Under the pieces are notes generated by a model that was not told the origin of the DNA, did no database searches, and saw only the letters and a program-made list of their open reading frames with translations. A program made the position numbers and the translations under genes. From assembly GCA_023078555.1 (NCBI GenBank), contig CM041196.1, forward strand, positions 3,038,001 to 3,102,000: a DNA stretch of 64,000 bases. The letters are read 5' to 3'. Source of the DNA: Ulva prolifera (lineage: Eukaryota > Chlorophyta > Ulvophyceae > Ulvales > Ulvaceae). How positions within the stretch are numbered: the stretch's first letter is position 1; each line of letters begins with the position of its first letter. Shown one piece after another: positions 1 to 64,000 of this stretch.

Positions 1-2296
1 GGAGAAGGCCGGGCCGCGGCCGAGGCGCTCACGCGCAAGGAGGAGCAGCGGCGGCGCCGCGTTGATCGCGACGAAGCAGAGCGAGAGCGCGCTCGGGACG
101 TCAGCGGCCGCGCGCAAATGCATGCAGCCACCGGCAAACGCAACGGCAGACAGCAGCACAATGGCGATGGGCCAGCGGGGGGGCTTGAGGGTCCGTGGTT
201 GGGCGAGGCCGGCGCGGCCACGGGTGCCGGTGAACGGAGTCCCGGTGGCGGCCTGGAGGGTGGTGAGTGAGGCTGCCTTGAGGTCGGGCCACCAGAAGAT
301 GGAGGCGGCAACGCGGGACAGCCAGAGCGCTCGCAGCTGCTCCAAGCTGCGGCAGCGGAGGAGCAGCGCGGCGCGGAGGAGGTAGTGGCCGGCCATCGCG
401 GCGACGACGGCCTCGGAGAAGTGCACCGGGAAGGCCCCGGTGATGAGGTGCACGATCGGCACGAGCGTGAAGACGAGCGCCCACAGGCCTGCACACCACC
501 AGTGGCCACACATAAACAATAAGCCAGGTGTTGTGGTACATCTGTGCGCAATCTTTCCCGGTACATTGGAGTATATTCCAATGTATCCCGGAATATCATA
601 CATTCGGTTCTAAAGCTAAATCTGCCGCTATGGCATGCCCCATGCACTGCTTGCGGCCAGTGAGTCGTAGGGACTGAAACTGTGCAGGAAGCGCGGGGCA
701 GGGGGGGGGGCGGACTGGAGGCGAGGGCCTGGAGGCAGCGGCCAGCGTAGGCTGCGCGGTCCAGGGGCCTGAGGCCGGGCTGCAGCAGCGGGCACCGGCG
801 CGACCAGAACGTCTGCCAGCGGCCGCAGGAGCGGCGGTAGTGCGCGTCCATCACGGTGGCCACCTCCGTGGCGGCGGACATCTCCTCGGGGGCGCCGCCG
901 ACCGTGGCAGCCTCCGCAGCGTACACGCTCCCCCACCCGCGGCTCCTCTGCATGGCACCAGCCCCGCGTTGCAAGGCCCATCAGTACAGCACAGGTCTGC
1001 AGGTCTTACCTGGGTGTAAGTCCGACGGGTGGAGCGACTGAGCAGCCCGATACTACTGCACGCGTCTCGTTGTGGCGCGATGTGCACTTGGCTGCATCGC
1101 GGGGACGAAAGCAGGCCAGGCGCATGCATGCTGTCGGCGAGGCTGGTGCGTGTCACAAGGACAGCAGCCACGCAGCAGCTCATTTCACGCGGGGGCGGTG
1201 CCGAGTGCGCACCAGGAGCATGCTCAGTTCCCAGTTCTCGTCGAGAGTGCGCATCGGGAACCCGCCGACCTGTCGCAGTGCGCTAGCCCGCAGCAGCAGC
1301 CCGCTGTCCATATCTGCGGAGGCAGCCCCTGGCGCGCCCATGCTGCGGGGCGCGCTGGCCGTGGCTGTGCCAAAGATGGCGCAGGTGCCACCACAGGTGC
1401 GGGGGAACGCCGCCGCACCGATGCCGTCGTCGTGGTCGATATGGCGCAGCAGCGTGGTGAAGAAGGAAGGGGGCAGCGTGTCGCCAGTGGACACGGCGGT
1501 CACGAGGTCGCCGGCGCTGACGGTCGCCTCGCCGCCGCCCGCGTTTGCGTCGGCGTGGTAGATCGCTGATAGCGCGAAGTTCAGCATCTCGGAGCGCGAA
1601 TTGATCACCTGCAATGCAGAGCCTGCGTCGGCGCACTAACAGGCAGCTTGGGGGCCACAGCCACGATCACATGCGCCTGCATTTTATCCTGCGGGCGGGG
1701 GATGTTCAGCTCAGAATCTGGAGTACCGTGGAGTTGGAAGGCCCGATGGGGGCGGTGATGGCTGTGACCGCATCGCCCAACTCGGAAGCCACGTCCACCG
1801 CCACGCTCCGCCCGCGCTCATGCACCGCATCACACGCATGCTCCTCGTCAAGCAGGTACAGCCGGACTTCACAGCCGTCAGGCAGCGCAGCTTCATGGAG
1901 GGAGGCCACCGTCCGCCGCACACTCTCCACGCTGCCGCCGCAGCACGGGACCAGCACGCGCACGGTGTACCCCCGCCGCAGCCCGCACTTGCGGGATACA
2001 CCCCCCGCGAACTCCGCAGTGGGAGTGTCGTGCGGCTCAGTGGCAGCCGCGATGCTGTGGATGGTGAGCGCGGCAATGGAGAGGTGCTCGACTGCGAGCA
2101 CGGAGGCAGAGTACCAGAGGTCGGGGGGGTGGAGGCCGGCGGCGAGGGCATCTCGGGAGGCGGCGGCTCGCGCAAGGACGTACGCGATGCCGGTGACGAA
2201 GTAGGTGGTGCACATGGCGACGGCAAAGGGGCTGGCGTGCGCGGTGCGGGCGAGCGACTGCGGCATCGCCTCAGCAGTGAGCAATGACCTGCACAA
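1..2296 (-). CDS. Divergent GT2 glycosyltransferase, cellulose-synthase-like (3' end beyond window)
   Basis: Membrane-bound family-2 glycosyltransferase that probably polymerises a beta-glycan at the plasma membrane. Exons on the minus strand: about 2296-1727, 1608-1213, 947-716 and 488 to beyond position 1; phases agree at every junction. Exon 1 has two hydrophobic segments (AMCTTYFVTGIAYVLA; SASVLAVEHLSIAALTI) and the GT2 opening (VRVLVPCCGG, then YLLDEE). Exon 2 has a donor-loop-like MLNFAL, then PPSFF and the acceptor-side GGFPMRTLDENWELSMLL. Exon 3 has the block SCGRWQTFW, where the family normally shows QxxRW. Exon 4 has membrane helices and FWWPDLKAASLTTLQAATG, which resembles the linker before the FxVTxKG gating loop. 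The DxD and QxxRW motifs are degenerate, so substrate and activity are uncertain. The start is uncertain: an ATG lies at 2296 and another at about 2266. The family call is fairly secure; the cellulose assignment is inference. Confidence 0.7.
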
Positions 2297-2309
2297 CGTA
2301 GACGTTCCT

Positions 2310-5211
2310 TTAGTCTAGAAGCCCTGCCAAGAGTCCATGAGGTGTGGACTGAGGTCGATGACTGGGGCGCTGGGAGGTATTGATTGTGGCACGGGCTGAC
2401 GGCTGGAGGTTGTGTTGGAAATTAGTGCATCTGATAGAAGGCAAAAAGTTGCGAGGGGGTTGTTGGCATGCATGTCGTTCCGGAAATGGTAGGAACAGCA
2501 CGACGTGGGTGATGTAGAACAAGATGCGGCGCAGAGCGGCCCGTGAGCAGATGTATAAGTATCTCGAGATATATTTTGTTGAGCCTCAGATGATGGCGCT
2601 GGGTTGTTAGGGCCTGTAGTCCGACCTAGAATGTCTGTTTTCTTTCCTGACCAAAACAGGGCATGACAGAACAACATCCCATCAACCCATGAACACTAGA
2701 AACACATGTGGCGAGCCCGTCCACTGTGCAAGCATATCCAGGCAGAAGCAAGGCAGGTAGCGCCCAACCTGTTGGCAATACATTTCTGGGAAGAGGACCA
2801 GGACGTCTGGCTGACACAGTCAGGCAGCAAACCATTTGAGGAAATTCTTTAATAGATACCATTTAAATGGAGTCAGAGCAGCGCATGACTGACTGGACGC
2901 TTGGGAGGCCGGCTCACCAAAAAAACTGCCTGGAGGACATTTCAAGCACCAATGAGGCACAGAAACAGCTGCTGTGCTTCAGTGCTGTGGGGACTCTCAT
3001 GGACCCGGCACCTTTCATGATAAGTACCCATTTTTCCTGAAAAATCTGCAGCGTGGCATAAAATGGTGCCCAGGAAGGGGGCGTCACGAGGCCATTGCAC
3101 CACGGGCGCAGCTTACACACTGCATGTGGTGACTGCCCAGAGACCGTGTTCCTGCGCTGTCGTGGTGTCTCACCTCCGCATGTGCCATCCTAGGCCACAT
3201 ATTTGCAAAACTTCACCGCCAGGAATCCCAGGTGAATGTTTGTTTTGTTGTCAACAACCATCTTTTGGCACATGTTGATGCCTGTCACGCCTGAAGCTGT
3301 TCAGCTGTGACTGTAGATTTGAAAGCATGCTATGGTGGGTCATCCTGACTGGCAGGAGTATTGGACAACCCACGGTGGTTGCAACGGGGCGCAGAAGAGC
3401 GGTGTTAGGAATAGCTGTGCACAAGCCATGTCATGCTGCACCATCCTGTGCGCCTTATGAAGCCTAACTGCTCGAGCTCAATTCCACAACCACTGCATGT
3501 ATACACACATGTGGCGCCCACCTTGCATCGGCTGAATCATTAATGTGCCTGGCGCAGGGCCTGGATTTGCAGGACCTCTTCTTGATTTGGGCTGCGATTC
3601 CTGACACTGTGTGTTTCAGGCTCTTTCTGAGGCTAGGTCTGGCAGTGTAGATGGCACGAAACAGTTGTTCTAAAGTCTGATATTGGAGGCATGCTTTTCC
3701 GTCCGGTTGTGACCTGGATCCAGACTGTTGCAGCCAACTCCCTACGCCTCGAGACAGCTGCTCCAGCTCGGCAGGCACACGCCACGAAGGTGCACGAGCT
3801 TGAACCGCCCTACATTGATCGGCACACGAACGCCCATGAACTTCATCAGGCAATGATATACACTCTGGGGCCCTGGAAGCGGACGCCAGTGCTGCAGCCA
3901 CAGCTGGCTCTACACGTGGATAGACCCCCATCGTGCTACCGCAATCGGACGTTGCTGCGTCAATCAGTTCTCCAAGTGTGATGTAATTTGGTGCCTTGCG
4001 AGTCACGCCAACTTATAGTCGATGGTCCTTTTGATGGCGTATCGACACTGGCGTGTGCCACGAAAGCCAGATGGGAAGGTAGAGCGCCGCTGCAATTGGC
4101 CAAACGCGTTGCTCACAGTCAATCGTGGTCAGCTTGACCCAGACACGTATGCAATTGTGTACAGGCGGCTACAGTCGGGTATGCGACAGCTGCTTTGGGT
4201 GATGCGTAATGGGGAGTTCAGTGACTAGTGCTTTGCACTGCATATAATGCTGACCATTGCTGCAGGCATGCCTGTAGCCATTGTCGGTACGACGCCCACG
4301 CCAGAAGCCGGCGAGGCACCCGTAAATTCTCACAGCTGACACGTCGTTTCTCACCATCGGCACTGGCTGGCAGGGGATATCAGGGGTTGATGCGGGCTAC
4401 AAAGGCGACGAATCAGGAGGCGGGTAGCACCGCAGGAACAGCTTGGGGGGTAATCATGAAGTCCCTGTAGTCAATGCGGCAGTGGGCGCAAAGCCAAGAT
4501 GCGCCTGGTATGCGCGCACCATGACAGTGAGCACATATGTGATGATGACAAGAGATGAGCAAGGCACGATAGGGCGCGACGGACTGCACAGCATCTTTTT
4601 GCACGCGGTGTTTTGAGCGCTCATGCGCAGTCGTGCGAGGCTGTTCTGGGCATGATACAATCGCGCACGCTGTGATCCAGCAAGCGGTGCAAACCTCAGC
4701 AGCAGAATCGGCACACACAGAGTTTGAGTTCTTCATTTAAGCTTCGCCATAGTGTTTGGCTCCTGCTCGAGGCACGGTGCCGCACAGTGTCAAAGTCAAT
4801 GTTTCAGCACCGAGCTAGAGGGTCACATAGAAGCTACCACCAAGTCAGAGGAGAGACGTAGCTTAATGCAGAATTTGCTTGGGCTGAGTCAACAGTGTGA
4901 CAGGCGAATGCTAGAGTGGAGAGCTTGTTCGCAGCAGCTGCAGGCCGCAACGCATGATGCCAGCCTTGCCAGCCTTCCCCACCGCTGCCAGGGGCAGCTG
5001 GAAGGCGGGTCTTCACATCAGACCGTGTCACGGTCTTACAGCAGGCTGTTGCGGGCAGCAGGCTATTGACAGCAAGCTATTGCTCAGATCTCCAGCATGG
5101 CTTCCCGTGAACAAGCCATCACTGTGCCAGCACAGTGCAGTCGACAAGGGTTACCCCACAGTAGCTTACAAGATGTACACCCACGCAATCCCGGCGCCAC
5201 CAGAGGCCAGG
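2310..5211. other. Region without a supportable gene
   Basis: Between the glycosyltransferase and the NMT1-like gene I see no conserved domain or coherent exon series. The longest open frame is 4006-3464 on the minus strand (180 codons, starts MTRKAPNYITLGEL, basic C-terminal half). A 105-codon plus frame at 4752-5069 (LMQNLLGLSQQCDRRMLEW) has a helical look. Either could be an exon of an unrecognised gene, or remnant mobile DNA. The rest is short frames only. Confidence 0.35.
3464..4006 (-). CDS. Unrecognised 180-codon open frame
   Basis: A single uninterrupted frame from ATG to stop. I recognise no domain. The N-terminal third is acidic and alanine-rich; the C-terminal part is basic, with LEQLFRAIYTARPSLRKSLK looking helical. 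No signal peptide or membrane segment is visible. It is isolated, with no flanking exon in phase that I could identify. It may be a small gene, one exon of a larger one, or chance; the length is only modestly beyond what GC-rich DNA gives by accident. Confidence 0.2.
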   Translation of the reverse strand: MTRKAPNYITLGELIDAATSDCGSTMGVYPRVEPAVAAALASASRAPECISLPDEVHGRSCADQCRAVQARAPSWRVPAELEQLSRGVGSWLQQSGSRSQPDGKACLQYQTLEQLFRAIYTARPSLRKSLKHTVSGIAAQIKKRSCKSRPCARHINDSADARWAPHVCIHAVVVELSSSS

Positions 5212-8200
5212 CTATGCAGCATCCTGCGGCAGCAGGCTGTTTGTGAACAGGCTGTCTGCTGCGATCGAGTCACGGGAGACCGGCTCGCCAACGTCTCCCG
5301 CCCGTAGGCCATCGAGGGTCGTCGTGCCCGCGGCATCCGAGGGCTGGCGGGACTGCATCTTGGCGGTCAGCAGCCCCGACTCCGACAGCCAGTCGAGGAA
5401 GGTCTCCCACCTGCATGCTCAAACAATTCGCACCTTTGGCCATGGCTCAGTCTCAAGGTAACGACGGAATGAACGTCTGACACACTGTGTTGTAGGAACG
5501 ACTGTTCCTTCTGTGGCACAAGAGCGGCGTTGCAATGCAGTGTGGCAGTGAGAACAACTCTGGCACAAGAGCGCGCGCGATTGCATGGCAGAGCACCAAA
5601 GCATACTAGCTATTTAATCTGGCATTGTGTGAGAGGGGCCTTCCCCTATCCCTGTATGCACAAATCATGGAGGCTTGCACAGTACTGTGGGCCGCACCGT
5701 GAGGCCTCCATGGCACCCCAGCCACCCGATGCCGGCATAACCGCCTCTTGCAGCACGGCCGCAGCATCCACCATCACCGCCTCGTCCACAGGCTCCTTCA
5801 GGTCCGGGAACAGCGCATTCATCTGCTTTGTCGCCTGCACCAGCGTCATCAGTCGCGCACCCCGCGTCACTGCCGCCTCCCCGCTGGCTGACAGCTGCAA
5901 TGCATGTGCCCTTCGCTGAGGTGCCGGGCAGCACAGGCGCAGCACCACGGGCACAGTGTCGTTGCCCTCCACACACAGGCATGATGTCTGTATTTTCGCA
6001 TTTGTAGCCTTAGGAAGGACGGTTCCCTCGACAGCACTCAGACGCACGGCCACAGAAGTAAGCATGGTGTGCAAGGGTCGACTCAGGACCCGGCAGTAGC
6101 CATGCTCGGCAAGAAGCTCACCAGTCACCGCTAAGGAAAATACTGTTGCGTGAGGCAGTGTGCTGGGCAATCTGCCCTGCGCTGTGGCACGGGGGGGGTC
6201 TATACGGCGGTGAGTCGCCATCATAACAGCCACTCCTACTCGCGATTGCAGCTATACGTGCGTCCCCTGTGGCCAGCACACTTCGCGAGCGCGCCCCGAG
6301 ACCGCTGCGCCGCCGCATGCCGCAGCAGCGGATTTGGCATTGAAGGACAATCGCTCTTGCAAAATGACCAATTATTCATCTTGCGAGACGCTATCACTCT
6401 GGTCTGATAAATTGAACAGTTGCCTGTGATCGCGACATATGATCATATGCACTTTGGGTGGACATGGGTGTCTGAGGCACTGAAGCAGCATGCACACAAG
6501 GAACAACAAACAAGGAAATGCGATAGAACAAAACATTTTCAAACTGTGTTAAGATTTCAAGTGTTTTTGGCACGTGTGTGAACAGCATGTGCGCTTCCAG
6601 CGGAGACTGGAGCGGGAGAGGGGGTGTCGGGCACCTCTCGAGCACAGGCCTCCGGCTCCTGCACAAACGCCTCCCAGCCACGGGCCGCCGCGGCCATGAA
6701 CTTGGAGAGCGCCGGCGCGAGCTCCGCCTGCCGCGCTTCGTCAACCGCCATGACCGGTGAGTACCCGTACGGAATCTGCACAAACGCACGCATGTATGAA
6801 GCATCGTGTTCACGCAGGGTGTTTGATCGATTGATTGAATGTGTGAGTTCTGCCGTTTCAGGTGTGGCCGCGTGGACACTGCCGTGGCGCTCTGCAATGC
6901 AATGGCCCGAGCCCATGCAGCGTGGCAATGAGATGCACGTGCGATTGGGGGGCAGCTGCGTGCCGGTGCGTCAGCCACAACGATCAATGCCAGCAGTCAG
7001 CCGATCATGCCAGACCCCTACAGACGTTGGCTGCAGGGCCCTGCAGGGCAGACACCCCATCTGAATGAGCTATTCTTGACAGTCACACGATAAATATTCT
7101 GAACGTAGGATGTGTGGCAATTCTATTGCTGCTGTGCTGACTAGCTTTCTGGGTTACATGTGAACGACAGCAGGCGACACGTGCGCACAGAGTAGTCGTC
7201 CAGGCATGTAGCCTACTTTAAATAGGAATGGACGACCAAGGCAGCAGGAAGCAGGGGCGCACAGAGCGCAGATAGGCAACTAGAGGCAGCTAGTCACAAC
7301 AGTCAAAACACAAGATCTTGACTTCGTAGCTGTGTGCCGATCGCAGCGCCACTGTGATGGTAGGCATTGTGTTTTGCTTTTATGTGTTTTTTGTTGGGTA
7401 GGGCGGCAGCAGCGGCGCACGGAGTAGTCGTCGAGGCGGAAGACGTTGAGGCCGACGCCGCGCCGCGCCGCAAGCATGCCCTCCCATGCCATGAACACCC
7501 ACGTCGCGTCGGCCTTGCCGGCGAGCAGGGAGCCCCACAGGCCGAGCATGCCCTCTGCCGCGTCCTCCACGTACTCGCCGTCGCCGCCGTCGGCGCGGAT
7601 GAGCGCCTGCACGATGCGGCCCTCGTACCGCGCGCCGTAGCTCGCGTAGCGCTTGCCGGACAGCTCCCGGGGGCGCCCGATGCCGGAGTCTGCATGCCGC
7701 ACGGCTGCGTGAGGCTGCGCAGATGGATAAGCCCACGCGGCTGCGAATGGTTGGACACCTGGCTGCATGCGATCTTGGGGGATGGGGTTGAGGGGGGGGG
7801 GGGGGGGGGGGGGGGGCGGGTCTTGGGCTATAACAATGAAAGGTAAGGGTGTGGCGGGAGAGACGTGTAGGCGTGCCGGCGGTTGAGTGCTGGCACGCGC
7901 ATGGCCATGGTAGTTTGTCAGGAGGAAAAATTGGGGATGGTATAATTTGACGCAAAGTGGTCAGTGCCAGGGCATACAGGGCAGCCTGCAGCAACGCATC
8001 ACACACAGTCGCATGATGCGTGGCAATGCTTCGCGGCTATGTACAGCTGAACCTGATGGTGTTGCCCACAGTGCAAGTTGCGATTGTGGCCGCAGCATGC
8101 TGCCGGATGTAACTGTATGATACGGAAACTGAGGAGCTGATGGTCAAGTTGCGCAGGCTGTCCACGGCTATGGGTGCGCAGGTTTGAGTCCTGTGCATAC

Positions 8201-8697
8201 CTGATAAAGTGACGATGGCTGAGGTGTCCTTGGCAAGGACAGCAGCAACAGCCTTTAGGCGAGGGCCCTTCCCGGCGCTTGCCTGCAAGCAATGCACATT
8301 CTCAAATTTCCAGCCGGATCGAATCATTGTGTAGGTTGGACCAGTACATAGCCGGGTCAAAGCGCTTGTCATGGACTGCACGGAACTTGAGATATGCAGT
8401 GCGTCCCGGATAAGACTAGCGAGGTGTCTTCACACAGGTGCAGCACACAAGGTTTGACGTCGCAAGCTGTACCTGACAAGCGTGGCTGATGACACTCTCC
8501 GAAGGGCAGATTGCGACATGCGCTGCTCCAGAGACGACCTTCTGTGCAGGGGTAGTCTTGTAGTCGTCCGAATGCGGACTATCGAAAACTACCTTCACAC
8601 CCGCTTCGTCGAAAAATCCGCGGGAGTATGCAACGAAGAAACCGGTGTGATTGATGTTTGGCGTCCAGTCGAGCGCGAGGACGACCTCGTCGGCCAT
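5212..8697 (-). CDS. NMT1/THI5-like protein (periplasmic-binding-protein fold, thiamine-pyrimidine family), 370 aa
   Basis: Six exons: 8697-8473, 8282-8201, 7689-7421, 6775-6635, 5894-5698, 5410-5212. They sum to exactly 371 codons with all phases matching. The start is the ATG giving MADEVVLALDWTPNINHTGF, a hallmark opening of the NMT1/THI5-like fold, followed by FVAYSRGFFDEAGVKVVF. Later family blocks are GPRLKAVAAVLAKDTSAIV, a GKRYASYGARYEG loop, WVFMAWEG and DDYSIPYGYSP. In yeast THI5 the family makes the thiamine pyrimidine HMP-P from its own histidine plus PLP; many homologues instead bind pyrimidine or riboflavin precursors for uptake. This protein has no signal peptide and lacks the CCCFC cysteine cluster of THI5, so a cytosolic binding or alternative enzyme role is as likely as HMP-P synthesis. 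A histidine occurs in VISHA near the position of the THI5 donor histidine. The C-terminal about 50 residues (QPSDAAGTTTLDG...) look disordered. Confidence 0.85.
7160..7208 (-). repeat. Partial duplicate of the exon-3 end and splice donor of the NMT1-like gene
   Basis: On the minus strand this intronic stretch repeats the last codons of exon 3 with its donor: GACGACTACTCTGTGCGC here, against GACGACTACTCCGTGCGC at 7432-7415. Flanking bases also match loosely. It lies 0.2 kb downstream of the true donor and could act as an alternative donor, or be a relic of a short tandem duplication. Confidence 0.55.
7792..7816. repeat. Poly-G run
   Basis: An uninterrupted run of about 25 G on the plus strand (C on the transcribed strand) inside the intron between exons 2 and 3 of the NMT1-like gene. 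It is not at a splice border here. Confidence 0.95.
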
Positions 8698-10076
8698 GGC
8701 TGCACGTTTCCGTCTGCCTTTACGATAAAGGATGCAGCTGAGAAGGCTGTGTCTGGGCCCGAACATTCACACGGTACACGCATCCGGGAACGTCCTATGT
8801 GTTGAAGGCCTGTCTCGTGCCCTCAACTGCGCGCTGCCTGAGCAGAATAGTGTGAGAGAGATATCACATGCGCAATTGCAACGATGCATGGGTGAAGCAG
8901 CTGCCTCACGGTCAACTGCCTCACTTTGAATTGGTTGCGCACAGCTGTGCGTGTTGAATGTCTGCTCATGGCAGCGTGAGATTCACTTGCCTGTGCGTTG
9001 GCGCCTGTGCTCAGCATGCCGAATGGCATACCGTGGCTCCGACATGCTGTGACCAACAATGCCTCTGGCATCTGCAACTTCTCCTGCAGCTGTCCTACAG
9101 CGAAGATACGTCAACAAGCATGCTTGCATGAAGACCTGTCATTCAAAATTAAGGCAGTAGATATTTGCCTGCAAGATGTTGCATGCAACCGAGCGTGTTG
9201 ATCATGGTGGACTGTGGACCGTAGTGGCCCAACACACCTGGAGAAAGTCGAGCTCCCGACGTTCCAGTGCAGCGTATCAGCGACTGCGCCCCGGATGTTA
9301 CAATTTTCGTGACTGTCGGGCTCTATGGCACTCCCTGAGACAAGATATCTACCCAAATGATCGAACGTTTGTTAGAGCTTGCAACCATGCATCCCACACA
9401 CACTCGCACATCCACTCACTCCAGGCTTCCAGAGCTCTCCCTGGCAGTATAGTAGCCGTCAAAGCTCTACTGCTCAGCACAAGCACTACACATCACGGAA
9501 AAAGAAAAGGAAAGCTACAGTTGCAGGAGCCGCGTTATGTTAAAGAAACAAAGCGATACAGAGGGCAGTGCATGGCATAACAGAGAGCAGGCCGGCTCCA
9601 GAGCACGAAGCAGCACAGTCTCATATCAATGCAGCCCTGCTCCTGGTGCATCTGCCTCCAGTGGCTGTTATTGTCTTGTGCAGGCAAAGCGCTGCAGTAT
9701 TCTCACCTCTGACACTGTCAGAAGCTTAAAGCCCCTAGGCACCACACAAGTGTAGAAAGGCAGGCAGGTGCACGGACGCGCACCAAAGTACCCACGCCTC
9801 CTTCACCCCCCAGGACGGACACTGCACACCCGCAAGCAGCAGCAACACGCATACACACCCGCTCTCACGACAGCATGCGCTGGCTAGGAAGCTCACAGGC
9901 TGCATCCCGTGCCAGGGATCGGCCGCATCAGCGTCATCGGCGCCATCCCCCAACAGGCCCGCAACGCAGGGCACTCCGCGCACGCAGCATCTCCTCTCCC
10001 GGCTCTCTCGCCGCAGCACGACACAGCCTCGCGCTGCCACGTGCGGCCACGCGGTCCTCTCACACACCAGGCCCAC
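8698..10076. other. Intergenic, upstream of the NMT1-like gene
   Basis: About 1.4 kb between the NMT1-like start and the stop of the next minus-strand gene. It should contain the 5' region of the former and the 3' UTR of the latter. No conserved element, domain-bearing frame or clear TATA/riboswitch signature was recognised. A TPP-riboswitch core was looked for by eye and not found. Confidence 0.5.
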
Positions 10077-12723
10077 TCACACGACTTCGCCGCCGGCGGT
10101 GATCGTCACATCGGTGATGTTCCGTAGATCCTCTGGAACCTGGACCGGCGTAACGGCATCGGCTGACACAGGGGAGCCCTCCCAGGGGTTCCCCGGCTGC
10201 AGCATGAACGGCTCGTCCCCGTAGTAGATCGGCTCGTCAACGGTAATCGCCAGCGCGGCGTACGCGTCAGAGCCTGCGCCATAGTCATCTAAAGCCGTGC
10301 TCACAAGGTAGCCCTCCAAGATGTCCCGCAGGTCCGGGGAATCGTCAGCGTAGTTGTACTGGACAGAGGGGGCGTACGCGGCGGCGTAATCCGGGGCCGG
10401 CGCGTCGCCGAACCCGTAATCGTACCCTGAGATGCTGTAATCACTGGGCGCGGGGGCATACGCGTAATCCCCTGAGCCCTCCACCACGCCAGCGGAGCCT
10501 TCGCCATTGCCCTCAAGCACACCATCTTCCCCCTCATTCACGGCCGGTGACCCCGGCGCCGGGGCAGCGGCAGAGGGCCCGTTGTAATCGTTGTAATCTT
10601 CTTGGTAGAAGATATCCAGGGGGTTGTCTGCACCGCAGCGGCGCTGATCATACACCGGCGAATGTGTTGGCTGAAGTGTGATGCATTGGATGGCGGCCTG
10701 AGTGGCGAACCCGCAGACGGATGGAATGCTTACATGCAACTGAGGAGCGTGCGGGTGTGTGAGTGGCCAGATGTTTGAGGGGCCTAGCCTTGACCTTTGA
10801 GAGCAATTGCCTGTGTGCAGAGCGCCCACACAGGCCCACGTGTGGCGCTCGCACCGGCATTGGCGAGGCGATCACACTCGGCCCGAGGCAGCCTTCTGCA
10901 TGCATGCCACACGCCCAACGGCCGTGTATGCTGCCACACGAAACCTTGCTTCAGATGCAACATGTATCGCGAGCAACATGACCGGCTAGCGCCATTCCGG
11001 CACGTACGGCTGTAACGCTGGGAAGAGGGGGGGGGGGGGGGGATTACCGATGGTATTAGGGCTGACGCTGGCGCAAGCTGGGTCTTCTCCGCACAGCACG
11101 AAGCGTGCCGAGTCGGTCGCGTTCTCCGAGATGCATGCGTCCAGCGTTGTGTGCGTTCCGCACGACGCCGCCACCGGCCCACGCACCACCTCCAGCTCCC
11201 TCAGGCACGTGTCGCAGCCGAGAATCCGCAGCAGGGCAGTCCACACCGGCAGGCACGTCCTGCACCCACGACACGCATGAACTCCATGCACACACACGCA
11301 AACGTGCCTCGACACGCCCGGTGCTCAAACGATTCGCCCGAGGCCCGTGTCGGGCAGCGAGCTGTTGCGTTGGTGTCTTCTGTACACCTTGCAGAGCAGC
11401 TGCACGGACGCTGTGATCGCTTGCAGAATCAGCATGACAGAAAGCAGCATGCATTACGCTTGCAGTTGCGTGCACAGCTCCATTTGACGCAGCTTCGTAG
11501 GACATGCCCCACCACTGGGCGGGACAGCGGCAGACATCTAGCCAGATGCTATGTAGCCTGCGGTCAGGGCGAGCTGCGCACGCACAGCACGCATGTGCAG
11601 TATGCATGTGGAGGGCGGGGGGTTGGGGCCGCACGAGGGGGCGGTGCTGTCGAGGACTGAGAACTCCGGGCAGTCTTCGTTGAGGAAGGCCAAGAGGCTG
11701 CCGAAGTTGTCGCGGATGGTGAAGCCCGTCTCAAAGTCCATGCCGCTGGCGGTCGAGTTGATGGGCACGCACGCCTTGCCGCCGAGCACCGGGCCGAGCG
11801 CCACCGTCTTGCACAAGCCCTCCGGGTTGACTGCACCCCCGGCAGCCGTCGACGGGAGGCACGAGCGATTTGTTACAAGGACAAAGCCAGAGAGGCAGGT
11901 AGCGCCGCAGGGCACAAACAGGGGCCCCACACACCCACGCAACCACTATGTGAGCCCGCCGTAAGTATGCATGAAGTATGCATGACTACCGTACTCGCGT
12001 CCAGTGGGACACCCACGACTCACTGGCAAGACAGTCCGGGTGAGGCGTGCGAGTGTCATGCTGCTGCCTGTGCCTGATGTCATGTGTCAAGTAAAGTAAA
12101 ATCTGAATTTACTGAGCCGTATTCTATTGGACATGGGCAACTCCGAGTTAACGGGACCACATATGCTGAAGGGGTAAACCACCTGGAAACCCCCCTCAGA
12201 CGACTGCATGCAACTCACACGGCCGCCTCCTGTGCTGAGCGAGGTGGTCACGTACGGCCGTTTCGATTCCCCAGAGCGCACGCAGAATCGAACCCACGAC
12301 CTCCTGAAACAGAGGGGGTACCTTTTATACCGTCCTCAACCCATTGGACATCATGCGTCGATGCATCTCCAGGTGGGCTTCCCGCTGCTGGGCTGGCTGT
12401 GAAGCACGGGATGTGCTGGGCCATGCACGCCAACGATCGATGCGACACCGGGGTCAGAAATGCTAGGGTGGGTAGTCATCAGTGTGGTCACACAGAATGA
12501 TCGCGGAACGATTGGTTGGAACGATTGGGCGGAGCCGTTTGTGCGGGCCATGATTTGTGGTGCCGGGTTACACGTATGTGCCTTGACTTACACACCCCGG
12601 GGATGGCATGCTGCGGCCTCAGCCCATGTGCAGTCTAAGAGTAGTGGGATGCAGACCTGCTGTGCAGGGGGTGTGTGCTCATGGGCAGATGTGGCAACGC
12701 AAAAGCACACAGTGGCTGTTGGT

Positions 12724-12758
<35 letters not shown>

Positions 12759-13728
12759 CGCACCAAATGTATTACACGAGCCATCGAAATTGTCAAAGAT
12801 CGTGCAGACGTCCAGATCTAGGACGGAGGTGGTGAAGTCGGCGACCGCCCCGAGCTTGGCGAAGTATCTGCCATCGACGATGCACTGCCCGGCCGTGAAC
12901 TGGCAGGCTCCCTGCCCAGGGATACTGTCTGCATGGGTTGACTACGTCATGGTCATGGAGGCATGCACCACCGCAGGAACTGCCCAGTCACGTCCCACAG
13001 CCCAGCCACACTGCAGCCTTCACCAAATGCCGAATACTTAAAGCTTCGACGGCCACGCAAGACAAACTCCTAAGCAGACCCCGAGATGAGCACATACGAC
13101 CACCCCCACACCTTCACACCCTCACCGACGCAACCGCAACCAAAATCACACCCACGCCAACAACCACTACGTATCTGCATGTGCCAATCAGGACCGCTGC
13201 ATTTGCGGATGCCCCCTCGAGCTCCACCAGTACGTTGTGTACAGGTTGAAGGGGTCAGCGCGATAGGCCAGCTAGGGGTCTGACTTGCTGGCAAGTCGCT
13301 CACGATTTGGCCACTGAAAGCAGCACGCACGCAGCTTGCGTGGCACGACAACGGCCGATAATATGTGTGACAAGGACAAAGTCGGAGAGGCAGACAGAAC
13401 CGAGATGATGTGTCGCGGTGAAGCCGCGGCGAGGACAAGTGGGGACGCCTCGTACACACGGGGTGGCTGGCCTATCGTGATGGTGCGCCCGATTGGAATC
13501 AGACGCAAAGCGCGGTGTCCACAGCAACACACCTAGATCATGCAGCCGTCGTCGCCCGTTGGTAGACGCATCATGCCAGCCCAGGACGGGCTGCAGAACA
13601 CGCGGATGGTGCTTAGCAAGGAAGCTTGCCTCCTCCGCTAGACCGTGCAGCTTCACTTGCCCTGGCCCCCTCTGCTGCTGAGCTGCGGCTCCGACAGCAG
13701 CAACGCTGAGCAGTAGTAGATGCATCAT
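10077..13728 (-). CDS. Secreted cysteine-containing protein with an acidic Tyr/Ala/Pro-rich tail, 478 aa
   Basis: Six exons: 13728-13533, 13287-13171, 12928-12764, 11830-11635, 11259-11048, 10627-10077. They total 479 codons, all phase-consistent. The start MMHLLLLSVAAVGAAAQQQ is a clear signal peptide with cleavage likely after AAA. The middle has regularly spaced cysteines (GACQF, GQCIVDG, DVCTIF, GSCNTF, GLCKTV, KACVPI, DCPEF, GCDTCL, SCGTH, DACIS, VLCGED, ACASV) and N-glycosylation sequons NST and NAT, fitting an extracellular disulphide-bonded domain. The last exon encodes a low-complexity acidic tail with repeated DY, GDY and AP dipeptides (DYNDYNG, GDYAYAPAPSDY, DAPAPDYAAAY), then TITAGGEVV and the stop. 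The tail recalls cell-wall or matrix proteins. I recognise no named family. Secretion is well supported; cell-wall function is inference. Confidence 0.7.
11026..11047 (-). repeat. C-tract directly after a splice donor
   Basis: On the transcribed minus strand, exon 5 of the secreted-protein gene ends ...ATCG and the intron begins GTAATC followed by about 14 C. One of several donors in this window followed at once by a C-run. Confidence 0.85.
11870..11945 (+). repeat. Copy of dispersed repeat family A (core plus right arm)
   Basis: Contains ACAAGGACAAAGCCAGAGAG, then GCAGGTAGCGCCGCAGGG, then ACACACCCACGCAACCA. The same modules in the same order occur at 23066-23140, and parts occur at 13366-13405 and, reversed, near 20231-20310. 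It lies in an intron of the secreted-protein gene. No coding capacity is conserved; a short non-autonomous mobile element is likely. Confidence 0.6.
12087..12250. repeat. Dispersed repeat family B, copy 1 (about 165 bp)
   Basis: Nearly 90 per cent identical by eye to 23272-23430, running from GTAAAGTAAA through TTACTGAGCCGTATTCTATT, GGGACCACATATGC and CCTGGAAACCCCCCTCAGAC to GCTGAGCGAGGTGG. The minus-strand frame is open in both copies (SSEGGFQVVYPF, CGPVNSEL, MSNRIRLSKF), but the differences do not clearly favour synonymous sites. It sits in the intron between exons 3 and 4 of the secreted-protein gene. A fragment of its AAGTAAAGTAAATCTGAATT end occurs reversed near 24137-24158. Confidence 0.75.
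12275..12360 (-). other. tRNA-like sequence (tRNA pseudogene or SINE head)
   Basis: On the minus strand a D-arm-like GTCCAATGGGTTGAGGAC (perfect 4-bp stem) is followed about 30 bases later by a B-box/T-loop GTGGGTTCGATTC. Acceptor and T stems do not pair well and the anticodon arm is ambiguous, so it is not a convincing functional tRNA. It abuts family-B repeat copy 1, suggesting a tRNA-derived promoter carried by a SINE-like element. Confidence 0.4.
12722..12763 (-). repeat. Long C-tract directly after a splice donor
   Basis: About 36 G on the plus strand. On the transcribed strand exon 3 of the secreted-protein gene ends ...ACATTTG and the intron begins GTGCG followed at once by the C-run. 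It is the longest homopolymer in the window. Confidence 0.9.
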
Positions 13729-16472
13729 GGCTGTCTAGGTGAATGCTTCGCCTTGCGTGTACGCCAAGCGCTCCGGCTGTAGACGCGCAAGCTCAGCAGG
13801 CGCAAGCTCGGTAGAGCGGACGGCCTGCATACTCATGCGTGTAGGATACCGACACTTAGCGAAGATGACCAACAACGCTGAGGTTGGCAAGGAAGTTATT
13901 CGTATGTGTACATGATTGCTTGCCCGAGCTATGCGGAGGAACGACTCCTGACGTGCGAACACTTCAAAATCCGAAGCGAAGCTAAGAATCAGCAAACAAT
14001 CGACGGATTCAGGACTGCAAAGCAGTGATAGTGGAGCTGATGCTTGAGTCTGATTGGTGCAGGATGCGCAGTGCCACAGAATCGCAGTGTTCAACGAGTG
14101 CGGCACTGCTGTTATGCGTGCATTGGCGAGCCCGCGCACCCGCTCAGGTTACACGCTTTGCTTCAAAGTTGAAAGATCTGCTTCTGAAACTCTGGGAACA
14201 ACAATGAAATGAAGCAGTCGTATCGAAATGCAGTAAACCGAGGATAATCCGATGGAGTCCTGTTTGCGTGTCCCGGGTCCATGCAGCATTCAAAAGCAGG
14301 CATGACATGCCGAGTATCCCATTTGCATATTGTGCGATGTTGGTGTCGTCTACTGCTGGATGGGCAGGCAGTGCTGCTGGTGGTTTGGCCCCTTCACCAC
14401 TGGCACATGTGTAGTACGTCATTTCAGCGTTAGTTGCACCGCACGCGCGACGAGCACAAACATGTTGAGAAATAACGAGAGGCAAATGAACGGTCCAATG
14501 GCCAGCCACTGGGCCTGAATTCCACTTGCAGTTTTGGCTACATGTGGTCCACGCTCAGAACCCTTCGAAGCCGGTCGATGACGTGATCGATAGAGGCACA
14601 AGCTCAAGCACGCATAAAGACTTTTGGATACGCCAGTCGCCAGACTGACTGTGTCATCCCACATGAAGTTTGCTCTAATCTGAGTCACGAAGCGACCTCA
14701 TCTAGAACGCAGTTCGAATTTTGACGGTGCACAGTGGTGCGGACCCATAAATGCGGCCGGCGTTGCGAATGTGCATGCAACGCGCGCGCGGGTAGGAAGT
14801 TTCGATCCTGCGCATGACCGAGCTCACGCACATCATCACATCGCGGCACTCTGCCTCTGGAGCTGCAGCCAATCACGTCAATCATTCTCTGCCTCATACA
14901 GACATGCATGCTGACTTCAATCCTGACCACCCGACATTGGCGATGTCATACCAGCTCTCTACGCAATGCAGCGCGATGCCGGCCATATGGCGGGCCAAGT
15001 GGTCGAGAAACCTCTCGAGGTCTCGAGAAGCAGAATCGAGTCATTGGTCTCGCAGGGCCCAGGGGTCGTAGGCCTCACCATGGCATCAAGCGCTCGTCGA
15101 TGCGCGTGATCTCAATGTCATTCATCTGCACTCAAGCCTCGAGTCGTGCAGCTGCAGCCGCAGCAGTACCATGCATGATGCATATGCGTTCACGGCTCAT
15201 GCGCAGCGGAACATCACAAATTGCCGGGCCGCGGGCGCACGTTCACCCTCTGAAGTATCGGGCGCGAAGCCCGCCTGCCGGTGCACCGCGGTGATCCCAC
15301 GTATCCACTCTGGCTAAGCATCAAAATGAAGATGTGGGGATGCTGCTGTTGGCGCGTGCGGAAGGCTCCACCTGGTCACATTTGGTGTCATGTCATACTA
15401 CTAATACAGTATGCATGTGGCCCCTGTGCACATGCAAGTGCAACGTGATGTCATGCAATGCACGTGATTGTCGTGTAACGTGATGTTGGAGGCTTGTGCA
15501 TGCATTCTTCCCGAAACTTATCCGAAACCACACCCACGCAGGACTACCTTGAGATGATACTAAGGAAGGAACATGCGCATTCGGGCAGTCCAATCGTTGC
15601 CGTGCGCGTGGGTGCACGACCGCATGACTTTTCCGACGACGAGTTGTGGGCGTCGAGCGCCACGAATTCTGGTGGCCCTGTTCACGGTCTCCATCAAGAC
15701 CACGGCGACCCACCGCCCCCACCATGTTACGCATCGAACATGTAGAACACCGCTGGATAGCTTGCTGCGATCTCAACTGCTCGAACATGCATGGCATCAC
15801 ACCAGCCCCGCATCTGCGGCCGAGCTGTCCATCGATCGGCATGCAGCCACACAGCCTGTGTGCCAAAGCTCCCAAGCTGCTGTGTACCTCTCAAAAGGAT
15901 GTGGACAACTTGATTTAATGCGCTCTCCACCATGCAGAACAGCGAATTCACGGGCAGGCGCCGGCTTTCAATCAATTGATCAAGTTTGCAAACTTCATGA
16001 TCACGACTCTCGAAGTTGCGCTGCCGGTTAGCCCTGTGTTGCTATGTGGCATTTTCGGGGCTATAATGCTCAAGATAGAGCTACATATTCGGAGTTCTTG
16101 AGGCGGACCGACAACCCATATGCATCTCTGGCCGGTTTACATGTACCGCGCATGCGCACCTCGACATTGGATCCGGAGCAAGCACTTGCGGTCGCTCCGA
16201 GTAATCCCTAGCTGCATGGCAAATGTTGGAACGTTCTGGAGCCGGGGTGCAGCTGTGTGGCAGAGTGTCCAGGCCCTGGACTCCAGGTGCTCTCAGCCAA
16301 ATACGTCAACGTTGCTCGCGCGAGTCGGGGCCTATGGAGCTCCGCGGAGGCTGTGTCGTCATGCATGGCGCGACATCGCGATACCATCGCCGTCGGTTCG
16401 AATTCATCGTGGAACAAGCTTGACCGCGACTCGATGAACTGCGCGAGGCCTTGCTTGAGAGTGGCTCATGAC
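13729..16472. other. Gene-poor region
   Basis: Only short frames with no recognisable domain on either strand. No rRNA or clear tRNA. It contains the 5' side of the secreted-protein gene (immediately above 13728), but no promoter element can be named with confidence. Confidence 0.5.
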
Positions 16473-16706
16473 CATTGCTCTACAGCTGTATCTTTTCCTG
16501 GCGGGAAAATCGACGGCTCGCTCCGCTCGCCGTCGCGAGTTCACCACAGTTTTCGACTTCTGGCGGGAACACGGTCGGTTTGAACAAATTTGCACCGCAA
16601 GACCCCTCGCGTCGTCGGGAAACCCGACGGCTCGCTCAGCTGGCCGTCGGTATTTCGCCCCTTTTCTCATAATTTTTCGGGAAACCGATCGGCATGTAGA
16701 CCACTG
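16473..16706 (+). mobile_element. hAT-type MITE, copy 1 (234 bp)
   Basis: Non-autonomous element bounded by CATTGCTCTACAG on the left and TGTAGACCACTG on the right, which form an imperfect inverted repeat. Flanks carry the near-duplicate CTCATGAC (left) and AGTCATGAC (right). Internally it holds two tandem degenerate units of about 110 bp built round GGCGGGAA, CGACGGCTCGCT and CCGATCGG. It is about 80 per cent identical, in inverted orientation, to the element at 16782-17006. It has no coding capacity; the long open frames seen across it are produced by the repeat. Confidence 0.75.
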
Positions 16707-16781
16707 AGTCATGACCTCGCGATCGCGAGGGCGCATTCGCGCACAGCGCCAGGCACTGGAGCACACTCGTGGGGTTGCATT

Positions 16782-17006
16782 CAGTGCTCTACAAACCGAT
16801 CGGTTTCCCGACAAAATTTGGAAATAATGGGAAAAAACCGACAGCCAGCGAAGGGAGTCGTCGGTTTTCCCGCCGACGCGAAGGGGTATCGCGGTGCAAA
16901 CCGATCGTTTTCCCGCCAGATTTCGGAAATTTTGGCAAAATCCCGGCGACAAGCGAAGCGAGCCGTCGGGTTTCCCGCCAGGAAAAAATCCAACTGTAGA
17001 GCACTG
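16782..17006 (-). mobile_element. hAT-type MITE, copy 2 (225 bp), inverted relative to copy 1
   Basis: Termini are CAGTGCTCTACA and TGTAGAGCACTG, a perfect 12-bp inverted repeat. A perfect 8-bp direct duplication GTTGCATT flanks both sides (16774-16781 and 17007-17014). An 8-bp duplication with CAG(T)G-type termini is the signature of the hAT superfamily. The terminal repeats and target duplication are intact, so insertion is fairly recent, although the interior differs from copy 1 by about 20 per cent. With copy 1 it forms a long hairpin with a 75-bp loop. Confidence 0.85.
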
Positions 17007-17014
17007 GTTGCATT

Positions 17015-20000
17015 GCATTGTTGCAGCACATGCATGGGTGCTTCTCATTTCGATATCGATATCGACATCGATGGTATAACAGGCCCAGGGCCGAGACACG
17101 AACCTCTAGCATATGACTGCAATGTCACCATGTGGTACTGAGAGGCTGTCATGACCAAATCTTAGCCTAGGACCCAGCTGTTGTGACAGTCCATTGTCAT
17201 GTACTAATTGCCATGGCCGCTGTTCCCCCATGGAGGTTTGTGTGCATTAACATGCATGTACATGTACGTGGCACGTGGCACGTGTGCAAACCTTGCGTAA
17301 CCAACGTTGCTCTGATTCAGTTTACACTTCTGTAACGAGGCTCTTTTAATTACGGATACGCTTGTGATTGCCGTGGCCACGCCTCTGTCAGCGGCATACT
17401 GTGACGGCCGCTCCCGCGTACGCCCATCGCGCATGCCACGCGTACCATATGGTACATGCATGGCATCGCGACGCCGCAGACGTCTGCGCTGCTGGGCATC
17501 AACCAGTGAACTTTCTACCTCAGTTAGTACATGCGGCGCCCCTGCCCCCTGTGCCGCGCGTATACTACAGCACAGACCGCGAGCCGCAAACATGTGGTGC
17601 ACAACAGCCAGCCCAGCCCGCCGACCCGGGCCGGGCCGGGCTCTTAAGCATTCGTATTTTGCCATGTACGTCGCGGGCAGCGGGGATTTGATCAGCTTAT
17701 GATGCTGGTACAGCCCCGCATCCATGGAGCGGCCCACTAGTAGTCATAGTTAGAGGTGCGCCGTCCGGGCGGTCCGATATCGATAGGTTGCGGCCGGCAG
17801 CCCGTTGGCCCGTGACGCCGTCCCACGTGTCGTGACCTCGCCAGGCAATACAACCAGTGCTTTCTCATCATGCATGATGCGTTATATGCGTTTGTGAGAA
17901 CGCGCAGCGCCACAATGTTACATCATCATGATCGTCACATCAAAGATATGTGCCTCGCATGTGCATAGCACGTACGTGAACCTGCAACACCAAGAGATCT
18001 TGATGCAATCGTAACTTGAGCAGCCACGAGCAAGCCATGCACAGCGCAAGCTACAGCACACCTACAGGCCACTGGCTCGTCGAAACATAGTGCTGAGTGC
18101 CACAGCACAGCCTGCAGGGGCACACCTCGAGGGTGCCCCTCATGACCAGCTGCAGCTGCACGCACCAAAAAATGGGGGATTGGATGATTACAATTGTTAA
18201 GGACGTGGGCCATTGTATGGCAGACTCTGCAGACTCAGAGCACCGAAACAAACTATTGAGCATTGCTTCAAAACGAGACGCACTCGCTGCACACGATGCA
18301 AGGACTCTCTGCTGTTCGCCGTGTGGTGCTCTCCGGCCATTTCACCACATAGGCTACAGCAAGATAGGAGCACCCGGGTGCTCCAGGAAACAGGGTGCGC
18401 ATGAAGTGGGTGCGCATAGCCATGTGAAACCGAAAATCGCTCGAATTCCGATCTAAAGGCCTTTATAGTATTTATTGAGGTGCATACCGTCCTAAGACGT
18501 GCCGAGAATGAAGATTGGCGGCATATACGACCCGCGGCAATACTGCAGAGAGCTTCCCTGCGCACCTTGAGGGGTGCGCACAGGTACAGGTGCGCACGGT
18601 GCACGTGCGCGTTGTTGTGAACAATGTTATACTGGAAGGGAACGACGTCGTTTTAGGGCTAACATGTAAGAAGGTGTGTAGACGGGCTTTGTCGAGTGAT
18701 CTGGGTCCGTGAAAGCAATGATGCAGCTTGCAGCCTTCCAGCTGGCGCACCTGGGTGGGTGCGCAATCGTGACAGGTGCGCCCCCCGCGAGCGCTTGTCT
18801 GACACTGGTGTCTGCGTCTCGCGATACCCAGGTCTCCAAACGTTATGAGCCGTGGTATTGCTGGCTTGTTTTTCGTGCGAGGTTGCCGTGACTGTCTTGG
18901 TCACCGCAGATGTTGATCGTATTTCGGAGGTTGTCCAGTGCGTGCCTCCAGTGCGTGCCTACGCAGCACCTCATCTGCTGGGGATACATACTAGAGAGGG
19001 ATAAGCGCTGTGCTATATGTACGTTGCGTGATGACGGATGATTGTGCATGCACCCACCTCTTGGAGTTGCGCAATGGGACGCGGCAAGCTATATTCATCA
19101 ATGCGCGTGCCCAATGTAATGCATGGCCTCTGTGTAACTATTGCTGACTTGTAGCTTGCTTGCTTCTTCCCGGAGCTTGCCGACGGGCATGTAGAGTCGC
19201 TGAATTGTCCAAATCGACGACGTGTTTGGCTTAAGCTTAGCCATTCCCGCCATGCTTCTTCTGAGCCATACAATACGATTCATATCTCACTGTTGACTTG
19301 ATGTGATCCGCTTTACCCATACTGATGCCCGAGCCCGGCAGTTGTGCATGTCAGTCGCTGCGGCAGTGACCAGTTGCCCCTTGTTGCCACTCTGCAACGC
19401 TGTGACGCAGATCACAAGTCAAGGGCAGCTGAAGATCGTCCTCTTGTATTTTGAAGCAGAGGTGACATGTCATGTCAGGGCGACAATTAGTATCGTATTG
19501 ATTGCGAGACGCTGAAGTACTCTCGCAACGTCGTCGATGTCTTGCACTTCCTTTGTTGTGGCACGAGGCAGCCGTGCCTTGGCTCAAGCTATCTTGATAC
19601 GCATCGCTCTGTTTACCCGATAGTATCATGCCACTAGCAGCTATCCAGGCTCGGCAACTGCAACGGTGCCTGCAACTATCGGCACCACGCAAACATAAGT
19701 CCGCGGGTACCCGAGGGGGGGCCCCCCGCTTCGAGGCTCTGTCCCTTTGGTACGACTGGCCTGTGCAGCCAGGAGCAGGCCTGGATGCCTGAGCTACAAC
19801 ATGTTGTAGACTAAGAAACCATCGCACCAGTGGCGCGTCAGAGGCCTGGAAACAGTACCATGTGGCCCCCCTTGGCAGCCGGAAGCAGCCTGGTGCGCGC
19901 AGCCTGGTGCGCGAGGAGGGAGGCAGGAACGCCGGGGCCAAGGGCGGGTGGTGTCATGCGCATGTGCATGCGGTGTCATGCGCATGCGGTGTTGCATCTC

Positions 20001-20140
20001 AGGCAGCAAGTCGGAGAGGCCGACTGGTAGCGCCAAACGCGTCGCACAGCATGCGTAGCACAGCGCAATCACACCAGCATAGCCCCCCAACGAAGACCAA
20101 TCTGGAGATGGTCAAGCTTTCCCAGCCCCTCTGGCGCAGC
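17015..20140. other. Gene-poor region with short repeated motifs
   Basis: No domain-bearing frame. Notable are alternating ATCGAT at 17045-17070, six GGTGCGC(A) motifs between 18390 and 18782, and a repeated TCATGCGCATG(T/C)GCATG cluster near 19954-19995. None can be assigned a function. Confidence 0.45.
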
Positions 20141-20161
20141 CGCCCCCCCCCCCCCCCCCCC
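20141..20161. repeat. Poly-C run
   Basis: An uninterrupted run of about 20 C on the plus strand in the gene-poor region. It is not linked to a recognised exon, although by analogy with other C-tracts here it could follow an unannotated donor. Confidence 0.9.
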
Positions 20162-20230
20162 CGACACTCCCGCATGCACCGCGATGGCGCCCCTATAGCT
20201 CCTCCTGATCACGCGCCCGCACGCACACCT

Positions 20231-20310
20231 TTATCCTTGTAACACACGCCAGCGTGTGGCACCTGCGGTGCTACCTGCCTCTCCGGCCTCGTCATTGTGC
20301 CGCACCAGCT
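20231..20310 (-). repeat. Fragment of dispersed repeat family A
   Basis: The reverse complement reads ...GAGGCCGGAGAGGCAGGTAG then CACCGCAGGTGCC, matching the family-A core at 11880 and 23080 (AGAGGCAGGTAGCGCCGCAG). It is degenerate. Confidence 0.45.
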
Positions 20311-21782
20311 GGCTGTGCCCCACGGACGAAATCGGACCCTTGCCTGCTACTGAGGGGCAACTGCCTTGCGTGGAGCACATCCATCGCCTCCTCACCCCCG
20401 GCGGGCCGCCGCCGCACTGTGCGCCCCCAGACCCCTCCTCCCGGGCCCCCTTACACATACACAAAGCCCCTAGCCCATATTTTCACTGGCACACTGTGCT
20501 TCAAGCCCACGCAACTACGCATGGGAGGTTTCCTGCAGTTTTTTCATGAGCACGAAAGCATGTGTCACACGGTGTCACTTCTGATCCCGGACCGAGCAGC
20601 CGCCGAAGGTACCGCCGGCCGGGCAGAGTTCAGAATCCGAATGGCGGAGACCAACACAAGATAGTGCCAGGGGGGCAGAGAGGGGCGGCTTGTCGACAGA
20701 TCTCTGTCCGAATGAACAATGGGCGGTGGCGGGGCGCATCGGGTTGGGTTCGTTCCCATCGTAGTTGCCTGACGGCTGTGAAATGGCTCGCATGCCCTGC
20801 AGTGCTCTGTGGGATGTGCTGCAGTGGGGCCCTGCACCTGAACATTGTGTAGGGCAGAATTGCTGCCTTGGGGCTAGCTGATGCTGTGGTGCTGTGGAAT
20901 TGTGTGCAAGCCTGCTGCTGTTTGTTGTACTTCAGGCAATTGCCATGACAGAGGCAGCACCGCAGATCACATGCATAGACAACATTGAATCCATGACGCA
21001 ATCCAAATCAGCAACTCCCATGGACCTGCCAAATCCCATGGACTTGCTTCGGGGCTCTCCTCACAGGCCAAGAGAAGCTTCAAGCTTTCGGCCACATGTG
21101 CTCTCGAGCTTTCAATGTGTTGCCGACTGCACAGCCTGGACTTGCTTATTCAGACAGAACTTGTCACTCATGTATGCTGGGCCATGACAGCTTCATGATC
21201 AGGGCTGCCATGATCGATTGAACGGCTGGTCTCAGGTTGACGTCGCCGTTATTCGTCTCATGCAGTCGGCCAATGCAAGTTTCAAACTGTTTGTCATCAG
21301 TGGATGGCCCACCAGGCAGCAGTGGGAGAGTGACACGATGGTGACGGAGAGATGACAGCTATCGCACAACCGCACGCGGCCGCTGCGATGCGAGCATGGA
21401 AGTCCCCAAGATACGACGTGCAAGTTATGTGTCAGTAGGCTAATTTGGCATCATCCGTTGATCATTCTTGGCCGCTGGGAGCAATGTGTAGTGATGAGGG
21501 ATCTGATGGGCATGGCGGCTGCAAAGAAGCAACCTGGCAGTGCCAGCTCGACCGACGTCGTCTTATGGGATCGGGTCAACAGCATTGCAGATGTGTGCGG
21601 CCGCTGCGATGCAGATGTCACCGATTGTCGGCGCACGCGGCAAGGCCGCCGCCGCGGTGATTAATTGGCCTGCGGGATCGGAGAGGAGTCAACACCGGTC
21701 GCCAGGCCATCTGCAAGAGGGCCGCCTGCTGCGGCTGCTACGGCAAGCCTTTGAGCTGCCTTGGGGGGACCTGAGTGGAGCA

Positions 21783-21830
21783 ATGCCATGGTATAGCGGT
21801 CATAGCACTGCCTTGCCACACTGGATGGCG
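21783..21830 (+). other. tRNA-like fragment
   Basis: ATGGTATAGCGGTCATAGCA resembles a tRNA D-arm/A-box and is followed by CTGCCTTGCCACACTGG. The same module is seen at 23446-23480 (GGTATAGCGGGCATATCACT, then GGATTGCCACAC) and reversed at 45628-45650. No T-arm follows, so it is a remnant or a SINE promoter rather than a tRNA gene. Confidence 0.35.
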
Positions 21831-21979
21831 TCGCCTGGGCGACAAGGGGGCTCACGCCGGACATAGGCAGGGCGCCTTCAACACAGTGCAGTAAAGATGA
21901 ATGTAGTATCGCAAATCCTTCAAACGATGTTGAGAACTCGGTGGGGGCAAGCACAGCTACATGACGAAGGAAGGGGGGC

Positions 21980-22006
21980 CGGGGGGGGGGGGGGGGGGGG
22001 GGGGGG
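21980..22006. repeat. Poly-G run
   Basis: About 26 consecutive G on the plus strand in a region with no assigned gene. On the minus strand the preceding base context reads as a C-run, like those after donors elsewhere. Confidence 0.9.
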
Positions 22007-23002
22007 AGTGGAGATGGTGCCTGGGGGCCATGTGAAACAGCAGGAGCGGCCAAGGCCAGGGTAGTGAAGGAGCCATGTGCGGGAGCTGAGCTATTGCGGT
22101 GGAGGGGGGGTGCAGTGAAGCGCGTGCTGGCAGTGCGTGCTGGCAGTTGCCAGGGGACCCATTGTGCCAAGTACGGGAGGGCGGGGCTGGCGTCCGGCGG
22201 GTGTGCGGCCTGTGCTGTGCCGATGGCTGTGCAGAGGCCAGTCGGAGCAGCTGCACGGGCGCCTGAGAGGGAGAGGGAGGGTATGTCTGGCGGGGCAGCC
22301 TTGGAACCATAGGAGGAAGCTCACGGGTGTGATCAAGGCCGGGATGGCCGAGAACACAACTGTAAACATACCGTACTACATGAAAGCGTTCGCCATGTAC
22401 CGCGTCACTGTGGGGTTTTTAGGTACTCAGCTAGGTAGAGTCAATCATGCTTTTCGGGGTGACTGAGCCAACAAAGATTGGAATTCTTGGACCTGGGCCC
22501 CATGCAACGCAGGATATTTTGGCGTACCCCTTAATTTGGTACGGTATATCAATGAAAAAAATAAAGTTGTCTTGGACGTATGCATGCTGGCGATGGCTGA
22601 GCTGCGATGCAGCTGAGCGCGACAGGAGCGCGGCAATTGCCAATTAATCCCGGAGACAGCTCAGGCGTGACTCCACCCCAGGAGGAGCGTTGCCGCGGCG
22701 CGCAACCATGCGGCGCAGTGTCTGCGGGAGCGGGCTATCGGGGCAGCGGTCGGGCCCCGCAGCGGCTTGCAGACCACAGAGGGGGTTTCTGCAGGCAACA
22801 TAGTATGACCTGGCTGGTTTAGGCACAGCGAGGGCGGCTGGCTGGGTCGCTGAGGCGCGGCAGGAGGGCGTGAGGCCCGCAGGCGGCCCGGGCCCCGCGG
22901 CCTCACAGGATACACTAACACGTGCGTACACAGCAACCTCAATGTGAGTCAGGCAGGCATGTGGCCGCGCCGAGAGCCGGGGCCGGCCCTGATAAAGCGG
23001 CG

Positions 23003-23268
23003 CATGGGTGTGTCGGTCTGTGCTGCGTGTTGCTGGTTGCGTGCGTGTGCGGGGCGCCTGGTTGCCACAAGGACAAAGTTAGCGAGGCAGGTAGCACTGC
23101 GGGAAACAACCCGGGGAACCGCACACCCACGCAACCAGCATCACGCAGCACAGACCAACACACCCATGTGCCGCTGTGTGTGGCCTGCGGTGCGACCTGC
23201 TTCGCTGGCTTTCTTCAAAGTCCTTGTGCCAAGAGGACTTTGTCCAGAGTCCTTGTGCCACACTGTAA
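23003..23268. repeat. Dispersed repeat family A in a nested inverted arrangement
   Basis: The order is: arm (TGTGTCGGTCTGTGCTGCGT, 23008-23042), core (ACAAGGACAAAGTTAGCGAG then GCAGGTAGCACTGCGGG, 23068-23104), inverted arm (CACGCAACCAGCATCACGCA then GCACAGACCAACACACCCA, 23128-23166), inverted core (TGCGGTGCGACCTGC to AAAGTCCTTGTGCC, 23190-23230, with a second AGTCCTTGTGCCACA at 23250-23264). The arms could pair over about 40 bp. It is immediately followed by family-B copy 2. Confidence 0.65.
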
Positions 23269-25323
23269 AGTAAAGTAAATCTAAATTTACTGAGCCGTAT
23301 CCTATTGGACATTGACAACTCCGAATTAACGGGACCACATATGCCGAAGGGGTAAACCACCTGGAAACCCCCCTCAGACGACCGTACGCAACTCACAGGG
23401 CCTCCTCCTGTGCTAAGCGAGGTGGCCGCGACGTGCAAGGGTCCAGTGGTATAGCGGGCATATCACTGGATTGCCACACACACAGCTGCGCAGTCTGACA
23501 GCTGCCGTGTGAGCTGCGACCATGACCGGCCTCGACCGGCCTCGTGTGTGGCAACATGCAGCAGCGTGTGGACAGCAGCTGTGCGTCCGCACGCATCGTG
23601 TCGGCCTCTCTCGACAGCTGGCAGGTGAGGCGATAGGCCACCCACACCGTCCGCCCACATATGTGTTGTGGCCGTGCAGAGTGCATGCCGGGTTGCAGAG
23701 GCATCCTGAAGGCATACTTTGGTGCTGCGGCTGCTTCAACTGAGTAAGCTTTGCAAATCCCCTGAGTAAGCTGTGAAAATGTGACGGCGTGGTACACTAG
23801 AAATCAGGAGTCAACCTTACCTACTACTGGATGGCCAGTGCTCCAGACACACCAGCAACATGACCACCGGTGCCCTGACTAGGCCTAGGATATGGAAAAT
23901 TGGTAAGTGGGTTCACAGCTCCACATGCAAGAACAGCTTGCCTACAGGTGGCGTTGGGGCCTGAGTCATATGCCACGTGTGCAGTCTTGCTGGAGCTCAA
24001 GGGCCTCAAGGCCTCTCAAGCTCACTGTATGCACACGGATCCTTGGTGCACATTCACAGTATCCAAGCTGTACAATTGAATGCAAATGTGTGATGCATGG
24101 CCACCACAGTCCTTTTCAGGATACGGCTCAGTCAATTCAGATTTACTTTACTTTGCATACAAACCTCCACCGAGCACCTCCATAGATAGCAAGTAGTCGA
24201 TAGCTGGTAACGTACTGCTACAAGGCACACTGGGAAGGCGTTAACGTTGAAACAACACCTGCAAGCGTAGTGGCCTCAGAAGCCATAGGACGAAGAGAAC
24301 AGCACCCTCTTTGTTTGAGTGAAGCCCTTCAGAGTCAGCTTTTGCTCGACTCGTGGGAACCCGTGGCCATTTGAGAGCTATGCACCTTCTATCTCATACC
24401 CATCCTGGCTGTAGCATCCTGCAGCATGGCTGCTGAGCTAACAATGTTTTTGGATTGCATTGATTTGCCATATGGTCACTCAGGTTGCTGATGCGCCCTC
24501 ACTTACCACAGCTTAGTTCAACTTGGCTCATCTGACCACGTTGACTGAGGGGTGTGGAGGAATGCAAGACCCCTGAATGAATCATGTATCTCCGAGAGGT
24601 ACAGTAATGTACACCCTGGCTCCATGTGTGACCCATCTCTTATACACGCAATGCAGTGGACAACTGACTGCGGTGACAGAGCTGCCTGTGCAGCTAACCA
24701 CAAACACTGCCACCATGACCTTCAGCAGGAAGAATCGGGCAGTGTACCCCGCCCTACTTCAACTTGGTGAGACATGCATCCTTGATAATTGATTGAAAAT
24801 CCCCTTTTAATTGATGTGGCAACTGCAGTTCTGTTCTCATTGGCTGTATGAGTGAATTTGATCGGAAGCATGGGTGCCATTACAGGTCCTGCTGATAGTA
24901 ACAGCACTCATAGTAACAGCACAGTGAAGCGTACGCTTTACTACGACCAGACCAAGAATAGACCTGGGTGGTCAACCATGTATGCGGCCCGATCAGCCAC
25001 TGGCTTTGCTCCATGCCTGCTGCAGCATACGCCACAGATTGCTTTTCCTGCCTGGGTGCGAGTTTCCAACACATACTGGCCCCCGCAAACACCGCGGCCG
25101 CTCCCAGCGACGCCCTCCACATCGACAACACATTCACCGCATCACGCCACAGACGCAACTCCGGTGTACCCCTGCCACGACCCGCAAGGCCGCGGCAGCT
25201 CACACGCGCGGCACGGCCAGTCCCCTGCCACCGTGCCCTGCCCCCCACAGCCAGCAGCTATTCCCACGTCCCTGTGCAGCAGCAAACGCAGCACCACGCA
25301 GCCCTCCCCACCGGTAGACACCG
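23269..25323. other. Gene-poor region after the repeats
   Basis: Apart from family-B copy 2, the tRNA-like module and a reversed family-B end at 24137-24158, no gene was recognised. The plus-strand frames of 250-300 codons beginning at 24852 and 24968 run across the last exon of the minus-strand exonuclease gene and are its GC-rich antisense shadow. Confidence 0.5.
23272..23430. repeat. Dispersed repeat family B, copy 2
   Basis: Partner of 12087-12250, with the same length and boundaries. It is again adjacent to a family-A copy on one side and a tRNA-like module (23441-23480) on the other, so A, B and the tRNA-like piece may be parts of one composite element. Confidence 0.75.
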
Positions 25324-28300
25324 CTACCGCGGCGCCCACACCCGCTCCCGCCACGCCCGCCACGCCACCTCGGCACCCCCCTCCCGCCCCTCCTCGCCGT
25401 CAGCAAACACAAACCCCGCCTCGTCGACGGAGCCGGGCTTCGGGTACATCGTCTGCAGGAGGTGGCGGCCGCTGCGGGTGTCCCAGAGTGCGCCGAGGGC
25501 CGGCGGCGCGGCGGCGGCGGCCGCGAGGTGGTCCGCGGCGACGACGAGCACGTGCGCGTCGTTCGCGGCGTACTCCAGCTGCTCGCGGCGCAGCGGCCGC
25601 GTCGACCACGCGCTGACCTGCTCCGTCTTATCGATCGCCTTGCCCAGTAGCCTGCGCCGATGCTTTCGTATGAATATGCTGGTGACGGATGTGAATGCGA
25701 TAAACAGGGGTTTCATTGACAATATGTTGATAGTGGAGACTATGCCGTTGGTGTTGGTCAGCAAAGCTCTGGAATGCTTCCGAGCACAGACGGCTGCACC
25801 AACTCCCAGTAGTCTGCGCGCTGCACACTTGCCCCAGTCAAGACATCGATGTGATCACACTTCACCCCAGCTGAGCTAGTCTGGGGGCATCTCAGAGTGA
25901 TACATTCCACCGCGCCTCGTACCCAAGTCGCTATGCGTGTTGGCACACCGTCATGTTGTTGAAATCTCTCGCTGCCACAGGGCAAGTCCGGTGATCAGGA
26001 AACCTTCATGTGAACAACATCAAATCAAGTAAACACGTCTAACTCCCCTCCCCTTAATGTCAGAACACTGTCTCCTGGATACAGTGAGGTCCCCGCGGGG
26101 TCCGCCAGCAGTGTGCTGATACACCAGCCATGCAAAAGGAAAGCACGCATGCCATGGAAAGCGGACAGGCTGCAAATGACATCCCGCATGCGCATGGCAG
26201 ACGGCTCAACGGCGTATGCATGCACCGCAGACATGTGTCAAGATGGCAATGCCAGCAGCGGGGCGCACCGCTTTGAGAGCGTGTTGAGCGACTCTTGCAC
26301 ACGGCCCTGCTGCCGCCTCCGGCACACCGCCTCCAGCGCACTCATGTTCACAAAGCTGCACAGCTCGAAGCCCGGGAGGACCTCACAGGCGCCCGCGCAG
26401 GCATCCCCACCCCCCCTCGCTTCCGCCGCACCCTCCGCAGCGCCTCCGGCCTCCGTGCTACCCGGCACCCCCCGCCCTCGGTCTGCTTCGTCCGCCGCCC
26501 GGGAGCTTTGCGCGGCCACGGGCCGCGCCGCAGGAGAGCTGTCAGGCAACGCCGTTCGTTCAACAGCTGCACCCGCACGGCGACGCGGCGACCGCCGCGC
26601 GCGGCGCCGCGGCGGCGGCGGCGGCACGCGCCGCGGCGTGCGGACGCGCACGGGCAGCGCGGCAAAGACCGGCAGGTGCGGGAAGGAGTTGACGAGGGCG
26701 TGGAGGTCGTTGTGGAACGCGAACCCGAGCTTGAGGAACGCAGGGCAGGCGAAGAGGGTGGTGAGGAGGTCGGACGTTGCACGCTCCGCGGCCGTCAGCT
26801 GCTGTAGGTGTGGATGCGTCTGCGGCCACGGCCGCCGCTGCTCGCCGGACCCTGGTATCTCCGGGCTCCCCGCTGCAATGCATACCGCCCGTGAGTGTGA
26901 GCGTGCCTTCCGGCGTGTGCTATTCCTGGCTGTAGCGACACTCCGAGAGACCAAGGAGATCACGCTGTCGCATGGGAGAGCACGACAACAGATGAGATCA
27001 GTCTCAGCTGCCACACACGCTCCGAGCGTGTTTGGTGTGGAGGAGCGATGGCAGCGCACCGCTGCTCTTTTGCCGCAGTGTCGTCGGAAACCCGTATTCC
27101 CACATTGCGCCTCCTGCTCACGTACAGCTGTGCCAGTCCGCAGTCAATGCAGGGCAGACCGGCCCAAGAGCAAGATTCAACGCTTCATGCGACAGGCCAG
27201 CACGCACGCAGCGCAGCGCAGCAGGAGGCGCACCCGGCCGGTCCCGGCGGTTCTTGCGCACCGAGCGGCACAGCGCCTGCATGTCGAGGACCCAGGCGCG
27301 GCTGCGCGTCGCGATTTGCAGTGTCGCCACCGGCGTCGCGGCCTCCCCGCGGCCGTGCGGCTCCCACTCCGCGTCGAGCCCCACTGGAACCGCCTCGTAG
27401 TAGCTGCTCCGCCGCGACACCGCGCCTGCTGCGGCGCGCAGCTCCGTGAGGACCCCCCTGACACCCTCCGCGGAGTCCACCTGCAGAAATACATGGCGCC
27501 GTGAGCCGCCGGCACCGAGAAACCCACGCGGCTCATCGAAGACCGTAGAGCATGCGTTTTCCCAATGCCCATGTGACGGTGCATGCATGAGGTTCATGCA
27601 TGAGCGACAGGGTTTCCAGGGTTGATGATCTACCACACAGTGCATGCAGGCGTGTATCTTCGCCCATGTGCGCACGCATGCATGCGTGTGAAGCGGTGGA
27701 TGAAGTGGCTAGGGTATCACATGACCAGGGCATCGAGAGCCGCACCAGCACGATATCCTGCTCTGCGAGGGGACACCGATACACCTCCAGCCGCTCTTTT
27801 CCTTTCCCTGCCACTCGCGCAGGCCGCCGTGCGAGGGCGGGGAACCCTCTGCTGCTCCCCGCCGCGTCCCCCGCCGTCACGAGCGGATTCGACAGGTCTG
27901 TCAGCGTCTGCAGCGGCACGCCCTCGCTGCGCCTGCTCATGGCGCCCGTCAGCACGACAGACACGCTGACTGCAGCAAACTCCGCGACGGCGGCGGGAGC
28001 GGGCGCGGCGGCTGCGCGCGGGGCTGCGGCGGCCACCGCGGCGGCCTCCGCCGGCCGGCCGACACAGTCGATGATGCATCCCGGCTTGATGCTCCGCATG
28101 AGCTTCGACGCCGACTGTTCGCCGATGCGGCGGGCGAGCGTGGCTCCCATGATCATCTGCACACTGCATGCACACAGCAATGCATGGCATCAAATCAACC
28201 AGAGCTCGGCCCATTGCATGACAGAGCCCCACAGCGTGTCGGCAGGTGTTGCAACCAAGAGCAGCGGTCCGAACGTCCAGTCATGCATTTGTTGCAGGGA

Positions 28301-29720
28301 AGAAGGTGGATCCAGATAGCAGCGCATGCCCCGTGCAGCGACACAGCGCTGCGCGATCACATGAACGCAGCAGCCCCGGGGCCCCGGAGCCCCGGAGCGT
28401 AGCAGGACGCGGCATTGGATGGTGTGTGCGGATCCGGGATGTGTACACATGCAAGACTGTTTCCGGCGCAATCCAGTGAATGCCCTCGTGGTGTGCGGGC
28501 GCATGTCCGTACGTCACCCTGAGTGAATGGATCGGATAGCCTGGCTCGCAAGAAAATTCAAGACCAATGAGTTTCGGCTCCACATAGAGCACTGCACTGT
28601 GTATCATCACAGTCTCAGACATACGCAAAAGCAGATTTAGCCGAAAAACGGAAAATCTCGCCCCGGGCTGGGCTCAAGCGTGAGCCCAGGATGCCCTTAA
28701 TTTCTACACGATGAGTGGGCAGCTGTAGAATGAGGCCTTCTGGCCTGTGGCCATGGCGCTTCAGGTGAAGGGTTCCGGCAGCGGGGGGCATCGCACCGTG
28801 AGGGCGCCCCGGTGCTGGGATGTTCCCAGCTTGTGCGCTCTGGCATGTCACCATCGGCAGCGCCTGCTAGGCTGGACAGAGGCACGATGTCGACAAAGAC
28901 CAGGCGTTTGCTCATGCGCCGGCGCCCCGTGACCACGGCTCGCAGTTTGCATGCGCTCGCTCCCTGCGGCCACGGCAATGGCCGTGTGTTCAGCTGCTGA
29001 ACGGCCCCAGCCTGCACAGTGTGTCCGGTGGTAGGTGCAAACACATGTGTAGATGAGAGTGTTGGAGCAATGCCACTTCTTTGTGCACCTCGTGCAATGA
29101 TGGCATTGGCGGTGCTTCAGCCCTACTGCACTGAGCTGTGAACAGATGCACGAGCCATGAGTGCCTCGCATCGCACCTGCACAGTTATCTGATGAACGAA
29201 GGCGTTCGGCTGCATGATGGCGGCCTCTGTTGGGAGCTTCATGACACCAGCACTGGTACCACTCGCCATCAACAGGTGTGGCTGCAGAAGCAGGCTGGTG
29301 TCTATTATGATCGGCATGTTCACAGCATCTACGGGAGTGAGCTGGGAAAGCGAGCTTGTGTCATGCGCTTGAGCGTCGATCACCGCGCTTGGCTGCGGAA
29401 GCGTGCTGACCTCGCTGCAGGCATGTCCTTGTTATATGGCTGTCCAGGCACCTCTCGTGTCACAGCGTAGCGGGCAGACCTGAGAGGCACTTGACAAAGG
29501 TGGCTGATCCTGTGCAGGTCAAGCTCTCTACCTTCCGGAATGAGTGTCATCATTGTTGCGATGGGGGTCTGCACGAGGCATGCCCTCGCCAGTCCTGTGG
29601 CATCGTCACGCGATCGCGGCCTGTCCTCAAGAATGGACAAGTCACCCAGTGAATGAGCCCAGACTAGCTCAAGGTCTCCAACTTGAGCTGTGATTGTTGC
29701 CCCTGGAACGTGCGTAATGG
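25324..29720 (-). CDS. YbaK-like editing domain - OB fold - DEDDy 3'-5' exonuclease fusion (5' end unresolved)
   Basis: Exons: about 29720-29452, 29392-29177, 29011-28797, 28163-27785, 27480-27262, 26801-26269, 25651-25324; phases match throughout. The first two exons resemble the YbaK/ProX-deacylase fold (MMTLIPEGRELDLHRI; then LTPVDAVNMPIIIDTSLLL and HLLMASGTSAGVMKL), a domain that hydrolyses mischarged tRNA. The next two form an OB-like fold: VVTGRRRMSKRLVFVDIVP, then VQMIMGATLARRIGE, IKPGCIIDCVGRP and VSVSVVLTG. The last three form a complete DEDDy exonuclease: motif I GLDAEW, motif II LGFAFHNDLHAL, motif III DKTEQVSAW...YAANDAHVL. An Ala/Pro/Arg-rich insert of about 85 residues separates motifs II and III. 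Exonuclease identity is secure, OB and YbaK are good family-level calls, and the joint gene is inferred from phase continuity and order. The catalytic lysine region of YbaK lies upstream and was not found. Confidence 0.72.
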
Positions 29721-30641
29721 GTCGCTCGTGGGCAGCTGTGTTGGTGCAGCGGTGCACCAGCCCAAAACAGTCACGGGCCGTGGAGACGTGATCACGTAAA
29801 CGTTGAACTCGATGTTGACGGCTACAATTATGGCAAGAGTACCTCATTTTTCGCAGCTGTGACTTGCTATTCATGCCCCAATTGGCTGTAATTGCTTTCC
29901 CTGCAGGCAGCACGTGCGTGGTGCAACTGAGAGTGGCGCACACGCTACAAGGCTGGAAGCAGCATAGACCATAAGCAGCAGTCGAAGATTATAGATTGGA
30001 TGGCTGCTCTCAGCTGGTCATTTGTGTAGATCCGACGCGCAGCAGTGGGTTGGTGCACGCATGCACGGAATGGTGTCGGTGCGATCAATCAGACTCGGCG
30101 CTTGAGCGCTGCAATCGGTGTAAATTCGCAAAACAGCATGCGGAAGGAGGACAAAAAATAGTATGCTTCGTCCAATATCGTTGCTGTGGCACCGGTGATT
30201 TGTTGCATCGTTGGACTTGCTTGTTTTGAAAGCCCGTATAACGTGGTTCAAGCACATTGGCTGTACCCTCTACTTCGTCGCGATGCTGTAAACGTGTGTA
30301 GAGTGGAAGAGGCTATAACGTTTTTCCCGTAATGTCGCATAGTCGCTGGCGACCAGCCATGCAGCATCATGGCCATCCCTGCACTGCATGCAGAGGTCTA
30401 CCCGACTCCACATGATGCCAAGCGATGCAGCAACAGTATTCAGGCCCAGGTGATCCCACATCGTCAAAACATCAGGCAGTTTGCCCAGCTGACCTTTTCA
30501 ACCCGCAGCGTGCCTGACCCGCGCTTGTTGAACTCGTGGACTCAGCGGCGCCGTGTCGCCGCTCAGTGCATCAACACCGTTGCTGATGTAGACGCAGGCT
30601 ATCAGAGTCGGGATTGCCTTGCGGACATCTGTTTACGACAG
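29721..30641. other. Divergent promoter region between the exonuclease fusion and the channel
   Basis: The missing 5' exons of both flanking, oppositely transcribed genes should lie here or just beyond. The minus-strand frame of the first YbaK exon stays open to 29943, and a plus frame is open at 30369-30644. No promoter element is identifiable. A shared bidirectional promoter is possible but unproven. Confidence 0.4.
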
Positions 30642-33600
30642 GAGTGAACACCGGTACAGAGTTTGAGGACGATGTTTCTCGGCTTCAAAGAAAGCTTTCT
30701 GTGTTGGACTTCATCACTTCGCATGACTTCAACAAAGCTACCACAAACACTCAGACAGTATGGGACAGGGAGCTTAAGAGGCTCAGTTTGCTGGACTTCA
30801 ACTCTGCTGGGGTGCGGACGACCCACAGTACAATATTGTTCTTGTGCAATGTCTTGGGCTGCGATTAACTGAACGCGTCAACAAGCCAGGATTCGCCAGC
30901 TGGCCGGCCAAGCAACAAATGGACAAATCGCAGTCGTCCGGGCAATGCTGCACCTCGCCGGCTTCCAACTTTTCAGGAGGCCAGAAGTGCTGTTTTCCAG
31001 CGCATGGGCACCGGCAAAATTGGCACGCATCCGAGGCAGATACTCAATGAACTGAATTGTGCGTCCTGATTCATCATCATCACAATGTACCATACTCTAT
31101 CTGTGGTTGTCACCATGGTATAGTTTGCCGAACGGCTATGTGTTTCTGCTTGTAACTGTCCTTTCTCGGTCTGTGTGGACCTACTCTTTGGCCATGTGAT
31201 TGATGTCGAAGTCAAGGGTGGCTCTGTGGCTGCAGGGTCAGGCCGCTTTCAGCGTTCAAGTGTTGCTATCGCGATCACTACAACGTTTCAGGCGATAACC
31301 ACAAATCCCATATTTGAATCAGCTGCACTTGCTCTGATCTGCGCCAACTGTGTTACTCTGGCTCTGCACGACCCGCTGCTCCCAGAAGATGCTGGCATCA
31401 ATGCCACACTGGCAACAATAGACATCATGTTCAACTTCATCTTCACAGCGGAGATGTTCATGCGGATCCTTGCCCTGGGCGGGATCATACCATACCTTTC
31501 ATCGTCATGGAACTGCTTTGACTTTGTCATGGTCCTTGCTGGGTATACACAGTTCATCCCCAGCGGCTCCACTGCAGGCGCTGGGGGGCTGCGCGCCCTG
31601 CGTGCGGTCCGCGCCCTGCGGCCACTACGAACCATCACAAGATTCTCATCTCTACGAGCTGTAGTTGTCTGCTTCCTTGAGGCTGTGCCTCTGCTGATGT
31701 CCCTGGTCGTTTTCCTTCTCTTCATGTTCTTCCTCTTTGCTATTGCGGGAATGGTCCTGTTTCAGGAAGCGTATCACCGTGCATGCGTCAATGATGGCAC
31801 GGGTGCTCTTGAAGAAGGCCCAGACACTACCGGAGAGTTCAGTTGCGGCGTACGAAGTTGTCCAGCTGGCTTCACGTGCACCTTTCAGGAGCACATTGAT
31901 GTTCCAACACCTGGCTTTGATAACATCGCTCTTGCTATGCTGAGCGTGTTCCAATGTACTACCATATCTGGCTGGAGTTATGTGATGTACCGAGTCCAAG
32001 ATGCCATCCATCCTTTTGTGGCAATTTATTTTATTGCGCTGGTGCTCATTTGCGCATATTTTGTCATCAATTTATTTCTCGCTGTGCTGAAGCTCAAGTT
32101 TGGTAAGGCCCAGAGAATGCTGCCAACTGGAGACGAAGTTGTCATGAAGCATGAGGTGCGGTCCAAGCTTTGGAACCCGCCTGACCAATCACATCCTGCG
32201 TGCTGATCAGGCTTACTTGACGGTGGATGTACTTGGAAAAAGCTTGTGCTGTCATTTGCAATCATATGTGAACAGGCATGCACAGGTGTTCCACAAGGGT
32301 TGGGAAAAGTTACTCCCACAGGCCACGACATTAGTGTCGCGCTCCTGGTTTGGCGGGTTAATGCGGTGTCAGCGTGCGACCGTTTTCTGCTGTGTTCAAA
32401 GCTATCTCTTGCCTGTCTTCATTGCCATTTGCAAGTGTACCCAGCTTCATAGAATGTATGTCATCAGGATGGTAGCATCGGCACCGCATCGAGTATATGT
32501 TCTGGAATGTTGCCATCGTTGTGACAGTCTTGCCCCAGAACTGCATAAAGTACCATAGCGATGAGGCAGAGCCAGTACCCGCCCCCGCACTGCTCAACTA
32601 TTTATCAAAATGCATGTTTTCTTCGTTGTGCTGATGGTCACAGTGGTGGGTACTGCTTGTAGACCCTGAGGACGGCTCTGCTGCGCTTGATGAAGGTCCC
32701 CACCAAGACTTTTGTGACTTCATTCAGAGGTCTCGCGTCACTCAGAAGGATGAAATTGTCTTTGCCGAGCTTGCTCAACTCCGGATGTCGGTCGGAAAAT
32801 GGGCATCCTACCGTTGTGGTGAGTGATCTGAACAGTGTGTCGGAGACAAGGACAATTCGTCACCATTGCCAAGACGAAGCCGCCACAATCAAATGTTGTT
32901 CAGCTGGCATGCGTGCTCTTGTGACGCGGAAATTGACCATGGTGTGCTCTGGAAGGAGGGAGAACTGAGTCACTCCCACCTGTGTCTTCTGCCTCCCTCC
33001 ACGTCATTTGCAAAAGCAACTGCGCCATCGCACATGTGTGTACTGTTGATGGTGATCATGTGGTCGGTTATGCATTGCCTGAGGGTGTCTCACAAATTCT
33101 CGAAGCTCGAACTGTTCCCTGGGGATGTTAGGGTCAGGAGGTGGTATTTCAAGTGATGATCAGGATTCACTCTGGCCAGTGCCATGGCGATAGTGTGGTG
33201 GCCCCGCTGTCGGCTTTGGTGCTGGTGTGGGCAGCCTCGCTGCAACTCGATGCAGTACTGTTGTAGGTCTGAGTGAGCGTCAAGACAACCGACATGCATC
33301 TTCCTTCGCTTGACACTTGATTGCACAGACATGCCTGTTGCGTCAAAATGATGTCTGTGGCTGCAATTGCCTGCCAACTTTAAATGGTGCACAGTATCAT
33401 GTAGCTGAAGCAATCTGTGCCGGTGTGCGCTGGGCATCTAGATGATGGTGTGCCTAGCTTGGTTTTTACGCCTCAGCAGGTTTGGCCTGTTTGCGGACCT
33501 GCGGTAACCAAGTGCAGGTTTTGTGCAGGCTCAGGAAACGCTTCTCCAAGTCAGTAGCTCTCGAAATTTCAGATTCAGCATCCTTGGGCTGATAGTTCTC

Positions 33601-36600
33601 AGCACGTTTGCGCTTGCAGTGGAGTATGATGGTATGCCAGCAGTACAAGAGCAGGTTCTTGATATGGTGAACCTTGGGATCACATGCGCATTTGCCGTTG
33701 AGGTGGTGATCGTTGTGGTTGCTGATGGCCCTGGGGTGTACTGGAGAGATCGGAGCAAGCTGCTCGATCTCATCGTTGTCCTCGTCAGTGTGGCAGACCT
33801 TGTCATCAGCGCATCAGCTACTGGCGCTCAGTCCGACCACACCGCCATACGGGTGCTCAAGTCGCTGAGAGTGATGAGAGTTCTGAAGCTCTTCAAGTAC
33901 GTCGAGTCCCTCGTCAAAATTGCTGAGGTCCGATGCTGCCGATAATCTTGCACATTGCCACACGTGACCTTTTTATGTTGTTCATGTTTGAGGAGCCCCT
34001 TGGACTCATTCATTATCATGTTAGGAGCTACTCTGGCGTGTACGTGCTTTGCACAGGCATCTTGCCGCGTTCGCTATGCTGGTTGAAAAAAGCTAAATGG
34101 TTCATGCTTTGCAGCAGTGTTGTGCACAGCGATGTTCAATTTGTAGAGGGCTAAGTTGGCTGCTGCATGGCATTGTATTTACATCTGAAACTTCCTGAGA
34201 CTTGGCTTGCCGACAGACGCACTTGGGCAAGTGCGTCAGTAGCCTTAACTGTCTCGGGCTTCAGCTTCTCCTACCCCCGGTCGCTGCTGCACCGCATAAA
34301 CATGCTGATGGACAAGCAGATGCACGCGTGCAACATATATGTCGGCTAATACACATGTCGGCTTACCGTTCCCCCATGGCATGGACTGTGGGTGTCAGAT
34401 GTGTGGGTATGGAAATTGACATGCTGCAGGTTCTGGAGGCATCAATGGGCTCATTCGTGGCTGTTGGAGTGCTGGCTCTGCTCTTCATGATCGTCTTTGC
34501 AATCGTCGGGCTCCACATCTTTGGGGGGGCTATACCATCTGACCAGTTTCCCAATTTTAACTCGTTCTTCAATTCCTTTTTGACTATGTTTCAGGTGTGC
34601 CCAGGTTCTGTGCAGATTGTTCATCAGACCTGTCAGGATGCTGACACCAATCTATGCCACTGCGGTGATTCGCTTGAGACATGGTTTGTAGTTGAATGGC
34701 AGACTCTGTCGATTTGGTCGCGAGATGCCATTTGGGTATATGTCCTCACAGAGGTCAAAGCACCAATGCTGTTCCTGCTTTCAGTGATGTGCACCCAGCT
34801 GGTCACGTTTTCATCGGAGAATGCAATAAATTCGCCTGACTCATCTGAGGTCGGACGTGTTGGCATGCAATTTGGCTCTCTGATAAAGTTGAGCATCATA
34901 TGCCACAGTTCAAGCTGGCAGTGGTGACATGGTCAGTTCCTTGCAGGTGTTGACACTGGAAGACTGGGAGATCATCATGACAGACCTTGTAGCAGCAACA
35001 AACTGGTGGGCAGCACTGTACCTGCTTGCATGGATCCTGATAGGTCATTTTATTGTTCTTACGCTCTTCCTCGCTGTCATTCTGGAAGCTTTCGAGAGCA
35101 TGTATGACGTCACTGCTGGCAAGGACCTCATCATCGCTGAGATTGATGCACAGAACTCCGTTTTGGTGCCTGGCCATGGCTCCACTCTGCCGCACCGCAC
35201 GCCCTCGGACGGGAATACCTCGCTGGGATCAGATTTCTACATGGATCTTGTTACCCGACAGCGTTCTCAGGTGTGGCAGCGTGAACCACCCCAATCCTGC
35301 ACCAGACCCGTCCTCTGTTCTGCAGAGGTTTACAGGCGCACGAGCCATGCTGCAAAATCCTGAGAGCTTGTGATGTCCTATGCTGCTGTGGTCTGATACG
35401 TTTTGTGAGGCACCACACCTGCATGCCTCGCTCATCACAGCTTCGACTTCTTGTCCACATGCTCGTTTCCGAGATATGACTATGCAATCTGCGACGGCAT
35501 GTGATCATTTGCCTGTAGAGCGATGTGTTCAGTGATGCTGTGTAGAAGCCGTGCTGTGGCTGTGCAGCAGCTACCTGCTCTTTATGGACATAAAGAAACG
35601 CGGATGATAGACGAGGCAGCATCAACAGAGACACCACAGAAGTTCATCGGTGATCGCGCCGATTTAAGATCGCTTACCTTGGGAGGGGATGCTGGCCCGA
35701 ACAGCCAGACCACATCTTGGAACAACACCATGGTCAGAGCTAATACTATGATCCCACCTCGCACCATGACAGGTATGTGCATGTGTACAGTGCACATGGC
35801 ACTGTCGGTGTGTGTCAACAGACGTGACACCTGCCCATGTCTGCACTAGTTTTGGCTCTATTCGCCTAGGCATGTCACATGTTCATCTCTGGACGTGCAT
35901 GTTCTGGGTCTTGCTCATCCGCCAGCGGACATGCTGGCCCGATTTAGGATCACAGACTTCTGAGAGCTACTGATGCAGGTTCAGCTGAGATCGCAGAAGC
36001 ATGTGTCATCAATGCGCCTTTGGATCTACATGTGCAGTCACCTGCGGCACAGGATGAGCCACAGCCGATAGGAGAAGCCATAGAGCCTGCGAACAAGCTT
36101 CCTGCAAAGCGTTCTGCCTACAGGAATGCAATGATAGGCTCAATCTTGTCAGGGCACTCTTCATTTGCGAAGGCAGGCCCAGGAGAAGTCTCCATCATCC
36201 AACCAAAGTGGAAATCCAGTCGCGTCTCGGTGGCTCCTGGGCTCCCGCCATACACCTCGAGGTCAAGTCAAGCTCAGCCTGGTGAATCGGAGTGTTTCCC
36301 TCGGGAGGGTGCCGCGAACGATATGCTTGTCAGCCACTCCAGACGCGGATGGGCTGATTCTCACACTAAGGAGCTGTATCGCAGCATTGTCTGGGACCAG
36401 CCTGGAATGGCAGCGATTATCGCTGGAACGTCCACTCGAGGCAGCGTGCATCGAGGCGCAGTTAGTAGCATGGGCATGAGCTCAGGGAGGATGCCGGGCT
36501 CAGCAGCAGGACAGCCACCAGAGAGGCGTGGCAGCGCTGACGTCTCGCGCCGTAGTTCCCACATAATCGGCTCTGACAGGGAGGCACTCGCCCGGGAGCC

Positions 36601-39600
36601 CAGCACAGTGTGCAGTCGAATCAGCATTGCAGCTGGGTCAGAGAAACCGCGTCAGTCAGCTCAAGTGCTGTGGCAGAAGGCTCGCCTGGCCGAGCAGGTC
36701 CGGCAGCGAGTCCGGGGCCCGAAAGTTTTTATGGGCGCGGCGATGGAAGGGTCACCACACGGCATCCACCGTGCGATCGTGCCCAAGTTTGTGCCGCCTT
36801 CAGTGAGTGTGGCCGCGGCACACAGCCAGCGTGCTGTGCGGCCGCTGGACCGCCTTCCAGACTTCATCGGCGCTGCGGCATTGGCGGTGCCGCGAGCTGA
36901 CGTGAGTGCACAAGGCACGCAGCGTCCTGACCGCCCAGTGGTGCAGGAGGTGAGGCCACGCCGCGCTTCTATAGACGCGCGGCTGCAGAACGTCCAGCGG
37001 GAAGTCTCAGATTACAAAAAGCTCCTCGAGCAGGCGGAGTTTGGCCGGAATGCTCTGGAAGTGGTGGTGCATCAGCGCTCCCCACACAGCCCGGCAGGCG
37101 GGGACAGCGACCGAGGGGATGTGGGAGGCCGGGGCGACGACTCGCGTCGTCACGGCAGCGACGTGCCGGAGCTTGCTGGCAAGTCTTTCAACCTGTTCCC
37201 TGCGGGCATGTGGCTGAGGCGGCGAGTCTATGGCATAGTGTCGCACCAGCAGTTTGACAACTTCATTCTGCTGTGCATCTTCCTGTCGTGCTGCGCGATG
37301 GTGTACGAGCACCCGCAGCTGGAGCCAGGCGCCCTGGACACGCGCATCCTGAGTTGGCTGGACATCGTGCTGACCGCGATCTTTGGCGCGGAGTGCCTGC
37401 TGAAGATGTTTGCGTACTGCGTTAGGCGGTACCTCAAGGAGCACTCAAATAAGGTGTGCAACAGCTGCTGTCGGTTGTGGTTAGTTGTCGCTGAGGCGGC
37501 GTGGGTCCCCCGACAGAGACAGCAGATGTGTCGACATCAAGTCACCACCTTGTTGCAGCGGGGTTGCCACAGGAGTGTTCAATGCCTCAGATGCGATTCC
37601 AGGCGGCGCCTTTGTGTCTGTGATTGTGGGTGATGGTCTCCGTGTGCCAGCCATGTGTGCCTCAGGTATGTGTGCTTGCCTTGATGTGGAGCAACAAACT
37701 GCCATGTTCAGTGCTTCACAGACACAACAGTTGTGACCTTAGAGACTTGTTGCTTTCTGACTTGGCGATTCAAGTCTGTTCCAGTGACATGAGGCCTATA
37801 TGTGAGGCAGCCTTGCTGGAAGGCAATGGTCTGACATGCGCGATCGCATGCAGTTGGACTGCTTCATCGTCTGCACATCTGTGCTGCTCATTGCCGCAGA
37901 GAGTGGTGCAGAAGGCCTCCAAGCCATCAAGGCATTCCGTGTTCTGCGTGCTCTGAAGCCACTCCGCACACTGACACACAGCGCTGGCATGCTCCTGGTG
38001 CTCAAGTCTGTCACGCTCTCCGTGGCTGCCATGGCAAACGTGTCCCTGCTGATGCTGCTCGTTTTCATCATCTTTGGAGTCATGGGCATGCAGCTGTTCT
38101 CTGGACTCTTGTACAGGTGAGGCTTTCACACTGCACGAGCAACACCTGATCGGTGAAGCCAAGTGTACAAAGCTTGCCTCATGGTTGAATGGGTGATTTG
38201 CACCATGTCCGCTCGAAGCAGAGTCACGAATGTGAGCACCTGTATGCCAAACTCCACTGCATACTGTTGTGCGCCTGTAACAAAGCTAGATTGCCTGCAG
38301 CTGCAGCGACGGGAGTATGGTTTCCAAGCAAGAATGCACAGGTACCTTCGTGGATGACGCAGGCACCATCCAGGAGCGCAGCTGGACGAATTATCCGCTC
38401 AACTTTGACAACTTTGGCAGTGCATTCCTGGCGATGTTTGTCACCGTCAGCCTAGATGGGTACTCGGGGCTGCTGATTCAAGCTGTGTCTGCTCCGAGCA
38501 CCAAAGACCAAGCCCCCAAGGTTTGCAGCTATTGAAATTTTGTGAGCAGCCTGTGGTGATTGCGACTGCATTTGATCATTTGGTACGGGATTTGTCGCCG
38601 ATTTCCCTGTTCCTGGGGTTTTTTGTGTTGATGCCTCGGAAGTGGTCTCACCAACGTCTGCCAGTCCTGACTACCTGCCACAGTTCCGCTGGCATCCGCA
38701 CTGGGCCACATATTGTCTACTGCTCCACATGAAGTGTCCCAAATCACATGATCATTCAGTACTGTTGTGTTGTTGCAAATTGAGCCTTCAGCGCCCCTGC
38801 AGCCCAGCTCCCCTCTTCTACGATGAGTACGCCTCGCCTGAGAGCACCCGGTCGTCTGTTCTGACAAGAGCTTGTGCTGAGCATCAGCGCTGGCGACATC
38901 ACACTACTGTCTAGAGACCCACTAGTGCTGCATCTGGGCATGGCAAGCCCCTGTGGTGCAATGCACGAAGCCCATGTACTCTGATTATCTACCGTGTTCC
39001 AAATTGACTTGACGAGTCTTTCACCTGTGTGTTGATGTAGTTTATGCACAGTCCCCTTGCGGCGCTGTACCTCCTCACATTCATCACCGTCTGCGCCTTC
39101 TGCCTCCTCAACCTCTACGTCGGGGTCGTCTTCTTCCAGTTCTCCCGCATCCGCCTGCTCGCGCAGACGGGCGCCGTTTTCATGAGCGACCGGCAGCAGC
39201 AGTGGGTCGAGATGGCCAAGATGACGTTCCGGGCACGCCCACGGGAGATACCTCCGGTGCAGACCGTGCCGGTGCGGCAGTGGGCGCGCCGCCTGTCGAT
39301 GAGCAAACGCTTTGAGATTGCGGTGCTGTCGGTCGTCGTTGCGAATGTTATCGTCATGGCCCTCAACACGTACGGCCAGAGCCGCGCAAAGACGACCGTG
39401 TTTGAGCGCATCAACCTGGTGTGCTCCCTCGCCGTCCACACGGCCTCCTGTGCAACTTGCGTTGAAGCAGAGTGTGCCTGGGGTCCCGCGCTCGTGGTAC
39501 ACTGGGGACATGCACCCTGGCAGCAATTGATCGTGGTAGTCATTGATCTACACGCATATGGACCCGGACCTTGTCTCTGGCCATGCATGCGGCTGTTTAA

Positions 39601-42314
39601 ATCACGAGGCGGCTTCGCCTCTCAGCCTGTGTCCAGTGATTTGTGGTTCCTGTCTCAGAGCAGAACCATGTGGAGCGGAGTACTGAACACATGGTGGCAG
39701 CCACGGCCCTCGGCGCTTGTTGACGACGTGCATACTTTGCGAGGGTCCTCGGATGGACTAGCAGGTGTTGGCGCACACTATGGACGTGGTATCGTGCAGG
39801 TATTTTCGTTGGTGTTCATAGCGGAGGCTGGCATCAAGATCCTGGGCTTTGGGTGGCGCTTCTACATCCGCAGCGGCTGGAACAAGTTTGACTTTGTGCT
39901 CGTGGTGGCCTCGGTGATTGACTTTGTCATGGCCGCCGTCGGCTCGAGCGTCGGCGGCTCCATCTTCAACATCCTGCGGTCGCAGAAGCTGCTGCGGGTG
40001 ACCCGCATCACCCGCATGCTGAAGCTCATCAAGTCCTTCAAGTCCCTGCAGAGCCTCTTCGTGACGCTGTGGGTGTCACTGCCGGCGTTCTGGAACGTCG
40101 GGGCGCTGCTGCTGCTCATCATGTTTGTGTATTCGTACCTGGGCGTGCAGCTGCTTGGAGGCCTGTGCTATGGAGACGCGATCAACGAGCATGCGAATTT
40201 CGACCGCTTCTGGATGGCGATGCTCACCCTGTTCCGGTCTGCTTCTTTTAACGCCCCCCCTCCCCGCCGCCCCTTCATCAAAGTGCCTGCAGAATGAACT
40301 GCATCTGCACTTGGATGTACAGCTGTGCGAACGTCGGTGGGGCCCTCTGCTGGTGGGGGCGGATCACGGGGGGACCTGAGAGGCCATGCCTCCGGCTGCT
40401 GGGCATGTTGGACATGTGGTGCCGCGTCAAGCAGTGGTGCATGACTGTGCTGCCGATAGCCTCTCAGGAGCATGACGCACTCGCTGTTCTAGCGTGTCGG
40501 TTTTTAAGGCATGGACACTCGTCAGGCACATGGCCAGATTGTATTCGCCGGCCTATTCGAAACACAGTCGGAACCTGGAGCGAACACAAGGACGACAGAT
40601 CTGGGACATTACCCTCATGACTGCAGGGTGGCAACGAATGATGAGTGGCTGGGTCTGATGCTGGACGCAATGGATCGGAGTGGTTGCGAAGAGGGTAAAG
40701 CTGGCAACTGTGGAACATGGGCGGCTGCCCCATACTTTGTTAGCTACATCATTGCGGTCTCAATCATAATGTTGAATCTGTTCACGGCAGTCATCATTGA
40801 AAACTTCGAAAAGCAGCAGCAGTCGGAGAACTGGGTGCTGCAACCTGGAGTTCTGGAAGATCTGGCAGAAGTCTGGGCTGAGTTTGATGACGGTGTGCTG
40901 AGCTCCTCTGCTGTACATCAACCTGACGATGCAGTGCTGGTTCAGCCCTTCGCAATGCGACCTTGAGCTCCAGCGAGCAAGCAATCTGCAGTCCTTGGAG
41001 CAATAGGTACAATCGTATGTTGCTCTGATGAGCCTCGGGCTCCAATCTGTTTGGTGCCATCAGAGCTCTCTGCCGAGCTCAACTAATGGCGCACTCCAGG
41101 CATAATTATTCTTGGTGGCCGGCGTGTTCCAGGATGTCAGCTGGGCCACTCCATGATTGGTGAAGAATGGATTAGAAAAGTGTCATGCATGAATTTAACT
41201 TGGACACGTTCACAAATTTTGCTCTGTGGATGCACAAGTCATGGCCACTCCCTTGTGACCCCGCTCCAGACAAAACCCCCACTTCCCCCCCCTCCCCCAC
41301 TGAGGTCGTCATTTATTGGCCTGCAGGCTCTGGAACGATCGACAATGAGGTCTTCGAAACGTTCCTCAAGAGACTCGGGCCTCCTCTTGGGCTACGAGCC
41401 CATGCCACCAACGCGGAAGTCTTCAAACTGGCAGCGCAGCTACAGGTTCCGCTGGTGAACGGCCGCCTGCCGTTCACCCGGACAACATACGAGCTGGTGC
41501 GCGTGCACATGGGGCAGGACCTGCCCCTCGGGGACATCCGAGAGCAGCTTCACGCCCTCATAGACCGCCACTGTGGAGTCCAGGTGTGTGCTTCCACACC
41601 GCAACACCGCCGCGGCCCTCTGCTGCGCTGTGCTGTGAGAAGCGCCCTCTTGTGGAGGGGTACTCTGGCGCAGACGGTGTGTGGGTTCTAGTGAACATGT
41701 TCAAGTTTCTCCCTCGCAGCACGCTACCGTGGCACTGAGGCGGTGCTGGCATGCAGGCGTCAGCAGAGACTGCGTCGATGACGGCGAGCCACTCGCTGAC
41801 AGTCCTACGCCTGCAGCAGCGGTGGAGGCTGTGCGTACGCGTCGCGGCGGTGCAGCGGCGGAAGGCCTTCATCTCGGCGCACAGCGCCGCAGCGTGCCCG
41901 ACGTACACCGCGCTCCTCTCGCAGCGCCTGCAACTCGCCCGCGAGGTCTGCGACATCGCGCGAGCCCCGCAGACGAAGGTGCAGCTGCGGAGTACGACCG
42001 CCGGCAGCCCGCTTAACGGCGCGCGGTTTGTGTTTGGGTTTGAGGTCGACGGCATGCTGCCTAGTGATGCGAGCAGAGCCGCCGGCTTGCAGTCGGGGCA
42101 GCGGTTGCAGGTCGCTGCGTGGCTCGCTCGGGCAGCGGGGCTCGGGCAGCCGCCACAAGGCCACATGCATGGTGGGCACGCGGCAGCGGCACCCACGCCT
42201 GGGTCTTTGAACATGCTGATGTCAGAGAGCATCAAGCGGTTCGCGTGGGGAGGCCCGGCGACGCCTTCCCGGGAAGAGCGCCTGAGGGAGGATGCTGAGC
42301 ACGAGGATGCGTGA
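30642..42314 (+). CDS. Four-domain voltage-gated Ca2+/cation channel alpha subunit (about 2,000 aa; N-terminus incomplete)
   Basis: Exons: probable N-terminal 30642-30811; 31253-32155 (all of domain I); 32644-32818; 33529-33927; 34430-34594; 34947-35270; 35568-35772; 35979-37453; 37854-38116; 38307-38520; 39041-39418; 39800-40236; 40627-40892; 41327-41583; 41757-42314. Phases agree except one unresolved I-II linker junction near 32818-33529. Every domain has six helices and an S4: DI LRALRAVRALRPLRTITR, DII IRVLKSLRVMRVLKLFK, DIII IKAFRVLRALKPLR, DIV LLRVTRITRMLKLIKSFK. Pore sequences are FQCTTISGWSYV, FQVLTLEDWEII, FVTVSLDGYSGL and FRVATNDEWLGL, giving filter residues S-E-D-D. The C-terminus has a degenerate EF-hand (EVWAEFDDGSGTIDNEVF), a pre-IQ PPLGL segment and an IQ-like LRLQQRWRLCVRVAAVQRRK. 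The II-III linker is about 490 codons, serine/arginine-rich. It is predicted to be a plasma- or ciliary-membrane channel carrying Ca2+ or mixed cations. Confidence 0.9.
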
Positions 42315-42837
42315 CGCCGCTGCGGAGGGTTCGGCACATGGGTGGTTCACGTGTGCTACCAGTGGCCACAGGTCACATGGGGCCAGCTATAGTGCCGCCC
42401 TTTTGGATCATGCTTCATGGGTGAAGCCTCAAGCTCGAAGAATAGAGAGTGTCAATTGTTTAGTATATGGGAACCCACGAGCCAGTTGCAGGTGTGGTAG
42501 AAAGAAGTGATAGCTGGCATGTATGATGCGTTGGATATGCACATGCAGTCTGGGTATCATGGGGATGACACAGCATGTGCACATGTGTTGCATGATCAGT
42601 TTTGATTAGGCAGGTTGCAATTGCGCTGCGGGCTTTGCATATGACCACAGTGCAGCACCATCACATCAATCCTGCCCCCAGACGTATAAGTGTATCGAAT
42701 CAGCATCACCACTGTGGTGCAGCCGCCCAATGCACTCGCGCAAGCGCACCTCAATGCGGCCCTCACGCATGCACGCACCAACTCCTACCTGCGCCACATG
42801 CACACACGCATTCCCCACTCGCCCCTGAGGCGATAAA
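42315..42837. other. 3' flank of the channel gene
   Basis: No gene recognised. The region probably holds the channel 3' UTR. A chlorophyte-style TGTAA polyadenylation signal was not clearly seen; repeated GCACATGTG/TGCACATG motifs occur at 42538-42590. Confidence 0.4.
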
Positions 42838-44236
42838 GAGGACGCCCTCGCGCGGCGCCACCCCTCGCCTGCGCCTGACATTAGCAAAGCAGTACGGCTC
42901 AGCTCTGGCAGCCCCATCTCCACACCGTTGCACACTGCCCCAGGCCAGCGCTGCCGCACATGAAACTTCAGCCGAGGCTCTCCCTAGCAGAACACACCGA
43001 CCCCACACAGATCAGCCGCCAGCGCCACCGCAGACCGGGCAGAGTCCGAATCCAAGTGGCGGACACTGATGAAAGCAGGCGGATGGTAATGGGCGGCCCG
43101 CCACTAAGACCAAACGGCCAACAGGCGGCAGCAGGTCCTCGCGCTTCTCTTTACCTGTCAAATTGATCTTTGCTCATGGCATGCAGTAGCGGGGAAGCAG
43201 CACGCACTTCAGATTGGCGGGTGGCTGCACAGTAGAGCGCCGTGGAGAGATTCCAGAGTTGATGAAGAGCCGCGCGGAGGACGCGACAGACCACCACCAC
43301 CAGCGCTCCTCACGGTGGCCTGAGCGAGTCTGTAAGCGGCCCGCAGCAGGAAGGTGGGGCCCATACGGGGCGAGTATAAGATGACCCTGCAGCCACGTCA
43401 GCAGGCCAGTCAGAGCTGCAAAATTCCAACGCGGCAGAGCCAAGCCGCCCGTATGGCTCATGGGACAGTGAGGCCGATGTGGAGGCTCCTGCGCCAGCGC
43501 GTCCGTGCTTGTTGCGCGTGCTCCGGGCAGCAGCCTCTGCCGCTGCCACATACAGCTATGCATGGGCTTTGGAGACGAACAGCCGGTAAGTTGTACACAT
43601 GTCACCCATCACCGGCACGCCGAGACATCAAGAAATGCGAGGAGGTTCCCGCACTGCTCGAGCGTCCCCGCGGGGATAGGGGGAGAGCCGCGGCCGCGGC
43701 CGCGGACAGGGCGCTCATGGGAGCTGCGTCGGGGCCAACTGCTACGGCTGCCGATGCGCACCTCGGAGCTCCTGAGGGCCACAGGGAGACGTGTCCAGCC
43801 GGGCGCTGGGGTCCGCTCGTCTGGGATGCGCTGGCGGCGTCCACCAGGGCATGGCCCCGGCCGCAGGGCGTGGGGACACCGGAACGTCTCCAGAAAATGC
43901 GAAAATGGCCGCGTGCATGAGGGGGAGAGGGCGCCTTGTTGCCATGACAGAGAGATTTAACTCTCTGTCCACGTGTACATGTGTGACTGCGGGGTAGGTG
44001 TGGCCGAGGCGCGCTCGGCGCTCAGCGTCGTGCGGGGGCGCGGGCTGCTCAGCTGCTTTTGATGCATGGAGGCGCGGCGTCCGTGGTGGAGTGCGTATAC
44101 TATAGTGGGGTAGGCCTGGGGATGGTGCCCTGGGCGACAAGTTAAAGTTGGCGGCCGGGCATGCATCCGGCGGCTCCAGCTGTGCCAGGGGCTGCAGGAG
44201 CAGCTGCGCCGCGGCATGCATGTGCACAACATTCAT
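42838..44236 (-). CDS. Possible minus-strand gene of unknown function (weak)
   Basis: Several minus-strand frames with coding-like composition: from 44236 MNVVHMHAAAQLLLQPLAQL; an Ala/Ser/Pro-rich stretch at about 43840-43640; a stretch with FAALTGLLTWLQGHLILAPY at 43440-43340 continuing to RLFINSGISPRRSTVQPPAN and a GTGCGT donor near 43205; and a piece at about 42950-42838. I could not fix exon borders or phases and recognise no family. The composition could simply reflect GC-rich DNA. Confidence 0.2.
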
Positions 44237-44299
44237 AGCGCTAGTGACGACAGCCTGCTGATCACGACACGCTGTTGAGAATTGGTATATCGATGTTAC

Positions 44300-44399
44300 A
44301 CGGGGAGAGGGAGAGGGAGAGAGAGGGAGAGGGAGCTCCTAGGGAGGAAGAGAGGGAGGGGGAGACAGAGGGAGAGGGAGAGAGGGAGAGAGAGGGAGT
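44300..44399. repeat. GA-rich microsatellite
   Basis: Imperfect (GAGAGG)n/(GGGAGA)n purine tract of about 100 bp on the plus strand. It lies 60 bp upstream of the putative minus-strand gene start at 44236, where it would read as a CT-rich promoter tract, but that link is speculative. Confidence 0.95.
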
Positions 44400-46864
44400 A
44401 TTTTTTATATATGTTCTGCACACCAGGTCTACTGCCTGACTTGTGCTGTGCTCCGTAGCATACATGTCACACAATGTTTCTAGAGTCCTCTAGAGTATCC
44501 AGGGCCTGGATTCCAGGCCTACCTGGCCCCAACTGGATACTTCTGGTACACTCCAGCACCATACGTAATCAGAAGCTTCTAGATGCTGACTCACATTCAA
44601 CACACGCTAATACGAGGGACCCTGGGTACCGATGTGCCTTAACTGCGAAACTGATCAATATCAGTTCCTTGTACCTGAACCCGCCCATCTGTGCACAGCT
44701 GTGAGCGAGATTCGCGCGGCCACACGCAGTGTCGACAGTATCTCGACTCGACACGTGCACCGCGTTCTCTTGGCCCGAAGCCGCGTCCACACCAGTTATG
44801 ATGCAGCGAGCATGTTCGAGGCCTCCAGCAACACAACTGTTCTGTGCCTGGTATTCGTTTATAAACGATTCATCGCGAGAGCACGCCGCGCTACACCGTA
44901 CGAGGATCTGCAACCAGTTACAGCCGGCGCGCGACAGCGGCTGCGTGCCACGTCTGGGAAAGGGGCCTGACTCGACGAGACACGAGCTCACAAAGCCGCA
45001 TTCGCGCAAGTTGAAAGCTCGGCGTTGTTAGCTGCGCCGAGGATCAGGACACGGCGAATCCCAGCCGGCCGTGGCGACACGATTTAACCGCTACCTTGTT
45101 CCTGGGTTGCGCGCGGATCAGCTTCAGCGTGTGTGTCCAGTTTCAACACCTTCGAGGCTCGCATGAAAGCATGCGCAGCGTGTAGCGCTGCGAGCAGCCT
45201 GAGTGCGCCAATTAATCTAAAGGCACAGCGCGCGATGACACGGACACGTCGAATGCTGCATACCGTTGCCTCACGCCCTGGAGCATCATCGGCCACAATG
45301 CATCTCTTGCCGCGTTCCGTGCGCCCCTGCGCAGCGCCTGCTTCGTCCGGCTCCAGTTGCAGTGTACGGCCGATCAGGCAAGTAAGTTACAGAACATTTA
45401 ACGGGTGCAGACATAGACAACACAGACATCTCTTCCGAATCAGCGTTCAGACAATTGTGGATCCGGATTCGAATGTCCTGCACTGCGGCCGCAGCAACGT
45501 TCATGGAATCCGGAAATCTGGATCCAGGATCACTGAGAGTCCCCTGGGCTGATTGTGACTTCATCGATGTGTTCAGCGGCTATAGCTATCTAGAACACAG
45601 TCTGTCGATCGCGAGAGGCGAACGTGTGGCAGTCCAGTGATATGACCGCGGTCGACCGCGGCCGCCTCTGTGCAGGAGAGGTTCTGGCTTGCGAATGTAT
45701 GTACTAACTGAGGTAGAAAGTTTACTGGTTGATGCTGTATTACATGAATGTATGGACATACGCGAATTTGCTGCATGCACGTCTTGCTATGCCTGGTCAG
45801 GGTCGTGACAGGCCAGGGGTGTCGCTTTGCCACTGCGAATTTCGGAAGCGCGCGCGGAACAACGACGTGAAGTACGTAATGGTGGCCGCGATCGCATGCC
45901 GCGGCATGTCAATTCCAGATGAAGGGCTGCCATGCAAACATGGCAGCTGCTCCGTTCATAGATATCCTGGATTGATGTCGTTTCGTGGCCGAGACTGCAC
46001 TACAAAGCATCGGGCTGTGCTGCATAGTCTGGGCTTTGGTTCCGACGGGCACCAGCTATGCATGTTTGTCATAGCGTCGCCAACACCTGGACGAAGTTCA
46101 CGTAAGCTGTGCTACGCTACGCTATTCATACCTGCATGCATGCATGTGCAAGAGTCAGCTCCTGGCCACCGAAGGATGCACGCGCAGCCGCTCGCTCGCT
46201 GCTTCTCGATTGATCCCGTTGATGATGGGTCATCAGTCTACGATCATCAGCTTTGTATGTGGTCGCTTATCCTGGTTTCTTTCAGGACAATGAAGCCCAT
46301 TTGACCCCCAAGTGAGTACTGTGCAAGCAAGCCGGGAAAGATGTGTTCGAGGCTTCGCATGGAGCTCAGGAAACGCATGACGCACATATGCATGGGTGGA
46401 CAGTGATCAACATTTTCTTGCGCGAACTGCGCGATTCAAACGTTGTGTGCAAGGACTGAGTGGTTGATAGCTTGCTTTTGCACCAAAGCTCCATCTTGTG
46501 GGCGGCTGGAAATCGTGTCACATGCGTCTCCAACGTGACTTATCCGTGGAGAAAAGAGCTGTCGGATCTTCACTGTTCGCTGTTTACTGCCTTGTAGTTT
46601 GAAGGAGCAGCCACGTACGCTAACTGTGGAGCTTAGGCGGTTCGTGGCACGCTTGGACGTCGTCATCGGGGCCACCTAGGCCTTGTCCGTGCCGGTCCAA
46701 CTATCGAATGGTACAGCAGCAGTGCAGCAGCTCTCTGCATGTCGTATCAACGTTCAGCTTAGAGTTGCTGCTCGTGAGGTTCGGGGAAGCCAATTTTGAC
46801 CCAGCACAAGCATCTCCACTTCGACAGTCATAGGCATCCAGCAGCTGCATCGACCGGGAGCAAC
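44400..46864. other. Intergenic region with tRNA-like and palindromic fragments
   Basis: No gene recognised. It contains a reversed tRNA-like module (minus strand GGTCATATCACTGGACTGCC, 45650-45628), a GGATCC/CCGGATTC-rich palindromic patch at 45459-45530, and CTAGAGTATCCAGGGCCTGG at 44490-44510, which matches AGAGTGTCCAGGCCCTGG at 16263-16280. Confidence 0.4.
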
Positions 46865-49800
46865 ATGCCGCGTACCGCAGGATCTAGATCGTGGAATGTG
46901 GTAGCTCTGGCTCACTGGATCTTGCTTGCGTTGTGTAGCCAAGCACTTCAGGTGAATGCTCAGCGAGGGCGTTTGATTAGTACCGAGCCTGCAGAGGTAC
47001 GTTCCTCTATCCGTGAGCAGTCAGCCATACGGAGCTAAAAGTGATATCCGGAATGAATACAGGCTGCAATGTTCTGTGCGACTTGCTATGCTCGTGCCTG
47101 CCTGGTGTGCACATGTGGAAGTTAAGCCAGCCGAGGTCAGGCCATTACATGGCTCCACACATATTGCACGCCACACATGGACGTACAGGGCATACAAAAT
47201 CACCGGAGAAGGCGACTTCATCAAGCAGCCGTCGCGTCAGGCGACTCGCCAGCGTCCGAACAGGTGCTCGCGGTGTTTACGCCGGTCGAGCTTCAAGAAG
47301 CCATAGCAAATGGAGCCCCGCACATCGAGATCCAACAGCACATGGCATTGTCTACGCTGCGCCTGCGGGCATTGAGAAACTCTGAGCTCACGGCTGTCCT
47401 GGGAGGCGTGCCAAGCACAGTTCTCTCAATCCAGGTGCGGTGCTCCTATTGATCGTTGCCCGCCACAACAAAGCAAGAGAACCTATTCAGGCATTGAGAA
47501 CGCGAGAAATGACTTATCCTGTTTCGCACTGCGCTTCGGATGGCACAATTGCAACGTTTGCGAACGGGCAATCTTAGCAGCTACAAATGGCGAACACGAA
47601 GTCCACATCCAGCAACTGATGTGTCTCTCTGTCACTTCCAACACATGAATCTGTCGCTCTTCCGCCCACAGCCATCGCATCTGTCTTCTCTCCACTCCTG
47701 GCCAAAACCAGCTGGCCCATGTGCAGGGCAACTGCACTGAACCGCCCTCTGAGGCCCTCCTCTCGCGGGCAGGGCTACTCCCAGGCTCTGGTGGAGCCGC
47801 CTCTGCACTGCCGCTACGGCCCCTCAAGCCCGGGCAGTGCCTCCTGCTGACCGACAGCAGCACACTGTACGCCCGCCAGGGCCGCCTCTGGCTGCACAAC
47901 ATCTACTTCCGCCTCCGCACCACCGATCGCACACGCGCCGCGGACTTCGACCCGGCGCTTGTCTCAGTCACAGACGCGCCCATGGGACAGCTTTACATGA
48001 CCAACGTCACGCTGCAGGGCAGCGCCACATCTCCAAGCACCGGCATGTACATCACCTCCGCCGCATACGCAGGAGGTGCGGTCCTCTCTTTTCCACCCAG
48101 TGGCTACTGTACACGGCAGCAGTGCACGTGATGTGCATGCGCGTGAGGGCCTGCTTGGCATCTACACGTGAGCGACAACAGCTGTACGAGCCCACGCCTG
48201 CCGCAGTTTTTGCATCTCTGCCTCCGTCCCTTGTGACCACTGTTCATGGATCCCATAAAACATGCTTCTACCACCTCCAGTTCAAACCAGTAGCACACGA
48301 GGGCGCCCTCCTGCACGAAGCGGCGGCCGCTTGTTTGTGAGCGGCTCGCAGTTCCCAATATGCCGATTCTGCCGTGTATGGAGCCTTTTCTGGAGGGCCT
48401 CCCAGGGAACCGCTCATGCCCATGCCGTCCGTCTCACATGCAGACTGCGAGTTTGCGGACCTCGGCATCGGCGTGGCGCCGGTGCGCGTGCTCGTGCAGG
48501 GCGCCATCGCCTCGTTTGAGCGCTGCACGTTCCGCAACAACTCCGTGCCCTCGACGAGCGTCGGCGTCATCACCGCCTCGGTCCACGCTGTCGCGCTGCG
48601 TATCGCCGACTGCACCTTCTCTCCCCCCCGCACCACCGCGACGCCGCGCGCCGTGGTCGACGCAAACGGCTCGGCCTTGATCTTCTCCGATGACAGCGTG
48701 GATGGCGTGTGGCTGACGAAGGGGGCCGCGAGGAGCGCTGGCGTGGACGGTTGGAACGGCAGCGGCGTGCTGACGGCTGCGCGGCCACTCTCCGAGCAGC
48801 CTCGGAATATCGCGTTCCTGACCAGAGAGGACGCGTGGCTACTTTCTGTGCAAGCGGTGCGCCGCAGCAGCCGCTACCTGCTTCCCTGCGCCGCGGAAGC
48901 ATGCTACATCATGCACTAGACACACTCCAGAGCTGGGGCAGAGAGATCCGCCCCAGCGTGGTAAGACTGAGTGATGACTGTAGTCGCAACGCACGCTCTT
49001 TGACACTGTGATTCCGAAACAGAAGAGACGGACAGTTGTAACGGTTGTGTGTTCGACACTGCATCCCGTACATGCAAGCATCGCTTCCTCTGCTCGCAGC
49101 CAGAGGGCCTTTCAGTACACCTTGTCGGATGTTGCTGCATATTTCCATGCGCAGAGTCATCTTGCTGACAATTGTGTGTGGGTGTAGGCATCGCGGGGTG
49201 GCCGGCGGGTGCAGGTCGTCAATGGCGACAGCTCCTCTGGCCTCGGCACGGGTGTGGTGGCCATCATTGTCGCCGTGCTGCTCGTGCCGCTGGTCGGCCT
49301 CGCGGTCGCGCTGGTGCTGTGGGCGCGCCGCCGCACACGCATGGCGGCCGCCGCGTCCTCCGAAGCAGAGCTCAAGGGGCGGGTGCGATCCCCTGGCCCT
49401 CATGCGCCGCGGGCGCGGGCCAGCATGTTGTGACCGCAGTGCCAGCTTTGTCTGTGGAATGCGCGCATTCCGAGTGCGGTGTCTGCGCAGGCGTGCAATG
49501 CAATGCCAGTGTGCGACGTGTCGCCTGGATGGCCATACCACGCCCCTGGTATGGCTTGATGTGACCCCTTCAGGCGGCTCCGTTCCATGAAGATTCAGAG
49601 GTCAGCTCAGGCCGCGGGGGAGAGCTCAGGGGCCATGCATTGCGGGTGTCAGAGCAGGGCCAGTGCCCCAATACTGGGCGTGCATGCAGCACCGCCGCGG
49701 TTCGCCCGGCCGTGAAGTGTGACAGTCAGAGTGCCTGCAGGAGCCCGATTTCTCGTTTCATACGTCCCCGAGCAGCATGACGCCCCCGCCCCGGTACGGG

Positions 49801-49993
49801 GAGGCGCAGCCGTTTGCCGTTGCGGCGCCGCGGTGATGTGGTCTATGGCGTCCGCAGCTTCACATCGTGGCAACGGTGCGGGCTGCTGCACGATTTGCGG
49901 CCTGACTGATCAGATCAACATAGCGAGTCAGCCAGTGTGCATTAGTGGTCTTCAACGGCATTTGTACAGACGAAGCATTGCCGCTGATGGCAC
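46865..49993 (+). CDS. Type I membrane protein with a beta-helix-like ectodomain (3' end unresolved)
   Basis: Exons 46865-46996, 47264-47434, 47727-48075, 48281-48373, 48444-48856 and 49215-49382 are phase-consistent; probable tail exons are 49574-49600, 49741-49832 and 49970-49993. The start MPRTAGSRSWNVVALAHWIL begins a clear signal peptide ending near VNAQ. Exons 2-5 resemble a right-handed beta-helix: FTPVELQEAIANGAPHIEI, LWLHNIYFRL, LYMTNVTLQG, GGRLFVSGSQF, ASFERCTFRNNS, LRIADCTFS. The sixth exon has one membrane helix (GVVAIIVAVLLVPLVGLAVA) followed by WARRRTR, the cytosolic side. If the donor at 49383 is not used, translation stops at 49433. The tail exons give a short acidic, proline-containing segment (EPDFSFHTSPSSMTPPPRYG). 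It is a likely surface receptor, adhesin or glycan-binding protein; ligand unknown. Confidence 0.7.
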
Positions 49994-52900
49994 GTGAGTG
50001 GGCTGCACTGTGCTGCGGCGGCATTGACTTGTCGATCGCCTGCACCACGCGCTCAGTGACCACTGCCCATGGCACCGGGCTGAGGCTGAGGCTGCACCAG
50101 TATCCACCTTGTAGTGTTGAACTAATGACCATCTCAGCGCACCGAACCCTGCGCCTCTTGTGCAATGACCGAACGTGAAAATGGCCCGGGGCGTGAGACT
50201 TGCTCATGCGCCGGCATGGCGCCCCGGACGGCGGCAGTGACCTGCGTATCTGAATTGCGCATGCAAAGCAGCCCTCTGCGTGAAAGAAGCTGTGCAGGGC
50301 GCCGCGACGGTGGCAACAGCATGTGTACAATCCCCGTACGCCAAGCGTGACACCTGCCACACATCCACATCATGCTGCAGATCAGAGACTCGCGCTCATG
50401 TGCCTGCGGTCGTGACGGCAGATGCCAAGGCAGATGGACTAAGTGGCATCTGAGTGCCTAGGGCAGGGCGGACGCCGCCAGCTGGCCAGTGCCTGCATGA
50501 TGCCCTCAAACACCACAGTCCCAACAGCCCCGAGGCGCCAGACGGGGCACCTGTGTGGAGCCGCATGTATAAGGACACCCACATGAGGATGTCGTCCATG
50601 TCAATGTGAGGATGCAGATGACGGCTGTAAGCCTCGTTGGTGAGAAGACGCTCCACCCGCCTGAAGAGCACATGATGAACGGGCTCTCAGTTGAAGCACG
50701 CCCTGACCGGAGGCGTGCCTGTCTGTGCCGCGGCAGCTCTGCTCGAGCGCAGCATGCAGGTGTCCGGAATTCAAGCTCTCTCCTTGCTTGTTTACGAGAG
50801 TGCTCATGTGCGCAAGTGCGCCTGTGCAGCGTGGCTGCCCCTGTGCCTCTTCTGCGAGCTGTTCCTGGACACATCCCACACGGACGCCACAGCCGGGGCT
50901 GTAGCGTCCGTGTATCACCCACAGAGCGGGATGCCGGTCACCCCGTCAGTGCGTACGCAAAGATCTGAGGTGTCTGGCATGCGAGGCCGAGATGCTCTGC
51001 CATGCGTACGGAAGTCTGCTGGGGCGGCCGACAGCGCCAGCGGCCTTCAGGTCATCATGTTTGGCGTAAGCAAATATAAGCCTCCATATTCGGCAGGATT
51101 TGGGGGGGGGGGGGGGGGGGGGGGGGCCAAGCTGATGGCACAGCCAGTTCGCTGACGCTGACCGCGTGCATTATGGTGTCACTCCGGCGGCACATCTTTG
51201 TTTGCCTCACAAGGAATGATACGTGTGCAGCCTGCGATGCCCGATGTGGCATGTCTGCCAGTGCTTTCGCATGCGTGGCTGCCAAGTGCACTTGTCTCTG
51301 TGAGCCACTTGGTCATGGTGGGGCATAGTACTTGCCGAATGGTCCGTATGAAGTAGTTGTGGCGGGAGGCCACACGTTGCTGGACACAGTCACACCGACC
51401 GGTGGCGGTTTTGGGGGCTGCGTGGGATAGGGGAGGCGGTGATGGGGGGAGGGAATGCCAGCACTCTGAGACGACCAGCACTCCGAGACGGCCTGGAAGA
51501 ATGTTTTTTATCTCTTTCAGGACTTTACTTTTCCGTGCATCTGATCCTGGTTCCTCGTGGATTTCTTGCCATGTCCCTGCGCTGGATCAGCATCTTCAGG
51601 GCAGAGCAAGGTCTGCCTACAGAACAGAATTATAATGCCGCTAGAGCAGGGGCTGGGGTCGAGCATGCTGCGCCTCGAACTGATCAGATCCTCCATGACT
51701 CTGCAGTGCTTTCCTGTCTTTGCAGCAGGCCTTGCGAGATGTGCGCTTTCGAGTTGTGCGCTTTCAGATGTAGGCCTGCATCCCATTCCATGCGGCGCGG
51801 TGCCGGTATATGCCGTGGTTGTGGCAGCCTTCCAGCCAGGGGCACGTGTTGGGGAAACTCGGAGGAATAGGATTCCCGAGGAATGAATTGAATTTGATGG
51901 ATTGCAGCGATTTCTGTGCCACGAGGCCGTGAAGTGTGCTGTGGGGTAGCAGTTGGTTTGAGGCACAGTCACGGCAGTTTGCAGGGGCGCCGCGGCATAG
52001 GGTATGGCGTACGGTGGCCGCGGCGGGCCCCGGGCCGAGGGGCTGAATAACAATGACGATTCGAACTGAATCGGCTTTTTCAACGCGTGCTGCGCGGCGT
52101 GCAAGAGAATGTGGATGCTGGCAGTGAGTGGTGACTATGGCGCTGTGCCGAGGCTTCGTGCTGGCTTGCCATTTTGCCTGTCATGTGTGTGGGATGTGCC
52201 GTTGCGTGCCTGTCGCCATTGCGGCGTCGATATGGGAATTGCCGTTGTGGCTGGGCATGCCTGCGGCTGTGGCGACATCGTGAACACAAACACGTACCTG
52301 GCAGAAATGCAGAGATGATGCATCACAGATGGCGTGTAATCACGGCCCCGCCGGTGCAAAAGCGTCACAGAACTCAGCCCGCTCCGGCCCCAGTGGGGTT
52401 GGGCTTGGGGTTTTCTCCATCGCCTTATGCCGGACTATGTATTCAAGCATTCGCCAATCCGCTTCAACTCTGAACCGCCCAAAAACAGTGGTCGGGATCA
52501 GAAGCCGTTAGGCCGTGTTCAGTGGGGTGCGCCTGAAATAGGACGCATGGGGCGGACGCGGGTAATGTGACCGGTCACATTGCGTGCTGCAGCCGTGTTC
52601 AGAAGCAATTTGGTGTCGCACGGGAGAACAGCACCACACACTGCAGAACCTGCTCGGGCACAATGAAAAGCACGTGCTATCTCAGCGATACCACGCGGCG
52701 AAGCATACTCCACAGCCCACATAACGTCATGCATCTGTGCTCGTCGATCTCATACTACTCATCTCGGGCACCAGATGGTGCACATGCAATGCCTTGCAGT
52801 TGTTCTGGTGCTCTGCCATGCAAAGGCCTGAGGTCATGCACTCTGTCATTATGGGAGTGCACTGGCACTGCACCACCGTTGTGTTAACATGGCCTGCAGG

Positions 52901-54803
52901 TTCACAGCAGCGTTGGCCTCAGAGGCTCTGGCACGAGTGCATATCTCGTGAGATAGCTCAACGCAGCAAAAGCAACCAGCTCCCAGTGCATGTCAGCATG
53001 TCTGCCCTGTATATGTATCTCCAGTACAGGAGCTGTGCAGTTGGTTTTCACTTCTCTCGGTCAGTACATGCACTGAGGTGCTCCCAGAGCACCCCGTGCA
53101 GTTCACATGCATGCTGATCGCTGACGCTGTGGCACCTCATGTCACTGCGCAGGGTGTGCACACCAGCTACACCACAGCATGCGCCAGCCAGTTCCCCCCT
53201 GCCCCAAGCACCAAGGGCCAGATGTCCCATGAGGCCACGTCCCTTTGGCAATATTGGCCACGCTACAACCGCCTGGCATGCATGGGGGTTCACAAGGAAT
53301 ACGTACACGGTACACACAGCTCGAGCTGATCAGTACGCCACTTGCGCGCTTGCCGAGGCACACGGGCATTCAGCTACAGCAATGCCACACCCACCCAGGA
53401 CGGCATGCGCTCGCCGGTTGCACCGATCACCGATCACACGGGAGGACGATAGATGTGCATGCATGTACATACATGTACTCATGCATACAAGGTACTGATA
53501 GGCCCCCAAGGTAGGGCTGTGGTACGTGCTCGTGCCCGGCCTAGTGCCATGACTGCGTGAGTGGATTTGTGTGTGAATTCCTAGCAATGGCTCGATTCCC
53601 GGCCTCTGTCCTACAAAGTTTGTAACTACAAGGTACTGATCAGTACCTATATCGATAGGCCCCCGGCATCATCTTGGCGCCATACACGCTGCAGCACCTG
53701 ACCACCGCCAAAGCCTGGATGAGGGCACAACCAAATGAAAACAAATAAGGACGTGTACATGCGCAGTGGACTGACGTCGGGAAACAAAAAAGTTGCAAAA
53801 GGCCTGAACGAAGCATGGACTACACTGATGATCATGATTTAAGTATCGCTGCATCGATAATTTGTCCTAATTCGCTGGTGTTTAAAAGATGTTTGATGAT
53901 ACGTGTTCCGCGAATGTGTCCGGTCGGGTATGTGACCCCCTCCGAGGGGGGTACACATTGCCGGGACACATTGCACGAGGACGCGACCGGGGACACATAC
54001 TTTTGACTGATCATCGCGAAGCACACCAGAACATCATTTTTGTCACCATATACCACATCTAGCATGAACGAGTACGAGTGCACGTGCACTGAGCATGTGC
54101 AAGGCATGCACAGTAGGCACGCCTGGAATTGCTGTCAAGCCGCTTTCTTCGCAATCTCGGGCAAGCTGTCCTCCGATCCAGCTGCCATCGTTGCAGTGCT
54201 GCGCGGTCCGGCCTGGTGTTGTGGCCCGAGCTCGGCCCGAGCTCATGTACCTGGAGATGATATGCGTTGCGGAGTCTCGGGCAGGGAATATTCCCTACCG
54301 CGCCGCACCGCCGCACCTGGAGTTGCCTCCATGTGCATGGTACGTACCACCGACCGGTCGTACGGGAGCTGCTCCGGCAGCAGTCAGAGGCAATTCAGGC
54401 TGTATTTGAGGACTTCACGAGGCCAGTTACTGACAACATATCGGCATGTTTTCGAGATAGCATCGGAATACGTGTTGCGCCAGCGTTTCGCGGCCAGCGC
54501 CGGTCACAATTGCAACACCCCCATTTTCACGTGCATGAGCCTCTCAGCTGTGTACGCGTCCTTCTGCTGCCACGACTCGGTAGGACGGGGCAATGCGAGC
54601 CGTAAGGGACTCATACTTGACAGCACCGCACGTTTCCCTGTTCAAGCTTCACCATATTCTGACGGTCCACACCAAGACATGTTTCACCGCGCGATAGTGC
54701 CATCGCTTCACGTCTACTAGACATGCTGAAAGTTGAGATGACTTCAACAATCTGTTAGCTTGCAAATTAGGCCGTATCAAGTAGACTTTGCCGGCTGGCC
54801 GCA
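49994..54803. other. Region of unclear coding content
   Basis: Several frames look partly coding but form no coherent model. A possible plus-strand tail exon ends at 50607 (HDALKHHSPNSPEAPDGAPV...SMSM, stop), which could finish the beta-helix gene. On the minus strand 50671-50550 reads VERLLTNEAYSRHLHPHIDM. The minus strand at 52104-51940 is Pro/Ser-rich. No domain was recognised. There are 77 codons or fewer without interruption in most frames after 52.4 kb. Confidence 0.35.
51102..51126. repeat. Poly-G run
   Basis: About 24 G on the plus strand following GGATTT. Not assigned to an exon border. Confidence 0.9.
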
Positions 54804-57800
54804 ATGACGGAGGCTGCGGAATTCAACATTGACAAAGCTAGGCTCACCGAAATCAGCCAGGAGAAGGACACCAGGGGCTGGAATGAGCTAGGAGGTGTCA
54901 AGGGTGTTGCTTCAAAGCTTAGAGTCAATGTGAAAGTGGGTCTTTCAAGCGACGCCATCGAGCAATACCGGACCGCATTCGGCGCCAACACGTTCAAGGA
55001 AGTACCGCCAAGGTCCTTCTTCAGCATCTTATGGGAGACCTTGAAAGATCCGACGTTGATCCTGCTCATGGCTGCTGCAACAGTGAGTACTGCGCTGGGC
55101 GCTGGCATCAAAGAAGAACGGGAGGAGAATGCTTGGGTGGAAGGGGTAGCAATCTGGGTCGCTGTCATCCTCGTGTCCATGGTGGGCAGCTTGAATGACT
55201 ACAAAAAGGAACTTCAGTTTCGACAGATGAATGCTGTGAAGGATGCGATTATGGTGAAAGTGCTGCGCGACGGCAAGGAGTCCTTGGTCGGCAACGATGA
55301 GCTTGTAGTGGGCGACGTCATGATACTGGACACCGGTGACAAAGTTGTGGCGGATGGCGTACAAATAGATGGCCACGGCCTCATTATTGATGAAGCTTCT
55401 CTCACTGGCGAATCTGATCCAATCAAGAAGCTGCCAGACGGTGATTTCTGGTGTCGCTCGGGAACGCAGGTGCGCTCAGCCCAGAAACAAACCATCACAG
55501 CTGCGCATCATCAGTGTGTTGTGAACTTGTTTCGTATGTGGTGTGCTACATATCATGTCAGTCAGTTGCCGAAGGCTGCAGACGAATTTTATATTCTTGC
55601 ACAACACCCGTTGGTCATGAACGCAGGTGACAGATGGCGATGGCCATGTTCTCGTGACAGCAGTAGGAGTCGCTTCAGAATGGGGATTAATCATGGACAA
55701 GGTCACTGTCGAGGAGCAGGAAGAGACCCCTCTCCAACAGAAACTCGGTGTGCCCCCGACGGTGCGTTGGTGCACTGGCTGCACGGGTGTGAGGCACAAA
55801 ATTCTGGTGGGACAGCCACAGCACCGCACGCACTTCTTCCTGGGTTGAGCACTGTCACTACAACCCTGCACCTGAATTGCGAATGCCAGGTTGTGCCTCA
55901 GTTGTATGCTGAGCTCTGTGTGTCCACGCTCATGCTGAACGTGGCTTCACTCACCGATACTGCATGATAAAATCACATCTCTCATCCACCAGCATTATCT
56001 GTACCATAATCATGCCTTTGAGCTTTCGCACTGTGAGGCGGACTCCTGTATGAGTATGCCGTGAAGCGGAATTGAGATGTGTCCATTGCCACGTATGATG
56101 TCGCTCTTGTAGCATTTCAAGCCGGAGCTTTTATGTGACCGCAGTGCCAAGTCTGTGGGTGAATTACATGCACATTTAGTGTCTGCTTTGCCATCATCCC
56201 ACTTGCAGCTCCATCTGGCCAAGACCCTTCTCCATGCTAACCGTCACATGGTCATTCTCACACCGCTGAATTCCCTGTGCAGGTTTCGTGGCTGGGGCGA
56301 TCGGGAAGGTTGGCTTTGCAGTCGCCCTGTGCGCGTTCGTCATCATGCTCATCAGGTGGTGCGTCGACAAGAAGGGATTCCCGATCAAGGAGATCAACAA
56401 CAACGGCCCGATCCAGTTCTTCCTGTACGCAGTCACCATCATCGTCGTCGCCATCCCCGAGGGCCTGCCCCTCGCCGTCACCATCTCCCTCTCCTACTCT
56501 ATGAAGAAGATGATGCGGGACAATAACTTCGTGCGCCACCTCGCGGCCTGCGAGACCATGGGCGGTGCCACCGCCATCTGCTCTGACAAGACAGGCGCGC
56601 CCCTCCCCCCCCCCCCCACCGCAAGCCACACAATGCTTGCCAGTATGCTCATGCATGGCAGAGCAGCACCTGCATGCTGTGCCGCTGCGGCTGCGTGACG
56701 TCTCTGTCTTGACCAGAAGCCTGCATGCAGCTCTCAGCTGCGTGGCTCCCAGGTGAGTATATATGATGGCGCTGATTCATTGGTGGCGCAGGGCGCTGGT
56801 GTGGCGCAGGGCGCTGGTGTGGCGCAGGGCGCTGGTGTGGCGCAGCGCTGCTGCTTCAGGCCGCGGTGTTGTAGACCCCGTCAACGACGGCGCAGGGCAC
56901 CCCGGCACAGCGGACGCGGCTGTTTTTGTGCTGCCGTAGTCAGTCGGCACTCAGCAGCGCAGCCGCGTGTGCAGGCACGCTGACGGAGAACCGCATGACG
57001 GTCGTGGAGGGCTGGTTCAGCGGCAAGACGTACACGGCGCCGCCGCGCAAGGAGCGCATGCCCGCGGCCGTCGCGGCCGAGATCGTGAACAACATCTGCC
57101 TCAACAGCAAGGCCTTCTACCTCGAGGAGGAGGGCAAGAAAACGGAGTTCGTCGGCAACCGCACGGAGTGCGCGCTGCTCATGCTGAGCCAGCGCGACTG
57201 GGGCACGCCGTACGAGGGCGTGCGGAAGGCGCATGAGGGTGCCGTCGTGAATGTGTGCCCCCCCCGGTATGTGTGCGGCGACCCCCTCTAGCGGCCGGCA
57301 CGGTGGCCCTGTCAGGGGGGGGCATTTTTTCGATCCGCCCACCCGCCCAGGGTGCCATGCCTGCGTGCGGTGGACTCTCTGGTAGCATGCGTGTGTGGCT
57401 GTGTCGGTGCCGGGTCATCCCGGGCTCGGCCGGCGCGGCCACAGCCCCTGTACATCGTTTTTTTCCTGGCCAGCAGCTGCAGGCTGACCTCCACGTGCTC
57501 TGAGGAGGGGGAGGATCAGGCGGAGTAGCAGCGTGCGTGTCTGTGCCTGCGGGGTTGATTCCTGCGGCGGCGTGCCCCTCAGCGGCCCTTGGTGTGCGCT
57601 GCAAGCCAGCACCAGCACCCCATGTGTAGGCACCCGCTCATCGACACACCCGTAGCGAATACTCCCTTGAAGCTGCTTTTCCGAATGCCAGTAGCGCCCC
57701 TAGCATGGCACAATGTGTGCGGTGGCAGTGCACTCCCAGTCAGAGACACGCATCCTCCATCCTCACGGTGGACGTAAACGCCTCATTGCTCTCTCCCGGT

Positions 57801-60800
57801 GGCTATGCAGCCATGTTTGGCGTGCGGCTACGTGACCATGATGCATGCATCCATGGTGGGCCCGGTGTGCAGGTGTACGGCTTCTCGTCGGCGAAGAAGA
57901 TGGCGTCGGTGCTCGTCAACCGCGGCGACGGCACGCTGCGGCTGTACAACAAGGGCGCCTCGGAGTGGGTGCTCGACGTGTGCACGCACATGCACGACGC
58001 CGACGGCTCCGTCGTGCCGTTCACCGCAGCCCGCAAGGCCGAGCTGCTCGCGACCGTCACCGAGATGGCCTCCCGCGGCCTCCGCACCCTCGTGCGCCCC
58101 GCTCCCTCTTTCCACCCCGGGACCACCTGCGGCGGTGCACGCATGCCACCGCTTGGTGTCAAAAGTCATGTGCACCTGATGCATTGCTGCATCGGCCTTG
58201 CTTTGAGGTCGGAGCCTGGCTGCAGCTGGATTGCGGGCATGTGTGGGGGATGAGCGTGGTTGGACTCGTTGCTCCCACGCGTCGGCTGCGCCTGCTGTTG
58301 CCGTTGCAGGGAGGTGGGTAAAGCCTTATCCATGCGCCACTGTTCCCCGGCGGCCGCGCTTCACCTGGCGCATGTAGAGGTAGCTGCGCCTTGTGCATGT
58401 GGGTGTGCGTCGGCAGCCCGCCCGCCGTGCGCTTGCGCAAAGCCGGGCCGTGTCAGGCCAGCATGCATCATACAATGGCACCTGATCCTGGCAGCAAGGG
58501 CGCGCGCGAGCAGCGCCCCATTGTCGCCACCAAAAAACGTGCTTTGTAGCGTGAGAGGGGGTCGCTGGGTGCAGGCGCTGGGATACACCGACTTCCCGGA
58601 GCACGACGCGGCGCGGCCGGCCGACTTTTTCGACACGCCGCCGGACCGCGACCTCACGCTGTGCTGCGTCGTGGGCATCAAGGACCCGGTGCGGAAGGAG
58701 GTGCCGGGCGCGGTGCGCACGTGCGTGCGCGCCGGCATCCGCGTGCGCATGGTCACGGGCGACAACATCCACACCGCGAAGCACATCGCGCGCGAGTGCG
58801 GCATCCTCGACGACTCGGGTTACGCCATCGAGGGCCCGGAGTTCCGCGCGACGCCCCGCGACGAGATGATGCGCAAGCTCCCCAACCTGCAGGTGCGCGC
58901 TGCTCCCCGCACGCCTGCTTGTGCGCGCTCTTGCGCCGGGCCCACCCGCGCCGCTGCCTTCGGGGGTGGTGCCGTGTGATGACGATGCGTGTGGTGGTGG
59001 CTGCGGGGGTGGGGCCCTGCTGTGGGAGAGTGTGGCTGGGAGAGTGTGGCTGGCTGCGGTGGCGCACACCCCGCGCCGACCGCGTGCTGTCAGCGAAAAT
59101 CCATGCGGGAATGATGGCCGTGTGCGTGGCGGTGGTCGTGGCTCGGGTGTTTGTCGTTGCGGGTCGGCAGGCGGGCTGAGTGGCGGTGGTGGGTCTGCAG
59201 GTGATGGCGCGGTCGTCGCCGACGGACAAGCACACGCTGGTGAATATGCTGCGCGAGCTCGGGGAGGTTGTGGCTGTGACGGGCGACGGCACGAACGATG
59301 CCCCCGCGCTCAAGGAGTCGGACGTCGGCCTCGCCATGGGCATCGCCGGTGCGCGCCCCACCTCGCTGCCCTGCGCTGCCTCCTCGCTGCCCTGGCTGCT
59401 TTCTGCAACCCTGTCCCTCGTCTGTTGCGTGTGTGTGGGGGAGGGTCGGCGGTTCGGTTTCTAGGCCCAATCATGTGGCGTACATTGCAGTTCATCAGCA
59501 TAGCTCTGGTTCGTGGGTAGCAGCTGTTTTTGCGCACCATCCCACGCACACATCGGTGACCTGGGATTGCGCTAATGCTCCACTAAGAAGTCCAAGCCTG
59601 AGGTGGTATCTCTTGAACGGCGGCATCCCTGACGACCCATGGAGGCCCCGTGGCCTGTAGCGCCTCTGTGTGCTACCTTGCCACCGGCCACACCCGTGGA
59701 GCTTGTCCGCCCTGGCCTTTCCCATGGCCGCCACGGTGTGTGTATAGTCTGCAGTCAACGGCAAATCATCCGTGGCGAAGTTTTTCGGTGCGGTGCAGCA
59801 GTCCGTCACTGCTTATGCATGACCATGTAGCCATGAGGCCACGGCCGACTCTGGCCGCTGCGGCGTGCAGGCACAGAGGTGGCGAAGGAGGCGGCGGACA
59901 TCGTCATCCTCGACGACAACTTCAAGTCGATCGTGCTCGCGGTCCTCTGGGGCCGCTCCGTCTTCAACAACATCCGCAAGTTCCTGCAGTTCCAGCTGAC
60001 GATCAACATCGTCGCGCTCATCGTCGCCTTCATCGGCGCCTTTGTCAGCAAGGAGCCCCTGAACGTGCTGCAGCTGCTGTGGGTCAACCTCATCATGGAC
60101 ACCCTCGCGGCGCTCGCGCTCGCCACCGAGGACCCCCACATCTCGCTGCTCAATCACAAGCCCCACGGCCGCGAGGCGCCGCTGATCAGCGCGACGATGT
60201 GGAAGCACATGTTTGTGCAGGTGCGCGCCCCCGCTGCTGCAGTGGCTGCCTCTCGTGGCCGCCGTGCGGCCGCGCATGTGTGCGTGTGTGTGCGGCGGCT
60301 GGCTAGCTGCGAAGACCTTTGCATGCGGCCTGTGCGTCGGGCTGGTGTGGGTGGTGATCCAGTTCGTTTCAGCATCCTGCGTATAGAGTGTTGCTGTGAG
60401 GTTTGGCGGCAGCCATCGGGTTTGTGGATTCGGCGTCTGTGGTCAGGATGGGAGCTCCGGAGGGCTCCTGTTTCCACGCATCAGACCGATCGGCGCTGCC
60501 AGCGCTTCCTGTCCCGACCTGCTGTGTGCTTTGTGCAGTCGGCGTACCAGATCACGTGGATGCTGCTGATCCTCTTTGGCGCGCCCGCGGTGTTTGACCG
60601 CTACAACATCCGCACGGAGTGCGAGGCCTTCAACGCCGGCCGCGCGTATGACGCCGGGGAGACGCCCTTCTGCGAGCACGGCGACGTCACCGAACTCGCG
60701 GCGGGCTTTGCCACCAGCCTCGCCCCGGCCGCCGTGTGCCGCGCGGCGTTTCCCATCGGCGCGGACGGCTGCCCGGACCTGCGCGCCCCGACGCTCGAGG

Positions 60801-62216
60801 CTGTGCAGGCGTGGGCGCTGCCCGCCGGCGGCACGTGCCTCGACCGCGCCGACGTGGACTGCGAGCAGCTGCTCGGGGACGCTGACGCGGTGCGCGCTCT
60901 GTGTTGTGTTGCAGAAGCCCAGCACGCTGTGCTGCCTGGATGTGGGGAGCGTGTGAACGTGTGCATAGCTGTGCATATTTGTGTGTTCACTGTGGCGGTG
61001 ACGGTACCGGCAGATGTAGCTGGTGGGATTGGCCCAGTCTCATGCTGTTGTGGTGTCTGGCAGATGCCGTGGGGTACAAGAGCATGCGACGGCTCTGACA
61101 GGGTGTGTGGGAGCGTGAGCTGCGGCCGACACGGCGTTGATGAATTCATAGCCTCACAGTTGGAGTGCTGGAGTAGCAACTCCTGCGCGTGCGGATGCAC
61201 GCCTGCATGTGTGTGCCCCTCCCACGTGCAGGGACCCTCGCGGCACCAGTGTCACGGCAGCGCGGTGGGTGCAGGTGTGGGATGCATGGGACGGCCCGCG
61301 CGCGTTCTACCACGACGTTGTGGAGGACGACGAGACGATGAGCAAGTCGCTGCTCTTCAACGCCTTCATCTTCATGCAAGTCTTCAATGAGATCAACTCG
61401 CGCAAGATCCTCGACGAGTACAACATCTTCTCCGGCATCCACAAGAGCCCCATCTTCCTCGGGGTGCTCCTCGTGACCGCCGTGCTGCAGGTCATCATCG
61501 TGCAGACGCCCGTCTCCGCTATCTTCCACGTCCACCCCCTCAACGGTGTGTCCCCGCACCCAGCTTGGCCGTATAACTGTGAGCAAATGCCCAGTCGCAC
61601 CTGTTTCTGCATGCCCAGCAGGCACAAATGTCAGACGGCGTGGGCAGCGGGCATTGCAGCTCCCTCGTGCCTGCTGCTGCGCGCATGGCCAGCCGCACTC
61701 CCCACTTGAGCGGGAGTTGACATGCACACACCCAGTCGTCGCCATGCTCTGCCTGTCAGCAGCGCGCTCCGCGTAGTGGCGCCGTGGCCGGCCCCATGTC
61801 AGACACGGCACGCGCTTGTGTGGCAGATCGTCTTAGCACGCGGCGGTTGTGTGGAGTGCTGCGCTGGTTACGCCTCGAGTGTGTCGGCAGGCCCCCTTGA
61901 AGGAGCATGAGAATCATGCATGGACGCGTTGTGCCTGCCTCTGTGAGGGTCTGACGTCGGCGGGCGTGCAGGCACGGAGTGGCTGGTGTCGGTTCTCATC
62001 GGCCTCGGCGTCATCCCGCTGTCGCTGCTCACGCGCTTCATCTCGCGCGCCGTGTTTGCGTGCAACGTGCCCAGCGCCGACGACGACCGCGTCGACATGG
62101 ACCTCGGCTACGGCGCTGTCTACAACGCACCCGTCGAGACGCGCTACTCCGACAGCGACGACCCCCTCAAGGGCGACCAAAGCGGCAAGGCCTCCGCTGG
62201 AAAGGCCTCCGCGTGA
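54804..62216 (+). CDS. Plasma-membrane-type (P2B) Ca2+-transporting ATPase, 1,092 aa
   Basis: Eleven exons: 54804-55469, 55627-55747, 56283-56594, 56975-57252, 57873-58091, 58575-58892, 59201-59348, 59871-60220, 60539-60889, 61275-61545, 61972-62216. They total 1,093 codons with every phase matching. P-type ATPase that pumps Ca2+ out of the cytosol using ATP. Landmarks in order: M1-M2 hairpin; actuator [14 protein letters not shown]4 [12 protein letters not shown] (the P2B Ca2+ site); phosphorylation motif [14 protein letters not shown] (split by an intron); nucleotide site [19 protein letters not shown]; hinge [23 protein letters not shown]5-M6 with [17 protein letters not shown]8 [20 protein letters not shown]. 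The N-terminal region is short. The C-terminal tail after M10 is only about 50 residues, acidic, with no clear calmodulin-binding helix. The M7-M8 external loop is enlarged, about 100 residues with six cysteines. One intron has a GC donor. Confidence 0.95.
56595..56974 (+). other. GC-AG intron inside the DKTGT motif of the Ca2+-ATPase
   Basis: Exon 3 ends AAGACAG and the intron begins GCGCGCCCCT; it ends GTGCAG before GCACGCTGACGG. Only this pairing restores [13 protein letters not shown] in frame. A C-tract follows the donor. It contains an 18-bp tandem repeat. Confidence 0.85.
56781..56850 (+). repeat. 18-bp tandem repeat, about 3.7 copies
   Basis: Unit GGTGTGGCGCAGGGCGCT, nearly perfect. 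It lies wholly in the GC-AG intron of the Ca2+-ATPase gene. The in-frame reading (AQGAGV repeated) is coincidental. Confidence 0.9.
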
Positions 62217-63302
62217 GCACCGCCCGTGTCGCCGCCGCTGCACACGCGCGCGTGCGCGCACGACCCATTGCACGGGCGGGGCGTGCCTCGAGCCTGCGTG
62301 GCTGATGGGGTGGGGGCGGCTGTGCTATGGCTGCGAGCCGGTGTGGCCGTATGCCTGCGTGGAGGGGTTTGTGGCCGATGAGAGGCTGGCGGGGCGTGGG
62401 GCTGGGCTGCCAGGGAGGTGCGCGTCGCGAGCCTGGGGGCAGCTTGGTCAACAGCACATGACTGACGTGCGGGGGTGGACATGTAGCGGCTCCGAGGAAG
62501 CTGCACGGAGTAGAGGTCAAAGGGTTGATTTCGCAGGGGTGGTGGTGGGCGAGTATTTGTGGCGTGGGCGTGCAGCGGCTCGAGCGCACCGCGATTGGGT
62601 GAAAGATGAGCATGACGAGATTGATGCTATGCAAATCCATGGTGGTTGAGAGCGCGTTGTTGGACGTGCCTGTCTGTGCAGTGCGTGGATTACATAGGTT
62701 TCCGTTCCAGAGAAAGGCTTCGTACAGCGGAGGCACATCGGTGCTCTTGTGCGTGTCTACGTAATGATAGAGCTGAAGATGCAGGCCTCGACGTTTTTAA
62801 GTCGTTCTTTCCTTGCGCGGCTCGCCATACAAGAGACAGGCTTCTGCAACGCAGCTATCTGGCGATGTAACGTGCACATGCATCGCACTCACTTTGTGCG
62901 CGGGACAGCTGCCGGTGATGAAATACCGCATACCGCATGAAATACCGAGTTTCACGAAACAACCATCTGTGCAACGCTGACTGCGATTGGGTGGCCTCTG
63001 GCTATGATGAGATGCTTCAATCATCGCCTGTCACATGCGGCACGTCACTGTGCCGCGATGGACAGTTATGGTAGCAATCAAGTATCGACATCGTCTTGAG
63101 TCAAGTCGCTGACTGGAGATTCCGACACCGTAGTGAGTTTTGGGATTGCGATCACTCATCGTTGCTTGTACGTGGCAAGTAGTCCGCGCCTCGCAGGCAT
63201 TAGCGCCCTGTAGATCTGTATCCCCAGCCACATGATTAAGCACCATGGGTACATAAGCTGAGAAGATATATGTGGCTCTCTGCTTGAAGATTTTGGGTTG
63301 AT
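62217..63302. other. Intergenic: 3' flank of the Ca2+-ATPase, 5' flank of the RCC1 gene
   Basis: No domain-bearing frame. A short CATACCGCATGAAATACCG direct repeat of GAAATACCG occurs at 62918-62948. Promoter elements for the RCC1 gene cannot be specified. Confidence 0.45.
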
Positions 63303-64000
63303 CATGGGACCCAGCCAGTGGGCTCGACTGCTAGTCACTTGTGGTAATGGTGAAGGCGGGAAATTGGGACTGAAGACATTCGAATCTACGTCTCTCTTCA
63401 CTCTGTGCCGCGGGCTATTGGATGTTGATGTAGCTGGAGTGTCATGTGGCAACGGCCACACAGCTGTGGTGACACAATGTGGGACCGTCTTCACATTTGG
63501 CCAGAATGAGGCGCACCAATTGGGCCACAGCAGTGATCTGACCGAAGCTCCGGTCCCCCGAGAATTGGATCTACCTGAACGGATAGTATCAGTGCGTGCT
63601 GGAGGTGCATTCACACTGGCTCTCACAGAAGATGGAGCGCTGTATGGTGCGGCCCGAGTAGCCCATATGCCCTGTACCCCACAGTACCAGCGCCCATGGG
63701 ACAGAGCAGCTACATTCCAAATGAGGCTGGCACACGTGTTGTTTGCAGGTTGGGGTGATAACCGGTTTGGACAGACTGGCACCGGGGACCGGGCAAGGAC
63801 AGTGCATCACCCGGTGATGATCCAAGACATCCCTCGCATTGCCAGCATGGCTGCAGGGGCAAATCATGCACTCGCAGTGACAGAAGATGGCGAAGTCTTG
63901 GTCTGGGGTGCCAATGGGTCCGGTCAGCTGGGGCTGGAGCGCACAGGCACGAGTCTCAACTGCAGTTACATTGACGCTCAAGTGTGCGATGATGAGCTAC
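63303..64000 (+). CDS. RCC1-repeat (seven-bladed beta-propeller) protein, 5' part
   Basis: Exon 1 runs 63303-63646 from an ATG (MGPSQWARLLVTCGNGEGGK); the upstream frame is closed by a stop at about 63259. Exon 2 runs from 63749 to beyond the window. RCC1 repeat signatures are plain: VSCGNGHTAVVTQCGTVFTF, GQNEAHQLGH, VRAGGAFTLALTEDGALYG|W, GDNRFGQTGTGD, MAAGANHALAVTEDGEVLVW, GANGSGQLGL. The intervening 102-bp intron (GTGCGG...TTGCAG) is a multiple of three and has no stop, so retention would add 34 residues. RCC1 propellers serve as GTPase exchange factors or as protein-interaction modules in kinases, ubiquitin ligases and ciliary proteins; without the rest of the gene the role cannot be set. 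Confidence 0.85.

What the first reader, a model, noticed from the sequence alone, without database searches (positions are those of the whole stretch)
31930..40660. Channel selectivity filter reads S-E-D-D, with no acidic residue in domain I
The four pore loops align without gaps to Ca2+-channel pores: FQCTTISGW (Cav: FQCITMEGW), FQVLTLEDW (FQILTGEDW), FVTVSLDGY (one D where Cav has E), FRVATNDEW (FRCATGEAW). The domain I codon is TCT (Ser). Animal Cavs use EEEE or EEDD, Navs DEKA, NALCN EEKE/EEEE; fungal Cch1 has Asn in domain I. A serine in domain I with E, D, D elsewhere suggests altered Ca2+ affinity or mixed cation permeation. In domains III and IV the tryptophan or neighbouring positions also differ (SLDGY, TNDEW).
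Basis: partly seen in the sequence, partly recalled or inferred. Interest (0 to 1): 0.78.

Follow-up and report, generated by a model that had tools for sequence, protein, structure and literature searches.

The report
Protist calcium-type channel, unusual ion filter
An intron-rich eukaryote carries an apparently intact four-domain voltage-gated calcium-type channel whose ion filter has a serine where animal calcium channels have a glutamate; similar departures are already listed for other protists and fungi, so this is a good test case rather than a surprise.

Summary
[quoted passage not shown] After modelled splicing its pore loops read FQCTTISGW, FQVLTLEDW, FVTVSLDGY and FRVATNDEW, aligning to Cav pores without gaps. 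The filter residues are Ser (TCT, 31967-31969), Glu, Asp, Asp. No modelled exon contains a stop, and cysteines, III-IV linker, S4 charges and C-terminus are typical of the family. TCT is two or three base changes from any acidic codon, and no second domain-I pore exon was found in the window. It did not draw out a counter-charge: Glu just above the filter in domain IV, beside the Cav 'beacon' Asp in domain II, giving five acids over both levels, as in T-type EE(D)DD. Novelty is modest: non-acidic domain-I residues, and acids at that domain IV site, are already reported in other eukaryotes. The exact SEDD set was not found in the texts searched (figures and supplements not seen). No orthologue or organism name could be obtained, so 'lineage feature' stays open.

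The parts
31238..32104 (+). Domain I S1-S6 in one open frame, no intron needed; exact exon ends uncertain
   Evidence: PF00520 E 1.9e-53 on 31214-32203; phmmer of the same stretch E 1.6e-99 to CaV2.2; of the five chains printed the best domain I alignment is CaV2.3
31967..31969 (+). Domain I filter codon TCT (Ser) in FQCTTISGW
   Evidence: ungapped alignment
33523..33927 (+). Domain II S1-S4 (5' end uncertain)
   Evidence: PF00520 E 1.2e-21 on 33508-33936; junction 33928-34429, one of six candidates
34430..34594 (+). Domain II S4-S5 linker, S5 and first half of pore loop (ends LTMFQ)
   Evidence: PF00520 E 2e-08 on 34433-34594; donor GTGTGC at 34595
34947..35270 (+). Domain II second half of pore loop (VLTLEDW) and S6; GAA filter codon 34959-34961, GAC beacon Asp codon 34962-34964; 3' end uncertain
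   Evidence: PF00520 E 1.1e-08 on 34950-35270
37169..37455 (+). Domain III S1-S2 (5' end arbitrary, within an open frame)
   Evidence: PF00520 E 1e-14 on 37169-37456
37823..38116 (+). Domain III S3-S5; the acceptor (TGGAAG) is weak
   Evidence: PF00520 E 2e-15 on 37836-38114
38301..38520 (+). Domain III turret (SCSDGSMVSKQEC) and pore loop FVTVSLDGY; GAT filter codon 38455-38457, Tyr at HFS+2 38461-38463
   Evidence: PF00520 E 0.001 on 38317-38520, below the curated cut-off; parallels CaV1.2 turret and pore
39041..39418 (+). Domain III S6, short III-IV linker with VFMS (39176-39187), domain IV S1-S2; a further small exon before 39041 is possible
   Evidence: PF00520 E 4.4e-08 on 39041-39440
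39800..40236 (+). Domain IV S2-S5 and first half of pore loop (ends LTLFR, the Arg codon split by the intron)
   Evidence: PF00520 E 5.4e-30 on 39788-40240
40627..40892 (+). Domain IV second half of pore loop (VATNDEW) and S6; GAT filter codon 40640-40642, GAG Glu at HFS+1 40643-40645
   Evidence: PF00520 E 6.9e-11 on 40628-40963
41327..41583 (+). C-terminal EF-hand/pre-IQ (GPHH-like) exon; 3' end uncertain
   Evidence: PF16905 GPHH E 9.2e-06, 25.9 bits against a cut-off of 26.8, on the joined piece; junction

Best explanation
[quoted passage not shown] Shown by sequence and alignment: four S1-S6 domains, charged S4s, the Cav pore scaffold, the filter residues, the beacon Asp at HFS+1 of domain II, an extra Glu at HFS+1 of domain IV, and an IFMT-like VFMS in the III-IV linker. 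Inferred: depolarisation opens the pore and it conducts Ca2+. The Ser removes one carboxylate from the high-affinity ring, which lowers Ca2+ affinity and lets more monovalent ions through. The domain IV Glu one step further out partly makes up the lost charge (five acids over both levels, as in EE(D)DD), so the channel should stay Ca2+-permeable rather than become Na+-selective; it has no Lys in the filter. The III-IV VFMS may give fast inactivation.
For: Filter codons and junctions. Family match of every domain. No stop in the modelled exons; S4 basic residues 7/7/5/7 in stretches chosen by eye; extracellular cysteines in line with the published 4-0-2-2 scheme (L5I 4, L5II 0, L5III 2, L6IV 2 by eye; one further Cys in L5IV); short III-IV linker (scheme in PMC6259924, passages). 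C-terminal GPHH-like match just under the cut-off. TCT is two or three changes from any acidic codon, and no second DI pore exon was found by six-frame tblastn of the window. Functional precedent: domain-I E-to-A mutants of CaV2.1 and CaV2.2 (PMC6899504, passages). Role of HFS+1 acids in domain II or IV (PMC10120453, passages and section 15). Five-acid ring EE(D)DD of Cav3 (PMC9694082, abstract start in the listing).
Against: No electrophysiology, transcript or orthologue. The beacon literature concerns Asp at HFS+1; Glu in domain IV is not a tested beacon in what I read. Domain-I neutralisation was tested with Ala in an EEEE background, and those mutants also reached the surface less well, so counting charges may mislead. 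In the DII pore piece alone, NALCN (3.4e-20) and Nav1.7 (8.2e-23) score better than Cav1 (4e-19) and CaV2.1 (1.4e-19), though below Cav3 and CaV2.2/2.3, so the Cav label rests mainly on DI, DIII and DIV. Several junctions had more than one candidate; the N-terminus and I-II linker are unresolved. The Tyr at HFS+2 of DIII could disturb the filter in ways not considered.
Confidence: 0.6

Rival explanations
1. Full compensation: the channel is as Ca2+-selective as a T-type channel, because the Glu at HFS+1 of domain IV replaces the lost domain-I charge.
For: Five acids in HFS plus HFS+1, the same as EE(D)DD; beacon Asp retained in domain II. Many non-animal Cavs carry the beacon in domain IV only (PMC10120453, passages).
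Against: A carboxylate one residue further out sits above the constriction; domain-I neutralisation alone already gave CaV2 channels outward monovalent current (PMC6899504).
Confidence: 0.2
2. Non-selective Na+/Ca2+ channel, similar in use to Nav2 (DEEA), serving fast spikes; the IFM-like linker would suit fast inactivation.
For: One neutral filter residue as in the non-selective DEEA channels (PMC10120453 and PMC6259924, passages); VFMS in the III-IV linker; Nav1.7 outscores Cav1 in the DII pore piece.
Against: Nav1 and Nav2 lack the domain II beacon residue, which is present here; the best-scoring solved chains are Cav in all four searches; IFM-like motifs are widespread in protist channels and do not prove fast inactivation (PMC5824947).
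Confidence: 0.13
3. Sequencing or assembly error, RNA editing or an alternative exon: the protein really has Glu or Asp in domain I.
For: Only one genomic sequence was available and no transcript could be checked.
Against: Two or three base changes would be needed in an otherwise open exon; the codon lies well inside a long open frame that needs no intron, and no second DI pore stretch was found in the window.
Confidence: 0.04
4. Decaying gene in which the filter is no longer under selection.
For: Two departures in the filter region (Ser in DI, Tyr at HFS+2 of DIII).
Against: No stop in 1,214 modelled residues, GT-AG junctions, S4 charges, cysteines and a pre-IQ region. The model was chosen to be stop-free, so this is supportive rather than independent outside the long domain I exon.
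Confidence: 0.03

Closest known systems
Animal Cav1/Cav2 (HVA, EEEE) calcium channels
   Same: Best-scoring solved chains for DI and DIV (CaV2.2) and for the DIII pore piece (CaV1.2); DI turret CGVRSCPAGFTC resembles CaV2.3 CGVQGCPAGYEC; beacon Asp in DII; GPHH-like C-terminus
   Different: Filter S/E/D/D instead of E/E/E/E; Glu at HFS+1 of DIV; IFMT-like VFMS in the III-IV linker; Tyr at HFS+2 of DIII
Animal Cav3 (T-type, EEDD)
   Same: Asp in DIII and DIV of the filter; beacon Asp in DII; best-scoring solved chain for the DII pore piece
   Different: Ser instead of Glu in DI; Glu instead of Asn at HFS+1 of DIV
Protist and algal four-domain channels with departing filters (SESE, RSDD, RADD, TDEE, TEND, S/S/K/E)
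   Same: Non-acidic residue in DI, some with D/D in DIII and DIV (PMC6259924 section 17; PMC5824947); Nav-like inactivation motif widespread; D or E at n+1 of DIV reported in the Lys-containing oomycete and cryptophyte channels
   Different: The exact S/E/D/D set is not in the texts read; no sequence of these was available for alignment here
Fungal Cch1
   Same: Three rather than four acidic filter residues (PMC3410928, passages)
   Different: Fewer S4 charges reported for Cch1. Cch1 is grouped with NALCN by PMC12412391 (passages) but not by PMC10120453 (section 15); no Cch1 sequence was compared here

Membership tests
[quoted passage not shown]
   Ten of ten exon pieces covering four domains hit PF00520; nine above the curated cut-off, the DIII pore piece below it. 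That they form one transcript is inferred from order, strand and junctions
[quoted passage not shown]
   7, 7, 5 and 7 Lys/Arg in stretches of 25-26 residues chosen by eye
[quoted passage not shown]
   L5I 4, L5II 0, L5III 2, L6IV 2 (by eye), plus one extra Cys in L5IV; the DIII count depends on choosing the acceptor ending at 38300
Animal-type Cav (HVA or LVA) | Filter E/E/E/E, E/D/E/E or E/E/D/D | tested here: not met
   S/E/D/D
Animal-type Cav (HVA or LVA) | Beacon Asp at HFS+1 of domain II | tested here: met
   LEDW, GAC at 34962-34964
Animal-type Cav (HVA or LVA) | Cav-beta binding AID in the I-II linker (HVA only) | not tested
   I-II linker exons were not resolved
Nav1/Nav2 | DEKA/DKEA/DEEA filter with the domain II beacon residue missing | tested here: not met
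   S/E/D/D with beacon present; best-scoring chain is Cav, though Nav1.7 outscores Cav1 and CaV2.1 in the DII piece
NALCN/Cch1 | Closest sequence relationship to NALCN/Cch1 | tested here: not met
   NALCN best E 8.9e-26 (DI), 3.4e-20 (DII), 4.1e-11 (DIII), 5.5e-37 (DIV) against best Cav 1.6e-99, 1.6e-30, 2.3e-35, 5.1e-104; in DII NALCN outscores Cav1 and CaV2.1; Cch1 not available
Voltage-gated Ca2+-selective channel (function) | Ca2+-selective current opened by depolarisation | not testable with these tools
   needs expression and patch clamp

The most novel reading that the evidence does not exclude
A lineage-fixed relocation of filter charge: the domain-I carboxylate was given up and an acid was gained one step outward in domain IV, giving a natural three-carboxylate Cav-like pore (S E(D) D D(E)) with an IFM-like inactivation motif, that carries mixed Ca2+/Na+ spikes in a protist.
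Probability: 0.25. Interest if true: 0.5.

Novelty: new member of a known kind. Interest (0 to 1): 0.3.

Why it matters
It is a natural test of how many carboxylates, and at which level, a Cav-type filter needs. If expressed, one channel could separate the effect of the domain-I filter charge from that of the HFS+1 acids in domains II and IV. As a curiosity of residue choice alone it adds one more entry to an already long list of protist filter variants.

Tried and rejected
Orthologues: the DI exon and the spliced DIV were searched in viral contigs (no relative) and DIV in genome contigs (two distant bacterial loci, 27 and 30% identity, not followed up). These are single-sequence queries, which find close relatives only. 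No whole genome is held for the window, so paralogues and other reads could not be checked. The metagenome collection has a cap of zero and was not used. Organism: no tRNA and no Rfam match in the window, so no taxon is claimed; 'intron-rich eukaryote' rests on the modelled GT-AG junctions.

Alternative exon idea: six-frame tblastn of the four pore segments over the whole window, and a motif scan of the three + frames reported for 28-43 kb. Only the DI exon encodes the DI pore. The other hits of the DI pore with E below 0.1 are the DII pore, and S6 of DIII and DIV, of the same gene. One motif hit (MRISTASGW at 40191) lies out of frame inside the DIV exon and was taken as chance. The motif scan cannot see loops split by introns.

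A tree was not built, for lack of protist sequences.

Literature: 'SEDD' with 'selectivity filter' as whole words gave no paper; this covers only the held open-access library and would miss 'S/E/D/D'. Verret et al. 2010 was not read, only as cited in PMC6259924. Figures and supplements of PMC5824947 (277 channels) were not seen, so SEDD may well be in it. Passages of PMC11085791, PMC12412391, PMC3194816 and PMC4436565 were also looked at; they gave no sequence to align.
Full report
What is there. [quoted passage not shown] Ten exon pieces were scanned against Pfam and ten of ten hit Ion_trans (PF00520), with E-values from 1.9e-53 for domain I to 0.001 for the short domain III pore piece, the only one below the curated cut-off. 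Domain I sits in one open frame that needs no intron. Domains II, III and IV are split. For each of the seven introns tested, at least two GT-AG pairs keep the frame, so the choice among them is mine; an eighth junction leads to a C-terminal exon. Splice choices were guided by alignment to animal channels, so they are models, not observations; the acceptor before domain III S3 (TGGAAG) is weak. The N-terminus, the I-II linker and parts of the II-III linker are not resolved. The domain III exon start was taken at 38301 because it gives the turret SCSDGSMVSKQEC, which parallels YTCSDSSKQTEAEC of CaV1.2 (the CaV1.2 letters are).

The filter. The four filter codons are TCT (31967-31969), GAA (34959-34961), GAT (38455-38457) and GAT (40640-40642), that is Ser/Glu/Asp/Asp. 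HMMER alignments of domains I, II and III to the matching domains of solved Cav chains place these residues in the filter column without gaps in the pore loop. For domain IV the alignments to Cav domain IV were cut off in the printout; it aligns without a gap to the Cav pores of domains I-III printed and to Cav3.2 domain IV. In that MAFFT alignment of the four window pores with ten animal Cav pores (three each of domains I-III and one of domain IV, from CaV2.3, CaV1.2 and Cav3.2), the filter column reads S, E, D, D in the window and E or D in ten of ten animal rows. The tryptophan two residues on is present in 13 of 14 rows, the exception being domain III of the window, which has Tyr.

Is it real? 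TCT differs from GAA, GAG and GAC by three bases and from GAT by two, so a single base error cannot have made it. No modelled exon contains a stop (289, 298 and 627 residues in three blocks), although outside domain I the model was chosen to be open. The S4 stretches hold 7, 7, 5 and 7 basic residues, and the extracellular cysteines follow the 4-0-2-2 scheme of the family, with one extra in L5IV (the scheme is from passages of PMC6259924). The C-terminus gives a GPHH match at 25.9 bits, just under its cut-off of 26.8. No second domain-I pore exon was found in the window. Transcripts were not available.

What it probably does. The best-scoring solved chains are animal Cav channels in all four searches: CaV2.2 for domains I and IV, Cav3.1 for the domain II pore, CaV1.2 for the domain III pore. 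NALCN is far weaker in domains I, III and IV. In the domain II pore piece, however, NALCN and Nav1.7 score better than Cav1 and CaV2.1, though below Cav3, CaV2.2 and CaV2.3. The Asp after the domain II filter residue, which the beacon literature ties to Ca2+ preference, is present. In addition domain IV has Glu at that same level, where CaV2.3 has Ala and Cav3.2 has Asn (letters). Counting both levels gives five acids, the same number as in EE(D)DD of Cav3 (PMC9694082, abstract start). Neutralising only the domain-I glutamate in CaV2.2 and CaV2.1 leaves small inward currents and a substantial outward current that the authors attribute to monovalent ions, with less channel at the surface (53.5% and 33.5% less; PMC6899504, passages). 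I therefore expect a Ca2+-permeable channel with weaker Ca2+ binding and more monovalent permeation than a T-type channel; how far the domain IV Glu compensates is unknown. The III-IV linker carries VFMS (39176-39187), of the IFMT type. Such motifs are widespread in protist channels and do not guarantee fast inactivation (PMC5824947, parts 1-3 of 5 read). For the DIII Tyr, alanine at this site in CaV1.3 enhanced voltage-dependent inactivation only when made in domain IV, not in I-III (PMC10542529, a preprint, passages); its effects on Ca2+-dependent inactivation were not read.

What is known. Fux et al. (PMC6259924, section 17 read) list non-animal filters NEEE, EEEE, DDDD and EEDE and, citing Verret et al. 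[quoted passage not shown] Pozdnyakov et al. [quoted passage not shown] A beacon Asp in domain IV is described for NALCN and many non-animal Cavs (PMC10120453, passages). The whole-word search for SEDD with 'selectivity filter' found no paper. A serine or other non-acid in domain I, and an acid at HFS+1 of domain IV, are therefore each known kinds of departure; the present channel adds one instance with its own combination.

Verdict. Observation confirmed; interpretation partly supported; interest modest. The main addition is the acidic residue at HFS+1 of domain IV, which turns 'one charge lost' into 'one charge moved outward' and gives a direct mutational test.

Noticed in passing
54771-60290: Pieces of a PMCA-type Ca2+-ATPase gene on the same strand: TIGR01517 is the best hit for 54771-55490 (198.8 bits, below its full-length cut-off), and P-type ATPase domains lie at 57630-58253 and 59837-60290.
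   Followed up: partly
63262-63999: RCC1-repeat protein exon running off the window end (PF00415 E 2.6e-32).
   Followed up: no
25327-25851 (- strand): Exon of a 3'-5' exonuclease (PF01612 E 6.9e-10).
   Followed up: no
39176-39187: VFMS in the short III-IV linker, at the place of the IFMT inactivation motif of Nav channels, in a Cav-like channel.
   Followed up: partly
38461-38463: Tyr instead of the very conserved Trp at HFS+2 of domain III.
   Followed up: partly
34595-34946 and 40237-40626: Introns interrupt the pore loops of domains II and IV at almost the same place (MFQ/VLT and LFR/VAT, one base apart in the alignment, phases 0 and 2); the domain I pore loop has none.
   Followed up: no
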